From an uncultured Blautia sp. (GTDB lineage Bacteria; Bacillota; Clostridia; Lachnospirales; Lachnospiraceae): a stretch of 55,912 nt of DNA. Positions 1 through 55,912 of this stretch are shown here, piece by piece. A model generated the notes under the pieces. That model was not told where the DNA came from. It ran no database searches and was given only the letters and a program-made list of their open reading frames with translations. Where the stretch lies: contig NZ_CAKRNY010000024.1 in the NCBI RefSeq assembly GCF_934371575.1, positions 1 through 55,912 on the forward strand. The letters run 5' to 3'. How positions within the stretch are numbered: position 1 is the first letter of the stretch; every line of letters begins with the position of its first letter. Position numbers and translations under genes: made by a program.

Positions 1-142
1 TTTGAATTTTCTGAAAACTTATTTATTTTTCAGTATTTCAGAAGCAATTCCTTGCGACAGCTTGTTTACTATACCACCGCCGCAAGGAGAAGTCAAGCAC
101 TTTTTACAAAAAAGTTTTTTAATTTCTCCAAAAACAAGAAAA

Positions 143-178
143 GCCTGCAATACCACCTGTCCTGGCAGTATCGCAGGC
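143..178 (-). terminator. Rho-independent terminator of nifJ
   Basis: An imperfect hairpin has GCCTGC/GCAGGC outer arms, a mismatch and then ATAC/GTAT. Read on the minus strand it is followed by a T-rich tail (complement of 120-142). It lies about 60 bases after the nifJ stop. Bases 1-142 hold no other supportable gene. Confidence 0.75.
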
Positions 179-240
179 CTACTTTACGCTACGACACGAT
201 AAGCACTATACGCTTATACTATTTATTTATAAGATAAATC

Positions 241-3200
241 TTATTCCTCTGTTCCGTACAGAGTGATCAGCTTCTGCAGATACTCATATCTTGCCTTAGC
301 CTCGGACTGGTTCTTAGCGAACAGTCTTGCAGCCTTCTCAGGATTCTGACGCTGTAAGGAGTTATAACGAACCTCACCGTTTAAGAATTCCTGATAATCT
401 GTCATATCCGGTGCTTTGGAATCAAGGCTGAACTTGCTTCCCTCAGCAGCTGGATTGAAGCGGAAGTTATGCCAGTATCCACACTTAACAGCCAGCTCTT
501 CCTCTGTCTGAGCTTTGGACATACCCTTCTTGATACCATGGTTGATACATGGAGCGTATGCGATGATAAGAGATGGTCCCGGATAAGCCTCAGCCTCTGC
601 AATTGCTTTGATAGCCTGATTGAAGTCAGCTCCCATAGAGATCTGAGCAACATATACATAGCCATAGCTCATTGCGATAGAAGCCATATCTTTCTTCTTA
701 GTTTCTTTTCCGCCTGCAGCAAACTGTGCAATTGCACCTGTAGGTGTAGACTTGGAAGACTGTCCGCCTGTGTTGGAGTAAACCTCTGTATCGAATACCA
801 TAACGTTGATGTCACGTCCACTTGCAAGAACATGATCAACACCACCAAATCCGATATCGTAAGCCCATCCATCACCACCGAAGATCCACTGGGATTTCTT
901 AGCAAGGAAGTCTTTCTGTGTAAGAATGTCTTTAGCCTTGTCACATCCGCAAGCCTCAAGAGCGGCAACTAATTTCTCTGTTGCTGCACCGTTGGTAGCA
1001 CCACATGCGAAAGTATCCAGCCATTCCTGACCAGCAGCTTTAACATCTGCATTGTCACCATTAGCTACAACATCTTCAACTTTTGCTTTCAGACCATCAC
1101 GGATAGCTTTCTGAGCAAGAAGCATACCATAACCAAACTCAGCGTTGTCCTCGAATAAGGAGTTGCCCCATGCAGGACCCTGACCCTTAGCATTTACGGT
1201 ATATGGTGTAGAAGGTGAGGAGTTACCCCAAATAGAGGAACATCCTGTAGCATTTGCAATGTACATTCTGTCACCAAACAGCTGGGTGATCAGTTTTGCG
1301 TAAGGTGTCTCACCACATCCAGCACAAGCTCCTGAGAACTCAAGAAGCGGCTGTTTGAACTGGCTTCCCTTAACAGTTGTCTCTTTAAATTTAGCGATAA
1401 CGTCTTCTTTAACCGGAAGAGTTACACCGTAATCGAAGTATTTCTGCTCTCCCATGTTTGCTTCAAGGTTTTCCATTGCAAGTGCCTTAGCACCTTTCTT
1501 GCCTGGGCAGACGTTAGCACAGGAACCACATCCTGTACAGTCAAGAGCGGATACAGTCATTGTGAACTGATACTCATCTTTCATACCAGTCATTGGTAAT
1601 GTCTTGATTCCCTCTGGAGCATTTGCAGCCTCTTCAGCTGTAAGAGCTACCGGACGGATAACTGCGTGTGGGCAGACATAAGCACATCTGTTACACTGGA
1701 TACAGTTCTCCGGATTCCATACAGGGATATTTACAGCGATACCACGTTTCTCGTATGCAGCAGCACCGGATGGTGTAGTACCATCTACATAATCCTTGAA
1801 TGCAGATACAGGCAGTGTATTACCTTCCTGTGCATTGACCTTAGCCTGGATATTGTTAACGAAATCAATAACTTCCTGACGTCCCTCTGTAGCGTGAGTC
1901 ATGTGAAGTCCTTCGTCAGCAGCATCTTTCCAGCTCTCCGGAACCTGGATCTCAACAACCTGCTTAGCACCAGCATCGATTGCAGCCCAGTTCTTCTGAA
2001 CGATATCGTCACCCTTACGTCCGTAAGTTGCTTTAGCAGCAGCCTTCATCAGATCGATTGCCTGATCCTCCGGAATGATTCCGGTAAGTTTGAAGAATGC
2101 GGACTGAAGGATTGTGTTAATACGTGTTGGTCCCATACCAGTCTCGATACCGATCTTAACACCATCGATAGTGTAGAATTTGATACCGTGGTTAGCAATG
2201 AATGCTTTAACCTGTCCCGGAAGATGTTTCTCAAGACCTTCCATATCCCAAGCACAGTTCAGAAGGAATGTACCGCCGTCAACCAGCTCCTGTACCATGT
2301 TATATTTGTTAACATAGGATGGATTATGGCAAGCTACAAAGTCTGCTTTGTGGATCAGGTATGTGGATTTGATCGGTTTCTTACCAAAACGAAGGTGGGA
2401 CATTGTAACACCACCGGACTTCTTGGAGTCATAATCAAAGTATGCCTGAGCGTACATATCTGTATTGTCACCGATGATCTTGATGGAGTTCTTGTTAGCA
2501 CCTACAGTACCATCAGCACCAAGTCCCCAGAACTTACAGTTTGTTGTTCCCTCTGGAGTAGTTACAAGCGGAGCGCCTGTCTCAAGGGAAAGATTAGTAA
2601 CATCATCAACGATACCAAGAGTGAATTTCTCTTTCTCAGCATTGTCATATACAGCTACGATCTGAGCCGGTGTTGTGTCCTTGGAACCAAGTCCGTAACG
2701 TCCGGAGAAGATCTTAACGCCGTCAAATTTGCTGTTCTTAAGTGCAGCAACAACATCAAGATACAGAGGCTCGCCCTGAGCTCCTGGCTCTTTTGTTCTG
2801 TCAAGAACTGTGATCTGTTTAACTGTCTCAGGAATAGCATCGATAAGAGCCTGTGCACAGAATGGTCTGTAAAGACGAACTTTAACAACACCAACTTTTC
2901 TGCCAGCTGCCATTAAGTAGTCGATTGTCTCCTCGATAGTATCATTTACAGAACCCATAGCTACGATAACGTGCTCTGCGTCTGCTGCTCCATAGTAGTT
3001 GAACAGCTTGTAATCAGTACCGATCTTAGCGTTAACTTTGTCCATGTACTCCTGTACGACTGCCGGAAGAGCATCGTAGTATGAGTTACATGCTTCTCTT
3101 GCCTGGAAGAAGATATCCGGGTTCTGAGCGGAACCTCTCTGACATGGATGGTTAGGATTCAGTGCGTGATCACGGAATGCCTGGATAGCGTCCATATCTG

Positions 3201-3783
3201 CCATATCTTTCAGGTCTTCATAATCCCATGTCTCAATCTTCTGGATCTCGTGAGATGTACGGAATCCATCGAAGAAGTTGATGAACGGAACTTTTCCTTT
3301 GATTGCTGCAAGATGTGCTACCGGAGTAAGGTCCATAACTTCCTGTACGGAAGACTCACACAGCATTGCACAACCAGTCTGACGACAGGCCATAACGTCG
3401 GAATGATCTCCGAAAATGGAAAGTGCGTGGGAAGCAAGTGCACGAGCGGATACGTTGAATACACCCGGAAGCTGCTCACCAGCGATCTTATAAAGGTTCG
3501 GGATCATCAGTAACAGACCCTGGGATGCTGTATAGGTAGTAGTAAGGGCACCAGCTGCAAGAGATCCGTGTACTGCACCAGCAGCACCAGCCTCAGACTG
3601 CATCTCTGTTACCTGTACTTCCTGTCCAAAGATGTTCTTTCTTCCCTGGGTTGCCCACTCGTCTGTAGCCTCAGCCATAACAGATGAAGGGGTGATCGGG
3701 TAAATTGCAGCTACATCAGAAAAAGCGTATGATGCATGAGCGGCTGCATGGTTACCATCCATGGTTTTCATCTTTCTTGCCAT
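241..3783 (-). CDS. nifJ: pyruvate:ferredoxin (flavodoxin) oxidoreductase
   Basis: Single-chain PFOR of 1180 aa, the usual length for the homodimeric bacterial enzyme. It oxidises pyruvate with CoA to acetyl-CoA and CO2 and reduces ferredoxin, the central step of anaerobic sugar fermentation in the cytoplasm. The N-terminal pyruvate-binding half has the YPITPSS motif. Two 4Fe-4S motifs follow near residues 690-750 (CIQCNRCAYVCP and CTGCGSCANVCP). The TPP domain carries CAGCGETPY, the GGDGWAYDIG motif and the NTGGQSSK segment. All expected cysteines are present, so the enzyme should be active. The ATG is preceded by AAGGAGG. It is monocistronic, with its own promoter and terminator. Confidence 0.97.
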   Translation of the reverse strand: MARKMKTMDGNHAAAHASYAFSDVAAIYPITPSSVMAEATDEWATQGRKNIFGQEVQVTEMQSEAGAAGAVHGSLAAGALTTTYTASQGLLLMIPNLYKIAGEQLPGVFNVSARALASHALSIFGDHSDVMACRQTGCAMLCESSVQEVMDLTPVAHLAAIKGKVPFINFFDGFRTSHEIQKIETWDYEDLKDMADMDAIQAFRDHALNPNHPCQRGSAQNPDIFFQAREACNSYYDALPAVVQEYMDKVNAKIGTDYKLFNYYGAADAEHVIVAMGSVNDTIEETIDYLMAAGRKVGVVKVRLYRPFCAQALIDAIPETVKQITVLDRTKEPGAQGEPLYLDVVAALKNSKFDGVKIFSGRYGLGSKDTTPAQIVAVYDNAEKEKFTLGIVDDVTNLSLETGAPLVTTPEGTTNCKFWGLGADGTVGANKNSIKIIGDNTDMYAQAYFDYDSKKSGGVTMSHLRFGKKPIKSTYLIHKADFVACHNPSYVNKYNMVQELVDGGTFLLNCAWDMEGLEKHLPGQVKAFIANHGIKFYTIDGVKIGIETGMGPTRINTILQSAFFKLTGIIPEDQAIDLMKAAAKATYGRKGDDIVQKNWAAIDAGAKQVVEIQVPESWKDAADEGLHMTHATEGRQEVIDFVNNIQAKVNAQEGNTLPVSAFKDYVDGTTPSGAAAYEKRGIAVNIPVWNPENCIQCNRCAYVCPHAVIRPVALTAEEAANAPEGIKTLPMTGMKDEYQFTMTVSALDCTGCGSCANVCPGKKGAKALAMENLEANMGEQKYFDYGVTLPVKEDVIAKFKETTVKGSQFKQPLLEFSGACAGCGETPYAKLITQLFGDRMYIANATGCSSIWGNSSPSTPYTVNAKGQGPAWGNSLFEDNAEFGYGMLLAQKAIRDGLKAKVEDVVANGDNADVKAAGQEWLDTFACGATNGAATEKLVAALEACGCDKAKDILTQKDFLAKKSQWIFGGDGWAYDIGFGGVDHVLASGRDINVMVFDTEVYSNTGGQSSKSTPTGAIAQFAAGGKETKKKDMASIAMSYGYVYVAQISMGADFNQAIKAIAEAEAYPGPSLIIAYAPCINHGIKKGMSKAQTEEELAVKCGYWHNFRFNPAAEGSKFSLDSKAPDMTDYQEFLNGEVRYNSLQRQNPEKAARLFAKNQSEAKARYEYLQKLITLYGTEE

Positions 3784-3826
3784 AGTTTGTTTTTCCTCCT
3801 TAAAGGTATGATGAAAATAATATTTC

Positions 3827-3843
3827 TAGACACCATGTGTCTA
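3827..3843. promoter_or_regulatory. candidate operator in the nifJ leader
   Basis: A perfect inverted repeat, TAGACAC-3 nt-GTGTCTA, lies just downstream of the predicted nifJ transcription start, where a bound repressor would block transcription. The binding protein is unknown. The neighbouring Rrf2 regulator is a candidate by position only. Confidence 0.45.
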
Positions 3844-3857
3844 AAAGTCCATATGAC

Positions 3858-3886
3858 ATTATAGCATAATCTTCCAATGATGTCCA
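3858..3886 (-). promoter_or_regulatory. nifJ promoter
   Basis: On the minus strand TGGACA and TATAAT are separated by exactly 17 bases, with an extended TGC before the -10. Only one base deviates from the SigA consensus, as suits a highly expressed central enzyme. A direct repeat (ACAAAGTCCC twice, 3911-3933) lies upstream. Confidence 0.75.
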
Positions 3887-3962
3887 TTTTGATTTTTGTA
3901 TATTATTACATACAAAGTCCCATACAAAGTCCCAGTCAAATTTTATTGCCTGACGTAAAAAA

Positions 3963-3999
3963 GACCGACCAGAAACTCCATTCAGAAGCCTGATCGGTC
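3963..3999 (-). terminator. terminator of the Rrf2 regulator gene
   Basis: A GACCGA/TCGGTC stem extended by CAG/CTG is followed on the minus strand by six T. It separates the regulator gene from nifJ. Confidence 0.75.
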
Positions 4000-4042
4000 C
4001 CACTTCTTATACTTTTTAAATCCGCAGAAAAAAATTACTCTG

Positions 4043-4456
4043 TCATTCCTCCGGCATAAGAACTTCCTGAAGGTTCTTTCTCTTCAGCATCTTCCAGACA
4101 CTCTGCTGAATCTCCATAAGCTCTCTATGCATATAACATGGAAGATGATCCCCTTTTCCATCGGTAGGACATTCATAACCGGATGCCATACATTCGATAA
4201 TGAACATATCCGGATCAATGGAACTGTACACATCAAATAAAGTCAGCTCACTAAGCGGTTTATTCATGGCATATCCACCATGCACACCGCGATATCCTTT
4301 TACAATACCGGCTTTCTGAAGTTTCTTAAGGATCTTATAGGCAAAGGGAGCGGTAATGGATTCCTTTTCGCAAATTTCATTAACGCTAAGGCGAGTTTCC
4401 CCTGACAGTGCCCGAAGTACTCTTGCTGCGTAATCGCACTCTCTTGTAATAAACAT
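4043..4456 (-). CDS. Rrf2-family transcriptional regulator, probable Fe-S type
   Basis: Winged-helix Rrf2 regulator, 137 aa from the start chosen here. It opens with the family hallmark (I)TRECDYAARVLRAL and has the HGGY wing. After the DNA-binding part come Cys89, Cys96, Cys107 and His110. The C-x2-H ending matches the cluster-ligating arrangement of IscR, although the first two spacings differ, so an Fe-S or redox sensor is likely. GTAAGGAGA sits upstream of the ATG at 4456. An ATG at 4483 would add nine residues but has no close Shine-Dalgarno. Its target is unknown; nifJ next door is plausible. Confidence 0.85.
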   Translation of the reverse strand: MFITRECDYAARVLRALSGETRLSVNEICEKESITAPFAYKILKKLQKAGIVKGYRGVHGGYAMNKPLSELTLFDVYSSIDPDMFIIECMASGYECPTDGKGDHLPCYMHRELMEIQQSVWKMLKRKNLQEVLMPEE

Positions 4457-4541
4457 ATCTGTATCTATCTCCTTACTGGACATAAAATCATAATAATATC
4501 TCTTCTGTCCCTTATATGTTCTGCCCTCCCTAAGCCATTAA

Positions 4542-4570
4542 ATTATAACAATTTTATAATCATGTTTCAA
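4542..4570 (-). promoter_or_regulatory. promoter of the Rrf2 regulator gene
   Basis: TTGAAA, a 17-base spacer and TATAAT are seen on the minus strand, about 60-90 bases upstream of the gene. Confidence 0.6.
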
Positions 4571-4598
4571 TAGTATTTTAAATTATTTTATATTTTTT

Positions 4599-5132
4599 TC
4601 ATATTTTCTTTGAATTATTGTCAATTTTCAGACATTCTTTTATTTCAAGACAAATTTCTTTTGCACTACGCCCGTCTGTTTTCACGATAAAATCAGCCGC
4701 AGCTTCATACTTTGGTTTTCTCTCTTCCATTAATCTGCCTATATATTCCGGATTCATATTTTCTTCAAGTAGCGGACGATTATGGCTGTTTCTCACCCTC
4801 TGATAAACTGTCTGAGGCTCTGCTGTAAGAAGTACAATTGTTCCATTCTTTTTCATCTCATCTACATTACACTGACGCATAACTGTACCACCGCCGCAAG
4901 ATACCACAATATTGTCCATAGCGGATATTTTTTTTACAAGATCTGTCTCCAGGTTTCTAAAATATTCTTCTCCTTTTTTCGCAAAAATATCAGAAATACT
5001 CATTCCCTGTTCTCTGACAATCTGCTCATCCATCTCAATTTTTTCAAGGCCGCAGATTTCATGCAGGCAATTTAAAATTGTACTCTTTCCTGTTCCCATA
5101 AAACCTGTCAAATAGATCTGTGTTTTCGGCAT
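4599..5132 (-). CDS. aroK: shikimate kinase
   Basis: Shikimate kinase, 177 aa, phosphorylates shikimate at O3 with ATP in the chorismate pathway for aromatic amino acids. The P-loop GFMGTGKST is at residues 10-18, followed by an acidic Mg-binding region (EMDEQI), the RNLE arginine that contacts shikimate, the CGGGTV motif and the RPLL lid arginine. Length and motif order are normal for the family. The start has a good AGGAGGAAAG ribosome binding site. It stands alone, not in an aro operon. Confidence 0.93.
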   Translation of the reverse strand: MPKTQIYLTGFMGTGKSTILNCLHEICGLEKIEMDEQIVREQGMSISDIFAKKGEEYFRNLETDLVKKISAMDNIVVSCGGGTVMRQCNVDEMKKNGTIVLLTAEPQTVYQRVRNSHNRPLLEENMNPEYIGRLMEERKPKYEAAADFIVKTDGRSAKEICLEIKECLKIDNNSKKI

Positions 5133-5337
5133 AATCTTTCCTCCTGTCAGATATCTGAATTATGTCCTTTCACATTCTTTTCAGAATAACACTTTTCTCC
5201 CCAGATATCGTATTTTGCAATTATAACAGCGGTATTTTTCTTTGTAAAGTACAAGGTTTTAATATTTTGTCTTCATTCTGCATGTTTATGCTGTAAAACT
5301 GCCAAAAAACCCGAAATAATTGTTGCATATTTGCCAG

Positions 5338-5366
5338 TTTACGATAAAATAAAAATCGGCTATACT
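5338..5366 (+). promoter_or_regulatory. promoter of the ABC-F gene
   Basis: TTTACG, a 17-base spacer and TATACT lie about 50 bases before the ABC-F start. The rest of 5133-5417 is AT-rich and shows no further element I can support. Confidence 0.5.
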
Positions 5367-5417
5367 AATAATCATATGTGTATTCATAAGGATGATGTAT
5401 TTAATTAGGAGGAAAAT

Positions 5418-7058
5418 ATGATTTCAGCAAACAATATTACTTTGCGAGTTGGAAAGAAAGCTCTTTTCGAAGATGTTAATATCAAATTTACAGAAGGGAA
5501 CTGTTATGGTCTGATCGGTGCTAATGGCGCTGGAAAATCTACTTTTCTTAAGATTCTTTCCGGTCAGCTTGAGCCTACCAAGGGTGACATTGTAATCACC
5601 CCAGGACAGCGTCTTTCTTTCTTGCAGCAGGATCACTTTAAATATGATGCTTATACAGTTCTTGACACTGTTATCATGGGCAATCTTCGTCTCTATGAGA
5701 TTATGAAGGAAAAAGAAGCCATTTATGCGAAAGAAGATTTCACAGACGAAGACGGTATCCGTGCCAGTGAACTGGAAGGTGAATTTGCAGAGATGAACGG
5801 ATGGGAAGCAGAGTCTGACGCTGCCACCCTTCTCAATGGTCTTGGAATCGATACTGAATTCCATTATGCACAGATGGCTGACCTTACAGGTAGTATGAAG
5901 GTCAAAGTTCTTCTTGCACAGGCTCTTTTTGGAAACCCGGACATTCTGCTTCTTGACGAGCCTACCAACCACCTGGATCTTCCGGCTATTGAATGGCTTG
6001 AGGAATTCCTGATTAACTTTGATAATACTGTTATTGTAGTATCACATGACCGTTACTTCCTGAATAAGGTATGTACACAGACTGCCGATATTGATTACGG
6101 AAAGATTCAGCTTTATGCAGGTAACTACGATTTCTGGTATGAATCCAGCCAGCTTCTGATCAAACAGATGAAAGAAGCCAACAAGAAAAAAGAAGAAAAG
6201 ATCAAAGAATTACAGGAATTCATTTCCCGTTTCAGTGCAAATGCTTCCAAATCCAAACAGGCTACTTCCCGTAAAAGAGCTCTTGAGAAAATTCAGCTGG
6301 ATGACATGCGTCCTTCCAGCCGTAAATATCCATACATCGATTTCCGTCCGAATCGTGAAATTGGAAATGAAGTTCTTATGGTCGAGAATCTTTCCAAGAC
6401 AATTGACGGTGTAAAGGTACTGGATAACATTTCTTTCACGCTCGGACGTGAAGACAAGGTTGCTTTTGTCGGCGCTAACGAACAGGCTATTACCACTTTC
6501 TTCAAAATCATCACTGGCGAAATGGAACCAGACGAAGGAAATTATAAGTGGGGAATCACAACCACTCAGGCTTATTTTCCAAAAGACAATACCAACGAAT
6601 TCGACAACGACCTTACCATTACAGACTGGCTTACACAGTACTCCGAAATCAAAGATGCAACTTATGTACGTGGTTTCCTTGGCCGTATGCTTTTCCCTGG
6701 CGAAGACGGTGTAAAACGTGTCCGTGTTCTTTCCGGTGGTGAAAAAGTACGTTGTCTTCTTTCCAAAATGATGATTTCCGGTGCCAATATTCTGATTCTG
6801 GATGAGCCTACCAACCATTTGGATATGGAATCCATCACAGCGCTGAACAATGGTTTGATCAAATTCCCGGGAGTTATTCTTTTCACCTCTCATGATCATC
6901 AGTTTGTTCAGACAACCGCAAACCGTATTATGGAAATTCTTCCAAACGGTACTATGATTGATAAAATCACAACATATGACGAATATCTTGCAAGCGATGA
7001 GATGGCTAAAAAGCGCCATGTATTCCAGATTACAGAGGAAGACGCACAGGATAACTAA
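5418..7058 (+). CDS. ABC-F family ATP-binding protein
   Basis: Soluble protein of 546 aa with two tandem ATPase domains and no membrane segment, the layout of ribosome-associated ABC-F proteins (YbiT-like). NBD1 has an intact Walker A (GANGAGKST, residues 34-42) but a degenerate signature (LTGSMK). NBD2 has a degenerate Walker A (GANEQAITT, about 352-360) but an intact signature (LSGGEK). Both carry LDEPTNHLD. Because sites form between opposite domains, one composite site is canonical and the other has lost both halves. A charged linker joins the domains. The start has AGGAGG. It could tune translation or give antibiotic protection; I cannot decide which. Confidence 0.9.
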   Translation: MISANNITLRVGKKALFEDVNIKFTEGNCYGLIGANGAGKSTFLKILSGQLEPTKGDIVITPGQRLSFLQQDHFKYDAYTVLDTVIMGNLRLYEIMKEKEAIYAKEDFTDEDGIRASELEGEFAEMNGWEAESDAATLLNGLGIDTEFHYAQMADLTGSMKVKVLLAQALFGNPDILLLDEPTNHLDLPAIEWLEEFLINFDNTVIVVSHDRYFLNKVCTQTADIDYGKIQLYAGNYDFWYESSQLLIKQMKEANKKKEEKIKELQEFISRFSANASKSKQATSRKRALEKIQLDDMRPSSRKYPYIDFRPNREIGNEVLMVENLSKTIDGVKVLDNISFTLGREDKVAFVGANEQAITTFFKIITGEMEPDEGNYKWGITTTQAYFPKDNTNEFDNDLTITDWLTQYSEIKDATYVRGFLGRMLFPGEDGVKRVRVLSGGEKVRCLLSKMMISGANILILDEPTNHLDMESITALNNGLIKFPGVILFTSHDHQFVQTTANRIMEILPNGTMIDKITTYDEYLASDEMAKKRHVFQITEEDAQDN

Positions 7059-7075
7059 TATTTAATATTTCCAAC

Positions 7076-7118
7076 AAAACAGGAGGACGATTCTGGTTCG
7101 GAATCGCCCTCCTGTTTT
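7076..7118 (+). terminator. terminator of the ABC-F gene, probably bidirectional
   Basis: A long hairpin has arms AAAACAGGAGG/CCTCCTGTTTT continued, after one mismatch, by CGATTC/GAATCG. It sits between the convergent ABC-F gene and the secreted-protein gene at 7179. Confidence 0.85.
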
Positions 7119-7178
7119 ATTCTCGATTTCAGTTTGCGTAGCTTCTGTCGCCTACCATACTATATATATTTCCTATAT

Positions 7179-8000
7179 TTATTTAATATAGCTCCATCCA
7201 CCCTCTACGCTGAGGTAGTCTGACGGATAATAATATACAGCACTTCCTTTCACAGTTGCCATTTCACCTGTGTAAGCTGTTCCCTTAGAGTTTGCCGGAA
7301 CAAGGAATGAATAATATCTTGTTTTTCCATATGTGGAAGAATACGAACGCTTCTTGTTTAAGGTTCGTTTTCCACCTGCATATCTTCTAAGTAAAACATA
7401 ATTACTCTTGAAATCATACTTCTCATAAGAACTCTTAGTCAGTGTTCTCTTAATAGATGTACCACTCTTCGCACCAATAACCAGCGGTAAAGTTGTGATA
7501 TTGCCGCTTCTTCTTTTCAGTCTGACTTTTCTGCCCTTTTTAACTTTGAATGCTTTTAACGGGCTATGATTCGCCATGACACTTTTCTTAATTTGGGCTT
7601 TGGCATTTCTTGATGTAATCGTCACGCGCACATCGACAGGTCCTGAAACAGCTTTCACACAGGCGATAATTCCTCTGTTTGCTGTCTTATTTGCCTTAAA
7701 ATAGGTGGTATTGACAATGTTTCCGGAATCCTTGCGGCAATTCTTAAGTGCCAGTGCCTCTCCGCCATAAGCATATACTACATCATATCTGTTTCCTGAT
7801 GACTTCGGTGTTATACGAAGAATGTATTTGCTGATAGCATTTCTACTGATGTTCTCATTCACAATATGAACACACTGTCCTTTATTCACCGTTGTCGTAA
7901 AGGATCTGGTAGCTGCAGATACAGGCATAGCGCACATCACTGTGATAGCTGCTATTACAAAGCCCAGCAGCAATTTTCTTAATCTCTTTCCTTCTTTCAT
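7179..8000 (-). CDS. secreted basic protein of unknown function
   Basis: Protein of 273 aa with a clear signal peptide: a basic start (MKEGKRLRKLL), a hydrophobic core and a probable cleavage after VSA-A near residue 29. The mature part is very rich in Lys, Arg, Ser, Thr and Tyr, looks beta-rich, and has no motif I recognise. It probably acts at the cell surface or outside. The start follows AAGGAGG. It is a single gene between the ABC-F gene and ybaK. I make no functional call. Confidence 0.75.
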   Translation of the reverse strand: MKEGKRLRKLLLGFVIAAITVMCAMPVSAATRSFTTTVNKGQCVHIVNENISRNAISKYILRITPKSSGNRYDVVYAYGGEALALKNCRKDSGNIVNTTYFKANKTANRGIIACVKAVSGPVDVRVTITSRNAKAQIKKSVMANHSPLKAFKVKKGRKVRLKRRSGNITTLPLVIGAKSGTSIKRTLTKSSYEKYDFKSNYVLLRRYAGGKRTLNKKRSYSSTYGKTRYYSFLVPANSKGTAYTGEMATVKGSAVYYYPSDYLSVEGGWSYIK

Positions 8001-8114
8001 AAATCCTCCTTACCGCCCATACAGGACTTTTTTATTTTACGCTTACAGGTGAAAGTTTTATATATACATATTATAGCATATGCCTCTTTACCCTTTGTAA
8101 CGCGTATTTACTTA

Positions 8115-8600
8115 TTATGGTTCCTCGGCTGTAATCTCTGCAAGCTTCCCGTTTGTCACCTCCAGAAGATCCCTTACCGGAACTTTTAAAGTTAATCCAA
8201 TTCTGCCTCCGCTCACATAGATTTCCCGAAAATTCTCAGCAGAAGTATCAAAAACTGTTGGAAATGGTTTCTTCATTCCAATCGGACTGCAGCCGCCACG
8301 AATATACCCCGTGATTTTCGTGATATCCTTCACATGAATCATATCCACTGCTTTCTCTCCCACTGCTTTAGCAGCCGCTTTTCGATCCACTTCTTTCTCA
8401 ATAGGAACCACAAAAACGTAATAACCACCGCTTTTTCCTTCCATCACCAACGTTTTAAAGGACTGTTCATATGGCGCCCCTGTAATATCAGCACAGTGAA
8501 TTCCATCAATGAATTCATCACATTCATAAACCAGAGTTTCGTATTTCACTTTCTGTCTGTCAAGCATTCTCATTGCATTTGTCTTTGCTTCTTTTGCCAT
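8115..8600 (-). CDS. ybaK: Cys-tRNA(Pro)/aminoacyl-tRNA deacylase, YbaK type
   Basis: YbaK/EbsC-type trans-editing protein of 161 aa. It hydrolyses Cys mischarged on tRNA-Pro and so protects translation fidelity. The family pattern is present: a central FKTLV segment with the conserved lysine near residue 49, the VPIEKEVDRKAAAKAVG stretch and the GYIRGGCSPIGMKKPFP signature. AGGAGG precedes the ATG. It appears monocistronic. The symbol reflects the family; the exact tRNA substrate is inferred. Confidence 0.9.
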   Translation of the reverse strand: MAKEAKTNAMRMLDRQKVKYETLVYECDEFIDGIHCADITGAPYEQSFKTLVMEGKSGGYYVFVVPIEKEVDRKAAAKAVGEKAVDMIHVKDITKITGYIRGGCSPIGMKKPFPTVFDTSAENFREIYVSGGRIGLTLKVPVRDLLEVTNGKLAEITAEEP

Positions 8601-8687
8601 TTTGGGTCAACCTCCTGTAATGTATCGGCATAGTAAAGTTTTACCATAGAATTTCGTTTTCGTCAATGGAATCCGGATGATGTAACA

Positions 8688-8721
8688 AAAGTGCCGTAAA
8701 CCCTTGAGTTTACGGCACTTT
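8688..8721 (-). terminator. terminator of the GGGtGRT operon, probably bidirectional
   Basis: A perfect 14-bp stem (arm AAAGTGCCGTAAAC) with a six-base loop lies 24 bases after the GGGtGRT stop and is followed on the minus strand by TTTT. Confidence 0.85.
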
Positions 8722-8744
8722 CAACGCTTTTACAAATTATATAA

Positions 8745-9755
8745 TTAGAACTTGCCAGCCTTAGCAGCTTCCTCAACAGAAACAGCTACAGCAACAGTAG
8801 CACCAACCATTGGGTTGTTACCCATTCCGATAAGACCCATCATCTCAACGTGAGCCGGTACGGAAGAAGATCCAGCGAACTGTGCATCAGAGTGCATACG
8901 TCCCATAGTATCTGTCATACCATAGGAAGCAGGACCTGCTGCCATGTTGTCTGGGTGAAGTGTACGTCCTGTACCACCACCGGAAGCAACGGAGAAGTAT
9001 TTCTTACCCTGCTCGATACATTCTTTCTTGTATGTACCTGCAACCGGATGCTGGAAACGAGTTGGGTTAGTGGAGTTACCAGTAATGGAAACACCAACGT
9101 TCTCGTGATGCATGATTGCAACACCTTCCTGAACATCATCTGCACCGTAGCACTTAACAGTAGCACGAAGTCCGTTTGAATATGGTTTCTCATAAATTAC
9201 GTTTAATTCAGCTGCTTTGTAATCATATTTTGTCTCAACAAATGTGAATCCGTTGATACGGGAAATGATCTGAGCTGCATCTTTTCCAAGTCCGTTCAGG
9301 ATAACACGTAATGGTTTCTGACGTACTTTATTAGCTTTCTCAGCGATACCGATAGCACCCTCAGCAGCTGCGAAGGACTCATGACCTGCTAAGAAGCAGA
9401 AGCACTCTGTCTCTTCCTCAAGAAGCATTTTACCAAGGTTACCATGTCCAAGACCTACTTTTCTGTGATCCGCAACAGATCCAGGAATACAGAAAGCCTG
9501 AAGTCCCTCACCGATTGCAGCAGCAGCGTCAGCAGCTTTTTTACAGCCTTTTTTGATTGCAATTGCAGCACCTACTGTGTAAGCCCATGCAGCGTTCTCA
9601 AAGCAGATCGGCTGAATTTTCTTAACCTGGTCATATACATCAAGACCAGCGTCTTTTGTGATTTTCTCAGCTTCTTCGATAGAGCTGATTCCATAGCTGT
9701 TTAATACAGAATTGATCTGAGCAATTCTTCTCTCATATCCTTCAAATAATGCCAT
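8745..9755 (-). CDS. GGGtGRT protein
   Basis: Protein of 336 aa of the family named after its GGGTGRT motif, visible here as SGGGTGRTLHPDN near residue 262. It is cytoplasmic, with several Gly/Ala-rich stretches, a conserved HGNLGKML segment and an ITGNST motif. The family has no established reaction that I know of. It is encoded 27 bases after the Fe-S scaffold-like gene and surely co-transcribed, which suggests a shared role in metal or Fe-S handling, an inference from context. Its start has AAAGGAGA. Confidence 0.88.
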   Translation of the reverse strand: MALFEGYERRIAQINSVLNSYGISSIEEAEKITKDAGLDVYDQVKKIQPICFENAAWAYTVGAAIAIKKGCKKAADAAAAIGEGLQAFCIPGSVADHRKVGLGHGNLGKMLLEEETECFCFLAGHESFAAAEGAIGIAEKANKVRQKPLRVILNGLGKDAAQIISRINGFTFVETKYDYKAAELNVIYEKPYSNGLRATVKCYGADDVQEGVAIMHHENVGVSITGNSTNPTRFQHPVAGTYKKECIEQGKKYFSVASGGGTGRTLHPDNMAAGPASYGMTDTMGRMHSDAQFAGSSSVPAHVEMMGLIGMGNNPMVGATVAVAVSVEEAAKAGKF

Positions 9756-9782
9756 TTCTGTTCGTCTCCTTTCGCTTGTGGC

Positions 9783-10475
9783 TTACTCTTTTCTTGGGTC
9801 AATAATCTTAACAGCATCAGCTACACGGCCGTACTGACCTTTAGCTTTCTCCCATGCAGTGTTAGGATCATCACCTTTTTTGATAAAGTCAGTCATTTTT
9901 CCAAGAGAAACGAACTGATATCCGATTACTTCGTTGTCTTCGTCAAGAGCGATACCTGTTACATAGCCCTCTGCCATTTCCAGGTAACGAACTCCTTTTT
10001 CCTTGGTAGCGTACATTGTACCAACCTGGGAACGAAGGCCTTTACCAAGGTCCTCAAGACCTGCACCAACAGCAAGACCGTCATCAGAGAAAGCACTCTG
10101 AGTACGTCCGTAAACGATCTGAAGGAACAGTTCTCTCATTGCTGTATTGATTGCATCACAGACAAGGTCTGTATTTAATGCTTCAAGAATTGTCTTACCC
10201 TGAAGAACTTCTGCTGCCATAGCTGCAGAATGTGTCATACCGGAGCATCCGATTGTCTCAATAAGAGCTTCCTCGATTACACCATTCTTAACATTTAAGG
10301 ACAGCTTACAAGCACCCTGCTGAGGAGCACACCAGCCTACACCATGTGTAAAACCAGAGATATCTTCAATTTTTTTTGCATGGACCCACTGGCCTTCTTC
10401 CGGAATCGGAGCTGGCTCATGTTTTGCGCCCTTAGCTACTGGGCACATGTTTTCAACTTCCGTAGTGTAAATCAT
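9783..10475 (-). CDS. iron-sulfur cluster assembly scaffold (NifU/IscU-like) protein
   Basis: Protein of 230 aa with the IscU/NifU-N type fold. Likely cluster ligands are visible as WCAPQQGAC (Cys near 49 and 55) and IGCSGMTHSA (Cys near 77), with another Cys at VCDAIN. The C-terminal half extends beyond a classical IscU. It is first in a two-gene operon with the GGGtGRT protein. No cysteine desulfurase or suf genes are adjacent, so it may be a specialised scaffold. The start has a good AAAGGAG site. Confidence 0.85.
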   Translation of the reverse strand: MIYTTEVENMCPVAKGAKHEPAPIPEEGQWVHAKKIEDISGFTHGVGWCAPQQGACKLSLNVKNGVIEEALIETIGCSGMTHSAAMAAEVLQGKTILEALNTDLVCDAINTAMRELFLQIVYGRTQSAFSDDGLAVGAGLEDLGKGLRSQVGTMYATKEKGVRYLEMAEGYVTGIALDEDNEVIGYQFVSLGKMTDFIKKGDDPNTAWEKAKGQYGRVADAVKIIDPRKE

Positions 10476-10508
10476 TTTAAGACTCCTTTCAGTGTTGATT
10501 ACTTAATC

Positions 10509-10528
10509 GTTGTTAAAGACCTAACAAC
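10509..10528. promoter_or_regulatory. candidate operator or leader hairpin of the scaffold/GGGtGRT operon
   Basis: A perfect dyad, GTTGTTA-6 nt-TAACAAC, lies 34-53 bases upstream of the scaffold gene. It has no T-run, so it is not a terminator. It could be a regulator site or a leader stem. Confidence 0.4.
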
Positions 10529-10647
10529 CTAGTGTTATTTTCTCACAAAATCCCCATTTCGTCTAGTCATATTTTGCAAAAAATACGAAAAAATTGTCGG
10601 TACCATTTATAGGACTTCTATTGTATGAATTTTGTTTTCATGCTAAA

Positions 10648-10674
10648 CTAGAGCGTGTTTGAAACAGGCTCTAG
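10648..10674. repeat. 27-bp collapsed copy of the MITE-like repeat
   Basis: CTAGAGCGTGTTT and AAACAGGCTCTAG flank a single G, giving a near-perfect palindrome with one G/G mismatch. The same two ends flank the 166-bp element at 55673-55838. This copy looks like the two terminal repeats fused after loss of the interior. It lies 77 bases before the traX start codon. Confidence 0.7.
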
Positions 10675-10751
10675 AAAATACAAGCTATGCAAAGGTTAAA
10701 CAATTTGCAAAAATATCACCTGCACAACAGCAGATTCATTTCGGAGGACTT

Positions 10752-11495
10752 ATGACATCATCTACTTCAACATCTTTTATACCTGAGAGATTTCGTATTT
10801 TAAGCGGAAGCGCCCTTAAAATACTGGCTATGATCATCATGCTTATTGATCACACTGCTTCTTTTCTTTTGCGCTACTACACCCCGGCTAACAGCATACT
10901 CTTTCAGATAGGAAATACCAATTATTCCTTATATCGTATCATGCGCGATATTGGCCGTGCCGCATTTCCTATTTTCTGTTTTCTGCTGGTGGAAGGTTTT
11001 CTCCACACACATAACCGTTTCAAATATGGAAGAAATCTTCTTATATTTGCCTGCATTTCCGAAATCCCCTGGAATTTTGCACAAAACGGCACTTTTATTT
11101 ATCCGGATAAGCAGAATGTATTTTTTACTTTATTTCTGGGATATCTTGCCTTCTGCCTGATTGAACACTTCGAAAAGAATGCTTCCATGCAGTTTATCTG
11201 TTTGCTGGCTCTTTTAGCTGTTTCCTTTTTCCTGAAGGCAGACTACGGATATAAGGGCTTTGTTTTTCTTCTGATCATGTATTGGCTTCATCCTCACAAA
11301 CCGGCACAGGCTGTAATCGGAAGCTGCTGGCTGATCTACGAATGGAAAGCCTGCTTTGCATTTTTATCATTGAATATGTACAATGGCAAACGCGGATTCA
11401 TTCAGGGAAAATGGGCAAAATATTTTTTCTATGCTTTTTATCCTGTACACATTGGCATACTGGCAATCATCCGCAAATTATGGTTTGGAATTTAA
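10752..11495 (+). CDS. TraX-family membrane protein
   Basis: Integral membrane protein of 247 aa with about seven to eight hydrophobic segments and the TraX-family features: ALKILAMIIMLIDH near the N-terminus, MRDIGRAAFPIFCFLLVEG, and a C-terminal YAFYPVHIGIL. F-plasmid TraX acetylates pilin. Chromosomal Firmicute homologues are common and their acyl-acceptor is unknown. I chose the ATG at 10752 because CGGAGGACTT sits directly before it. An upstream in-frame TTG (10659) has no ribosome site and would start inside the repeat at 10648-10674. The gene is alone on the plus strand. Confidence 0.85.
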   Translation: MTSSTSTSFIPERFRILSGSALKILAMIIMLIDHTASFLLRYYTPANSILFQIGNTNYSLYRIMRDIGRAAFPIFCFLLVEGFLHTHNRFKYGRNLLIFACISEIPWNFAQNGTFIYPDKQNVFFTLFLGYLAFCLIEHFEKNASMQFICLLALLAVSFFLKADYGYKGFVFLLIMYWLHPHKPAQAVIGSCWLIYEWKACFAFLSLNMYNGKRGFIQGKWAKYFFYAFYPVHIGILAIIRKLWFGI

Positions 11496-11532
11496 ATATG
11501 CATTTAGTCCCGGATACACTGATTTCCTATAA

Positions 11533-11576
11533 AAAAATGGATTTACGTCCCTCACAGGGGATGCAGATCCATTTTT
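11533..11576. terminator. bidirectional terminator between traX and the beta-helix gene
   Basis: AAAAATGGAT and ATCCATTTTT form a 10-bp outer stem, with an inner TCCC/GGGA pairing. The A- and T-runs on its two sides suit termination in both directions between the convergent genes. Confidence 0.75.
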
Positions 11577-11586
11577 ATATGCTTAT

Positions 11587-12255
11587 TTATTTTTTTAAAA
11601 CTATCTCATCTTTGTTCTTGTAAATGCTGTTTGCCGGCACACATCCACGTACCGGAGAAAGAGGATAAATATTTGTGTTTCTTCCGATCACAGTTCCCGG
11701 ATTCAGAACAGAGCCACAGCCAACCTCTACATGGTCTGCCAGCATCGCACCAAACTTCTTAAGTCCTGTCTCAATCTTCTCTTCACCGTCTTTTACAACA
11801 ACCAGCATCTTATCAGACTTCACATTGGAGCAGATAGAACCTGCGCCCATGTGGGACTTGTATCCAAGGACTGCATCGCCTACATAATTATAGTGTGGAA
11901 CCTGAACATTGTTAAAAAGAACTACATTCTTAAGCTCTGTGGAGTTTCCAACCACGCAGCCCTCTCCAACCAAAGCTTTTCCACGAATAAATGCACAGTG
12001 ACGAACCTCTGTATTCTTACCAATAATTGCTGGTCCATTGATACATGCGGTAGGTGCAACCTTGGCAGATTTTGCAATCCAGATGTCCCCCTCCAGATGA
12101 TCATATTCATCAGGATCCAATGTTTTTCCCAGCTTTACGATGAAATCACCAATTTCAGGAAGTACCTCCCATGGATAGGTTTTCCCCTGGAAAAGTTCTC
12201 CTGCAATAGTCTGGGACATATCCAACATGTTCGCAATAGTAAAATCTTTTAACAT
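11587..12255 (-). CDS. left-handed beta-helix (hexapeptide repeat) protein, GlmU/acyltransferase-like
   Basis: Protein of 222 aa whose body consists of hexapeptide repeats typical of left-handed beta-helix transferases (IWIAKSAKVAPTACINGPAI and so on, about residues 65-200). It resembles the C-terminal half of GlmU-type sugar-1-phosphate transferases but lacks the N-terminal nucleotidyltransferase domain. It is often annotated as UDP-GlcNAc pyrophosphorylase-like. The substrate is unknown. I chose the ATG at 12255 because GAGGAGG precedes it; an ATG at 12270 overlaps the topB stop but has no ribosome site of its own. It ends the FNT-topB operon. Confidence 0.8.
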   Translation of the reverse strand: MLKDFTIANMLDMSQTIAGELFQGKTYPWEVLPEIGDFIVKLGKTLDPDEYDHLEGDIWIAKSAKVAPTACINGPAIIGKNTEVRHCAFIRGKALVGEGCVVGNSTELKNVVLFNNVQVPHYNYVGDAVLGYKSHMGAGSICSNVKSDKMLVVVKDGEEKIETGLKKFGAMLADHVEVGCGSVLNPGTVIGRNTNIYPLSPVRGCVPANSIYKNKDEIVLKK

Positions 12256-12266
12256 AATAATCCTCC

Positions 12267-14288
12267 TCATTTCTTCTTATAAAACTGTGCAGCTGCATCA
12301 AAAAATTGACGCAAGGCATACTGAAAATGGCTGTCCTCTACCTGTTTGGTACGAAGCCTTACAAAGCGCTCCAGTTTATCCATGTATTCCTGCTCTGTTA
12401 TAGAACCCTCTGCCACATAAGTAAGCCCCTTTTCCCAGCTGGCGGTCAGTTCCGGATTCAAAAGCTGGCGGATGGAACAATTCACCACATCATAGATCAT
12501 CTCCCCCTGAAGAGTAGGTGTGATCACCTGTGTCTTCTTATTAAGAGACAGATATCTGATATTAAACAGCTTCTTCAATATCTCTGCTCTGGTAGCACTG
12601 GTACCGATTCCGCTTCCCTTGATCTGGGATCGAAGATCCTCGTCCTCGATCAGCTGACCTGCATTCTCCATTGCCAGGATCATAGAACCGGAATTGTATC
12701 GTTTCGGCGGAGATGTCTCTCCTTCCTTGATACCAAGACCATTTATGTTTAGTATATCACCCTTTTTCAGTTTCTGCAATGCGGCTAACAAGGCTTCGTC
12801 ACAGGAAACCTCATCTTCTGTATCACCTTCAGAAGCTTTTCCTGCAGATTCTGACATGCTTTTTTTTGCAAAAGAATTAGAAGCAATCTTCAGATATCCC
12901 TCGCTCAGCAAAACTCTGAATGAAGAAAAGAATGCTTCATCCTGAATTTTCGTCACAAGGCTTACCTTCTGATAAACAGCCGGAGGATAAAAAATACTAA
13001 GAAAACGTCTCACAACAGTCTCATATACCCTCTGGGCAGTGAGAGAAAGCCCTTTTAAGGCACCAAGACCCTGACCTGTGGGAATAATAGCATAATGGTC
13101 TGTAATCTGTTTATCATTGGTGTAACGTGTTTTTGCAATATTTTTATATGAGCCAAGCTCCAACGCCCCCTGGGCGGCATCTGCGGCCTGAGGGTAATTC
13201 CGAAGCCCGGAAATATTCTTATAAATTTCTTTTGCCACCGCAGTAGACAAAACCCTGGCGTCTGTTCGCGGATAAGTAACCAGCTTTTTCTCATACAGCT
13301 CCTGTACAATGGAAAGCGTTTCATCCGGACTTATTTTAAACAGCTTGGAACAGACATTCTGAAGTTCTGCCAGATTGAATAAAAGAGGAGGATTTTTATT
13401 CTCCTTTTTGCGTTCAATCTTCTCTACCGTACAGGTAAGTGGTATCTGCACACTTAAATCGCTGATTAGTTTTTCTGCATCTTCTTTTTTCTTAAAACCA
13501 TTTTCTTTATATAAAACAGGAGATTGGAAATACCGGCTTCCTTCTACAGCCCTCCACTCTCCATCAAAATTTTCTCCTTCAAGAACAATGCTGCTCATAA
13601 CTCTGTAAAAAGGTGTTTTCACAAAAACTCGGATCTCGCGCTCACGGCGAACCACCATTCCAAGCACACAGGTCATAACACGGCCTACGGAAATTGCCTG
13701 GTATTTTCCTCCAAGATAATTGGTCACGCTGTTTCCGTAACGCAAAGTCAGTACACGGGAAAAATTAATTCCCATAAGATAATCTTCTTTTGCCCGAAGA
13801 TAGGCTGCGGCGGCAAGGTTGTCATATTCGGAAATATCCTTTGCCTCGCGGATTCCACGAAGAATCTCTTCTTCTGTCTGGGAGTCGATCCATACACGTT
13901 TCTGCGCTTTGTCCTTCACTCCCGCCATCTGTGCCACCAGACGGTAAATATATTCTCCCTCACGTCCGGAGTCTGTACACACATAAATGGTATCAATATC
14001 GGGCCTGTTCAGAAGCCCTTTCACAATCTGAAACTGTTTTTCCACACCAGGAATCACTTCATATTTAAAATCACGCGGCAAAAAAGGCAGGGTATCTAAA
14101 CTCCACCTTTTATACTTGATATCATATTTCTCTGGATAGCTCATGGTGACCAGATGTCCTACACACCAGGTCACCACGCAGGTATCAGATTCAATATAGC
14201 CATCCCGTCTTGTACCGCCGGATTTCAAAGCTTTCGCAAATTCCTGAGCCACACTGGGCTTCTCTGCTATGTATAAAGCTTTTGACAT
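12267..14288 (-). CDS. topB: DNA topoisomerase III
   Basis: Type IA topoisomerase of 673 aa. It cuts and religates single strands and resolves recombination and replication intermediates. The Toprim domain starts YIAEKPSVAQEF and carries TDSGREGEYIYR. The fold continues with GINFSRVLTLRYG, and the active tyrosine lies in LVTYPRTDARVL near residue 340. It has no C-terminal zinc ribbons, as usual for TopB rather than TopA. The start at 14288 gives the canonical MSKALYIAEKPS; an in-frame start at 14303 would add five residues. It follows the FNT gene by one base, so the two are surely co-transcribed. Confidence 0.94.
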   Translation of the reverse strand: MSKALYIAEKPSVAQEFAKALKSGGTRRDGYIESDTCVVTWCVGHLVTMSYPEKYDIKYKRWSLDTLPFLPRDFKYEVIPGVEKQFQIVKGLLNRPDIDTIYVCTDSGREGEYIYRLVAQMAGVKDKAQKRVWIDSQTEEEILRGIREAKDISEYDNLAAAAYLRAKEDYLMGINFSRVLTLRYGNSVTNYLGGKYQAISVGRVMTCVLGMVVRREREIRVFVKTPFYRVMSSIVLEGENFDGEWRAVEGSRYFQSPVLYKENGFKKKEDAEKLISDLSVQIPLTCTVEKIERKKENKNPPLLFNLAELQNVCSKLFKISPDETLSIVQELYEKKLVTYPRTDARVLSTAVAKEIYKNISGLRNYPQAADAAQGALELGSYKNIAKTRYTNDKQITDHYAIIPTGQGLGALKGLSLTAQRVYETVVRRFLSIFYPPAVYQKVSLVTKIQDEAFFSSFRVLLSEGYLKIASNSFAKKSMSESAGKASEGDTEDEVSCDEALLAALQKLKKGDILNINGLGIKEGETSPPKRYNSGSMILAMENAGQLIEDEDLRSQIKGSGIGTSATRAEILKKLFNIRYLSLNKKTQVITPTLQGEMIYDVVNCSIRQLLNPELTASWEKGLTYVAEGSITEQEYMDKLERFVRLRTKQVEDSHFQYALRQFFDAAAQFYKKK

Positions 14289-14289
14289 A

Positions 14290-15045
14290 TTATTTATCTG
14301 CACTCATCTTTCTTAATGGCCATGCCAGTAAAAGAGCACCTCCCACCATATTTCCAATGGTTACGATCAACATGCTCTTCAGCATGAGACCTACGGAAAG
14401 ACCATCTACCAGGCCAAGGCTTACTACAAAAATTCCCATGTTGGCAATACAGTGCTCAAATCCGCTGAAAACGAATGCGGAGATACACATTACGATCATA
14501 AGGAATTTACCTGTTTCACTTTTCAGTTTGATTCCGCAGAGTACGCCAAGACATACAAAGAAGTTACACAAAACTGCCCGCATAAACATCTGTCCCATAG
14601 GAATGGACAGCTTGTTGTTGATAAAGCCTGCGAAATAATCTGCCGTGCCGGATGCACCTGCTCCAACAAAAAGGAGTCCCAATATTGCACATCCAACAAA
14701 ATTGCCAAGGTAGCTTACCAGCCATACCTTGCCTGCATCCCCCCAGGATACACTCTTATCAAAGGCGCCAAATGCCATTACCATGTTATTGCCGGTAAAC
14801 AGCTCACCACCCACCAGGCTGATGAGAAGAACTGCAATGGAGAACACCATAGCTCCTAAGAACTTGCCCCACGCCGGATCTGATCCTGAAAATACGCTTC
14901 CTATGACATTACTGTAAATGACTGCCACATCGATAAAGAAACCCGCCATTACAGCACGAAGAAAGTACTTCATGAAATTGCCGTTCAGCAGACCAATTTT
15001 GTTTTTGGCTGCATTTGAAACCTTTTGCACATCCTCATAGTTCAT
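14290..15045 (-). CDS. formate/nitrite transporter family channel
   Basis: FNT-family membrane protein of 251 aa with six transmembrane segments and the family motifs GGELFTGN and NFVGCAILG. It would move formate, nitrite or a similar small anion across the membrane; formate fits a fermenter with PFOR. I chose the ATG at 15045 because CGGAGG lies nine bases before it; an in-frame ATG at 15075 lacks such a site. It is first in an operon with topB and the beta-helix gene. The exact anion cannot be read from sequence. Confidence 0.9.
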   Translation of the reverse strand: MNYEDVQKVSNAAKNKIGLLNGNFMKYFLRAVMAGFFIDVAVIYSNVIGSVFSGSDPAWGKFLGAMVFSIAVLLISLVGGELFTGNNMVMAFGAFDKSVSWGDAGKVWLVSYLGNFVGCAILGLLFVGAGASGTADYFAGFINNKLSIPMGQMFMRAVLCNFFVCLGVLCGIKLKSETGKFLMIVMCISAFVFSGFEHCIANMGIFVVSLGLVDGLSVGLMLKSMLIVTIGNMVGGALLLAWPLRKMSADK

Positions 15046-15074
15046 AAAAAAACACCTCCGTTTTGTTTTTCCCA

Positions 15075-15103
15075 ATTATAGCACTTTGATGTATTTTTCA
15101 CAA
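15075..15103 (-). promoter_or_regulatory. promoter of the FNT-topB operon
   Basis: TTGTGA, a 17-base spacer and TATAAT with an extended TGC, read on the minus strand. It lies just downstream of the selD stop, so selD read-through may also feed this operon; no terminator was seen after selD. Confidence 0.7.
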
Positions 15104-15134
15104 TAGAAAATGATATTTTTTTATCAATTAGGAA

Positions 15135-16250
15135 CTATTTCACAAAAATAAGATGTTTTTTTTGTAAATCTGTCACTTGCCCAATAATCGCACAGGGAAG
15201 AGACAGAGAAGACAATCGTTCAACAGCCTCTGAAGCATCCTGAGAAGCAATGCAGATAAGCAGCCCCCCTGATGTCTGCGGATCAAAAACAATATCCTCC
15301 CTGACAGCAAGCTCAGACTCATTTACCTTCGTGGTTAAATTTCTCGGCTCAAACAGATTGTTCACGCTTCTGGCGTCACAATTCTTCCACGCAAATCCGC
15401 ACTCGCCTTCTGCAAATTCCCGGTTACGATACGCACCTGCCGGAATAAATCCCATAGACGCATAATCAAGCGCACCTTTCATAACCGGCAGGGAACTAAG
15501 AGAAATACAAAGAGTCTTCTCACTTCCCTTAGCCATCTCCAGAGCATGTCCTGCAAGACCGAATCCGGTTATATCTGTACATGCATGAACCTGAAGATCT
15601 GACACCTGATCTCTGGCATATTTATTCAGAGTTGCCATTACCAAAGCCGCATAACCAGCTTCCTCCTCGGATGCCATCTCTCCCTTTACTGCTGTAGAAA
15701 GGATTCCTGTTCCAAGAGGTTTGGTAAGAATCAGTACGTCACCGGTTTTCGCTCCAATATTCTTCCACATGAAAGCAGGATTTACAAAACCGGTAACACA
15801 CAAACCATATTTCGGCTCATCATCCTGAATCGTGTGTCCACCAGCAAGGGAAGCACCGGCCTCAAGCACCTTATCTGCACCGCCTCTTAAGATCTCGCCC
15901 AGAATCCCGGGATCAAGACAGTTGGGAAAAGCGGCAATATTCAGCGCCAGCTTAGGCTCTCCACCCATGGCATAAACATCACTTAATGCATTTGCCGCTG
16001 CAATCTGTCCGAATGTATAGGGATCGTCCACGATCGGCGTAAAGAAATCCACTGTCTGGATCATTGCCAGATCATCGGAAATACGATACACTGCAGCGTC
16101 GTCAGAAGATTCTGTTCCGACAAGTAAATTACTATCATAAAACTTCGGCAGCTTACCCAGAACCTGGGCAAGGGTCCCCGGACCAACTTTCGCCGCTCAG
16201 CCGGATGTATGAGAATACTGGGTAAGACGAATTCTCTCTCTGTCGCTCAT
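15135..16250 (-). CDS. selD: selenide, water dikinase (selenophosphate synthetase), itself a selenoprotein
   Basis: SelD makes selenophosphate from selenide and ATP for selenocysteine and selenouridine synthesis. The full gene is 371 aa with an in-frame TGA at 16199-16197 (codon 18), in the context HTSG-U-AAK where most homologues have Cys. Reading through TGA joins a start at 16250 (MSDRERIRL, preceded by AGGAGGTGA) to the long downstream frame without any other stop. The downstream part has the AIR-synthase-like fold with TVDFFTPIVDDPY, AGGHTI, TDITGFGLAGHA and PQTSGGLL. Automatic callers may start at a GTG at 16091 and lose the catalytic segment. Translation needs selA, selB and selC, which are not in this window. 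Confidence 0.93.
16152..16172 (-). promoter_or_regulatory. candidate bacterial SECIS hairpin in selD
   Basis: On the minus strand a 9-bp stem (CTTGCCCAG/CTGGGTAAG, one G-U pair) closes a GUU loop 33 bases after the UGA. Bacterial SECIS elements have a small G-containing apical loop about 16-37 bases from UGA. A second, weaker stem (GGTCC/GGACC) lies at 16173-16184. Confidence 0.6.
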
Positions 16251-16284
16251 GGACTCACCTCCTGTCATTTCTAACGTGCTATCT

Positions 16285-16313
16285 ATTTTAACATGAATCT
16301 CCTCTATCGTAAA
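16285..16313 (-). promoter_or_regulatory. possible selD promoter
   Basis: TTTACG, a 17-base spacer and TAAAAT with an extended TG on the minus strand, about 35 bases upstream of the start codon. Confidence 0.45.
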
Positions 16314-16338
16314 CGGTCAATTTCTAATTTCACAAAAA

Positions 16339-16367
16339 GGAGAATACCATCACCGACAGCATTCTCC
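16339..16367 (-). terminator. terminator of asd
   Basis: A GGAGAAT/ATTCTCC stem is followed on the minus strand by five T, 26 bases after the asd stop. Confidence 0.7.
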
Positions 16368-16392
16368 CTTACAACGTATTTCTTATTCTGTT

Positions 16393-17478
16393 TTATTTCG
16401 CCTGGATATATCCCTGAGCCTTCAGTGTCTCTGCACAAAGTACAGCACCACCTGCAGCACCTCTTACCGTATTATGGGAAAGTCCGATAAACTTCCAGTC
16501 ATAAACAGTATCCTCACGAAGTCTTCCGATAGATACGCCCATTCCATTCTCAAAGTTTACATCCTCGGTAACCTGCGGACGGTTATCTTCCTCAAGGTAC
16601 TGGATGAACTGTTTCGGTGCGCTTGGAAGATTCAGTTCCTGCGGAACTCCCTTGAATTCTACAAGAGCTTTCACAAGCTGCTCTTTGGTAGGTTTCTTTC
16701 TGAATTTTACAAATGCTGCTGCAGTATGACCATTCAGAATCGGCACACGAACACACTGGCATGTGATAACAGGCTCTTTTGCAGGAACGATTACGCCATC
16801 CTCAACTTTACCCCAGATACGAAGAGGCTCTTTTTCACTCTTCTCTTCCTCTCCACCGATATATGGAATAATGTTATGCTCCATTTCCGGCCAGTCTTTG
16901 AAGGTTTTTCCAGCACCGGAAATTGCCTGATAGGTAGTAGCAACTACTTCATATGGCTCAAACTCTTTCCATGCAGTAAGGGCTGGAGCGTAGCTCTGGA
17001 TGGAACAGTTTGGCTTAACAGCGATGAAGCCTCTCTTTGTTCCAAGACGCTCTTTCTGATATTTAATAACATCGAAATGCTCCGGGTTGATTTCCGGAAT
17101 TACCATCGGAACATCCGGTGTCCATCTGTGTGCACTGTTGTTGGAAACAACTGGTGTCTCAGTCTTTGCATATGCTTCCTCAATCGCTTTGATCTCATCC
17201 TTGGACATATCTACAGCAGAGAAAACAAAATCAACAGTTGATGCAACCTTCTCTACTTCATTCACATTCATAACAACCAGCTGCTTCACAGCCTCAGGCA
17301 TTGGAGTATCCATTTTCCATCTGCCGCCTACAGCCTCCTCGTAAGTCTTTCCTGCGCTTCTCGGGCTGGCTGCAACTGTTACAACCTCAAACCAGGGATG
17401 ATTCTCTAACAGGGAAATAAATCTCTGACCTACCATTCCGGTAGCACCTAAAATACCAACTCTAAGCTTTTCACTCAT
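16393..17478 (-). CDS. asd: aspartate-semialdehyde dehydrogenase
   Basis: NADP-dependent enzyme of 361 aa. It reduces aspartyl phosphate to aspartate semialdehyde, the branch point to lysine, diaminopimelate, threonine and methionine. The N-terminal Rossmann motif is GILGATGMVGQRF, the catalytic Cys lies in KPNCSIQS near residue 157, and the dimerisation/catalytic domain has AISGAGKTF. Sequence and length match the longer archaeal/fungal-like branch (about 350-360 aa) found in many Clostridia. GAGGAGA precedes the ATG. It is monocistronic. Confidence 0.95.
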   Translation of the reverse strand: MSEKLRVGILGATGMVGQRFISLLENHPWFEVVTVAASPRSAGKTYEEAVGGRWKMDTPMPEAVKQLVVMNVNEVEKVASTVDFVFSAVDMSKDEIKAIEEAYAKTETPVVSNNSAHRWTPDVPMVIPEINPEHFDVIKYQKERLGTKRGFIAVKPNCSIQSYAPALTAWKEFEPYEVVATTYQAISGAGKTFKDWPEMEHNIIPYIGGEEEKSEKEPLRIWGKVEDGVIVPAKEPVITCQCVRVPILNGHTAAAFVKFRKKPTKEQLVKALVEFKGVPQELNLPSAPKQFIQYLEEDNRPQVTEDVNFENGMGVSIGRLREDTVYDWKFIGLSHNTVRGAAGGAVLCAETLKAQGYIQAK

Positions 17479-17527
17479 AACGTTCTCTCCTCATTCTTTC
17501 CTCTGCGTACATGTGTATTTCTATGAC

Positions 17528-17556
17528 ATACTATACCATGTTCTGGAAAAATGCAA
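17528..17556 (-). promoter_or_regulatory. possible asd promoter
   Basis: TTGCAT, a 17-base spacer and TAGTAT on the minus strand. The leader is only about 50 bases, too short for a lysine riboswitch. Confidence 0.4.
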
Positions 17557-17676
17557 GTACTTTCTTAAATTTTATCATGTTAAAGCAATAAATTCATTTA
17601 ATTCACCAAAATATTCTTGTAAAACAGGATTCTTTGGTTACTTTCCACAGAACTGTTTCGGGAACTTTCCCACCTT

Positions 17677-19056
17677 TTAGTTCTCCTCCAGATATTTTTT
17701 ATTACCTGCAATTACCTTTGCCATCACATCCGGGCCTGGTGCTCCAAGTGTCATACGCTTTTCAACGCAGGTCTTCATGCTGATCGCCTCATAAATATCC
17801 TGTTCAAATACAGGGCTTATTTCTTTATACTCCTCAAGAGACAGCTCATCCAGGGAAATTCCTCTGTCAATGCATTTCAGAACCAACTGTCCAACAATTC
17901 CATGTGCGTCGCGGAATGGAACGCCGTGATTTACAAGATAATCAGCTGCATCTGTAGCATTGGTAAAGCCGTTTTTCGCACTTGCCTCCATATTTGCCTT
18001 ATTAAACTGCATGGTAGACACCATACCGGTAAACAAAGCAAGGCATCCTTTCACCGTATCAATGGCATCAAACGTAAGTTCTTTATCCTCCTGCATATCT
18101 TTATTGTATGCAAGTGGAATTCCTTTCATGGTAGTCAGCATAGAAGTCAGTGCACCATATACACGGCCTGTCTTTCCTCGCACCAGTTCTGCAATATCCG
18201 GATTCTTCTTCTGCGGCATAATACTGCTTCCAGTGCTGTATGCGTCGTCAATTTCCACAAAACGATACTCATTGGAATTCCAGAGAATGATTTCCTCGGA
18301 AAAACGGCTGAGATGCATCATGATCGTGGACAGCGCTGATAACAGCTCGATCACATAATCTCTGTCAGATACAGAATCCATACTGTTTCTGGTTGGCTCA
18401 TCAAAATCCAGAAGCTGTGCCGTATAGTCTCTGTCCAGCGGATAGGTAGTCCCTGCAAGGGCACCGGCACCAAGAGGACAGGTATTCATTCTCTTACGGA
18501 TATCAAAAAGGCGGCTTCTGTCACGACGAAACATTTCAAAATAAGCGCCTGTATGATGTGCCAGAGTAACCGGCTGTGCCTTCTGAAGATGCGTAAATCC
18601 TGGCATGTAGGTATGCACATTCTCTTCCATGATTTTCTGAAGTGCCATAAGAAGCTCCTTCACCTCACGGTCAATAGCGTCAATCTCATCACGCACATAA
18701 AGCTTCATGTCAAGCGCAACCTGATCGTTACGGCTTCTGCCTGTGTGAAGCTTCTTGCCGGGATCTCCGATACGGTCAATAAGATTGGCCTCCACAAAGC
18801 TGTGGATATCTTCGTACTCAGATGTGATCGCAAGTCTGCCTGCCTTCACATCTGTCAGGATTCCTTCCAGGCCTTCCAGAATCTGATCTCTTTCCTCTTC
18901 TGTAAGAATGCCCTGTTTTGCAAGCATTTTAACATGTGCCTTACTGCCTCTGATATCCTGCTCATAAAATTTCTGGTCAAATGAAATGGACGCATTGAAA
19001 TTGTAAACCAGTTTATCGGTTTCCTTTGTAAAGCGTCCGCCCCAAAGCTGTGCCAT
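17677..19056 (-). CDS. argH: argininosuccinate lyase
   Basis: Enzyme of 459 aa in the fumarase/aspartase superfamily. It splits argininosuccinate into arginine and fumarate, the last step of arginine synthesis. The N-terminus MAQLWGGRFTKETDKLV and the signature loop GSSIMPQKKNPD near residue 278 are diagnostic. The TGRSRNDQVA motif is intact. It is a single gene here, with argG not adjacent. I see no convincing terminator in the 198 bases after it. The start follows GAGGAAAT. Confidence 0.95.
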   Translation of the reverse strand: MAQLWGGRFTKETDKLVYNFNASISFDQKFYEQDIRGSKAHVKMLAKQGILTEEERDQILEGLEGILTDVKAGRLAITSEYEDIHSFVEANLIDRIGDPGKKLHTGRSRNDQVALDMKLYVRDEIDAIDREVKELLMALQKIMEENVHTYMPGFTHLQKAQPVTLAHHTGAYFEMFRRDRSRLFDIRKRMNTCPLGAGALAGTTYPLDRDYTAQLLDFDEPTRNSMDSVSDRDYVIELLSALSTIMMHLSRFSEEIILWNSNEYRFVEIDDAYSTGSSIMPQKKNPDIAELVRGKTGRVYGALTSMLTTMKGIPLAYNKDMQEDKELTFDAIDTVKGCLALFTGMVSTMQFNKANMEASAKNGFTNATDAADYLVNHGVPFRDAHGIVGQLVLKCIDRGISLDELSLEEYKEISPVFEQDIYEAISMKTCVEKRMTLGAPGPDVMAKVIAGNKKYLEEN

Positions 19057-19159
19057 ATATTTCTCCTCATTTCCTACAATTTCTTTCTTGCTTTACTGCA
19101 TTCAAGTGCTAGTTTAACATATTTATTTCCAATTGCAAAGAGTCTTTCAAAAGTAATTT

Positions 19160-19801
19160 TTACTTCTTCTCCCGTTCCATACTTTCTCTTTTGGAAAAAA
19201 CACAGCCGCAGTAATTCTGTCTGTATAGTCCGTACTCATGAGAAAGCTCTATAGAACGTTTATATCCGTTCTTTTTCTTAAAATCAGAGGGCAGATGTTC
19301 CACCTTATAAATTTCGGCAAGTTCCTGCCCGATCTCATTTATTTTTCCAGCATTTTTCAATGGGCTGATAGAAAGTGTGGTGGTAAAATAATCGTATCCG
19401 CCCTCCTGTGCCAGCTTAGCTGCTGCCTCCATTCGCAGGCGATAGCATTTAAAGCACCGCTCTCCACCTTCCGGAACATCCTCCAGCCCCTTTGCCATGG
19501 CATAAAAATCTTCAGGCTTATATTCTCCCTCAACCAGAGTTACCGGATAAAGGAACTCCATCTCGCTGATCAGTCTTCGTATCTCATCTACCCTTTTTTC
19601 ATATTCCTCTTTTGGAGAAATATTGGGATTATAAAAAAACACTGTAACAGAAAAAAACCTGGAAAGATATTCCAGGACATAACTGCTGCAGGGTGCGCAG
19701 CAGGCGTGAAGGAAAAGTCTTGGAACCTTTCCTTCTCTTTGCTGCTGTTCAATTAATTTTTCAAGCTCTTTTTGGTAATTTACATTTGCCAATTCTCTCA
19801 C
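19160..19801 (-). CDS. queH: epoxyqueuosine reductase QueH
   Basis: Protein of 213 aa of the QueH (former DUF208) family, which reduces epoxyqueuosine to queuosine in tRNA, replacing QueG. The cysteine pattern is complete: HACCAPC at 32-38, ERCFKCYRLR in the middle and YCGC near the C-terminus, enough for an Fe-S cluster and metal site. It uses a GTG start at 19801 that lies 41 bases inside psd, so it is translationally linked to the phospholipid operon; a TTG three codons later is an alternative. Confidence 0.9.
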   Translation of the reverse strand: MRELANVNYQKELEKLIEQQQREGKVPRLFLHACCAPCSSYVLEYLSRFFSVTVFFYNPNISPKEEYEKRVDEIRRLISEMEFLYPVTLVEGEYKPEDFYAMAKGLEDVPEGGERCFKCYRLRMEAAAKLAQEGGYDYFTTTLSISPLKNAGKINEIGQELAEIYKVEHLPSDFKKKNGYKRSIELSHEYGLYRQNYCGCVFSKRESMEREKK

Positions 19802-20642
19802 CCATTCTTACGATTGTTTCGTACCCGTTTTCTGAATTTTCTATCAAGTCTGCATCCAGCCTTACTTTTCCATTCTGAATAAGCAGCACAATGGTAGAAC
19901 CTCCAAATTCAAAGTATCCTTTTTCCTCGCCTTTCTTTACCTGACAGGAACCAGAGTTTAAGTTGGTGATTTTTCCAACCATCATGGCTCCAACCTCCAT
20001 CATGGTAACTGTTCCGAATTGTCTGGTTTTTAACAGGCAGTATTCTCTGGTGTTCTCATGGTAAACCTGACACACATCATTAGCCGCCGGATTTACAGTA
20101 TGAAAAACGCCGGGAATCTTTACAGCCGGAGATTTCTCTCCATCTGCCACATAACAATAATGATGATAATCATCCACTGTCAGTCTGAGTATTACCGCAT
20201 AACCGCCAAGATAACGTTCCGCCAGCCTTCTGTTCTTCAGCAGCCGTTCCAAAGTATAAGGAGTATCCTTTATAAAAAAGTGGGAATCACCTCCAATACG
20301 GCTGACAGTAACCTTGCCATCGCATGGACTGATCAGTACACTTTCATCTCCTGCTACAGGACGCTGCCCTTCTTTTAGTGTTCTTGTAAAAAAATCATTA
20401 TAGGAACAAAATTTCTGTTTTGTACATACAGAAAGATCAATATGATTTCGTTCCACAAATCCGGGAATCATACGGGATGAAAGTCTGGTATTTAAAAACC
20501 ATCCACCAAGCCTGGTAACAAACGGCCGGACCATAAGCCTCAGGCAGAGCTGACCACCCCAGTCATTATAGAGGTGGCGCAGAATTTTATCCTGTCCGTT
20601 TTCTTCTATTGTAACATTACCTTTTCTGTCTATATATTTCAT
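19761..20642 (-). CDS. psd: phosphatidylserine decarboxylase
   Basis: Precursor of 293 aa that decarboxylates phosphatidylserine to phosphatidylethanolamine at the membrane. The self-cleavage site that creates the pyruvoyl group is GGST at residues 247-250 (LGST in many homologues), giving a long beta chain and a short alpha chain starting at Ser249. The conserved DYHHYCYV histidines are present. It lies 74 bases after pssA and overlaps queH, so the PE pathway genes are clustered. Confidence 0.94.
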   Translation of the reverse strand: MKYIDRKGNVTIEENGQDKILRHLYNDWGGQLCLRLMVRPFVTRLGGWFLNTRLSSRMIPGFVERNHIDLSVCTKQKFCSYNDFFTRTLKEGQRPVAGDESVLISPCDGKVTVSRIGGDSHFFIKDTPYTLERLLKNRRLAERYLGGYAVILRLTVDDYHHYCYVADGEKSPAVKIPGVFHTVNPAANDVCQVYHENTREYCLLKTRQFGTVTMMEVGAMMVGKITNLNSGSCQVKKGEEKGYFEFGGSTIVLLIQNGKVRLDADLIENSENGYETIVRMGERIGKCKLPKRA

Positions 20643-20716
20643 AGTACCTCCCGGATTTATCCGAAGTTATGAGAAGACGGATATTTCAGATCCGCTTCCT
20701 TACCAGTCTGATACAG

Positions 20717-21334
20717 TTAAAGCAGATGAAACATCATGGAAAGTGCCAGTGCCACAAGAGCAACAAGAAGGATCACCATGGGATTCTGTGGCTTTTTCAC
20801 CTTGAAATCACTGATAAACAGCACACCAACCACTACCACTGCCACATGGATCACCAGTAAAAAATTCTTTCCGCAGCTTCTGCGAAGAAGATAAAGGAAC
20901 GGCAGGATGATCGCCATCGAAGTGATTGGCAGTCCCTGATAATACTGACGAAGATCAGAAGTCTCATTCTGTCTCTTTTCTTCCATTACATTAAAAAAAG
21001 CAAGACGGATCACAGATGCCACACAGTACAGACAAAGAATGATAATTCCGGGAATGCGGTCCATTCCAAGACAATAGCAGATCATTGCCGGAAACACACC
21101 AAAGCATACCACATCACACAGAGAATCGATCTGGATTCCAAATTTCTTCCCATCTTCTGTACGGTCTTTTTTGGTGCGGGCAATTTTACCATCAAACATA
21201 TCACAAAGTCCGGACAAGGCCAGACATAAAATCGCAACCTTAAAATCCCCTGAAAGCGCTCTCGTCATACCGAATACGGAAATGGCAAGGCTTATGTAAG
21301 TAAGCACTACTGTGTAATCATAAAATCCAAGCAT
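20717..21334 (-). CDS. pssA: CDP-diacylglycerol-serine O-phosphatidyltransferase (CDP-alcohol phosphatidyltransferase)
   Basis: Membrane enzyme of 205 aa with about six transmembrane helices and the CDP-alcohol transferase motif: D-M-F-D-G then AR, then G, D and D (CDMFDGKIARTKKD...GIQIDSLCD). With psd directly downstream, serine is the expected alcohol, giving phosphatidylserine. I chose the ATG at 21334, which has AAAGGAGAAACG before it. An in-frame ATG at 21430 would add 32 hydrophilic residues and overlap the upstream gene. Confidence 0.9.
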   Translation of the reverse strand: MLGFYDYTVVLTYISLAISVFGMTRALSGDFKVAILCLALSGLCDMFDGKIARTKKDRTEDGKKFGIQIDSLCDVVCFGVFPAMICYCLGMDRIPGIIILCLYCVASVIRLAFFNVMEEKRQNETSDLRQYYQGLPITSMAIILPFLYLLRRSCGKNFLLVIHVAVVVVGVLFISDFKVKKPQNPMVILLVALVALALSMMFHLL

Positions 21335-21377
21335 ATCGTTTCTCCTTTTTTCAAACGTTCTTCCTTCGCAATAATTA

Positions 21378-22412
21378 TTACATTCTTTGTATCTCTTCAT
21401 TTTTCCTTCCAATGGTAAGATGTGCCACACAGGTCATAAGCGCGCTGATCAGCATTTGACCGTAGTAAGCTATTCCACGGCTTAACAGCATGGAAGGCAG
21501 CAGAAGCGGCCCAAACACCGGCACAAACATAACCATATATAATGTCTCACTGATTCCCATTCCTCCCGGAAGAGGCAGCATATCAACAGAAACCGAAATC
21601 ACTGCCTGTAAAACCGTAACCGTCAGGATTCCATAGGTATGAAGTCCCAGGGCACGGTACACCCAATAAGTCACCGTAAACAAAATACACCTCTGTACAA
21701 ATGTAATAATAAATACATTCAGTATGATCCGTTTATGGCTGGCCCAGAAAGCGGCGGTTTCGTGATACTGATCCATAGAGGCCTCCAGCTTTTCCAGTCT
21801 GGTCTTCTTCGGCTTCAGAATGCGGATGTGTTCTATGATCTTCAGGCCTTTCACCATGATCCATTTGGCAAGCCCCGGGGCAAATACCAGTATCATCATA
21901 GATGTTACACAGAATACATTCAGTCCCACGCCAAGATAGAATACCCACATATAATCGCCCAGATAACCTCTCAAAAAATCGCCTCCGAAAATACAGATCA
22001 AAACTCCGATCAGTACCAGAACTGCCTTATAAGTAATGGTGACGATCATCAATACCAGAGTTGTGACAGGAACGGGAAGCTTATCCTTTTTCATGTAGAA
22101 AATCTGCATAGGCTGTCCGCCGGAAGCCGACGGTGTAATACAGCTGAAGAAAAATCCCACAAAAGAATATAGTGCACAGTGACTCATCTTAACGCTGGCA
22201 CCAAGCGTTCGCATCATATAAAAAATGATAACCGATTCGCCAAGGATAAAAAGAACTACACACACAAGGCTCAAAAACAGGTATCTCCCATCTGCTTCCC
22301 TTGCAGTGCTGATGATATCCCCGATATCCTTACCACGAAAAACCAGATACATGGTAAGTCCGAAAACGATTACCAGAAATAACAGGTTGAAAACTGTTCG
22401 CTTTTTACTCAT
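21378..22412 (-). CDS. flippase-like / lysylphosphatidylglycerol synthase transmembrane domain protein
   Basis: Integral membrane protein of 344 aa with about eight helices of the YbhN/UPF0104 family, related to the flippase half of MprF but without the aminoacyl-transferase domain. The conserved segment TPSASGGQPMQIFYM and the late LPLPGGMGISE motif are visible. It is first in the operon with pssA, psd and queH, which suggests lipid translocation, but the substrate is inferred from context only. Confidence 0.87.
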   Translation of the reverse strand: MSKKRTVFNLLFLVIVFGLTMYLVFRGKDIGDIISTAREADGRYLFLSLVCVVLFILGESVIIFYMMRTLGASVKMSHCALYSFVGFFFSCITPSASGGQPMQIFYMKKDKLPVPVTTLVLMIVTITYKAVLVLIGVLICIFGGDFLRGYLGDYMWVFYLGVGLNVFCVTSMMILVFAPGLAKWIMVKGLKIIEHIRILKPKKTRLEKLEASMDQYHETAAFWASHKRIILNVFIITFVQRCILFTVTYWVYRALGLHTYGILTVTVLQAVISVSVDMLPLPGGMGISETLYMVMFVPVFGPLLLPSMLLSRGIAYYGQMLISALMTCVAHLTIGRKNEEIQRM

Positions 22413-22518
22413 AATTTTATTTTCTTTCTTAAAATAGTAATAACAGATAGATTACTTTATTATAGCATACCTGCCTTCAAAAGCATATCATAAATTATAT
22501 TAAAATGGAGGTTTCGTT

Positions 22519-23286
22519 ATGAATCCGCTTCTGGAAGTAAAGGATGTAAGCCTTTCTTACCATAGCCTGTCCGGAGAGACTGCTGTCCTTTCTCATATAT
22601 CCTTTGAACTGATGCCGGAAGAGTTTCTTGCTGTCGTAGGGCCTTCCGGCTGCGGAAAGTCCACTTTACTGAATCTGATCTGCGGACTGCTGCCTGCTGA
22701 ACAGGGTACCATTCTCATGAATGGAGAACCCATTTGCAAAAACAGTGCCCGTATTGGATATATGCTTCAGAAAGACCATCTTCTGGAATGGCGCAGTATC
22801 TACCGCAATGTACTCCTTGGTCTGGAAATACGCAAAGAGCTTACTAAAGAAAATCTCGCGCACATAGACCATATGTTAAAGCTCTATGATCTGGACAAAT
22901 TCCGCAGTAATCGTCCAAGCCAGCTTTCCGGCGGCATGCGTCAGCGGGCGGCACTGATCCGGACTCTCGCATTAAGACCGGATCTTCTGCTCCTTGATGA
23001 ACCTTTCTCGGCTCTTGATTACCAGACACGGCTAAATGTAAGTGATGACATTGGAAAAATCCTGAAAACGCAAAAGAAGCCGGCAATTCTTGTCACGCAC
23101 GATATTTCTGAAGCCATCAGTATGGCTGACCGGGTACTGATTCTCTCACGGCGTCCCGCTTCTGTAGTAAAAATCGTGCCCATTAACCTGGATTTGAAAG
23201 ACCGCACCCCTCTTGCCTCAAGAAATGCCCCTGCCTTCAAATCCTACTTTAACCTGATCTGGAAGGAGCTGAATCAGAATGCATGA
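22519..23286 (+). CDS. ABC transporter ATP-binding protein, SsuB/TauB type
   Basis: ATPase of 255 aa of the nitrate/sulfonate/taurine/pyrimidine-precursor importer class. Walker A GPSGCGKST, Q-loop MLQKDHLLEW, signature LSGGMRQRAALIRTL, Walker B LLLLDEPF and the H-loop LVTHDISEA are all intact. It overlaps the permease gene by eight bases. No substrate-binding protein gene is adjacent, so the ligand cannot be told. GGAGG precedes the ATG. Confidence 0.92.
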   Translation: MNPLLEVKDVSLSYHSLSGETAVLSHISFELMPEEFLAVVGPSGCGKSTLLNLICGLLPAEQGTILMNGEPICKNSARIGYMLQKDHLLEWRSIYRNVLLGLEIRKELTKENLAHIDHMLKLYDLDKFRSNRPSQLSGGMRQRAALIRTLALRPDLLLLDEPFSALDYQTRLNVSDDIGKILKTQKKPAILVTHDISEAISMADRVLILSRRPASVVKIVPINLDLKDRTPLASRNAPAFKSYFNLIWKELNQNA

Positions 23287-24037
23287 ACCCTCGCATGCCC
23301 AAAAAGCATATCTTGCCCGGCAGAAAAAGGACCGTCGCCTTATTGTAAGCGCAAGGCTTCTGGTCTTTCTTGTTTTTCTGGCGCAATGGGAAATCCTGAC
23401 AAGAGTTGGCTGGATCGATTCATTTATCTTTTGCAGCCCCTCCATAATCTTAAAAACCTTCCTGGAAATGTCCCTGGATCAATCTCTGTTTATCCACATT
23501 GGCGCTACCCTGAAGGAAACTCTTCTCAGCTTTCTCTTTGTGGTAATATTCGGACTTGGCATCTCCATACTTCTATGGGCCTGCCCAAGGCTTGCCAAAA
23601 TAGTGGAACCATACCTGGTGATCCTGAACAGTCTTCCAAAATCTGCTCTGGCCCCCCTTCTGATCGTATGGCTGGGTGCCCGCCAGCGCACCATTATTGT
23701 AGCCGGTATGTCCGTTGCCATTTTCGGTTCTATTCTGAACCTTTATACCGGCTTTGGGGAGATCAGTCAGGAAAAATTAAAACTGATCCGAACCCTGGGA
23801 GGCGGCAAAAAAGAAGAACTGTTAAAAATTGTTCTGCCTTCTTCCGTCCCCCTCATTCTTGCAAATATGAAGGTAAACATCGGACTCTGCCTGGTTGGTG
23901 TGATCATCGGAGAGTTCATCGGAGCCAGGCAGGGACTTGGCTATCTGATCATATATGGCAGCCAGACATTCCAGCAGGTACGCATTCTGATCGTTTTTCC
24001 AAAGACTTCCACTGCCTTGCTTTCCAACTTTCTATAA
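23279..24037 (+). pseudogene. ABC transporter permease, 5' part, split by the integrated element
   Basis: The first 231 codons encode an SsuC/TauC-type permease with normal helices and the EAA-like loop (GGGKKEELLKIVLP), ending GLGYLIIYGSQTF. From 23972 the frame runs into unrelated DNA, adds 21 residues without a helix and stops at 24037. The missing last helix is found at 39153-39257. Joining the pieces at the shared TTC gives ...YGSQTF-KLTWVLMS... and a normal 265-aa protein. As it stands the protein lacks its last transmembrane helix and is probably not functional. Confidence 0.85.
23951..23992. other. left attachment junction (attL-like) of the element
   Basis: Permease codons end in TTC at 23969-23971. 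The next bases belong to the element and include CATTCTGA at 23983-23990, the mirror image of TCAGAATG at 39130-39137 at the right end. The two are symmetric about the TT of the core. Confidence 0.65.
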
Positions 24038-24077
24038 CGAAGTATTTTTGAATTCTGCTTCAAAACAAACAAAAAAA

Positions 24078-24575
24078 TTATATTCTCTCTTCCAGACAGT
24101 CAAACGCAATTCTTTCGTCGCCTCTTTCAAGATGAATAATGCCGCATTCTCTGAAACCAAATTTCTTAAGCGCTCCCTGCATTGGTTTGTTATCTTCATG
24201 GGTATCAATGCGCACATATCCGCTTTTCTCCATGCCGTAGGAAAAAGCAGCTTTCGTCACTCCTCTTACTTTCCCGTCAGAGGCCACCCTGTGAATAACT
24301 CCGTATGGATTCTGTATGCTGTGCCAGGTCCCATTTTCGATCACACGGTACGTGGGATCTTCCCCCATAAAAAATACAAATGTTCCTACGATTTTCCCGT
24401 TTTCCTCACACACATGGGAAATTCCCTGTTTTATATCATTCTCCACAGTAGAAACCTCTGGATAACGGTCTTCCCACTGGTTTGGATTACCGTTATTCTT
24501 CATAAATTCTCTTGCAGTTTTATATAAATTCAGAATCTGTGGAAGATCCTGCCATGTGGATTTTCGAATATTCAT
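24078..24575 (-). CDS. GNAT-family N-acetyltransferase
   Basis: Acetyltransferase of 165 aa with the GNAT fold: an N-terminal IRKSTWQDLPQILNLY, a central beta strand (GKIVGTFVFFMGED), the acetyl-CoA region (VASDGKVRGVTKAAF, a variant of RxxGxG) and a C-terminal NKPMQGALKKFGFRECG. The acceptor is unknown. It is the first gene inside the element, convergent with the broken permease, and GAGGAAC precedes the start. Confidence 0.88.
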   Translation of the reverse strand: MNIRKSTWQDLPQILNLYKTAREFMKNNGNPNQWEDRYPEVSTVENDIKQGISHVCEENGKIVGTFVFFMGEDPTYRVIENGTWHSIQNPYGVIHRVASDGKVRGVTKAAFSYGMEKSGYVRIDTHEDNKPMQGALKKFGFRECGIIHLERGDERIAFDCLEERI

Positions 24576-24638
24576 AAATATGTTCCTCGTATGCTTTCAT
24601 TCACTTATATGTTATTGGCAAATTTTTTCAAACACGTT

Positions 24639-26201
24639 TCAGTATAGCATATCGGAAATCTTCACTGCAATAATGGATTTTTCACCTGTTTGTACCAGTT
24701 CCAGGTGGTCTGGATAGATTCCGATCTTTTCTGTCTTTTCCAACAGACACAGGACACAGGCTTTTGAAATGGAATTATTTTGCCGCAGGAATTGCCGGAT
24801 CTCCCTGAGACGATTTTCCACTCTGTCATTCTGAACCGAATTTCCCGGATGTTCCTCTGTATTTGCCATGGTTTTCCTGATCCTTTTTTCTAATTTTCTT
24901 TGTAATTCACACTGTTTTTCCCTGAAAACGGATTCTTCTATGATTCCTTCCAGATATTTATCCAGAAGAAGCTTCTGCTGATGTTTTATCATATTCCCCG
25001 CCCGTTCCCAATTTTTTTGTTCTCTCTTTTCATATTCTTCCATGCATTCTTTCAGAATTCCCATAAAAGCCTCTGTAAGAACGGGCTCTGAAAATCTGAA
25101 TTCTGAATTTCCAAGAAGAGAAAAAAGAACTGACTCTTTTAAATGAATATTCTCACATCCCCCTGTCCTGCCCTCCCTTTTTCTTCCCTGTTCCAGATAT
25201 GTCCGGCATTTCCATTCATGGACATTATCCTTTTTCCGCCTTCTTGTTGTCCTGTAAAAAGGTGCACCGCAAAGACCACAAACCAGCTTTCCACTTAAGC
25301 TATACTTTCCTCTGTTTCTTCCATATTCCATTTTTACAGGTGGTTTATGTGATTCTCCTTCCAGATTATTCCTTCTTCTGTCAATTTCCCGGTTTGCAGC
25401 TTCCCACAATTCATCCGAAACTATAGCCGGAATGCGTTTCTCATAAATGAAAAATTGTTCTTCCGAATTTTTTATAGTCTTTCTTGTGTCAAAATCATAA
25501 TGTTTCTGATTCATCACCACAGTCCCCTTGTTAATGGGATTACGGATCATACGGCGAATATCTGAATCAGAAAAAGGACTTCCATTACGTTTTCGGATTC
25601 CTTCTTCCCGCAAAACCTGAGAAATCCTTCTGCTGCCCAATCCAGTGGCACAAAGCTGATACATTTTTCTTTTCACCGCTGCCTCTTCTTCCACAATTGT
25701 GAAACTTTTGTCGGCCATTTTCCGATATCCGTAAGTATTGGAAGTAAGCATCAGGGCGCTTCCTGTTTTCTGCCGGTTCCGGTGGGCATTGTTGATCTTT
25801 CTGCTTAACTCCCGGCTGTATTCCTCTGCCAGAATTGCCTTAATGCCGGTGATCAGTGCGTCATCCGTATTGTAAAAACGGTTTTCCAGGTACAGATACA
25901 GCTGCTTTTTACTTGTCACCAGACGATCAATAAAAATATACCAGTCGCGGGTGTTCCGCATCAATCTGTCCTGTGATTTTATCACCACAATCTCAAACTT
26001 ATCTCTAAGAAGATCTGCAAAAAGTCTCTGATATTGTTCTCTTCCCCTGGTACTGGTGCCGGAACGGCTTTCAATATATTCATCCTCCAATGACCAGTTC
26101 AGGCGGCGGACGCATTCTCTTGCCTCCGCCGCCTGTCTTAAAAGGGCGTCCCTCTGGCGCTCTTCCTCTGTGCTGCACCGGCAGTAAATTACCGCCCGCA
26201 T
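24639..26201 (-). CDS. large serine recombinase (resolvase/integrase family)
   Basis: Recombinase of 520 aa. The N-terminal resolvase domain starts VIYCRCSTEEERQ with the nucleophile Ser10 and Arg8, and has QDRLMRN in the catalytic core. A recombinase domain follows (NTYGYRKM... INKGTVVMNQKHY), then a zinc ribbon (CGLCGAPF ... WKCRTY ... GGCEN) and a coiled-coil C-terminal tail. All parts are intact. Located near the left end of the element, it is the obvious enzyme for insertion and, with a directionality factor, excision. It overlaps the small gene upstream by 13 bases. Confidence 0.93.
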   Translation of the reverse strand: MRAVIYCRCSTEEERQRDALLRQAAEARECVRRLNWSLEDEYIESRSGTSTRGREQYQRLFADLLRDKFEIVVIKSQDRLMRNTRDWYIFIDRLVTSKKQLYLYLENRFYNTDDALITGIKAILAEEYSRELSRKINNAHRNRQKTGSALMLTSNTYGYRKMADKSFTIVEEEAAVKRKMYQLCATGLGSRRISQVLREEGIRKRNGSPFSDSDIRRMIRNPINKGTVVMNQKHYDFDTRKTIKNSEEQFFIYEKRIPAIVSDELWEAANREIDRRRNNLEGESHKPPVKMEYGRNRGKYSLSGKLVCGLCGAPFYRTTRRRKKDNVHEWKCRTYLEQGRKREGRTGGCENIHLKESVLFSLLGNSEFRFSEPVLTEAFMGILKECMEEYEKREQKNWERAGNMIKHQQKLLLDKYLEGIIEESVFREKQCELQRKLEKRIRKTMANTEEHPGNSVQNDRVENRLREIRQFLRQNNSISKACVLCLLEKTEKIGIYPDHLELVQTGEKSIIAVKISDMLY

Positions 26202-26377
26202 CCTAAAGCACCTCTGTATTTCTTAATTCTTTCCAGCAAGTCCGCCCTTTCTGCCGGAGTGATCTGATTTTCTTCTGCCAGAATATCCACAAGCTTCTCC
26301 AGAACTACCTTTCCCTGAGTCCTGATAAAAGCTTCTTTTCTTGTTTGTGAAAGCTTTGACAGTTCATTCGCCTGCAT
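26189..26377 (-). CDS. small protein co-transcribed with the recombinase
   Basis: A 62-aa, mostly helical, charged protein (MQANELSKLSQTRKEAF...) with no family I recognise. Its 3' end overlaps the recombinase start by 13 bases, so the two are translationally coupled. By size and position it could be an accessory or directionality factor for the recombinase; that is a guess from context. Confidence 0.55.
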   Translation of the reverse strand: MQANELSKLSQTRKEAFIRTQGKVVLEKLVDILAEENQITPAERADLLERIKKYRGALGCGR

Positions 26378-26442
26378 ATGCCATCACCCATTGGTAACCC
26401 TTGTTTTATAATATGTCTCTTCTTGCTTCAATGTCACAGGCT

Positions 26443-26679
26443 CTAGCCCACTGGTGGTTTGTCCAGCATGTGCCATTCCCATTCCGGGTCGATCACCTGA
26501 TCTGCGGTTTCCAGAACTGCACAGTCCTTATCACAGCCATCCACTGCACAGACACAGGCCATTCCTGCTTTTTCCAAATGTCCCGGCACCCCTTCATAGC
26601 GCACACACCAAAGTCCACGATAATGCATTCTTTTGCACAAGCCATATTCATATTCGTATTTTACTGTTTTCTCTGACAT
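26443..26679 (-). CDS. small Cys-rich hypothetical protein
   Basis: A 78-aa protein with five cysteines (GLCKRM, LWCVRY, MACVCAVDGCDKDC region) and several Trp, suggesting a small metal-binding or compact domain. AGAGG lies at proper distance before the ATG. It sits between the polysaccharide operon and the recombinase genes, 23 bases after the DUF4832 reading frame. No function can be assigned. Confidence 0.5.
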   Translation of the reverse strand: MSEKTVKYEYEYGLCKRMHYRGLWCVRYEGVPGHLEKAGMACVCAVDGCDKDCAVLETADQVIDPEWEWHMLDKPPVG

Positions 26680-26702
26680 TATTTACCTCTTTTGTCACTT
26701 TT

Positions 26703-28073
26703 TTATTTTTCATTTTTCCACAGCACATTTCTGCCATCCTGATAAATACATTCCATCGCCAGTCTGATGTTTGGTTTTTCTGTCATAGGATCTTCAGCTC
26801 CAACAGACAGCGTATATCCATTTTCCAAAAGTGCCGGGACATCTTGGGTTTCAAATGCCGTCTTCGTAATAAGCCGGGTTTCCGGCAAAACAGAGGAAAG
26901 AAGCATATTCACCGTTACCTTCTCTGCCATTTTTCCAGAGGGATCCTCCAGATACAGATATACCGGCCAGTTTTGATAAAACGGGGCAACACCATCGTTA
27001 TTCCAGGTCAGCCACAAACAATCCTTTTCTCCCTCTTTTTTCCAGACAGCCTCTGAGATTCACAAACGGTATCCCATATTCAAAAGCACTTCTTCATACC
27101 CCTCTTTGTACTGGATATCTGCATATTTCGGTCCTAAAAATGTGGTATGGGATTTCCTGATCAGTTCCACAGTCTGATCCAGATCTGTCACCAGCAGCTG
27201 TTCCATAGAAACTGAACTGGTAAACTCGCCTCCGGAAGGAGCTGTCTTCCAAAAATCCGGCATCGCCTTCAGCGCATCTTCCTCTTCAGCCTGTCCGTAA
27301 TCTCCCCCTTCTTTTATCCAGGTCAGCCATTCCTGTGTGGACTCCTGATATCCGGTCATATCATTATACAACCCCATTCCATAATCTTCTGCAATATGGA
27401 ATGGTCTTCTCATAAGCATGGCAGTTCCCGGAAAAGCCTCCATCCAGGGTATGACATACTGGTTTCTTACAGCTTCTACAGGAATTCTCGTGATTCCCTC
27501 ACTGTAATTTACATGCCATTCTCCCCAATGTCCAAGGCTGCCAAGTTCAATATAACTGATCAGTCCGTCTTTTCCAAAATGCTCTCCAAGGGCTTTGATT
27601 GCCCGCTCATGCTCTTCTATAAAAATCTCATTGTTGTAATCCGGGGAATATCCTTTTCCATATTCACCGTCATACCAGGTTCCATCTTCCCCTGTCTTCT
27701 CATACAGCCACTTTGGGATATCCATATGTTTCTCATCACCGGGAATGTCACAGACAAAACGCAGGATCATGTGCCTGCCTTCTTCCTTCCATCTCTTTGT
27801 CTGGTTTTCCTCTTCTATAGCATTCCAGGCATAAACGCCTTCTTTTGGTTCCAATTCAGCCCAGGTAATATCCATATACAAAAGGGAAATGTCTTCTGAT
27901 ACTTCCTCATGCCAGGCACTTGGTGCATATCCCATAAGCGGATTTCCAAAAATCTCCCGGGATTTCTGAAAGCGCTTTTTACTTTCATTTCCAAAAGGCC
28001 ACCACCGATAACCTGCACCAGCTGCCAGAACGACTATCAAAATTAACAGCAGCACTGCCAGAACTTTTTTCAT
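26703..28073 (-). pseudogene. DUF4832-like secreted/membrane-anchored protein gene interrupted by TGA
   Basis: The first 337 codons encode an N-terminal signal anchor followed by a TIM-barrel-like domain of the DUF4874/DUF4832 type (FGNPLMGYAPSAW, YMDITWAELEPKEGVYAWN, GSLGHWGEWHV). A TGA at 27062-27060 stops it after NMGYRL. The same frame continues without a break for 118 codons with the expected C-terminal beta domain (WLTWNNDGVAPFYQNWP...) to a TAA at 26703. A C-to-T change in a CGA codon would explain it. No convincing SECIS stem follows the TGA. The gene overlaps DUF4956 by four bases and ends the Pel operon. A shorter product ending at 27060 may still be made. Confidence 0.75.
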
Positions 28074-28741
28074 CCGTGATATTCTCCATTATACTGAATC
28101 AGAGTTACATCCTCTATGTTTTCTATACTACGGATTTTTTCCATAAAGTCCATGTCATTTTGCCTGCAGAATAACTCTACAGCCATCTCTGTTTTTTCTT
28201 TTCGCATGGTCTTGGATTTGATAAAATATTTTCTTTTTCCAAAGCAGCGGATCACTTCATCTCCCGCCTGATCTCCTGTGTAATGGATCACTGCAATATA
28301 GATTTTTCCATTCTGCTGTTTGTGATAAAACAATACGATCATCAGGATCATGATCACAGCCGCAAGAAGCGCCAGCACATACATTCCCGCTCCCGCTGTG
28401 ATTCCTGTGGTGATCGCCCAGAACAGATACAAAAGATCCATAGGATCCTTAATTGCTGTACGGAAACGGACAATGGACAACGCTCCTACCATACCAAGTG
28501 AGATTACCACATTCGTACTGATTGCCAAAGTCACCATACAGGTAAGCACCGTCATTCCCACCAGGGTAACAGCAAATGTTCTTGAAAAAACAACTCCCGC
28601 ATAAAACTTCCGGTACACCAGATAGATCAGTGCACCCAGAAGAAGCGCTGCGAGCAGAGCACCAATAATTCCCGGAATATCATACTGAGTAAACGCTCCT
28701 GATTCCAATACAGACTTCTTTATCACATCTTTTACACTCAT
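28070..28741 (-). CDS. DUF4956 family membrane protein
   Basis: Protein of 223 aa with about four transmembrane helices in the first 130 residues, including the conserved ISLGMVGALSIVRFRTAIKDPMDL stretch of DUF4956 (split here by key residues VGALSIVRFRT), and a soluble C-terminal domain. DUF4956 genes often lie beside VTC-domain genes, as here. The function is unknown; a partner of the VTC protein at the membrane is a fair inference. It lies 47 bases after the VTC gene. Confidence 0.88.
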   Translation of the reverse strand: MSVKDVIKKSVLESGAFTQYDIPGIIGALLAALLLGALIYLVYRKFYAGVVFSRTFAVTLVGMTVLTCMVTLAISTNVVISLGMVGALSIVRFRTAIKDPMDLLYLFWAITTGITAGAGMYVLALLAAVIMILMIVLFYHKQQNGKIYIAVIHYTGDQAGDEVIRCFGKRKYFIKSKTMRKEKTEMAVELFCRQNDMDFMEKIRSIENIEDVTLIQYNGEYHG

Positions 28742-28788
28742 GAATGCATCCTCCCTTTTCTCTCGTCTGAATCTTGTATTTCTCTTTT

Positions 28789-29517
28789 TTATGTCTCACA
28801 CCAATACTCAAAGCCATTCCTGTATCTCGTTTTTTCATAACAGAGTACATACTTGGATACTGCTGTAAATTCCGCTGATGGCGGAGGCAGGATATCCCGC
28901 AAAAGCTGCGGCAGCATCTGGGTGAATTTTACTTCCATAACCAGCTTTCCCGGTTCCAGAACCGATAAGGCAGGCAGTGTACTGTCAAAAATGTTATAAC
29001 TGCCTACGGCAGCCCTTACATCCATATCAAACGTGATCCGCACAGTTCCCTCATCCATAATCCATGGTACCCGGTCATAATCTACAATAGTTCTTGGACG
29101 CATCATATTGCAGGTACACTCAACATAAAACTCCTGACAAAGCGGATACTGGCTGTGAAGAAGAAATTCATACTCTCCATTCAGGATTTTCTCCACTTCT
29201 GCCCTGGTAAGAGGTGCACTTTCTTTGTAAATATAGCTGCCAAATTTCTTTTTTCGCTCTAATTTTATAAATTTGTCATTATTGTTATAAATCCGGATCC
29301 TGTATTTTTTTCTCATAAGAACACCTGCTTCTTTTTCCTCGTAAGCGCTGTTCCAATAATCATCAAAATACAGACTTCGGATAAAATATCCCTGCTCCCC
29401 TGCATGTGGATCCGGCCGCAAAAATGGCTTCAGCCTGAGAGTGAGCATTTCTTTTTCACTGGTACTGATCAGATATTTCCATTCATTTCGAAATGCTTCC
29501 CTGCTTTTATTCCTCAT
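28789..29517 (-). CDS. VTC-domain (polyphosphate polymerase-like) protein
   Basis: Protein of 242 aa with the VTC tunnel-fold pattern of alternating basic strands: RNEWKYLIS, IRSLYFDD, RKKYRIRIYNN, KLERKKKFGSYIYKES and EVKFTQMLPQLL. Yeast Vtc4 makes polyphosphate from ATP; bacterial stand-alone VTC proteins are less clear. Conserved Arg/Lys and Glu of the tunnel are visible. It overlaps cotH by 11 bases and so belongs to the Pel operon. Confidence 0.88.
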   Translation of the reverse strand: MRNKSREAFRNEWKYLISTSEKEMLTLRLKPFLRPDPHAGEQGYFIRSLYFDDYWNSAYEEKEAGVLMRKKYRIRIYNNNDKFIKLERKKKFGSYIYKESAPLTRAEVEKILNGEYEFLLHSQYPLCQEFYVECTCNMMRPRTIVDYDRVPWIMDEGTVRITFDMDVRAAVGSYNIFDSTLPALSVLEPGKLVMEVKFTQMLPQLLRDILPPPSAEFTAVSKYVLCYEKTRYRNGFEYWCET

Positions 29518-31306
29518 AAATATCTTCCTCGATCTGCCCGTCTTCCGTTACATAGATACATTTCATACCATAATGCTTTCCTTCATCTGTAACATAATAA
29601 TCAAAGGCATCCTGTGCGTCTCCTTCTTCATTGAACGCACGCACACGGATGAAATACTGGCCAGCTTCCGGAAGGGAAACCTGGGTCTCCGGGATCTGAA
29701 GCCCCTCCTGTGAATAGATCACATCCTGAAACAGATAATCCTTTGCCACTTCCACAGAATAGGTAATATCTTCTGCATCAAAGGAATACGAAGGATCCCA
29801 TGTTATTTTCATTTTCTCACCATCAGTCTCAGGAACACCAATATAAAATGGCATAGGCTTACTAAGACTCTCGACATACAGCTGATAATTCTGTTCTATT
29901 TCTTTTGGGAGTGCAGCAGCAATCTCATCATACTGTTCGCTAGTAAGGGGTGCATAAAACTCATCAGGCATCTCATAAAGATAGGACTTCACCACAGTCT
30001 TATAATTTTCGATCATGGTGCCCAGTCTCTCTTCGCTGAGATATTCTTTCAGATCCAGAATCGCTTCATCCAGCTTTTGCCGAAAATGATCTGATTTCAG
30101 GCATCTCTGGAATAATAAATTTCCCCAATAGTTGCTGATGCCAGATTCCCAGCTTTTATGATCACTAAAACCAGTCATATTATATTCTGACCTCATCAGA
30201 CAGTTATCATTATCCCAAGGGATAAAATACCAGGTATCCGAATTCAGCGGGCTGTATAAATACATATTTCGATTCTGGGTATCCACATTTCCCATCAGTA
30301 TCTGAAAACCCATCCAGTATGTGAGATTTTCCTCATCAAAATAGTCTTCCAGAATTGTATCAATAGGGATGCTATAGTCATTCACCGCATCCAGCATTTG
30401 GATCAGCTTACTGTTATCTGTATTTCCCTTTGTTTCCAAAAGTTCTTCAAAAGCAGTGCTGTCATAGGTTGGATCACTCTGAAGCTTTATCACATCTTCA
30501 TTTCTGTAAAATTCAAAATAGTTTATTTTGTACAGCTGTCCATTGGAATCCAGTCCATGATTCTTCAATCCAGTCTTATTTAACTGTTCTACCTGTGTAT
30601 ACAGTCCATAATCCTTAAATTCGCTGTCAGCAGAACCGTCCGTAGTGTCTTTTACATACAAATGTACAAACTGGGTTCTCAGACCGATCAACTGCGGAAT
30701 GCCCTTCAGCAGGTCATACGCAAGCTTGTTTCGGAATCGCATTCCTTCTGTCATATGCTTGTTCAGATTGATGGTTCTCTGCCCACGCCAGGTCCCTTTA
30801 TTCTTCTTCAGTTCGATCTTATAGTTTTTCTGGGCATTTCGGCTTGAAGTCTGCCCGCGGATCTGTACCGTGGCATTTGGAACATTTTCACCATATCCTA
30901 CCATTCCTTCTACGGGACCGTTCTCATCTCCCACCTGTAAAAGTGCAGCTGTCTGATACCGTTCTACTCCCATCTCTTCATAATCATAAGTAGAATAGCT
31001 GTTGATTTCCTTCCAGGTATGGTCTGTATTTTCTGAAGAATTCCCTTTTGAAACAGTCAGATACATGGTAACCACGCTGGTATCCTCATCGTTCTCATAA
31101 AGACTGTCTTTATCCCGCAAATGGACCTGATCGATTTCCTGGGTATCTGCCTTTTTTACCTCCTGGGATTTTACCGTTTCCTCTTCTGTTTCTATATTTT
31201 CCTTTGCCTCTTCTGACACAGACTCCGTCGTTCCGATACAGCCTGTGCACATGGAAATGATCATGATCCCGGCAAGAATACATGCTGGTTTTCTATATTT
31301 TTTCAC
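29507..31306 (-). CDS. CotH-family protein kinase-like lipoprotein
   Basis: Protein of 599 aa. A lipoprotein signal (hydrophobic core then MCTGC near residue 20) predicts anchoring on the outer face of the membrane. A Glu/Ser-rich linker follows, then a CotH domain with RGQTSSRNAQKNYKIELKK, the NKLAYDLL segment and FIPWDNDNC. CotH proteins are atypical kinases that phosphorylate secreted proteins in sporulation; the target here is unknown. A fibronectin-like segment near the C-terminus (about 500-575) may bind carbohydrate or protein. It overlaps pelG by four bases. Confidence 0.88.
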   Translation of the reverse strand: MKKYRKPACILAGIMIISMCTGCIGTTESVSEEAKENIETEEETVKSQEVKKADTQEIDQVHLRDKDSLYENDEDTSVVTMYLTVSKGNSSENTDHTWKEINSYSTYDYEEMGVERYQTAALLQVGDENGPVEGMVGYGENVPNATVQIRGQTSSRNAQKNYKIELKKNKGTWRGQRTINLNKHMTEGMRFRNKLAYDLLKGIPQLIGLRTQFVHLYVKDTTDGSADSEFKDYGLYTQVEQLNKTGLKNHGLDSNGQLYKINYFEFYRNEDVIKLQSDPTYDSTAFEELLETKGNTDNSKLIQMLDAVNDYSIPIDTILEDYFDEENLTYWMGFQILMGNVDTQNRNMYLYSPLNSDTWYFIPWDNDNCLMRSEYNMTGFSDHKSWESGISNYWGNLLFQRCLKSDHFRQKLDEAILDLKEYLSEERLGTMIENYKTVVKSYLYEMPDEFYAPLTSEQYDEIAAALPKEIEQNYQLYVESLSKPMPFYIGVPETDGEKMKITWDPSYSFDAEDITYSVEVAKDYLFQDVIYSQEGLQIPETQVSLPEAGQYFIRVRAFNEEGDAQDAFDYYVTDEGKHYGMKCIYVTEDGQIEEDIYEE

Positions 31307-32763
31307 TTTTTCTGACTCCTTTCCAGTTTTTCACTGAGAAAATAACCAAGCCTGGAAAATTTTCCTGTTTTCTCCTGTATCACAACAGGCTGCACACTCA
31401 AAATATAATAGGGCAGCCGCTTTGTATAATAGTCCAGACGAACTACTGCAAGAAGAAAAAACAACGCACTGCCTGCCAAAAATCCAAAGCCATAATATAC
31501 CTTTGGAAAAAGCAGGGAAATTACCGTAAATATCACAGTTCCTCCTGCAAAACACCCGGAAGCAGCCAGGGCTCCTTTATAATCTGTAAAATATAACAAT
31601 AAAAGAAGCATGGTATTTGCCACTGCATAAATTCCGTAGCCTACACAAAGAGTTCTGAAATATCCTTCCATAAGGTCATTAAAACCAAGGGGCAGGTATT
31701 TCAGAATCACTCCTCCCAGAGAAATGGCCAGTGCCGTAGCAAGAAGCTGCTTTAAGGCCGTGTATTTTAATTCCACGTTTAATACCTTTCTCATTTCCTC
31801 TCCTGCCTGTGTAATATCTCCCACAGCACCTTTATCATTAAATAAACTGTAATAGGTTTTGTATTTAGGATAAAAATTCACTTCCACAGAAACCACAAAA
31901 TTTACCGTAGTTACCAGAATCGTAAGAAACGCTACAAGAGCAGGCACATCGTGATAAGGCGCACCCACAAAAAGTCCCTGCACCTTCACCTGAAGCGGTC
32001 CGATCCACATGATCACCAGATGGGCAAACAAACCAATATTAATAAAAAGTCCTGTAAATGCAAGGGGCAGAAACTGATCCACCCATCTAAGAAAAAGAAA
32101 AGCTCCCTTTTCTCCCTGGGGAAAATACTGATATAAAAGAATTACGTCCCACAAAAGCATTACCCCGTAACCGATCACAACTGCAAGCAAAAGTGCTTCC
32201 ACATGGGGAATTCCAAGCCATAGCAGGATCCAGCCGGATAAAAAGGTAAGCGCAATGGAAGCTGTAAAAGACAGCAGGATTCCTCTGTAGTCCTTGATCG
32301 CAGTAAGATAACTCATTGCATTCCAGGTAACGATCAGTTCTCCAAAAAGCCACAGACACAAAAGTCCATCCACAAGTCCCGCCCCGGAAAAAACAAGGAA
32401 AATCCCGTACAGGATTCCGCCTGCTGCCAGCATGATTCCTGAAGATCCCCAGAAAGAAGGTAAAACCATATCATATTTTTCCTCATACAACATATCTGCA
32501 ATAAACCTTGTAACTACCATGGACAAAAAACTGGTAACTGTCAGGGAAGACAAAAGAGTGTAAGTGATCATGCACACAAGCAGCTCCCGGCTGTGCCTGC
32601 TGCCTCCTGTTTGATCACAGAGATACATCACTCCAAGAAGCAGCAGGATTCCAAGAAGCATAGGACCGGTACACACCACTCCCGCATATCCGTAGGCTCT
32701 GAAGGAGGCAAACAGTCCTGGTTTTTGAAACAGTTTTTTCAGTTCAAATCCGATTCCAGCCAT
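31303..32763 (-). CDS. pelG: Pel exopolysaccharide transporter PelG
   Basis: Membrane protein of 486 aa with about twelve helices, of the PelG family in the MOP flippase superfamily. The N-terminus MAGIGFELKKLFQKPGL is diagnostic for PelG. It is thought to export the Pel polymer made by PelF. It overlaps pelF by 20 bases. No outer-membrane PelB or PelC is present, as expected for a Gram-positive cell. Confidence 0.93.
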   Translation of the reverse strand: MAGIGFELKKLFQKPGLFASFRAYGYAGVVCTGPMLLGILLLLGVMYLCDQTGGSRHSRELLVCMITYTLLSSLTVTSFLSMVVTRFIADMLYEEKYDMVLPSFWGSSGIMLAAGGILYGIFLVFSGAGLVDGLLCLWLFGELIVTWNAMSYLTAIKDYRGILLSFTASIALTFLSGWILLWLGIPHVEALLLAVVIGYGVMLLWDVILLYQYFPQGEKGAFLFLRWVDQFLPLAFTGLFINIGLFAHLVIMWIGPLQVKVQGLFVGAPYHDVPALVAFLTILVTTVNFVVSVEVNFYPKYKTYYSLFNDKGAVGDITQAGEEMRKVLNVELKYTALKQLLATALAISLGGVILKYLPLGFNDLMEGYFRTLCVGYGIYAVANTMLLLLLYFTDYKGALAASGCFAGGTVIFTVISLLFPKVYYGFGFLAGSALFFLLAVVRLDYYTKRLPYYILSVQPVVIQEKTGKFSRLGYFLSEKLERSQKK

Positions 32764-34168
32764 TCTTTTCCATCACCTCCTCATACAGTTCCCGATACAG
32801 ACGGATCATACGCTCCTGCCTATAATAAGCATTTACCCGATTCTGACCATTTTGGCCCATGCGAAGCCGTCTGCTTCTGGATTCACACATCTTCTCCATA
32901 GCAAGAGCCAGTCCGTCACGGTACATAGGCGGTACGTAATACCCAGCCTTGCCGTACATATCCTCTTCCTTTCCCTCCAGAAGTTCCCGGCAGCATCCCA
33001 CATCTGTAGTAACACAGGGACGCCTTGCAGCAAAGGACTCCAGTACAGACAAAGGCTGCCCTTCTGAAATACTGGTAAGAATGGTAAAATCCAGTTTTTC
33101 CATATATTTTACAATATCCACCCTTCCCGTAAAAATAATATTTTCTAACCTCAGCTGTTTTACCAGCTCATAGCATTCCTGCGCATATTCCTCATCGTCA
33201 ACACCACCCATAATATGAAGTCGCACATTTTTCACATGGGCAGACAGCTCAAAAAAGGCATAGATCATAGTCTTGATATCCTTGATAGGTGCAAGCCTTA
33301 CCACCGCCCCAATATCCACCCAGTCATCTTCCTCTTTCAGGGGAATTCCCGACAATCTGTCATAATCGATGCCGTTTTCAATCACTCTGCACTTTTTAGG
33401 GGAGCACCCCATCTGGATTTGGGTCCGCATCGCATTTGTAAAAAGACTGGTTACACGAAATGACCTTTGATAGATCATATCTGACAGCATATAAAAGAAG
33501 GAAATCCATTGTTTCTTAAAAGATGAAGCCACCCATTTGGCACGTATGATTTCTTCCTCTCTTTCTCTTGTATAGATTCCATGTTCAGTAAGAAGAACAT
33601 CCTTTTTGTATACATAACCTCCAAGACAAGCCAGAAGTCCGCCATAGCCGGTACATATGGCGTGATATACGTCCGCCTTTGGAACCTCACTTCCCATAAG
33701 ATACAGTACGGGAAGAAGCATGGAGCGCATAGTATGAAAAGCATCTGCAAACGCAATATACGGATATTGCTCCTGACAGATTTTCATAAGAAGATCCAGG
33801 AACGTCTCACTTTTCAAAAAAGCCATAGGATTTAAGTGTTTGTCATGATACAGGGAAAACAGAGTCTCCCAGTCCGGTCTTCCCATCTGCATCAGCTCAC
33901 TTAAGCTTTTTAATTCTTTTTCTGAAAAAACATGGGACATTTTTCCCTTTTCTTTTACTTTTAGGGCATCATCCAGAAAAACCTCGTAAACCTCAACAAC
34001 ATTCTTTGGAAGCTCATAGACAAATTTTCCCCTTTTTTCTGCATTTGCCCCTATGACCCATAGCACAAATTCATGCTCCTGCATCTGATTAATATACTGA
34101 TGCATCCATGTGGAAACACCACCAAATACATAAGGATAACATCCTTCCAAAACCAGACAGATTCTCAC
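32744..34168 (-). CDS. pelF: GT4 glycosyltransferase PelF
   Basis: Cytoplasmic glycosyltransferase of 474 aa that polymerises the Pel backbone (in Pseudomonas from UDP-GalNAc). The N-terminus RICLVLEGCYPYVFGGVSTW is the PelF signature. The GT-B C-terminal domain has GAVVRLAPIKD and an E-x7-E motif (SEGQPLSVLE). It lies 24 bases after the DUF2194 gene and overlaps pelG. Linkage to PelD, PelE and PelG supports the name. Confidence 0.94.
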   Translation of the reverse strand: MRICLVLEGCYPYVFGGVSTWMHQYINQMQEHEFVLWVIGANAEKRGKFVYELPKNVVEVYEVFLDDALKVKEKGKMSHVFSEKELKSLSELMQMGRPDWETLFSLYHDKHLNPMAFLKSETFLDLLMKICQEQYPYIAFADAFHTMRSMLLPVLYLMGSEVPKADVYHAICTGYGGLLACLGGYVYKKDVLLTEHGIYTREREEEIIRAKWVASSFKKQWISFFYMLSDMIYQRSFRVTSLFTNAMRTQIQMGCSPKKCRVIENGIDYDRLSGIPLKEEDDWVDIGAVVRLAPIKDIKTMIYAFFELSAHVKNVRLHIMGGVDDEEYAQECYELVKQLRLENIIFTGRVDIVKYMEKLDFTILTSISEGQPLSVLESFAARRPCVTTDVGCCRELLEGKEEDMYGKAGYYVPPMYRDGLALAMEKMCESRSRRLRMGQNGQNRVNAYYRQERMIRLYRELYEEVMEKNGWNRI

Positions 34169-34192
34169 TGTTTTCTCCTTTTTTCTGCATTT

Positions 34193-36031
34193 TCAATACT
34201 CAATAGTCACATTTTCCTGCTCTGCACTCAGCAGATACAGATTTCCTGCCGCCTGGGTTAATTTTCCCCCGGTCACATGCAGCGGGGTTCCTTTATTCAG
34301 TCGCACCATCAGATATGCCTGGTCGTAAAAATTTCCCAGATGAAGATGTACCTCGTTGTCTGTGATCTCTTTCTCCACAGTCAGGGCACTATATCTTTCA
34401 ATGGCTCCGGATAACTCAGAGCCTGTAAGATTTCGAAGTGCCGGAGCGGCTTCATTCATCCAGGTCATATACTCATCCAGCCGTTGTTTCAGCTTTTCCC
34501 AGCCAAGGGCAGCGCCTCTGTCCTCATCCAGAAGGTCATCCGGATGCATAAAATGTGTATTCACAAAATGCATATTCAGCTCAGACAAAGCTGCCATCTG
34601 CATATAAGCATCAATGATAGCACCGGAAATAATACGAGGCTGCTCCACAATTTTATCTTCTGCCACCTCAAATTCCTGAACATAGGCATATTCACCTGAG
34701 AAATAGTTGCTTGCAATAGTGCGGATCTGTGGGTACATAGAGCCAAGCAATGCCCTCCCCTCTTCTGACAGCACATTCGATGGTGGAACATAAACAGACA
34801 TTTCCGTTTCCGGAAACATTTCCTTTCCAAAATTGATCAGCTCTTTCATCCCTTTTTCCATAGCAGAAAGGCTTGTCCAGGTATTATATGGAAGTACCTC
34901 TCCATAATCTGTGTTTGACAAGCTCAGGGGCTGATGATTATAGCCGTGATAGCCCAGTTCACCGCCCTGATGCAGGATCATATTTCCAAAATACTGGAAC
35001 CGCTGTACATCTTCCTGGCGCTGGGTTTCTCCATCTGTGTCATCCTCATAATTCTCGATCATAACCCCCGTATATTTCACATTGTGCTTTGCTGCAAGGG
35101 CGATCATATCCGGCCACCAGATATTGGTATAGAAATCTGCAATGCTGGTTCCATAATCCCTTTTTACATAGGTTCCATCTCCGCTTGGGACAGGAGATGG
35201 AAAATCATCCAGATAAAAAACGGAGCCATTGATCACCGGATATACCCCAACATCTGTTAAAAGGCTGTAGGACGCAGCAAAAAATCCTCTGCAGGCCTTT
35301 TCACATAGTCCAAAATTATCTACTACAAATTTTCCTTTCCCATAATCGTTCTCCCAGATCAGGGGAACTCCTGAAGGGTCATCCGCCCAGGCATATACCT
35401 TTGCGTGCTGGGTTAATTCCACAGCCCATGCAGATTCGTAGGCATCTGTGATCTCATAGGCCTGTCCTCCTCCGATAAGAAAATCTTTATCAAAATAAAT
35501 ACTATTCACCATAGTATCGGTATAGCCTGAAGATGCAATTCCAAGCTTCTGCTCGATAACCGATACATAAGTATCCTTTTGGAGAGTGAGGGCAAACATG
35601 GCGCTGCCGCCTGCTTTTACCCAGTCACTGATTCTTAAAACATCTTCTTTTAAAGGATTCAGATCACTCAAAAGAACCACCACGGTCTCATATCCAGACA
35701 GATCCGCAGGAATACCCTCACAGCTTGCATCTATCAGGTCCACCCCCACTTTCATATCCTGAAAGATCTGTTCAAACTGAGTCCATGCCATGGTGCTATT
35801 CTCCTGGTTCGTATCCATAAGGACAAGGCAGGTGGATTTTAAATCCTTCACCGCCTCCTTTTTCGTAACCAGCTTATCTGTATCCAGATAACTTAGGGGT
35901 TTTGCACTTTCCCGATAGGACAAACCGGAACGTTCCGCAAACAAAATTGCTCCTATAAACAAAAAACAGCCCAGAATCACCAGAATTCCTTTAAATTGAA
36001 AATTTTTAATCTTTTTTATCCAATCAGCCAA
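34193..36031 (-). CDS. DUF2194 protein, PelA-deacetylase-like
   Basis: Protein of 612 aa with one N-terminal signal anchor (about 15-35) and a large extracellular part. Residues near 100-260 look like a glutamine-amidotransferase/BPD-like sensor fold. The region from about 265 carries NodB-deacetylase-like metal motifs: YLDDFPSP (about 270) and GYHGYNH (about 358), then NTHFMHPDD. By position it equals the PelA deacetylase-domain protein of Gram-positive Pel clusters, which would expose amines on the polymer. The glycoside-hydrolase half of PelA is missing, also as in those clusters. It overlaps pelE by 16 bases. Confidence 0.87.
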   Translation of the reverse strand: MADWIKKIKNFQFKGILVILGCFLFIGAILFAERSGLSYRESAKPLSYLDTDKLVTKKEAVKDLKSTCLVLMDTNQENSTMAWTQFEQIFQDMKVGVDLIDASCEGIPADLSGYETVVVLLSDLNPLKEDVLRISDWVKAGGSAMFALTLQKDTYVSVIEQKLGIASSGYTDTMVNSIYFDKDFLIGGGQAYEITDAYESAWAVELTQHAKVYAWADDPSGVPLIWENDYGKGKFVVDNFGLCEKACRGFFAASYSLLTDVGVYPVINGSVFYLDDFPSPVPSGDGTYVKRDYGTSIADFYTNIWWPDMIALAAKHNVKYTGVMIENYEDDTDGETQRQEDVQRFQYFGNMILHQGGELGYHGYNHQPLSLSNTDYGEVLPYNTWTSLSAMEKGMKELINFGKEMFPETEMSVYVPPSNVLSEEGRALLGSMYPQIRTIASNYFSGEYAYVQEFEVAEDKIVEQPRIISGAIIDAYMQMAALSELNMHFVNTHFMHPDDLLDEDRGAALGWEKLKQRLDEYMTWMNEAAPALRNLTGSELSGAIERYSALTVEKEITDNEVHLHLGNFYDQAYLMVRLNKGTPLHVTGGKLTQAAGNLYLLSAEQENVTIEY

Positions 36032-36912
36032 AATTCCAGTGCCTCCTTTCCCTTTGAGGAAAGATAAATGTGTTCCTCTTTCAAGGCTTTTAAACTTTCT
36101 TTTATTTCCCTTCCCATTTTCCGCTCTGCCAGATATCTGATTTTCCAGATCCAGTATTCTTCACTTCTGTGCCAGTTCTGATCCATTATTTTCAGTGTTT
36201 TTTCTGCCAATGCAAAGTCACCTTGTACCATAAGATTTTCCATCAGACACACGCAAGTGTGAAGATTTACCTTTTGCCCAAGCTGCTTTAACAAAAGCTG
36301 TGTATACTGTTTTCTCTGGATCTGTTCCATCTGTTTTTCCGTAAATCCCTGACTCAGATACTCTTTTAAAAAGTCACAGTATTCTTCCAGAACAGCAGGA
36401 TCATCCGGTGCATCCATATATTTCTTCTCAATTTTCTGCTGTCTGTAGTCATATTCTTTAGACAGCTCCACCATGGCTGTGATTGCATAGTGAACCACCT
36501 CCACATCCTCGTTCATACGTGCCTGCTTTAATAATTCTACATATTCCCCCGGATCATCGTTCAGAATATTCATGATCAGTTCCCGTCTTTTCCCAGGATC
36601 ATTCAAAAGAAGCGCCTCTTCTAAAGGAACTACATCCCTGTCGTTTTCCTCTCTCGTCTGAAACATGTTTTTATAAATTTCTTCATTGACTCTAAGCTTT
36701 TCCACCCCTACTTTTTTCACCTGATCCGCCCCTGAAAAAATCTGAAAATGGATCAGCAGTACACATACAGGTCCCCAGACCGGTACAAATAAAGCAAGCG
36801 GCAGCATATACATCTTTACTTTCAAAAGACCGGTACGTATTCCAAGCCAGATCAGTATGCAGATTACCATATGTATCATAAGAGCAATCAATCCAATTGC
36901 GATTTTCATCAT
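36016..36912 (-). CDS. pelE: PelE-like membrane protein
   Basis: Protein of 298 aa with two N-terminal transmembrane helices (about 5-25 and 33-57) and a helical, TPR-like cytoplasmic part rich in Lys and Glu. PelE couples PelD to the synthase complex in Pseudomonas. Recognition rests on the two-helix plus TPR layout and on its place between pelD and the PelA-like gene. Its start overlaps the pelD stop (ATGA). Confidence 0.82.
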   Translation of the reverse strand: MMKIAIGLIALMIHMVICILIWLGIRTGLLKVKMYMLPLALFVPVWGPVCVLLIHFQIFSGADQVKKVGVEKLRVNEEIYKNMFQTREENDRDVVPLEEALLLNDPGKRRELIMNILNDDPGEYVELLKQARMNEDVEVVHYAITAMVELSKEYDYRQQKIEKKYMDAPDDPAVLEEYCDFLKEYLSQGFTEKQMEQIQRKQYTQLLLKQLGQKVNLHTCVCLMENLMVQGDFALAEKTLKIMDQNWHRSEEYWIWKIRYLAERKMGREIKESLKALKEEHIYLSSKGKEALEFWLIG

Positions 36913-39023
36913 GCTTTCTCTCCTGCCAGCTCTTTTTTATCCGGGGAATCAATCACTTTGCCCTCAAACCCTTTTCTTTCCAGACGTTTCAGAATAAGCG
37001 GCAATGCCTTGTCGTCTGCCTGTGTAAGAATCAGATACAATTCTCCCTCTGAAGAAATACCGCGTACATCATTTTCTCTGATACAGCCATCCAATGCCTC
37101 GTCTGCCTCTTCCACAGTCATATTCGTAAACTTCAGTTTCAGAAGAACGTAGGAAGCCATCTTCTGCTCACGCATGGAGTGCTGAAGCTCCAGGCTTTTT
37201 TCAAAATATTCCGGCTTCAGGATTCTTGTCTTTTCCACATATTTCTTGTATTCTGTGGCCTCCTGATATTCAAGGGCACGCAAAAGTGATGTTTCTACCA
37301 GACCGCATAAGATCTGAAACAGATTCATATAATATAACGTCAGCTGCTCATTCCCAGCTTTCTGAATGCAGATAAGCATTACCAATTCTCCATTCCGATG
37401 AATACCAGCCATATACATAGGATAACCGCTTACAAATTCCCGGTTCGCCCATACCTGCCCCTTTTCCAGAGTCTCCATCGCAAGGGTATACGCACTTAAT
37501 TTAATGGAAGCCTTGTACATTCCCTGTGCCTTGGGCGATGCAGCTTCCAGTCTGCCATAGCCGTTTTTCTGGCCAAGGGAATAAAAAGCAAAGGTTTCGT
37601 TCTCCAGAACCTCTTCCATAATGTGCATGGTCTCAATAAACAGCTCCTGAGGCTGTACAATATCCAGTTTTCTGGTAATATCAAAAATTTTACCAAAACT
37701 GTCCTTGCTTCCCAAAATCTGTTTTTTGTAGTTTCTTTTATCCTGAAGAGTTTCCTGATACAATTCCCGAATAAAAAGATATTTTCCCCGGATCAGCTGA
37801 TTTTCCTCGGTGATAAATTCCTGATTTTCTTTATTTTTCATACGTACATAGCCGCACACGGCACCTGTCGCAAAATAAAAAATGAAAGGAATCCAGTTGA
37901 CAGGCTCATAAAAAAGGGTATACCACTTTGTTCCCTGACTTTCATATGCCAGGAGCAAAGATACACCTTCTGCTGCAGCTCCCGCAATCCCATATCCCAA
38001 TCCATAAAGACTTCCAAATAAAACGATGAACACAAGCCGCAGATCGATCATTTCAAACTGGGCCTGATTTCCCAGAAGACGCTGCAATAACTCAAATCCC
38101 CAAAAGCAGATCACAAACTCAAATATCCGCAGAATTTTTTTATTGCGGTTCCAGAGACTGGCAAGCCAGTTCATTTTTTCACCGTTATTTTTGGTGTTTT
38201 CTTTATATTCTTCATACATTTCCGAAATATGTTCCAATATAGAAATCTTTGGAAACCAGTTATAATTTATGCGAATCTGTTTATCATCTTCTTTGATTCT
38301 TTCTGTTACAGCACTGCTTTTATAGACAATGGAAACCGAAGAAAGGATTTTTTTCAAATTTTCCGCCATCTCCTGAAAATGGATACCAAATACATCTGGC
38401 ACGTTCAGGATTTCTTCTTCATCATTCCAGTTATCATAAAGCTTGTACATCAGCTCTGCAAGATCTATAGGATATAAAAAATAAGCATTCTGGTCTGGTG
38501 CTTCCTGAAAAAACAGCTTCTGATTCTCCTTTGCAGCTTCAAAAATCCGGTAAAAGAAATCTTTCTTGTAAATCCCGGAGCACAAATAAGGCGTCCGCAA
38601 TATTTTCACCCTCAAATCATACAGCTTCGCATAACGTCTGCACACATCTTCTGCATTCTCTACCAGCAAAGTCTTGCCTGTAGGCATATCGAACATTCCT
38701 TCCGGCCCTGTTACATAGAGAAAATGGCGCTCCTGTCCTTTCCTGCAATATTGCAGAATCTTGCGAAGATTTTCCGCCTCTCCTTCTAACGCTCCGTGAA
38801 AGGTCAGATAATTGGAAAAATAAACCACAGCCTCAAATTCATAAGTTCTGAAAATATCCTCCAGTTCCTTTTCTGATTCCGGAAATGGTCTGGAAATAAT
38901 TCCTTTTCTTCGCACTGTCTTCAGCATTTTATTTCCCAGCACCACCACCTGGCATTCCGGAAATGCTTCCTCTATAAATTTCATTGTCACATAACCGGTA
39001 TTTCCGGCCAGCAAAACCTTCAT
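36909..39023 (-). CDS. pelD: PelD-like c-di-GMP receptor with N-terminal SDR-like domain
   Basis: Protein of 704 aa. Residues 1-270 resemble an NAD-dependent epimerase/SDR fold (LLAGNTGYVTMKF) with a poor Rossmann glycine pattern. About 295-395 are membrane helices. A coiled coil then leads to a GAF domain (about 440-570) and a degenerate GGDEF domain (about 590-690). The GGDEF sequence is reduced to SEGEL (658-662), so no cyclase activity is expected. R649-E-N-D652 lies exactly five residues before it, the position of the c-di-GMP inhibitory site used by PelD as receptor. It is the first gene of the operon, with AGGAG before the ATG. Confidence 0.9.
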   Translation of the reverse strand: MKVLLAGNTGYVTMKFIEEAFPECQVVVLGNKMLKTVRRKGIISRPFPESEKELEDIFRTYEFEAVVYFSNYLTFHGALEGEAENLRKILQYCRKGQERHFLYVTGPEGMFDMPTGKTLLVENAEDVCRRYAKLYDLRVKILRTPYLCSGIYKKDFFYRIFEAAKENQKLFFQEAPDQNAYFLYPIDLAELMYKLYDNWNDEEEILNVPDVFGIHFQEMAENLKKILSSVSIVYKSSAVTERIKEDDKQIRINYNWFPKISILEHISEMYEEYKENTKNNGEKMNWLASLWNRNKKILRIFEFVICFWGFELLQRLLGNQAQFEMIDLRLVFIVLFGSLYGLGYGIAGAAAEGVSLLLAYESQGTKWYTLFYEPVNWIPFIFYFATGAVCGYVRMKNKENQEFITEENQLIRGKYLFIRELYQETLQDKRNYKKQILGSKDSFGKIFDITRKLDIVQPQELFIETMHIMEEVLENETFAFYSLGQKNGYGRLEAASPKAQGMYKASIKLSAYTLAMETLEKGQVWANREFVSGYPMYMAGIHRNGELVMLICIQKAGNEQLTLYYMNLFQILCGLVETSLLRALEYQEATEYKKYVEKTRILKPEYFEKSLELQHSMREQKMASYVLLKLKFTNMTVEEADEALDGCIRENDVRGISSEGELYLILTQADDKALPLILKRLERKGFEGKVIDSPDKKELAGEKA

Positions 39024-39152
39024 ATATCTTAGCTCCTGTTATCATTAGAATTACTTCTGCCGTTTAGCATACCTTATTTTGTCCAAATTTCCTACTAAAT
39101 TTTTTTTAAATTTTACTGACTTTTTTCTTTCAGAATGTGTTTTCACTTCTTC
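39024..39152. other. upstream region of the Pel operon and right end of the element
   Basis: An AT-rich leader of 129 bases. It must contain the operon promoter, but I see no clear -35/-10 pair (a TATGCT near 39061-39066 is the best -10 candidate). It has no c-di-GMP riboswitch signature. TCAGAATG at 39130-39137 is one arm of the attachment-site dyad. Confidence 0.5.
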
Positions 39153-39168
39153 AAGCTTACCTGGGTGC
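39130..39168. other. right attachment junction (attR-like) of the element
   Basis: Element DNA up to TTC at 39150-39152 is followed by AAG CTT ACC TGG, which continues the permease frame broken at 23971. Confidence 0.65.
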
Positions 39169-39257
39169 TGATGTCCATTGTAATTTTATGTGTGATTGCC
39201 ATGATCCTTTATGGCGTGCTCTCCTTTATTGAAAAACATTATTTAAAAAAATTATAG
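39153..39257 (+). pseudogene. ABC transporter permease, 3' part (last transmembrane helix)
   Basis: Thirty-four codons (KLTWVLMSIVILC...IEKHYLKKL) and TAG form the last helix and tail of an SsuC-type permease. They are the missing end of the gene broken at 23971 and are followed by that operon's terminator. Within the element a chance ATG at 39134 opens this frame as a 40-aa ORF, but it has no ribosome site. Confidence 0.8.
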
Positions 39258-39292
39258 GATAAGGACACTTCAGCACCAGCTAGTAAAACCTT

Positions 39293-39333
39293 AAAAGAGG
39301 GAACGTGTCTCTTTTTCACACGCCCCCTCTTTT
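39293..39333. terminator. terminator of the ABC importer operon, bidirectional
   Basis: AAAAGAGGG/CCCTCTTTT outer arms and a CGTGT/ACACG inner stem. It lies 35 bases after the permease stop and also before the end of the minus-strand gene at 39339. Confidence 0.8.
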
Positions 39334-39338
39334 TCTCT

Positions 39339-40061
39339 TTACTCCAATTCTTCTGCCAGCTTTGTCAGCCATTTTACCGCATTTTCCGTATGCTCGGAAT
39401 TTACCAGAACTCCGATCCGAATAGGTTCATAAAACACCTCAAAATTATCAGCCAGCTGATCAGATGTAATACTGATACTGTATTTGTCCTCCTGATCTCC
39501 AAACGCCTTATAGACATCTTCTGGGAGAAGCTGTGTAAGATCTGCAAAATACTCTTCTTTATTCTGGAATCCCTTCATATATTCCGAAGAGCCTACCAAC
39601 AGATCCACAGCTTTAGCTGCCACCTTTGTAGTAAATGCCATCTGGCTGTAAGACTCAAGTGCACCATCTTCGCCTGTACGAAGGCTTTCATCAACTGTAA
39701 CGATCTGATATGGGTCTTCTTCAATTCCCAAAGCCTTCTGTACCATCTGCTCTGCTTCTTCCTGCTTCGTTCCGTAGGAATCAACGACCATGACCGTAAG
39801 GGCAGTTTTGATTTTGGAATTATGATACATATCTTTCACAAAAAAAGCAATCAGAACTACTCCGATCACAGCTGCCATCTGCGGTTTATAGTAATTCCAG
39901 ATATACTGAAGCTTACCGCCCCAGCCCATGCCTGCCAGTTTCTGGCGTTCCAGCTCACGCTTCTCTTTCTTCGTCAGATCTGATTCATGCTTATACCTGA
40001 GATCATTCTCGTCAATTTTCTGCGGTTCTTCCTGATTTTCATCTTTTAATTCGATTCTCAT
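39339..40061 (-). CDS. single-pass membrane protein of unknown function
   Basis: Protein of 240 aa. A charged N-terminal part (about 1-58, many Lys and Glu) is followed by one helix near 60-80 (AAVIGVVLIAFFVKDM) and a C-terminal soluble domain of mixed alpha/beta character. The basic segment before the helix suggests an N-in orientation with the domain outside. No family recognised. It lies just outside the element. Confidence 0.72.
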   Translation of the reverse strand: MRIELKDENQEEPQKIDENDLRYKHESDLTKKEKRELERQKLAGMGWGGKLQYIWNYYKPQMAAVIGVVLIAFFVKDMYHNSKIKTALTVMVVDSYGTKQEEAEQMVQKALGIEEDPYQIVTVDESLRTGEDGALESYSQMAFTTKVAAKAVDLLVGSSEYMKGFQNKEEYFADLTQLLPEDVYKAFGDQEDKYSISITSDQLADNFEVFYEPIRIGVLVNSEHTENAVKWLTKLAEELE

Positions 40062-40203
40062 GTTATCTCCTGTGTTCTGAAAAATCTGATCGGTCAGATG
40101 TATTTCTCATCAGATTTTTATAATGCTGTTTTAAGATTGTAACATGTTTTTTCTTATTTGAACAGCATTTCCTGGATAAAGTCACAATTCTTTCACAATC
40201 ATT

Positions 40204-40944
40204 TCACGCCCGCAGCCAGCTTCCGTCAAGCCGTGCCAGCAATCTGGCATTGTGATACGCCATCCTAAGCGTCAGACAGGTTCTTCCCAGATATTTAGTC
40301 CCGTCAGGTGTTTTCATACAGGCAAGCGCAAGATCCGGAACTCCCGGATTCTGAAGACAGATTGGAATCAAAAGCTGAATGGAATGATTATAATACTGCG
40401 GAATAGCAGCCTTATAATCGGCCTCCAGAATCCTTCTCGTCTGCTGCAGGGCCCCGTCAAAAAGCTGCACCCGCATACCGCTCTCACGCACTGCACCGGG
40501 AAGTCTTCTTGCATTTTCCTCATCATCAAAAATATGCTCATACTGGGGCACTACCGGTAATTTTGTATCAAATACCAGATCCGAAGGATTTTTTACATAG
40601 CTTGCCCTTGGAGGCAGATTCCTGATTTCCGTTTTCAAAAGTGAATAGTCCGTATAAAATCCTTCCAGATACCATTTCTGCCTGTCCGGCACTACATTTG
40701 GTACAAAATAGGCATATATCGGCTGATAATACTGATTAAAGAGTCCTGTGTGAAAAAGTGCATATTCTTTCTCTTCTGTAACCTTTCCTTCTTCATACAA
40801 TCTGCGGAATGTGTTTTCCAGATACCCTTTCAGGATCCCAAAATCCCCGGATTCCCCAAAGCTCCATTTTTCCGGTGATATTCTGGCCAGATTCTGTATC
40901 TGGCGGTTATAGTTTCCGCAGTATGTAAAATCGAATAGGTTCAT
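40204..40944 (-). CDS. DUF3825 domain protein
   Basis: Cytoplasmic protein of 246 aa with the DUF3825 pattern: FHTGLFNQYYQPIYAYF, the WYLEGF segment and a C-terminal LGRTCLTLRMAYHNARLL. The function of the family is not established; it has been linked to RNA-related proteins by co-occurrence. AGGAGG precedes the ATG. No co-transcribed partner. Confidence 0.82.
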   Translation of the reverse strand: MNLFDFTYCGNYNRQIQNLARISPEKWSFGESGDFGILKGYLENTFRRLYEEGKVTEEKEYALFHTGLFNQYYQPIYAYFVPNVVPDRQKWYLEGFYTDYSLLKTEIRNLPPRASYVKNPSDLVFDTKLPVVPQYEHIFDDEENARRLPGAVRESGMRVQLFDGALQQTRRILEADYKAAIPQYYNHSIQLLIPICLQNPGVPDLALACMKTPDGTKYLGRTCLTLRMAYHNARLLARLDGSWLRA

Positions 40945-41130
40945 TTTAACCTCCTGTCCATTTTTTCTTCTCTTTACATTTTATTGTGGAAAAAGACTGA
41001 CAGAACTGCCAGCTTTAAAGAATAGTTATAAATGTTCAACAGCTGTGATCCTGGTTAAAGGTTAGCACACACACTGAAAAACCACAAGAAAAAGTGTTCG
41101 TCTCTTTCCGACAGGATCTGCAATTTCACA

Positions 41131-41159
41131 TTGCGCAGGAACGTTTTTTTTTCTATAAT
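41131..41159 (+). promoter_or_regulatory. promoter of the MerR-methyltransferase gene
   Basis: TTGCGC, a 17-base spacer ending in nine T and one C, and TATAAT. Its start point would fall near 41167, just before the leader hairpin. Confidence 0.65.
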
Positions 41160-41169
41160 AAATACAACA

Positions 41170-41201
41170 GGGCTGAACGAATGAATTACACCGCTCAGCC
41201 C
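41170..41201 (+). promoter_or_regulatory. 5'-leader hairpin before the MerR-methyltransferase ribosome site
   Basis: GGGCTGA and TCAGCCC form a 7-bp stem with an 18-base loop, directly followed by the GGGAGG ribosome site. It would sit at the very 5' end of the mRNA, where it could stabilise the message or affect ribosome access. Confidence 0.45.
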
Positions 41202-41214
41202 GGGAGGTATATTT

Positions 41215-42417
41215 TTGAAAAAAGAAGGCTACTACTCTTCCGGTCAGTTTGCCCGGATGGCCGGAGTAACTTTGCGGACCATCCGCTACTATGACCAGCA
41301 CGATATATTAAAACCGTCTCTTGTATCCGGATCCGGAGCACGATTTTATACAGATGCAGATTTCGCCAGACTTCAGCAGATCCTGCTTTTAAAGTATCTG
41401 GGCTTCTCTCTGGAGGATATCCGGGAAATGACCATTGAAGATCCGGACAGTCATTTTATGCAAAATGCCCTGAATGTCCAGCTGAAGCTGGTACAGGACA
41501 GGATTGAACAGATGCAGCTGGTAGAAAAGACATTAAAGGATACCGCTCAGGCAATCTCTGAAGAGCACTTTGTAGACTGGAGCCGGATGCTGGACCTGAT
41601 CCATTTGACCGTCATGGAAAAAAGTCTGAAAAACCAGTATCAGAATGCTTCAAATATTTCTTCCAGAATCAACCTGCACAGCCTTTACTCCGTAAATCAG
41701 AAGGGCTGGTTTCCATGGATTTATGAACAATGTCAGATTCAGGAAGGGATGAATATTCTGGAGCTCGGCTGTGGTGACGGTGCATTATGGACGCAAAATC
41801 TTTCCAGACTGCCCTCCAATGTACACATTACCCTCTCTGATATTTCAGAGGGCATGCTCCGTGACGCAAGACGTGCTATCGGAGGGGAGGATTCCCGTTT
41901 TTCTTTTATGGCCTTTGACTGCCATAATATTCCCTCAGAGCTTGGAAACTTTGACCTTGTGATCGCCAACCATGTTCTCTTTTACTGCCAGGATATTGGA
42001 AAAGTCTGTCAGAACATAACCAAACTCCTGAACCCAGAGGGACGTTTTCTCTGCAGTACCTATGGTTCCCGTCATATGCGGGAGGTCAGCCTTCTGGTAC
42101 AGTCCTTTGACGAAAGAATTGTTCTTTCTGCTGACAAGCTGTATGAACGCTTCGGCAGGGAAAACGGGACAGATATCCTTTCTCCCTATTTCCGGCAGAT
42201 CACCTGGAAAACCTATAAGGATGAACTGATCGTCACAGATGCTGAACCGCTTATTTCTTATATTTTATCCTGCCACGGCAACCAGAACCAATATCTGCCA
42301 GACCGTTACAAGGATTTCCGGGCTCTTGTTAAGAAAAAAACAGAAAATGGCTTCCATATTACCAAGGATGCAGGGATATTTCTTTGTGAAAAAGTAACAA
42401 ATTTAAAAAAATTGTAA
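41215..42417 (+). CDS. MerR-family regulator fused to a SAM-dependent methyltransferase
   Basis: Protein of 400 aa. Residues 1-72 are a MerR winged helix (YSSGQFARMAGVTLRTIRYYDQHDILKP), and a dimerisation helix follows to about 130. From about 165 there is a class I methyltransferase with motif I ILELGCGDGALW and a later FDLVIANHVLFY. Such fusions suggest that binding of a substrate or SAM alters transcription. It starts at TTG (41215), seven bases after GGGAGG; no ATG competes. Twelve bases downstream begins a MerR-type promoter for the rhamnose genes, its likely target. Confidence 0.9.
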   Translation: MKKEGYYSSGQFARMAGVTLRTIRYYDQHDILKPSLVSGSGARFYTDADFARLQQILLLKYLGFSLEDIREMTIEDPDSHFMQNALNVQLKLVQDRIEQMQLVEKTLKDTAQAISEEHFVDWSRMLDLIHLTVMEKSLKNQYQNASNISSRINLHSLYSVNQKGWFPWIYEQCQIQEGMNILELGCGDGALWTQNLSRLPSNVHITLSDISEGMLRDARRAIGGEDSRFSFMAFDCHNIPSELGNFDLVIANHVLFYCQDIGKVCQNITKLLNPEGRFLCSTYGSRHMREVSLLVQSFDERIVLSADKLYERFGRENGTDILSPYFRQITWKTYKDELIVTDAEPLISYILSCHGNQNQYLPDRYKDFRALVKKKTENGFHITKDAGIFLCEKVTNLKKL

Positions 42418-42425
42418 AAAAAGCC

Positions 42426-42456
42426 TTGAAGGTAACGTAAGGTAACCTTTTATAAT
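42426..42456 (+). promoter_or_regulatory. rfbABD promoter with MerR-type 19-bp spacer and dyad
   Basis: TTGAAG and TATAAT are 19 bases apart, longer than the 17 of other promoters here. The spacer region holds an inverted repeat, arms AAGGTAAC (42429-42436) and GTAACCTT (42442-42449), with one mismatch. MerR proteins activate exactly such over-spaced promoters by twisting the DNA. Confidence 0.65.
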
Positions 42457-42539
42457 ACAGTCACAGACAAAGATCAGGACTTGTGAACGACTATATATGA
42501 TGCTCCTGACACTACAAATTCAAAAGGAGAATGATATTT

Positions 42540-43436
42540 ATGAAGGGAATTATTTTAGCCGGTGGATCCGGTACCAGACTTTACCCGTTAACCATGGTTA
42601 CCTCCAAGCAGCTTCTTCCAATTTATGACAAACCAATGATCTATTATCCGCTTTCCGTTCTTATGAATGCGGGAATCCGTGATATTCTGATCATTTCCAC
42701 CCCGCAGGATACTCCTCGCTTTGAGGATCTTCTTGGTGATGGACATCAGTTCGGCGTTTCTCTGACCTATGCCGTACAGCCAAGTCCGGACGGACTTGCC
42801 CAGGCCTTTATCATCGGTGAGGAATTTATTGGAAATGACACCGTTGCCATGGTTCTCGGAGACAACATTTTCGCAGGACACGGACTTAAGAAGCGTCTCA
42901 AAGCGGCTGTTGAAAATGCAAGCACAGGAAAAGGCGCAACTGTATTCGGCTACTATGTAGACGATCCGGAGCGTTTTGGTATTGTAGAGTTCGACCAGAA
43001 TGGCAAGGCTGTTTCCATTGAGGAAAAGCCGACGAAACCAAAGAGCAACTACTGTGTAACAGGACTTTACTTCTATGACAACAAGGTTGTTGAATATGCA
43101 AAGAACCTGAAGCCAAGCGCCCGCGGCGAGCTTGAGATCACTGACCTGAACCGTATTTATCTGGAAAAAGGCCAGTTAAATGTAGAGCTTCTGGGACAGG
43201 GCTTTACCTGGCTTGATACCGGTACACATGAGAGTCTTGTGGATGCTACCAACTTTGTAAAAACAGTTGAGACTCATCAGCACCGAAAGATTGCATGCCT
43301 TGAGGAGATTGCATACTTAAACGGCTGGATCTCCAGAGACGAGGTTATGGAAGTTTATAATGTGCTTAAGAAAAACCAGTACGGTCAGTATCTGAAGGAT
43401 GTACTGGATGGCAAATACATGGATGTGCTTCACTGA
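42540..43436 (+). CDS. rfbA: glucose-1-phosphate thymidylyltransferase
   Basis: Enzyme of 298 aa that makes dTDP-glucose from dTTP and glucose-1-phosphate, the first step to dTDP-L-rhamnose. It has the nucleotidyltransferase motif [13 protein letters not shown], the [12 protein letters not shown] stretch and VLGDNIF. I chose the ATG at 42540, ten bases after AAGGAG; an ATG at 42531 is too close to that site. First gene of the rhamnose operon. Confidence 0.95.
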
Positions 43437-43484
43437 TAAGCGCTTACCTGTAGAATTTAATTTTAACCCAAAGGAGAATTTATA

Positions 43485-44504
43485 ATGAATATTATTGTTA
43501 CCGGCGGTGCCGGATTTATCGGAAGCAACTTTATTTTTCATATGTTAAAAAAATATCCTGATTACCGCATCATCTGTCTGGACTGCCTCACCTACGCAGG
43601 CAACCTTTCCACACTTGCACCGGTTATGGATAACCCGAATTTCCGCTTTGTAAAAGAAAGTATCACAGACCGTGAGGCTGTTTACAAGCTTTTCGAGGAA
43701 GAGCATCCTGACATGGTTGTAAACTTCGCTGCTGAGAGCCATGTTGACCGTTCCATTGAAAATCCGGAGATTTTCCTGAACACAAATATTATCGGTACTG
43801 CTGTTCTTATGGACGCCTGCCGTAAATACGGAATCAAACGTTACCATCAGGTTTCCACTGATGAAGTTTACGGAGATCTGCCTCTTGACAGACCTGACCT
43901 GTTCTTCACAGAGGAAACTCCGATTCACACAAGCAGCCCATACAGCTCTTCCAAAGCTTCTGCTGACCTTCTGGTACTGGCTTATCACAGAACCTACGGA
44001 CTTCCTGTATCCATCAGCCGCTGCTCCAACAACTACGGCCCATATCATTTCCCGGAAAAACTGATTCCGCTTATGATCGCAAACGCATTAAATGACAAGC
44101 CCCTTCCAGTTTACGGAAAAGGTAAGAACGTTCGTGACTGGCTGTATGTTGAGGATCACTGCCGCGCAATCGATCTGATCATCCACAAGGGACGTGTAGG
44201 TGAGGTTTACAATGTTGGCGGACATAATGAGATGACAAACATCGACATTGTTAAGATTATCTGCAAAGAACTTGGCAAACCGGAGAGCCTGATCACTTAT
44301 GTTGCTGACCGCAAAGGCCATGACATGCGTTATGCAATTGATCCAACCAAGATCCACAACGAACTTGGCTGGCTGCCGGAGACCAAATTTGCTGACGGTA
44401 TTAAAAAGACCATCCAGTGGTATCTGGATAACAAGGAGTGGTGGGAGACTATCATTTCCGGAGAATATCAGAATTATTACGAAAAAATGTACGGCAACCG
44501 CTAA
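43485..44504 (+). CDS. rfbB: dTDP-glucose 4,6-dehydratase
   Basis: Extended SDR enzyme of 339 aa that converts dTDP-glucose to dTDP-4-keto-6-deoxyglucose. NAD motif GGAGFIGSNF, the STDEVYG motif, the catalytic YSSSKASAD (Tyr-x3-Lys) and the SNNYGPYHFPEKLIP signature are present. It lies 48 bases after rfbA with its own AAAGGAG. Confidence 0.96.
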   Translation: MNIIVTGGAGFIGSNFIFHMLKKYPDYRIICLDCLTYAGNLSTLAPVMDNPNFRFVKESITDREAVYKLFEEEHPDMVVNFAAESHVDRSIENPEIFLNTNIIGTAVLMDACRKYGIKRYHQVSTDEVYGDLPLDRPDLFFTEETPIHTSSPYSSSKASADLLVLAYHRTYGLPVSISRCSNNYGPYHFPEKLIPLMIANALNDKPLPVYGKGKNVRDWLYVEDHCRAIDLIIHKGRVGEVYNVGGHNEMTNIDIVKIICKELGKPESLITYVADRKGHDMRYAIDPTKIHNELGWLPETKFADGIKKTIQWYLDNKEWWETIISGEYQNYYEKMYGNR

Positions 44505-44518
44505 GGAGGGCTGACAAT

Positions 44519-45460
44519 ATGAAACTGTTTGTAACAGGTGTGGCTGGTCAGCTTGGCCACGACGTAATGAACGAGCTTGATAAACGCGGATACGAAGGGG
44601 TAGGTTCCGACCTTGCCCCCCAGTACAGCGGTATCCAGGACGAAACTGCTGTTACCAGAATGCCTTATGTTTCTGTGGATATTACAGACGCTGCAGCTGT
44701 AGAAAAAGCCATCACCCAAGCAGGTGTGGACGGCGTAGTACACTGTGCAGCCTGGACTGCTGTGGATGCAGCTGAGGATGAAGACAAACAGGAAATCGTC
44801 CGTAAAGTAAATGTTCTTGGCACTGAAAATATTGCGAAGGTTTGCAAAAAGCTCGGTATTAAAATGATGTATCTTTCTACTGACTATGTATTTGACGGTC
44901 AGGGTACCACACCATGGGAACCGGACTGCAAAGCATACAAGCCTTTGAATGTTTACGGTCAGACCAAGCTTGATGGCGAGCTTGCTGTTTATAACAATGT
45001 TGATAAATTTTTCATCATTCGTATTGCATGGGTATTTGGCAAAAACGGCAAGAATTTTATCAAGACCATGTTAAACGTTGCAAAAACACATGACACCTTA
45101 AAGGTTGTCAACGACCAGATCGGTACTCCGACCTATACCTATGACCTTGCACGTCTTATGGTAGACATGATCCTTACAGAAAAATATGGTTACTATCACG
45201 CAACCAATGAAGGCGGTTATATCAGCTGGTACGATTTTACTAAAGAAATCTTCCGTCAGGCTGTAGCACTTGGACATTCTGAGTATGCCGAAGATAAAGT
45301 GACCGTTCTTCCTGTTACCACTGCTGAGTACGGTGTTTCCAAAGCAGCACGGCCTTTTAACAGCCGCCTTGATAAAAAGAAACTGACAGAAAACGGATTT
45401 ACTCCGCTTCCAACCTGGCAGGATGCACTGTCAAGATATCTGAAAGAAATAGAATTTTAA
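44519..45460 (+). CDS. rfbD: dTDP-4-dehydrorhamnose reductase
   Basis: SDR enzyme of 313 aa that performs the last step to dTDP-L-rhamnose. NAD(P) motif VTGVAGQLGHDVM, the STDYVFDG motif, YGQTKLDGE (Tyr-x3-Lys) and RIAWVFG are visible. The ATG at 44519 follows AAGGAGG by nine bases; the frame extends further upstream inside rfbB, but without support. rfbC, the 3,5-epimerase whose product RfbD reduces, is not in the operon. Confidence 0.94.
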   Translation: MKLFVTGVAGQLGHDVMNELDKRGYEGVGSDLAPQYSGIQDETAVTRMPYVSVDITDAAAVEKAITQAGVDGVVHCAAWTAVDAAEDEDKQEIVRKVNVLGTENIAKVCKKLGIKMMYLSTDYVFDGQGTTPWEPDCKAYKPLNVYGQTKLDGELAVYNNVDKFFIIRIAWVFGKNGKNFIKTMLNVAKTHDTLKVVNDQIGTPTYTYDLARLMVDMILTEKYGYYHATNEGGYISWYDFTKEIFRQAVALGHSEYAEDKVTVLPVTTAEYGVSKAARPFNSRLDKKKLTENGFTPLPTWQDALSRYLKEIEF

Positions 45461-45493
45461 CTGAACAACTGCTTCCCCAAAATCAGGCGAAGC

Positions 45494-45562
45494 AAAAAAC
45501 GCAGCCGGTTTCATATTTTGTTTTATAACAAAATTAACATTTTTGAAACCAGCTGCGTTTTT
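45494..45562. terminator. bidirectional terminator between rfbD and the DUF4203-like gene
   Basis: AAAAACGCAGC pairs with GCTGCGTTTTT and the stem is extended by GGTTTCA/TGAAACC. The large loop itself holds a TTTTGTT/AACAAAA stem. Confidence 0.8.
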
Positions 45563-45580
45563 ATCACTTTTTATTTCTGT

Positions 45581-46456
45581 TTATTTTGACCGTCTGTCCT
45601 TCTTCTGATACGGACTTGCACTGCGTTTTTTCTTCTTGTTTTCGCCGTAATAATCCTCCAGATATTCCTCAATCACTTCATCCTCATCTACTCCATATTC
45701 ATCCAGAATCTCATCAATTTCTTCCTCATCCGCATTTGACAGATCTTCATCCAGGTCATCATAGCTGTAATCCGAAACATTTTCCTCTTCATCCTCATCA
45801 TCGGATGAAGCCCTGCATTTTACCCGCTTTTCTTCCTCGTCCTCGCTGTAATCTCTGTCATCTTTAGGCTTATTAATTGCAAACTGGATCAACATTCCGA
45901 TCAACGCAAAGCCAATGGAAAAAACGATTCCAAATGGTATCTCCTCCATATTTGCCAGTCTGGCAGTGGCAAAACCGCTTAAAATACCGCCCAGAATACT
46001 GGTTCCCACAATTATGACCTCTCTCTCATAACGAAGAGCCAGCATTCCAAGCCCCACGCCAGCCAGAAGGCAGATGAAAAAGCTGAAGGAAGTTGTAGGA
46101 TGAATAATATAAATGGTAAGTGTCAGACCGATTCCGGCTCCAATGATAAAAATACCCGCTTTAAATACAGCAAAGGAAAGTATTGCAAGAATCAGTCCTG
46201 CTCCCACCATTCCCACCACATAGTACAGTTTTTCTCCCAATCCGATCTGATTTACTGCAAATAATCCAATTCCGGCTCCAATAAGGAATCCAAAGATCAT
46301 CATCCAGAATCTGAGAATGCGATAACCAAGAACACAATTCATAATTCCAAACACAAGCACCACACCGAAAACGATCATAGACAGGGTACCTGCAAGCTGC
46401 ATATCATGAACTCTGGCTGCAATACCCATAACATTTTTTAAAATATCAATCATCAT
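45581..46456 (-). CDS. DUF4203/TMEM198-like membrane protein with acidic tail
   Basis: Protein of 291 aa with about seven transmembrane helices with many Gly (to about residue 190), like the TM7S3/TMEM198 domain, then a long, strongly acidic Asp/Glu tail and a short basic end (KKKKRSASPYQKKDRRSK). The function is unknown. It ends the operon with the MoxR-type genes; the gap to the transglutaminase gene is 28 bases. The ATG (followed by a second ATG) has GGAGG. Confidence 0.8.
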   Translation of the reverse strand: MMIDILKNVMGIAARVHDMQLAGTLSMIVFGVVLVFGIMNCVLGYRILRFWMMIFGFLIGAGIGLFAVNQIGLGEKLYYVVGMVGAGLILAILSFAVFKAGIFIIGAGIGLTLTIYIIHPTTSFSFFICLLAGVGLGMLALRYEREVIIVGTSILGGILSGFATARLANMEEIPFGIVFSIGFALIGMLIQFAINKPKDDRDYSEDEEEKRVKCRASSDDEDEEENVSDYSYDDLDEDLSNADEEEIDEILDEYGVDEDEVIEEYLEDYYGENKKKKRSASPYQKKDRRSK

Positions 46457-46484
46457 TTGCCTCCTTTCCCATTGTCACACATAT

Positions 46485-47729
46485 TTAAAACATATAATAA
46501 ATAGTTTTGAGATTTTCCAGAATGCCATAGTGATACTCTACCTGATTCATCCCATACAAAGTCATATAATACCTTGCAGCCTCCTGAATAGCATCTCCCT
46601 GGATCCACTCATTCTTCGCCTGGTCAAAAGCGCTCTGATCCGAAAACTTAAACCTCACTACAGCAGCCCCATTATTCAGTCTCATCTGGCAATAAGCCAG
46701 AATTTCCTGATAATCATAGCTATCAAAGCAGCCCTGATTCAACACATAAAAATTCATATCTGTAGCCGTACATTCCGGAACTGCAAATTCCCCAGAAGGT
46801 GTATAAGTCATTTCATATTCCCAGGGAAACGGACACAGATAATCATATATGATTGTCTTGTGCTCTGCAAGCTGAACCGCATCTCCCTCCAGAAATTCCG
46901 GCTGATCGCCATTGGTCGCGTCAAAGTAATAATAATTCCCATTCAGTGTAATAATGTTCCACGCATGGCCTTCTGTGCTTCCTGCAGTGCTGCCCTCCAC
47001 GTAAATACAAGGAACGTTAAGATATTCCAGCAGATACTGAGCCGCCCCTGCATAGCCTGCACAGACAGCCTGCTTTTTCCAGAAGATTCCTGCCATGCTC
47101 TGGTCATCCTCACACTCCTGATATTCTGCATTGTCAATCAGATATGTGTAAACAGTTTTTGCTTTTTCATAATCATCAGCACCTTCCAAAAGCAGTGCGC
47201 TTACCTCCTGACAGGCTTTGTCAGCTGCTTCCTGGATTTCCTGCATCTCTTCCTCTGTATAACTGTAGCCAGGAGAAAACAAACAGTAATTGGCATCTGA
47301 AAACGTGGTTTTATATACCTGTTTCCGATTATGTACCCAGAACAATTCAGGATGATCCATAAGAACTGCGTGGTAAACCTTATTCACAATATCATCCCCA
47401 TAGATGGTAAGATAAAATTCTTTTTTTCTGGCCCGGATCCCTTCTATCATTTCCCGATAACCACGCTGTTCTTCTTCATTAAGAAGATTAAAATAATATT
47501 CCTGCCTGAAATCTTCTGCATCCGTACCTGTAATCTCCTTTTTACGTAGTTCCCGGACTTCTCCAGGTTCTCCGGAAAATACTTCAGGCGCATTATCCAA
47601 AACACCTTCTCCTATTTTTACAAGCCAATCAGAGAACTCATACTGCTGCTGATAAACATAAATCCCCAGGGAAACTGCAAGCAAAAGCAGAACTATAATT
47701 ATAATTTTCCAGGGTTTTCTTTTTCTCAT
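46485..47729 (-). CDS. membrane-anchored transglutaminase-like protein
   Basis: Protein of 414 aa with an N-terminal signal anchor (about 7-25) and an extracellular transglutaminase-like domain with the triad Cys (QAVCAGYAGA, about 222), His (EGHAWN, about 253) and Asp (YYFDATNGD, about 267). Such domains act as proteases or cross-linking enzymes. The gene lies nine bases after a MoxR ATPase gene, a pairing often seen with VWA proteins. Confidence 0.87.
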   Translation of the reverse strand: MRKRKPWKIIIIVLLLLAVSLGIYVYQQQYEFSDWLVKIGEGVLDNAPEVFSGEPGEVRELRKKEITGTDAEDFRQEYYFNLLNEEEQRGYREMIEGIRARKKEFYLTIYGDDIVNKVYHAVLMDHPELFWVHNRKQVYKTTFSDANYCLFSPGYSYTEEEMQEIQEAADKACQEVSALLLEGADDYEKAKTVYTYLIDNAEYQECEDDQSMAGIFWKKQAVCAGYAGAAQYLLEYLNVPCIYVEGSTAGSTEGHAWNIITLNGNYYYFDATNGDQPEFLEGDAVQLAEHKTIIYDYLCPFPWEYEMTYTPSGEFAVPECTATDMNFYVLNQGCFDSYDYQEILAYCQMRLNNGAAVVRFKFSDQSAFDQAKNEWIQGDAIQEAARYYMTLYGMNQVEYHYGILENLKTIYYMF

Positions 47730-47738
47730 TCCATCTCC

Positions 47739-49250
47739 TTACCCAAGCTGACGAATCCTTTCCAGAATATCTCTGGTATTTTCTCTGAATAAAAGCTCCT
47801 TATTGTAACTGTAATATCTCTCACAGGAGTACTCCTGAAGGAAAGAAACAGCCGGGCTGCTGGTATTCAGCTCTGTAATAAATACCACCAGCTCCTGACC
47901 GCCTGCAAATGCACTCTCCATGAAATCAAATGCATATTCCAGCTGCTCTGCTGCCTGGTCAAATTCCCTGTCATAAGACACTTTTTCCTCATTAAACCAG
48001 TCTCTTAAAAGGGAAAAGACAGCTTCTCCATCCTGAATATTCTCTTTTTTAATACCCATCACATATTTTTCAAGAGTATCAAAAACCTGCTGGTCATGGT
48101 GGCTTTCCTCTCTGGACAAAAGTCCTGCTCTTTTTTTCGCAGCGGAATCTGCCTGCCAGCGGTTTTTCACATCTTCAAGATAAATAACCGGCTGCTCCTT
48201 CTGTGCTCCCATTAGAGGTTCTTTCGCTTCTTTGAGCAGATCAAAAAGGCTGGCAAGCTTCTCCTCCTTTTCCATTACTTTTCCAAATGCCTTATTCAGT
48301 CTGGAAAGAAGAAGCCCTGTCACACTCAGCTTCTCATCAAAGGAAGCATGAGCCGCTTTTTTCACAAGGACATCCTCAATATGACCGCTTAACACCTGAT
48401 CAATCTGGTAATCTGTACGATATTTATAGAAAAGTTCCAGATAATTTGCAAAATCTCTTGCAATCTGCGGATGCTGAATATACTGTACCACCACATCCCG
48501 GTCCACTGTCTTATCCAGTTTCTCATAAACCTGAATCAGCCTGGAAAGATCTTCCCAACCTCTTGGAGTTGCAAAATTTTTACCATCCACAGTGCTTTCC
48601 ATTTTGTAAAAATTAGAGGGTCTTGTATTCAGGTAAGAAATCACAGCAGAATGAATTCCTCTTGTATACGCATACTCTCTCCATGCATCAAAATCCGGTT
48701 CCACCTGAATCTTCTTCACACGGTCCATGGTTACCACATCAAATTCTCTGACAGACTTGTTATATTCCGGAGGGTTTCCTGCTGCCACAATCAGCCAGCC
48801 TTCCGGAATTTTATGGCTTCCAAAGGTTTTACACTGAAGAAACTGCAGCATGGCAGGTGCCAGTGTCTCAGAAACACAGTTAATCTCATCAATAAACAGA
48901 ATTCCCTCCTGCAGACCGGACTCCTGTATCTTTTCATAAATAGACGCCACAATTTCACTCATGGTGTATTCCGTAACAGCCATCTCTCTGCCGTCAAATT
49001 CTTTCCGGGAAATAAAGGGCAGACCAATGGCACTCTGTCTGGTGTGGTGTGTGATCGTATAAGAAACCAGTCCAACCTTACACTCTCTGGAAATCTGCTC
49101 CATGATCTGCGTCTTGCCGATTCCGGGTGCACCGATAAGAAAAACAGGACGCTGCGCCATAACCGGAATCTCATATTCTCCATATTTATTTTTCAGCAGA
49201 TAAGCCTCTATTGTATTACGTATTTCTTCCTTTGCCCGTTTGATATTCAT
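47739..49250 (-). CDS. MoxR-type AAA+ ATPase
   Basis: ATPase of 503 aa. Walker A GAPGIGKT (40-47), Walker B ILFIDEINCV, sensor 1 region WLIVAAGNPPEY, and a C-terminal extension longer than in classic MoxR. MoxR ATPases act as chaperones for VWA-domain partners, and one is encoded next door. I chose the ATG at 49250 after GAGGAGA; an upstream ATG at 49289 overlaps the VWA gene. Confidence 0.88.
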   Translation of the reverse strand: MNIKRAKEEIRNTIEAYLLKNKYGEYEIPVMAQRPVFLIGAPGIGKTQIMEQISRECKVGLVSYTITHHTRQSAIGLPFISRKEFDGREMAVTEYTMSEIVASIYEKIQESGLQEGILFIDEINCVSETLAPAMLQFLQCKTFGSHKIPEGWLIVAAGNPPEYNKSVREFDVVTMDRVKKIQVEPDFDAWREYAYTRGIHSAVISYLNTRPSNFYKMESTVDGKNFATPRGWEDLSRLIQVYEKLDKTVDRDVVVQYIQHPQIARDFANYLELFYKYRTDYQIDQVLSGHIEDVLVKKAAHASFDEKLSVTGLLLSRLNKAFGKVMEKEEKLASLFDLLKEAKEPLMGAQKEQPVIYLEDVKNRWQADSAAKKRAGLLSREESHHDQQVFDTLEKYVMGIKKENIQDGEAVFSLLRDWFNEEKVSYDREFDQAAEQLEYAFDFMESAFAGGQELVVFITELNTSSPAVSFLQEYSCERYYSYNKELLFRENTRDILERIRQLG

Positions 49251-49260
49251 AATGTTCTCC

Positions 49261-50625
49261 TCACCTGAAATTCTCCAGATCCTCTTCATCCAGAATCAGC
49301 TTGATCGCCCATGGCGGCACATCAATATCCTGGTAATCCTCTTTCATAAACACAAAAGCCGTTTCATATGAAGGCATTTTTGCCGGATAGATTCCATATC
49401 CGTCTGTAAAATAAATCAGCCCCCGAAGCCTGGTAAACTTTTTTGCTCTAAGAAGCTGTTCCACATATGCAAAAGCAGGGCGAAAATCAGTACCTCCCCC
49501 TCCCCGCACCGTAAAATGGGACATATATTCCTTTAACTGCATGGCGTTCTCTATTACCACATCAGACTGAACCTTCTCATCACACTGAAGGATATGCACA
49601 TGGATTCGTCTGAAAAAGCTCTCTGATTCACTGAGCACACTGTAAGTTTCCTCCAGAAACTTCTGAACAAGTTCCCCTTTACAGGACATGGAGGTATCAA
49701 TGACGATTACAAAATCCTCCACTTTTCGTTCCTCTTTCGTCTCTAATGGCTCAATCAGTGGCATATTGCCATACAGATTCATTCCATAATTGTAAAATAT
49801 ATAATCGAAAGTGTCCATATCCACTTTCATTTCTTCTTTCAAAACAGAAAATTTGCGTAAAAATTCTTTATAATCATATCGATTCCGATTCTGTGCCCTC
49901 AGCTGTTCCACAAGAGACTCTCCACCTTCTCCAGCCTCTTTGGAAAAAGTTTCCATCTCTGTCTGCATGCGATTGCGGATATCATCCCAGTTCTTTTTCT
50001 GCTGGGACATCCGGGGACTGCCAGGCTGTTTCTCATACCACTTACTATGATCGTCCTGCTCAAACTCTCTGCGAAGCTCCTGTATTTTATACTCTGGCAG
50101 ATGAAGGCTCTGAAGCTTCCGGTATACTCTCTGCGCTGTCAGTATCTTTCCAGTTTCCAGAATCAGCTGCAATGCCTGTCGCTTCACCATAGATACCGGC
50201 TGATGAACGCATTTCAAATATAGCCCGTCGATCATATTTTCAACTGTAATGTCGCAGGCAAGATTCCAGTACTGAATATCAACTGCCGGATTCCCCTCAT
50301 TGTCCTTTTCCGGAAAACAATGAAGAAAAATGCAATGTAAAAGGCTGTGTAGATAAGCCCGATTCACCTTCTCCCGGCTTCGCCGAAACAGCTCCATCAG
50401 TTCTTCCGGCTGATAATAAAGGACAGCACCATCTGTGCCAACAGGATGCACTCCCATATCCCCCTGAAAAATAAGGGCTGAAAGTGCACAGTCCATAAAA
50501 CGAAGATTCAGATACAGCTGATTTCTTGCACCTGACAATATGTCCTGACAAATGGATTCTGCTGCTAATGCCCGTTCCTGGGCATCATGCACAGGATTGC
50601 ATTTAAATCCGTTTAAACCACTCAT
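49261..50625 (-). CDS. VWA-like (DUF2201-type) putative metallopeptidase protein
   Basis: Protein of 454 aa. The N-terminal half resembles a DUF2201-type metallopeptidase region with a histidine cluster (HSLLHCIFLH, about 95). The C-terminal half is a VWA-like domain with MIDAS residues DTSMS (about 310), GGGGTDFRP and FTDGYG. The MoxR ATPase ten bases downstream is its likely partner. Confidence 0.87.
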   Translation of the reverse strand: MSGLNGFKCNPVHDAQERALAAESICQDILSGARNQLYLNLRFMDCALSALIFQGDMGVHPVGTDGAVLYYQPEELMELFRRSREKVNRAYLHSLLHCIFLHCFPEKDNEGNPAVDIQYWNLACDITVENMIDGLYLKCVHQPVSMVKRQALQLILETGKILTAQRVYRKLQSLHLPEYKIQELRREFEQDDHSKWYEKQPGSPRMSQQKKNWDDIRNRMQTEMETFSKEAGEGGESLVEQLRAQNRNRYDYKEFLRKFSVLKEEMKVDMDTFDYIFYNYGMNLYGNMPLIEPLETKEERKVEDFVIVIDTSMSCKGELVQKFLEETYSVLSESESFFRRIHVHILQCDEKVQSDVVIENAMQLKEYMSHFTVRGGGGTDFRPAFAYVEQLLRAKKFTRLRGLIYFTDGYGIYPAKMPSYETAFVFMKEDYQDIDVPPWAIKLILDEEDLENFR

Positions 50626-51509
50626 AAGTCAAAGCTTCTCCTTTTTGATGGAAAATATACTCTCTGATATTCCATAAGCATACTCAGAATCTCTGGCGAA
50701 TGAATACTGCCAGCCAGGTTCACAAGTCTTGAAAATACTTCTTTTTGTCCCTCCTTAAGAGGATAAGTGTGAAGCAGCCATTCCAACTCTTCTCCTCTTT
50801 TCTGCCGGATAAAATCAGAAGCGATCTGCTCCATATGTTCGCTTAAATACAGCTCATACCGGGCCTTTGCATCATCTGTCAGCCCTTCCTGCCAGTGCAG
50901 CCTTCCATAAACCAGTTCCCGAAGGAACTCTGAAGATTCCTGGGCTTTTGCCATCTCAAACCGCTTATCATACTCCAGAAAATGAAATACTTTTCCCTGA
51001 AAACAGTTTCGATAATAAAGACCGCTTCCATGGATCTCCGTCATTAGGATTCTGGCAGGTGTATTCTCCACGCCTTCCTCATAGTATTCCGGGAACCAGA
51101 GCATTGCCTCCATTTTTCCATAGAGATGTACACGCAGCTCTTCCCCAACTTCCGAAAGAATCTCTTTTAGCCCTGACTGTTCACTATTCATAAGTACTTC
51201 CAGCCTGCGGATCCTGTGACAGCCTGTAAAAGCTCCGCTTCCTAGATCTGTAAAATCACTGGAAAACCATAGTTCTTCCAGATTCCGGCAGTTATAAAAT
51301 CCATAACGTCCTATTTTCTTTACACCGGAAGGAATCCTGATGATCTGACAACTCTTCCCTGCAAACAGGTATTCTCCCAGTTCTGTCACCGGCACGCCAT
51401 CAATCTGTTCCGGAATTTCCACAAGCTGAATATCATCATCAAACTCTGTCACTATAGCATGGTCCTCCCTGATGTCAAAGGTAAAACCGCTGTCTGTATG
51501 CTTTTTCAT
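50622..51509 (-). CDS. leucine-rich-repeat (LRR_5/BspA-type) protein
   Basis: Protein of 295 aa without signal peptide. Residues about 20-120 form LRR_5 repeats (VPVTELGEYLFAG, SGVKKIGRYGFYNCRNLEEL, TDLGSGAFTGC), and a helical C-terminal part follows. It overlaps the VWA gene by four bases, so it belongs to the same operon and may be an adaptor. I chose the ATG at 51509 after AGGAGA; an in-frame start at 51614 has no site. Confidence 0.8.
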   Translation of the reverse strand: MKKHTDSGFTFDIREDHAIVTEFDDDIQLVEIPEQIDGVPVTELGEYLFAGKSCQIIRIPSGVKKIGRYGFYNCRNLEELWFSSDFTDLGSGAFTGCHRIRRLEVLMNSEQSGLKEILSEVGEELRVHLYGKMEAMLWFPEYYEEGVENTPARILMTEIHGSGLYYRNCFQGKVFHFLEYDKRFEMAKAQESSEFLRELVYGRLHWQEGLTDDAKARYELYLSEHMEQIASDFIRQKRGEELEWLLHTYPLKEGQKEVFSRLVNLAGSIHSPEILSMLMEYQRVYFPSKRRSFDL

Positions 51510-51648
51510 TTTACACTCTCCTGCATATACTCCTGTAAAAAAGGCTTGATATTTCCTGTCATTAAGATTACACTTTATATATTGCGACGTCAGAATAAAA
51601 GCTCTGACAAGCACTTTTTAATCCTATTATTACATCGGAGGAATTTCT

Positions 51649-52287
51649 ATGAGTACCAAAATTCCAATTGAAACCTCAGCAAGACATATCCATGTATCTC
51701 AGGAAGATTTCCGCCTTCTTTTCGGAGAGGATGCCCAGCTTCATTACATGAAAGAATTAAGTCAGCCGGGACAGTATCTCTGTCAGGAAAGACTTACTGT
51801 AAAAGGTTCCAGAGGTGTGTATGAGAATATTGCCATTCTTGGTCCTTTTCGTAAAGAAACCCAGGTTGAGCTTTCCCTCACAGACGCCCGGAAGATCGGA
51901 ATCCCCGGTCTTATCCGCCAGTCCGGAGATACCGCTGGTTCTCCCGGATGCACCCTCATCGGCCCAAAGGGTGAACTCACTATTGATCATGGCGTGATCG
52001 TAGCCAAACGTCATATTCACATGACTCCGGCAGATGCAGTCGCTCTTAAGGTAAAAGATAATGATGAAGTGTTTGTACTCACCAAGAGCTACGGCAGGGC
52101 ACTTATTTATGCTGATGTGGTTGTCCGTGTTGACTGGAGCTACCGTCTTGCCATGCACGTAGATACAGATGAGGCCAATGCCTTTTCCAATGAAAAAGAA
52201 CCCTATGGGGTAATCGTAAAATTCTTCGATGATAATTATAATACAGACAAATGGATTGAAGATGTACTATCCGGAATCAACAGATAG
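51649..52287 (+). CDS. pduL: phosphate propanoyltransferase (PduL type)
   Basis: Phosphotransacylase of 212 aa interconverting acyl-CoA and acyl phosphate. Two duplicated zinc-binding motifs are visible, SARHIHVS (residues 10-17) and AKRHIHMT, plus the late MHVDTDEANA. With no microcompartment genes nearby and no N-terminal encapsulation peptide, it may serve as a cytosolic phosphotransacetylase linked to the acetyl-CoA from NifJ. TCGGAGG precedes the ATG. Confidence 0.92.
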   Translation: MSTKIPIETSARHIHVSQEDFRLLFGEDAQLHYMKELSQPGQYLCQERLTVKGSRGVYENIAILGPFRKETQVELSLTDARKIGIPGLIRQSGDTAGSPGCTLIGPKGELTIDHGVIVAKRHIHMTPADAVALKVKDNDEVFVLTKSYGRALIYADVVVRVDWSYRLAMHVDTDEANAFSNEKEPYGVIVKFFDDNYNTDKWIEDVLSGINR

Positions 52288-52317
52288 ATTCAGATAAATA
52301 CAGCCCCCACTAACATG

Positions 52318-52358
52318 AAAAGTGCTTCCTGCCCAGATCCGGGTGTGGAAGCACTTTT
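52318..52358. terminator. bidirectional terminator between pduL and the NlpC/P60 gene
   Basis: Perfect 12-bp stem AAAAGTGCTTCC/GGAAGCACTTTT with a 17-base loop. Confidence 0.85.
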
Positions 52359-52362
52359 TACG

Positions 52363-54549
52363 TCACTGAATTCCAATTGTCGCAGATAACAGTTCCTGAA
52401 GGGAATTGATAACCATTATATCTGAAAAATCTGTTTCTGATGTTTCAGCTGTCTGCACGCTGTCTGCAGCTCCCACATCCTGGCTGCCGGTCTCAGCTGC
52501 ATCTCCATATGATACCTGACTGAACACACTCACCTTCTGTCCTGCATCAAATAATTCCTGAAGGCTGTTTGCAACATAAAGACTTCCAGGTGAAACAGTT
52601 CCGTTTCCGGAAGGATCAATAGTAACAGTATCAAGATCTCCTGTGGTGGACAGGTTTGCATTGATCAGATCCTGAAGATTATTGGATACATCAATACCTG
52701 GAATAAACTGTGCAGTAGTGATTGCCTCGCCGCTCTGACGCATCTGCGCCACCTGATCTGCATTTGGATAGAATGATGGCTGACGGATATAGCGGAAGCT
52801 TGCACTGTACGCTTCACCTACTGTAACACCATTCTTACCGGAAGAACAGTGAACCACAATCCAGTCTCCAGCATCAGTCTTACCACAGATAATACCTACA
52901 TGATTAGAGCTTCCAGCCTCAGGACCCCGCTGGAAAACAAGATCTCCCGGCTGCGCGTCTGCTTCGCTTACCACATTAGCTCTCTCCCACTGATCTGAGG
53001 TACCACTTCCAACAGCTGCAATCATAGCCTGATCTCTATAGCCATTAATAACAGACCAGGTAACAAAACCACTGCAGTCAAGACCATACGCACGCAGTGA
53101 GCCGGTGCTCTGGCTTCCCTCTGCTGTAACCTGCTCAACAGCTCCCCAGTTGGGATCCATGCCGATCACAGTGGACTTACCTCCCCAGAAATAGCCAATC
53201 TTTCCAACAAGGGAATACGCTGCTGCAATTACATTTACACGCTCCTCTGAAACGTCATCCCCAACGCTCTGTCTGACAAAGCCTTTGGCTGCTGTTACAG
53301 TGGCACAGAGAAGCTTACAGTCTGTCTCAAGATATTTCTTAAGAATTCCCCTTTCAGACTTGGGAATCTTATTCTTCTTAATATAGTAATTAATATGATA
53401 ATTCCCATAAGTAACCTTACTGGAATCATTCTCATCACGTATAACCGGATTCAGCTGGGCGAAAATATCAGCAAGGGCATCCTTGCAGGATGCATCCAGA
53501 ACATATGAATCAGCCCCCTGAAGGCTCTGTTCATATATATACACAGCCAGAATATCCTGCCAATTACGTACCAGAAGTGAATCTGCGGATGTGGTCACAC
53601 CACCTGTGGCGTCTGACACATCTGTAAGCTGATTCTTCTCCTTATACTCAGTCTCAATCTGATCCATGATGTCTGCAAAATCCTCAGAAAATGACAGCTG
53701 ATAATTCTCCTGCAGACTGTTCAGATAAAATTCCTTGCCTGCATGAAGATTCGATGCATAATAAACCGGAGTTCCGTTAATTGCATGGATATCCGTACCG
53801 TCAATGAAGCCATTAGCCGGATCATCTGATGCCGCTGACATATTACTGATGATCTTTTCCATATCTGTAAGCAGATTATAATTGGTAACAGCTGCCTTCT
53901 CAGCATCAGAAAAGCTGTCATATGTCTTGCGAAGTTCTTCTACTTTCGCTACTTTCCCTGCACTGAACTCCAATGCATAAACAGCATTGATCTCCCTGAC
54001 AAGGGCATCTGCCTTCTGCTGACTTTCTGCTGGAAGCACAGGTGTAATACTGGGCTCTGGCGTAATACTCGGTTCTGGCGTGTCACTTGGTTCTGGCGTA
54101 ACGCTAGGTTCCGGCGTAATGCTGGGTTCCGGAGTGTCACTTGGCTCCGGAGTGTCACTTGGCTCCGGTGTAACACTTGGTTCCGGAGTGTCACTTGGCT
54201 CTGGCGTATCGCTAGGCTCCGGCGTATCGACTGGTTCTGGCGTAACCACTGGTTCTTCCTGACTCTCTGAAGGCTGCGATGGTTCTGCCGGTACTTCTGC
54301 CGGCACTGAAGATTCATCCGATCCTGCCGGAGTTTCTGTCACAGCAGCTGTGGTCTCGTCTGCCGATGTCTCTTTCTCTGTTTCGTCTGTCTGTACAACT
54401 GCTTCTGTTCCTGACAAAGCTGCCTCGTCTGCAGCAAAAATACCTACCGCTCCATTCATGGATACGGCTGCTGCCATGGTGATACATAAACATTTTGTCA
54501 GATATTTATTCTTCATATTCAAAAGATGCTCCCTTCTATCTATGAACAT
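52363..54549 (-). CDS. secreted NlpC/P60 peptidase with Pro-rich repeat and C-terminal NSLQEL repeats
   Basis: Protein of 728 aa. A signal peptide ends near IFAAD (about 41). A Ser/Thr/Glu-rich part leads to a TPEPS(D/V/I) repeat (about 101-172), likely a cell-wall-spanning linker. After a helical region comes an NlpC/P60 domain (about 450-605) with Cys in GLDCSGFVTW, His in SNHVGIICG and a third polar residue in VVHCSS; it would cut peptidoglycan stem peptides. The C-terminus has three related NxLQ(E/D)L stretches, the last at 715-720. The ATG at 54549 has AGGGGAG seven bases before it; a second site favours codon 10 or 12. Confidence 0.88.
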   Translation of the reverse strand: MFIDRREHLLNMKNKYLTKCLCITMAAAVSMNGAVGIFAADEAALSGTEAVVQTDETEKETSADETTAAVTETPAGSDESSVPAEVPAEPSQPSESQEEPVVTPEPVDTPEPSDTPEPSDTPEPSVTPEPSDTPEPSDTPEPSITPEPSVTPEPSDTPEPSITPEPSITPVLPAESQQKADALVREINAVYALEFSAGKVAKVEELRKTYDSFSDAEKAAVTNYNLLTDMEKIISNMSAASDDPANGFIDGTDIHAINGTPVYYASNLHAGKEFYLNSLQENYQLSFSEDFADIMDQIETEYKEKNQLTDVSDATGGVTTSADSLLVRNWQDILAVYIYEQSLQGADSYVLDASCKDALADIFAQLNPVIRDENDSSKVTYGNYHINYYIKKNKIPKSERGILKKYLETDCKLLCATVTAAKGFVRQSVGDDVSEERVNVIAAAYSLVGKIGYFWGGKSTVIGMDPNWGAVEQVTAEGSQSTGSLRAYGLDCSGFVTWSVINGYRDQAMIAAVGSGTSDQWERANVVSEADAQPGDLVFQRGPEAGSSNHVGIICGKTDAGDWIVVHCSSGKNGVTVGEAYSASFRYIRQPSFYPNADQVAQMRQSGEAITTAQFIPGIDVSNNLQDLINANLSTTGDLDTVTIDPSGNGTVSPGSLYVANSLQELFDAGQKVSVFSQVSYGDAAETGSQDVGAADSVQTAETSETDFSDIMVINSLQELLSATIGIQ
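54048..54246. repeat. tandem repeat coding for TPEPS units
   Basis: About a dozen copies of an 18-base unit (TPEPSx, period six residues) inside the NlpC/P60 gene. Synonymous third-base changes show the copies are not recent, but length change by slippage remains possible. Confidence 0.75.
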
Positions 54550-54681
54550 CCCTTTACTCCCCTATATAAAGGTATGCGTTCTTACCTCAAAGGCAGTTCG
54601 TATTAAATTATTAACAATCGTTATTGTAGCATACTAACCTGTTTAAATCAACCTTCCAGCCGCCTCCGGGGCAAAAAAATA

Positions 54682-54727
54682 CCAGTGCGGTTCCCACAGA
54701 CAAGCTGCTGTGGTCTCCCGGCACTGG
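54682..54727 (-). terminator. terminator of the phospholipase-like gene
   Basis: CCAGTGC/GCACTGG outer stem enclosing a second CCCACAG/CTGTGG-type pairing, followed on the minus strand by TA and seven T. Confidence 0.85.
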
Positions 54728-54737
54728 CTCTTCCTCA

Positions 54738-55334
54738 TCAGCATGCAGTTGGAAATGGAATATTCTCCCTGCCAAGCCGCCTTGCTGTCAGCTGCAGAAT
54801 TCCATAAATAACCTGAGAACAGGTTCTGAGAATATACTGAATATCCTCTGCAATATTGCGCTCCCTGAGAAGATATATTTCATGATTCTTCCTGATATAA
54901 GCTACCAGGTCCTGAAAGCTCTCAAAGTACACTGGTGTAATAACCATCTGTCCTGCCGCACCGCTCTCTATGTAATGCTTCAGATGATTCTTAAGATGCT
55001 TCTCGTACTTATTATGCGCATAGAGATTACCTGTAAAGTTCTTATTATGTGGAAATGTAAAATAATCTGCCATATAATGTATTATCTCGCCAAATCTGCG
55101 CCAGTAAACGCGTTCCTTACCTTCCTGGGGACTGCTGTTAATAAGAGACTTCATTTTCTCCTGAATTTCTTCAAAGGTACCAAAATACTCATGCTTCTTC
55201 GTCAGAAAAGACGGTTTGATATCCGGAAGAATACTTCCAAGACAAAACGCCTTTCTGTGAGACTGTAAACTCTTAACAGCAGGAATCTGGTCTGCCAGAT
55301 ATCTGGCTACCAGTATATGGGATTTTTTACGCAA
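54738..55334 (-). CDS. zinc-dependent phospholipase C-like protein
   Basis: Protein of 198 aa of the bacterial zinc-dependent phospholipase C fold, without a signal peptide. The helical layout carries spaced metal-binding residues: SHILVARYLA at the start, LGSILPDIKPSF, and IIHYMADYFTFPHN followed by HNKYEKH. Physiological substrate unknown; a cytosolic location makes a secreted toxin role unlikely. Single gene. Confidence 0.83.
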   Translation of the reverse strand: MRKKSHILVARYLADQIPAVKSLQSHRKAFCLGSILPDIKPSFLTKKHEYFGTFEEIQEKMKSLINSSPQEGKERVYWRRFGEIIHYMADYFTFPHNKNFTGNLYAHNKYEKHLKNHLKHYIESGAAGQMVITPVYFESFQDLVAYIRKNHEIYLLRERNIAEDIQYILRTCSQVIYGILQLTARRLGRENIPFPTAC

Positions 55335-55672
55335 TCTTTTCCTCTTCTTTCCTGTTCCTGTCTATTGTAACAGACAAGGAACAATAAACTGTAAAAAGCT
55401 TTTGTATATGCTTTTCTCATGGTCGTTATCATAATTTAATATAGCAGAATCGTATGCAAATTTCAAATGAACATTTCCTAATTATTTGTGAATTATTTTT
55501 CAAAAAATAAACATATTGCACAATTTTATATCAGATATTGTTTGTTGTACTTTTCTTTTTCAGGATTATCTCTCTTTCAAAAACAAGCTAGTCTTGTTTT
55601 TTCCTGTCATATATTGTATTATTAAAAAGAATGTGATGATGTTAAAAGGAGCATTTGATCTTCCTTTTAACA
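55335..55672. other. AT-rich intergenic region with two stem-loops
   Basis: No gene supported. It contains a stem TGTTCCTGTCT/AGACAAGGAACA (55353-55383, one bulge) close to the phospholipase start, and a perfect 10-bp stem GTTAAAAGGA/TCCTTTTAAC (55641-55671) touching the repeat element. Confidence 0.55.
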
Positions 55673-55838
55673 CTAGAGCGTGTTTGAAAAAGGCTTTCTG
55701 CAAGATGTGCGTCACAATTTGTGGGAGATTTTGCCCGGATAAGGGCGTCGTAGCGGGCTACGGCAACCGAATTCGGGTGAAGTATACCGCAAAGTGGGGC
55801 GTGCAGATTGCAGGAATGATTTTTTAAACAGGCTCTAG
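55673..55838. repeat. 166-bp MITE-like element
   Basis: Terminal inverted repeats of 19 bp (left CTAGAGCGTGTTTGAAAAA, right the complement with two differences) enclose a GC-richer interior. The interior folds back on itself: TGCAAGATGTGCG near the left pairs imperfectly with CGTGCAGATTGCA near the right, and it includes CCGAATTCGG and a CGTAG/CTACG stem. It has no transposase. A 27-bp copy of its joined ends lies at 10648-10674. Confidence 0.7.
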
Positions 55839-55912
55839 TATAGTATCCATCTAGTAATAATAGTTTACAGTTGCTTGTTTTTTTGCTATACTCCATTCAA
55901 AAACAGTTCTGG

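Follow-up and report, generated by a model that had tools for sequence, protein, structure and literature searches.

The SCC/SCCmec elements, with their Ccr recombinases, are serine-recombinase islands that occupy one fixed site near the 3′ end of a gene and carry variable cargo. The islands associated with dusA use integrases of the tyrosine type. In Proteobacteria they enter dusA at its 5′ end, and both excised islands and the rebuilt junctions have been detected by PCR (PMC4482086). In C. difficile, the skin element sits in the sporulation gene sigK, and its proven excision, for which a 72-aa directionality factor has been described, rebuilds the gene (CD1231 and CD1234; PMC5025042). Among the serine-recombinase IMEs of gut Firmicutes, IME_Rho_tet encodes a relaxase and mobC, and its most frequent targets are MAFF2 ORFs (116 of 256 sites; PMC12904643). 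Gram-positive pelDEA(DA)FG clusters, accompanied by cotH, a polyphosphate polymerase, DUF4956 and DUF4832, have been described in clostridia and streptococci in a report whose main text does not contain the words ‘mobile’ and ‘horizontal’ (PMC7112168).

The window, by which is meant the whole stretch of 55,912 nucleotides analysed here (uncultured Blautia sp., contig NZ_CAKRNY010000024.1), contains an ABC permease gene that is split by an island. It very probably represents a family of islands that share a single insertion codon in an importer-type permease gene, where their own recombinases likely inserted them, and that likely disable the importer while they are resident. The family resembles SCC/SCCmec in having a fixed site near the 3′ end of a gene together with variable cargo; unlike SCC, its target is an ABC permease rather than rlmH and is disrupted, and the recombinase of the window scores 55–71 bits against CcrA/B/C models that have cut-offs of 700–900. 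With the dusA-associated islands it shares a single protein-coding target, a dedicated integrase family, mosaic cargo and a spread over many species (PMC4482086), whereas its integrases belong to a different family, of the serine type, and its target is not dusA but an ABC permease gene of the importer type, which is entered near the 3′ end and left cut. As in skin, a large serine recombinase is encoded in an element that splits a gene in frame (PMC5025042); unlike skin, which is an element of one sporulation gene, the family comprises many islands, which differ in cargo and occupy an importer-type gene, and both their excision and their directionality factor are putative. Inverted-repeat ends and insertion into ORFs are shared with IME_Rho_tet, although the relaxase described for that element (PMC12904643) was not seen in the window island. 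The accessory set of the Gram-positive clusters is contiguous with the pel genes in the window also, but these pel genes, unlike those described in PMC7112168, are the cargo of a recombinase island.

Single-gene island hotspots, as at dusA (PMC4482086), and gene-splitting serine-recombinase elements, such as skin, are already known kinds. Many islands at one codon of an importer gene, with the gene left cut and with one recombinase clade and its companion ORF, were not found in searches of a collection made up largely of the main texts of open-access papers. The main text of a large recombinase survey (PMC10083194) does not contain ‘permease’, ‘Lachnospir-’ or ‘Blautia’, and its tables may well contain the target.

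The split permease gene and the genes of the island

The partner of the split permease is an ABC importer-type ATPase (22519..23286, plus strand; PF00005), which matches NCBIfam taurine/nitrate and other importer models, all below their equivalog cut-offs. The 5′ part of the permease gene (23279..23971, plus strand; PF00528) has 231 codons and is 60–87% identical to 80 loci. As it stands, the ORF extends over 23279–24037 and encodes 252 aa, in which the native permease sequence runs up to Phe231 (TTC, 23969–23971) and is followed by 21 codons of foreign DNA. The severed 3′ part (39153–39257, plus strand), KLTWVLMSIVILCVIAMILYGVLSFIEKHYLKKL, consists of 34 codons and a stop, specifies the last helix and is in frame with the permease front; the 231 and 34 residues add up to 265 aa, as in intact relatives, for example that of Blautia schinkii (L010). 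The earlier note had described a permease whose missing 34 codons lie beyond an element, and this was confirmed, with the cut placed after codon 231 and 15,181 bp between front and tail.

The genes of the island lie on the minus strand. A GNAT acetyltransferase (24078..24575; PF00583) is followed by a large serine recombinase of 520 aa (24639..26201), which the earlier note had rightly taken to be intact; it has Resolvase, Recombinase and zinc-ribbon domains and is, also on the basis of co-occurrence and of a tree, likely the integrase. A 62-aa companion ORF (26189..26377), which overlaps the recombinase start, is a candidate excision (directionality) factor. Beyond it are a DUF4832 gene (26703..28073) in two pieces with a stop between them (26703–27017 and 27060–28073, both below the Pfam cut-off), a DUF4956 protein (28070..28741; PF16316), a VTC-domain protein of the polyphosphate polymerase type (28789..29517; PF09359) and a CotH kinase-family protein (29507..31306; PF08757). 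That the element carries Pel genes, as had also been claimed, is borne out by PelG (31303..32763; PF16933, E 6e-140) and by the glycosyltransferase PelF (32744..34168; PF11997), which is above the cut-off of the NCBIfam equivalog NF038011. A DUF2194/DUF2334 protein (34193..36031; PF09960, PF10096) occupies the position of the PelA deacetylase, its role being assigned by position. The roles of the next two proteins are likewise given by position only: the protein in the PelE position (36016..36912) has no family match, and the 704-aa protein in the PelD position (36909..39023) has no match to any family or solved structure. No relaxase or type IV secretion gene was matched by Pfam in the 14 leftward ORFs and ORF pieces of the island, and Rfam gave no match in the window at gathering thresholds. 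The window island is without a transfer gene visible to Pfam.

Island ends and the crossover core

The left crossover dinucleotide, TT, which forms the attL core, lies at 23969..23970 (plus strand) and its counterpart in attR, also TT, at 39150..39151 (plus strand). The adjoining left island arm (23971..23992, plus strand; TCAGAATG reversed) and right island arm (39128..39149, plus strand) are the two halves of an imperfect palindrome. TT was found at both junctions in all 18 islands in which both ends were read. The earlier note gave the shared sequence as TTC, which holds at the window locus; across the family it does not, because the left codon is TTA or TTG in 6 of 31 cut loci (L070, L077, L078, L124, L126 and L148), from which it follows that the third base of that codon is island DNA and that TT is the exchanged core. 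Around TT, the ends of the 18 islands are palindromic at 266 of 396 positions; when the ends of different islands were paired in 1,000 shuffles, the mean was 186.0 and the highest value 221 of 396. The arm statistics cover the cut loci with both ends found (n = 18); those kept out include, among others, L149 (inverted tail), L150 (rearranged), the contig-cut L018, L042/L091, L046 and L077/L084, as well as L157, L158, L162, L163, L165 and L166, whose end lies beyond the fetched stretch or contig.

An empty site is provided by Extibacter muris (L056, intact) when compared with genome G449 (L156, cut). The flanks of the two loci are 92.6% identical over 2,447 bp and 88.2% over 220 bp. On the intact genome, these two flank matches share exactly 2 bp; in three further cut/intact pairs the overlap, in the same position, is 5, 11 and 12 bp. 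Of the features of a large serine recombinase element, those observed are Resolvase, Recombinase and zinc ribbon, a 2-bp core, palindromic arms and an uninterrupted attB in relatives. One genome (G192) has one cut and one intact permease copy; since these are only 88.5% identical, they are not one strain in two states.

The large serine recombinase of each island would likely carry out the insertion, in which the palindromic attP of a circular form would recombine with the attB of the permease gene, and the importer would likely be disabled for as long as the island stays. The companion ORF would act as the directionality factor that lets the island leave, and leaving would rebuild the 265-aa permease exactly.

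Distribution of the cut permease and its recombinase

Contigs of one genome per species were scanned with the 231-residue permease part, and the best 80 of 178 relatives, mainly from Lachnospiraceae, were kept. The earlier note had proposed that an uninterrupted permease joining the same two points be sought in relatives, and had regarded the lack of any intact relative as evidence against its reading. Such a permease, with a conserved tail, was present in 68 of the 80 examined, and in the other 12 the gene was cut after exactly the same codon. A further 18 cut loci were reached via the recombinase, which brings the genomes with an interruption at this site to 30, not counting the window. As the same break occurs in 30 genomes with differing cargo, the recombinase family likely uses this gene as its docking site.

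At E ≤ 1e-60 the recombinase was found in 11 of the 12 cut-permease genomes, always as a single match with E ≤ 1e-117; of the 68 intact-permease genomes, one has a match, at 36% identity (Fisher p 1.4e-11 for 12 cut and 68 intact loci). In the one cut-permease genome without a recombinase at this threshold (L018), the contig stops 246 bp beyond the break. A second sample, which partly overlaps the first, comprised 397 genomes from the family of G001 and was queried with the recombinase at E ≤ 1e-70. With up to three candidates scored per genome, the recombinase was present in at least 29 of the 397. The permease was found in at least 206 of these genomes. Recombinase and permease half were on one contig in 20 of these 29 genomes, and in another (G184) the cut permease was on a different contig; in eight the recombinase was unlinked to the permease, six of the eight being only 34–37% relatives. 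A relative that is 41% identical occurs in G144, where the permease is intact, and one that is 50% identical in G408, where no permease was found at E ≤ 1e-50. The recombinases of L113, L115 and L119 are shortened or broken. One recombinase cluster, which carries the name of Dorea formicigenerans, represents 61 contigs.

The search for a plasmid or phage origin gave 379 phage and 210 plasmid records with some relative, nearly all less than 60% identical. Of the phage records, the best (MT836003.1) is a cut permease locus in its own right; among the plasmids, the best relative is 35% identical. A scan of viral contigs with the recombinase, which reaches close relatives only, gave no relative. 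An attP-like pattern had seven matches in viral contigs, none near this recombinase, and these were taken as chance.

Cargo of other islands at the same site

The 18 complete islands range from 2,344 to 15,181 bp, and a large serine recombinase is encoded in each of them. In nearly all blocks read, the cargo differs from that of the window. Sugar uptake is represented by a sorbose-type PTS, which occurs with a HUMPS-family enzyme and a DUF3990 protein (L060), and by a galactitol-type PTS (L156). Other islands carry an ABC operon read as polyamine-type, together with genes for an exchanger and a HipA-like protein (L014), FecCD accompanied by a periplasmic binding protein (L067), a xanthine/uracil-type permease (L155), a kinase with an FtsX-type ABC protein (L160) and a sensor kinase with genes that are ABC-type by similarity (L011). 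Further cargo includes EAL/GGDEF and DUF362 proteins (L003), an amidase adjoining a 1,430-aa protein without a family (L070), AAA and DUF3226 proteins (L078) and an ATPase/nuclease (L159). HerA/TraG-like ATPases, YqaJ or RecT were found at the same site in L158, L162 and L166, in which the right end was not found. In these three loci, some of the genes lie 14–15 kb away from the break and might not belong to the island. Longer stretches with conjugation-type or phage-type genes, which occupy this site in a few genomes, may reveal the source of the islands.

The nearest relative of the window is L001, which is colinear with it in both flanks and in the retained parts of the island. The GNAT acetyltransferase, the recombinase and remnants of Pel are common to the two islands; in L001, most of the Pel block has apparently been lost via an in-frame fusion. 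The Pel genes are the local cargo of an island family.

A companion ORF beside the recombinase

For excision, serine integrases generally depend on a directionality factor. Directly upstream of the recombinase, many loci have a companion ORF of 41–82 aa, which mostly ends within 25 bases of the recombinase start. An alignment of 26 companion ORFs revealed a shared core with one invariant column. Models built from 13 of these ORFs, which had been picked by eye and were not thinned for relatedness before the split tests, recovered the other 13 among 1,230 ORFs in three of three random splits. The same models reached up to seven further loci, every one of them beside a recombinase, the copy in L089 being downstream. 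In total, the companion ORF was present in 33 of 41 recombinase loci, and none was found in eight. The companion ORF of the window has no credible Pfam family; by analogy with characterized systems, the conserved ORF could be the excision factor of the recombinase.

Recombinase and permease trees

On a tree of 41 recombinases, 40 rows of which were labelled (L102 was unlabelled, and L084 and L096 were labelled ‘permease’ via a cut permease on another contig), the trait of sitting in the permease needs two changes. A nested branch (L114, L116 and L118) sits elsewhere. A tree of 106 permeases, which was a quick one with long-branch warnings and leaves out L123 because its genome is that of L016, requires no fewer than 23 changes between the cut and intact states, at least 16 of which are forced by well-supported branches. 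Shuffled labels needed a mean of 26.8 changes, 19 of 500 shuffles being as low as 23, and the cut state is mildly clustered on this tree. Few changes of site on the recombinase tree and many changes of state on the permease tree indicate that an old recombinase lineage is mostly faithful to its site, while host lineages often gain and lose islands.

One-way insertion or a reversible switch

The permease target gene is under purifying selection, with dN/dS of 0.019–0.100 (median 0.065) in 44 intact pairs. The 31 cut permease fronts, of which one is partial, are free of stops and gaps, and the severed tail was open in 24 of 24 recognised cases, although tails were found by similarity and decayed ones would be missed. 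The two close cut–cut pairs gave dN/dS of 0.074 (front, window versus L001) and 0.089. These undecayed halves fit recurrent insertion or repeated excision. The latter would make the locus a reversible switch, in which an island leaves and returns within a lineage under the control of the companion ORF and the importer is toggled against the cargo, as in skin; this we consider possible but rather doubtful. Besides the open halves, it draws on the position of the companion ORF beside the recombinase and on the dN/dS of 0.074, which is within the range of intact pairs, but which also exceeds that of 77% of 26 intact pairs of similar dS. The window and L001 are colinear and have sister recombinases, and if the island was co-inherited by both, the untranslated tail should have decayed long ago: in neutral simulations, 24 of 33 tail residues were kept without a stop in none of 20,000 runs at distances of 0.5, 0.8 and 1.09, and in 0.9% at a distance of 0.3. 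The simulation is decisive only if insertion predates the split of the window and L001, and at 4-fold sites divergence is slightly higher in the island genes than in most flanking genes (identity of 0.38–0.46 versus 0.41–0.66). Since the site is fixed, two separate insertions of related islands would look alike, and independent insertions explain intact halves just as well. That the islands are selfish and one-way in practice, with repeated recent insertions into a dispensable importer gene that are followed by loss of the lineage or by repair through DNA uptake, is on balance the reading towards which we lean. It accounts for the 23 or more changes of state on the permease tree and for close cut/intact pairs, such as L056/L128 at 95.7% nucleotide identity, but sits less easily with the purifying selection on the target gene and with a deeply diverged recombinase clade that keeps to it. 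A further point in its favour is G387, in which the recombinase is broken and a full permease adjoins the island, next to 37 bp left from the old attL. This shows a way back to an intact permease other than excision, and suggests that an intact permease is worth having. The possibility that the G387 island had itself restored the gene was rejected in favour of repair, as a 37-bp copy of the old permease end borders the island. More generally, gene-restoring islands of the kind found at tRNA genes were rejected because the island-derived permease ends are unrelated between islands.

It is improbable that the cut permease still works with its last helix made as a separate 40-aa peptide from an in-frame ATG at 39135, in the right arm. 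An ATG, in frame in the window, occupies this position in 9 of the 18 complete islands, and the recognised tails are open, but it is absent from the other nine, no ribosome-binding site was seen before the ATG at 39135 in the window, and the new permease ends are unrelated and 1–45 residues long, with L129 having no stop in the 50 codons read. An assembly artefact or chimaera, which might be suspected because many of the comparison genomes are MAGs, is scarcely credible given that 18 islands, each from a separate assembly, agree in the codon, the TT core and the palindromic ends, and that L001 is colinear with the window on both sides and in the retained island parts.

Meaning for the Lachnospiraceae

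The reading as an island family is held firmly, and the switch as a possibility. In its widest form, the latter would make the locus a widespread switch of gut Lachnospiraceae, in which interchangeable islands silence an importer, the cargo is worn for a time and a companion-driven exit restores the importer, a nutrient thus being traded for a swappable trait; we regard this too as possible but rather doubtful. The cargo traits in question would be biofilm formation, sugar uptake, iron uptake and defence.

For gut Firmicutes, the island family would define a common hotspot of integration, and Pel-type genes, like other traits, would be carried as cargo at a predictable location. Its dedicated recombinases, with a known attB and an inferred attP, would be candidate tools for the genetics of Lachnospiraceae, and the undecayed severed halves would offer a directly testable case of reversible gene splitting outside sporulation and prophages.

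The interrupted permease and its severed tail

In genome G387 the split gene appears to have been repaired by a route other than excision of the island. At this locus (L150, 3156-4111 and 10389), an intact permease gene is followed, in order, by a terminator-like hairpin, 37 bp left over from the former permease end, the island, whose recombinase is broken, and a second, near-identical permease tail beyond it.

The severed tail may also have a start codon of its own. The right island arm in the window holds an in-frame ATG at 39135, and this codon could start a putative 40-aa peptide (39135-39257) that contains the entire last permease helix. This ATG occurs in nine of the 18 complete islands, i.e. 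those with both ends read.

Two further records hold the cut permease. In the related locus of genome G267, the severed tail and its right island arm (15265-15348) are inverted and lie 1.3 kb from the cut front, reflecting either a rearrangement or a misassembly. In the second, MT836003.1, the permease locus is cut and comes with a mini-island and a recombinase that is shortened (7776-10898); this record was deposited under ‘Bacteriophage sp.’ from human faeces and may be bacterial DNA.

Island cargo and target site

In L001, the nearest relative of the window, the gene in the PelD position is fused in frame with the terminal part of the DUF4832 gene (10019-11449), and the remaining Pel block is absent from an otherwise similar island. 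The DUF4832 gene of the window (26703-28073) has its reading frame broken by a stop near 27060, which may reflect either a genuine frameshift or an error in sequencing. The island of another cut locus, L014, includes an ABC operon (10694-20051) resembling that adjoining the intact permease of Blautia caecimuris (L021, 10926-14684), as if the island had taken up neighbouring chromosomal genes. Within the recombinase clade, a three-member branch (L114, L116 and L118) is without permease linkage, and its target site has apparently changed.
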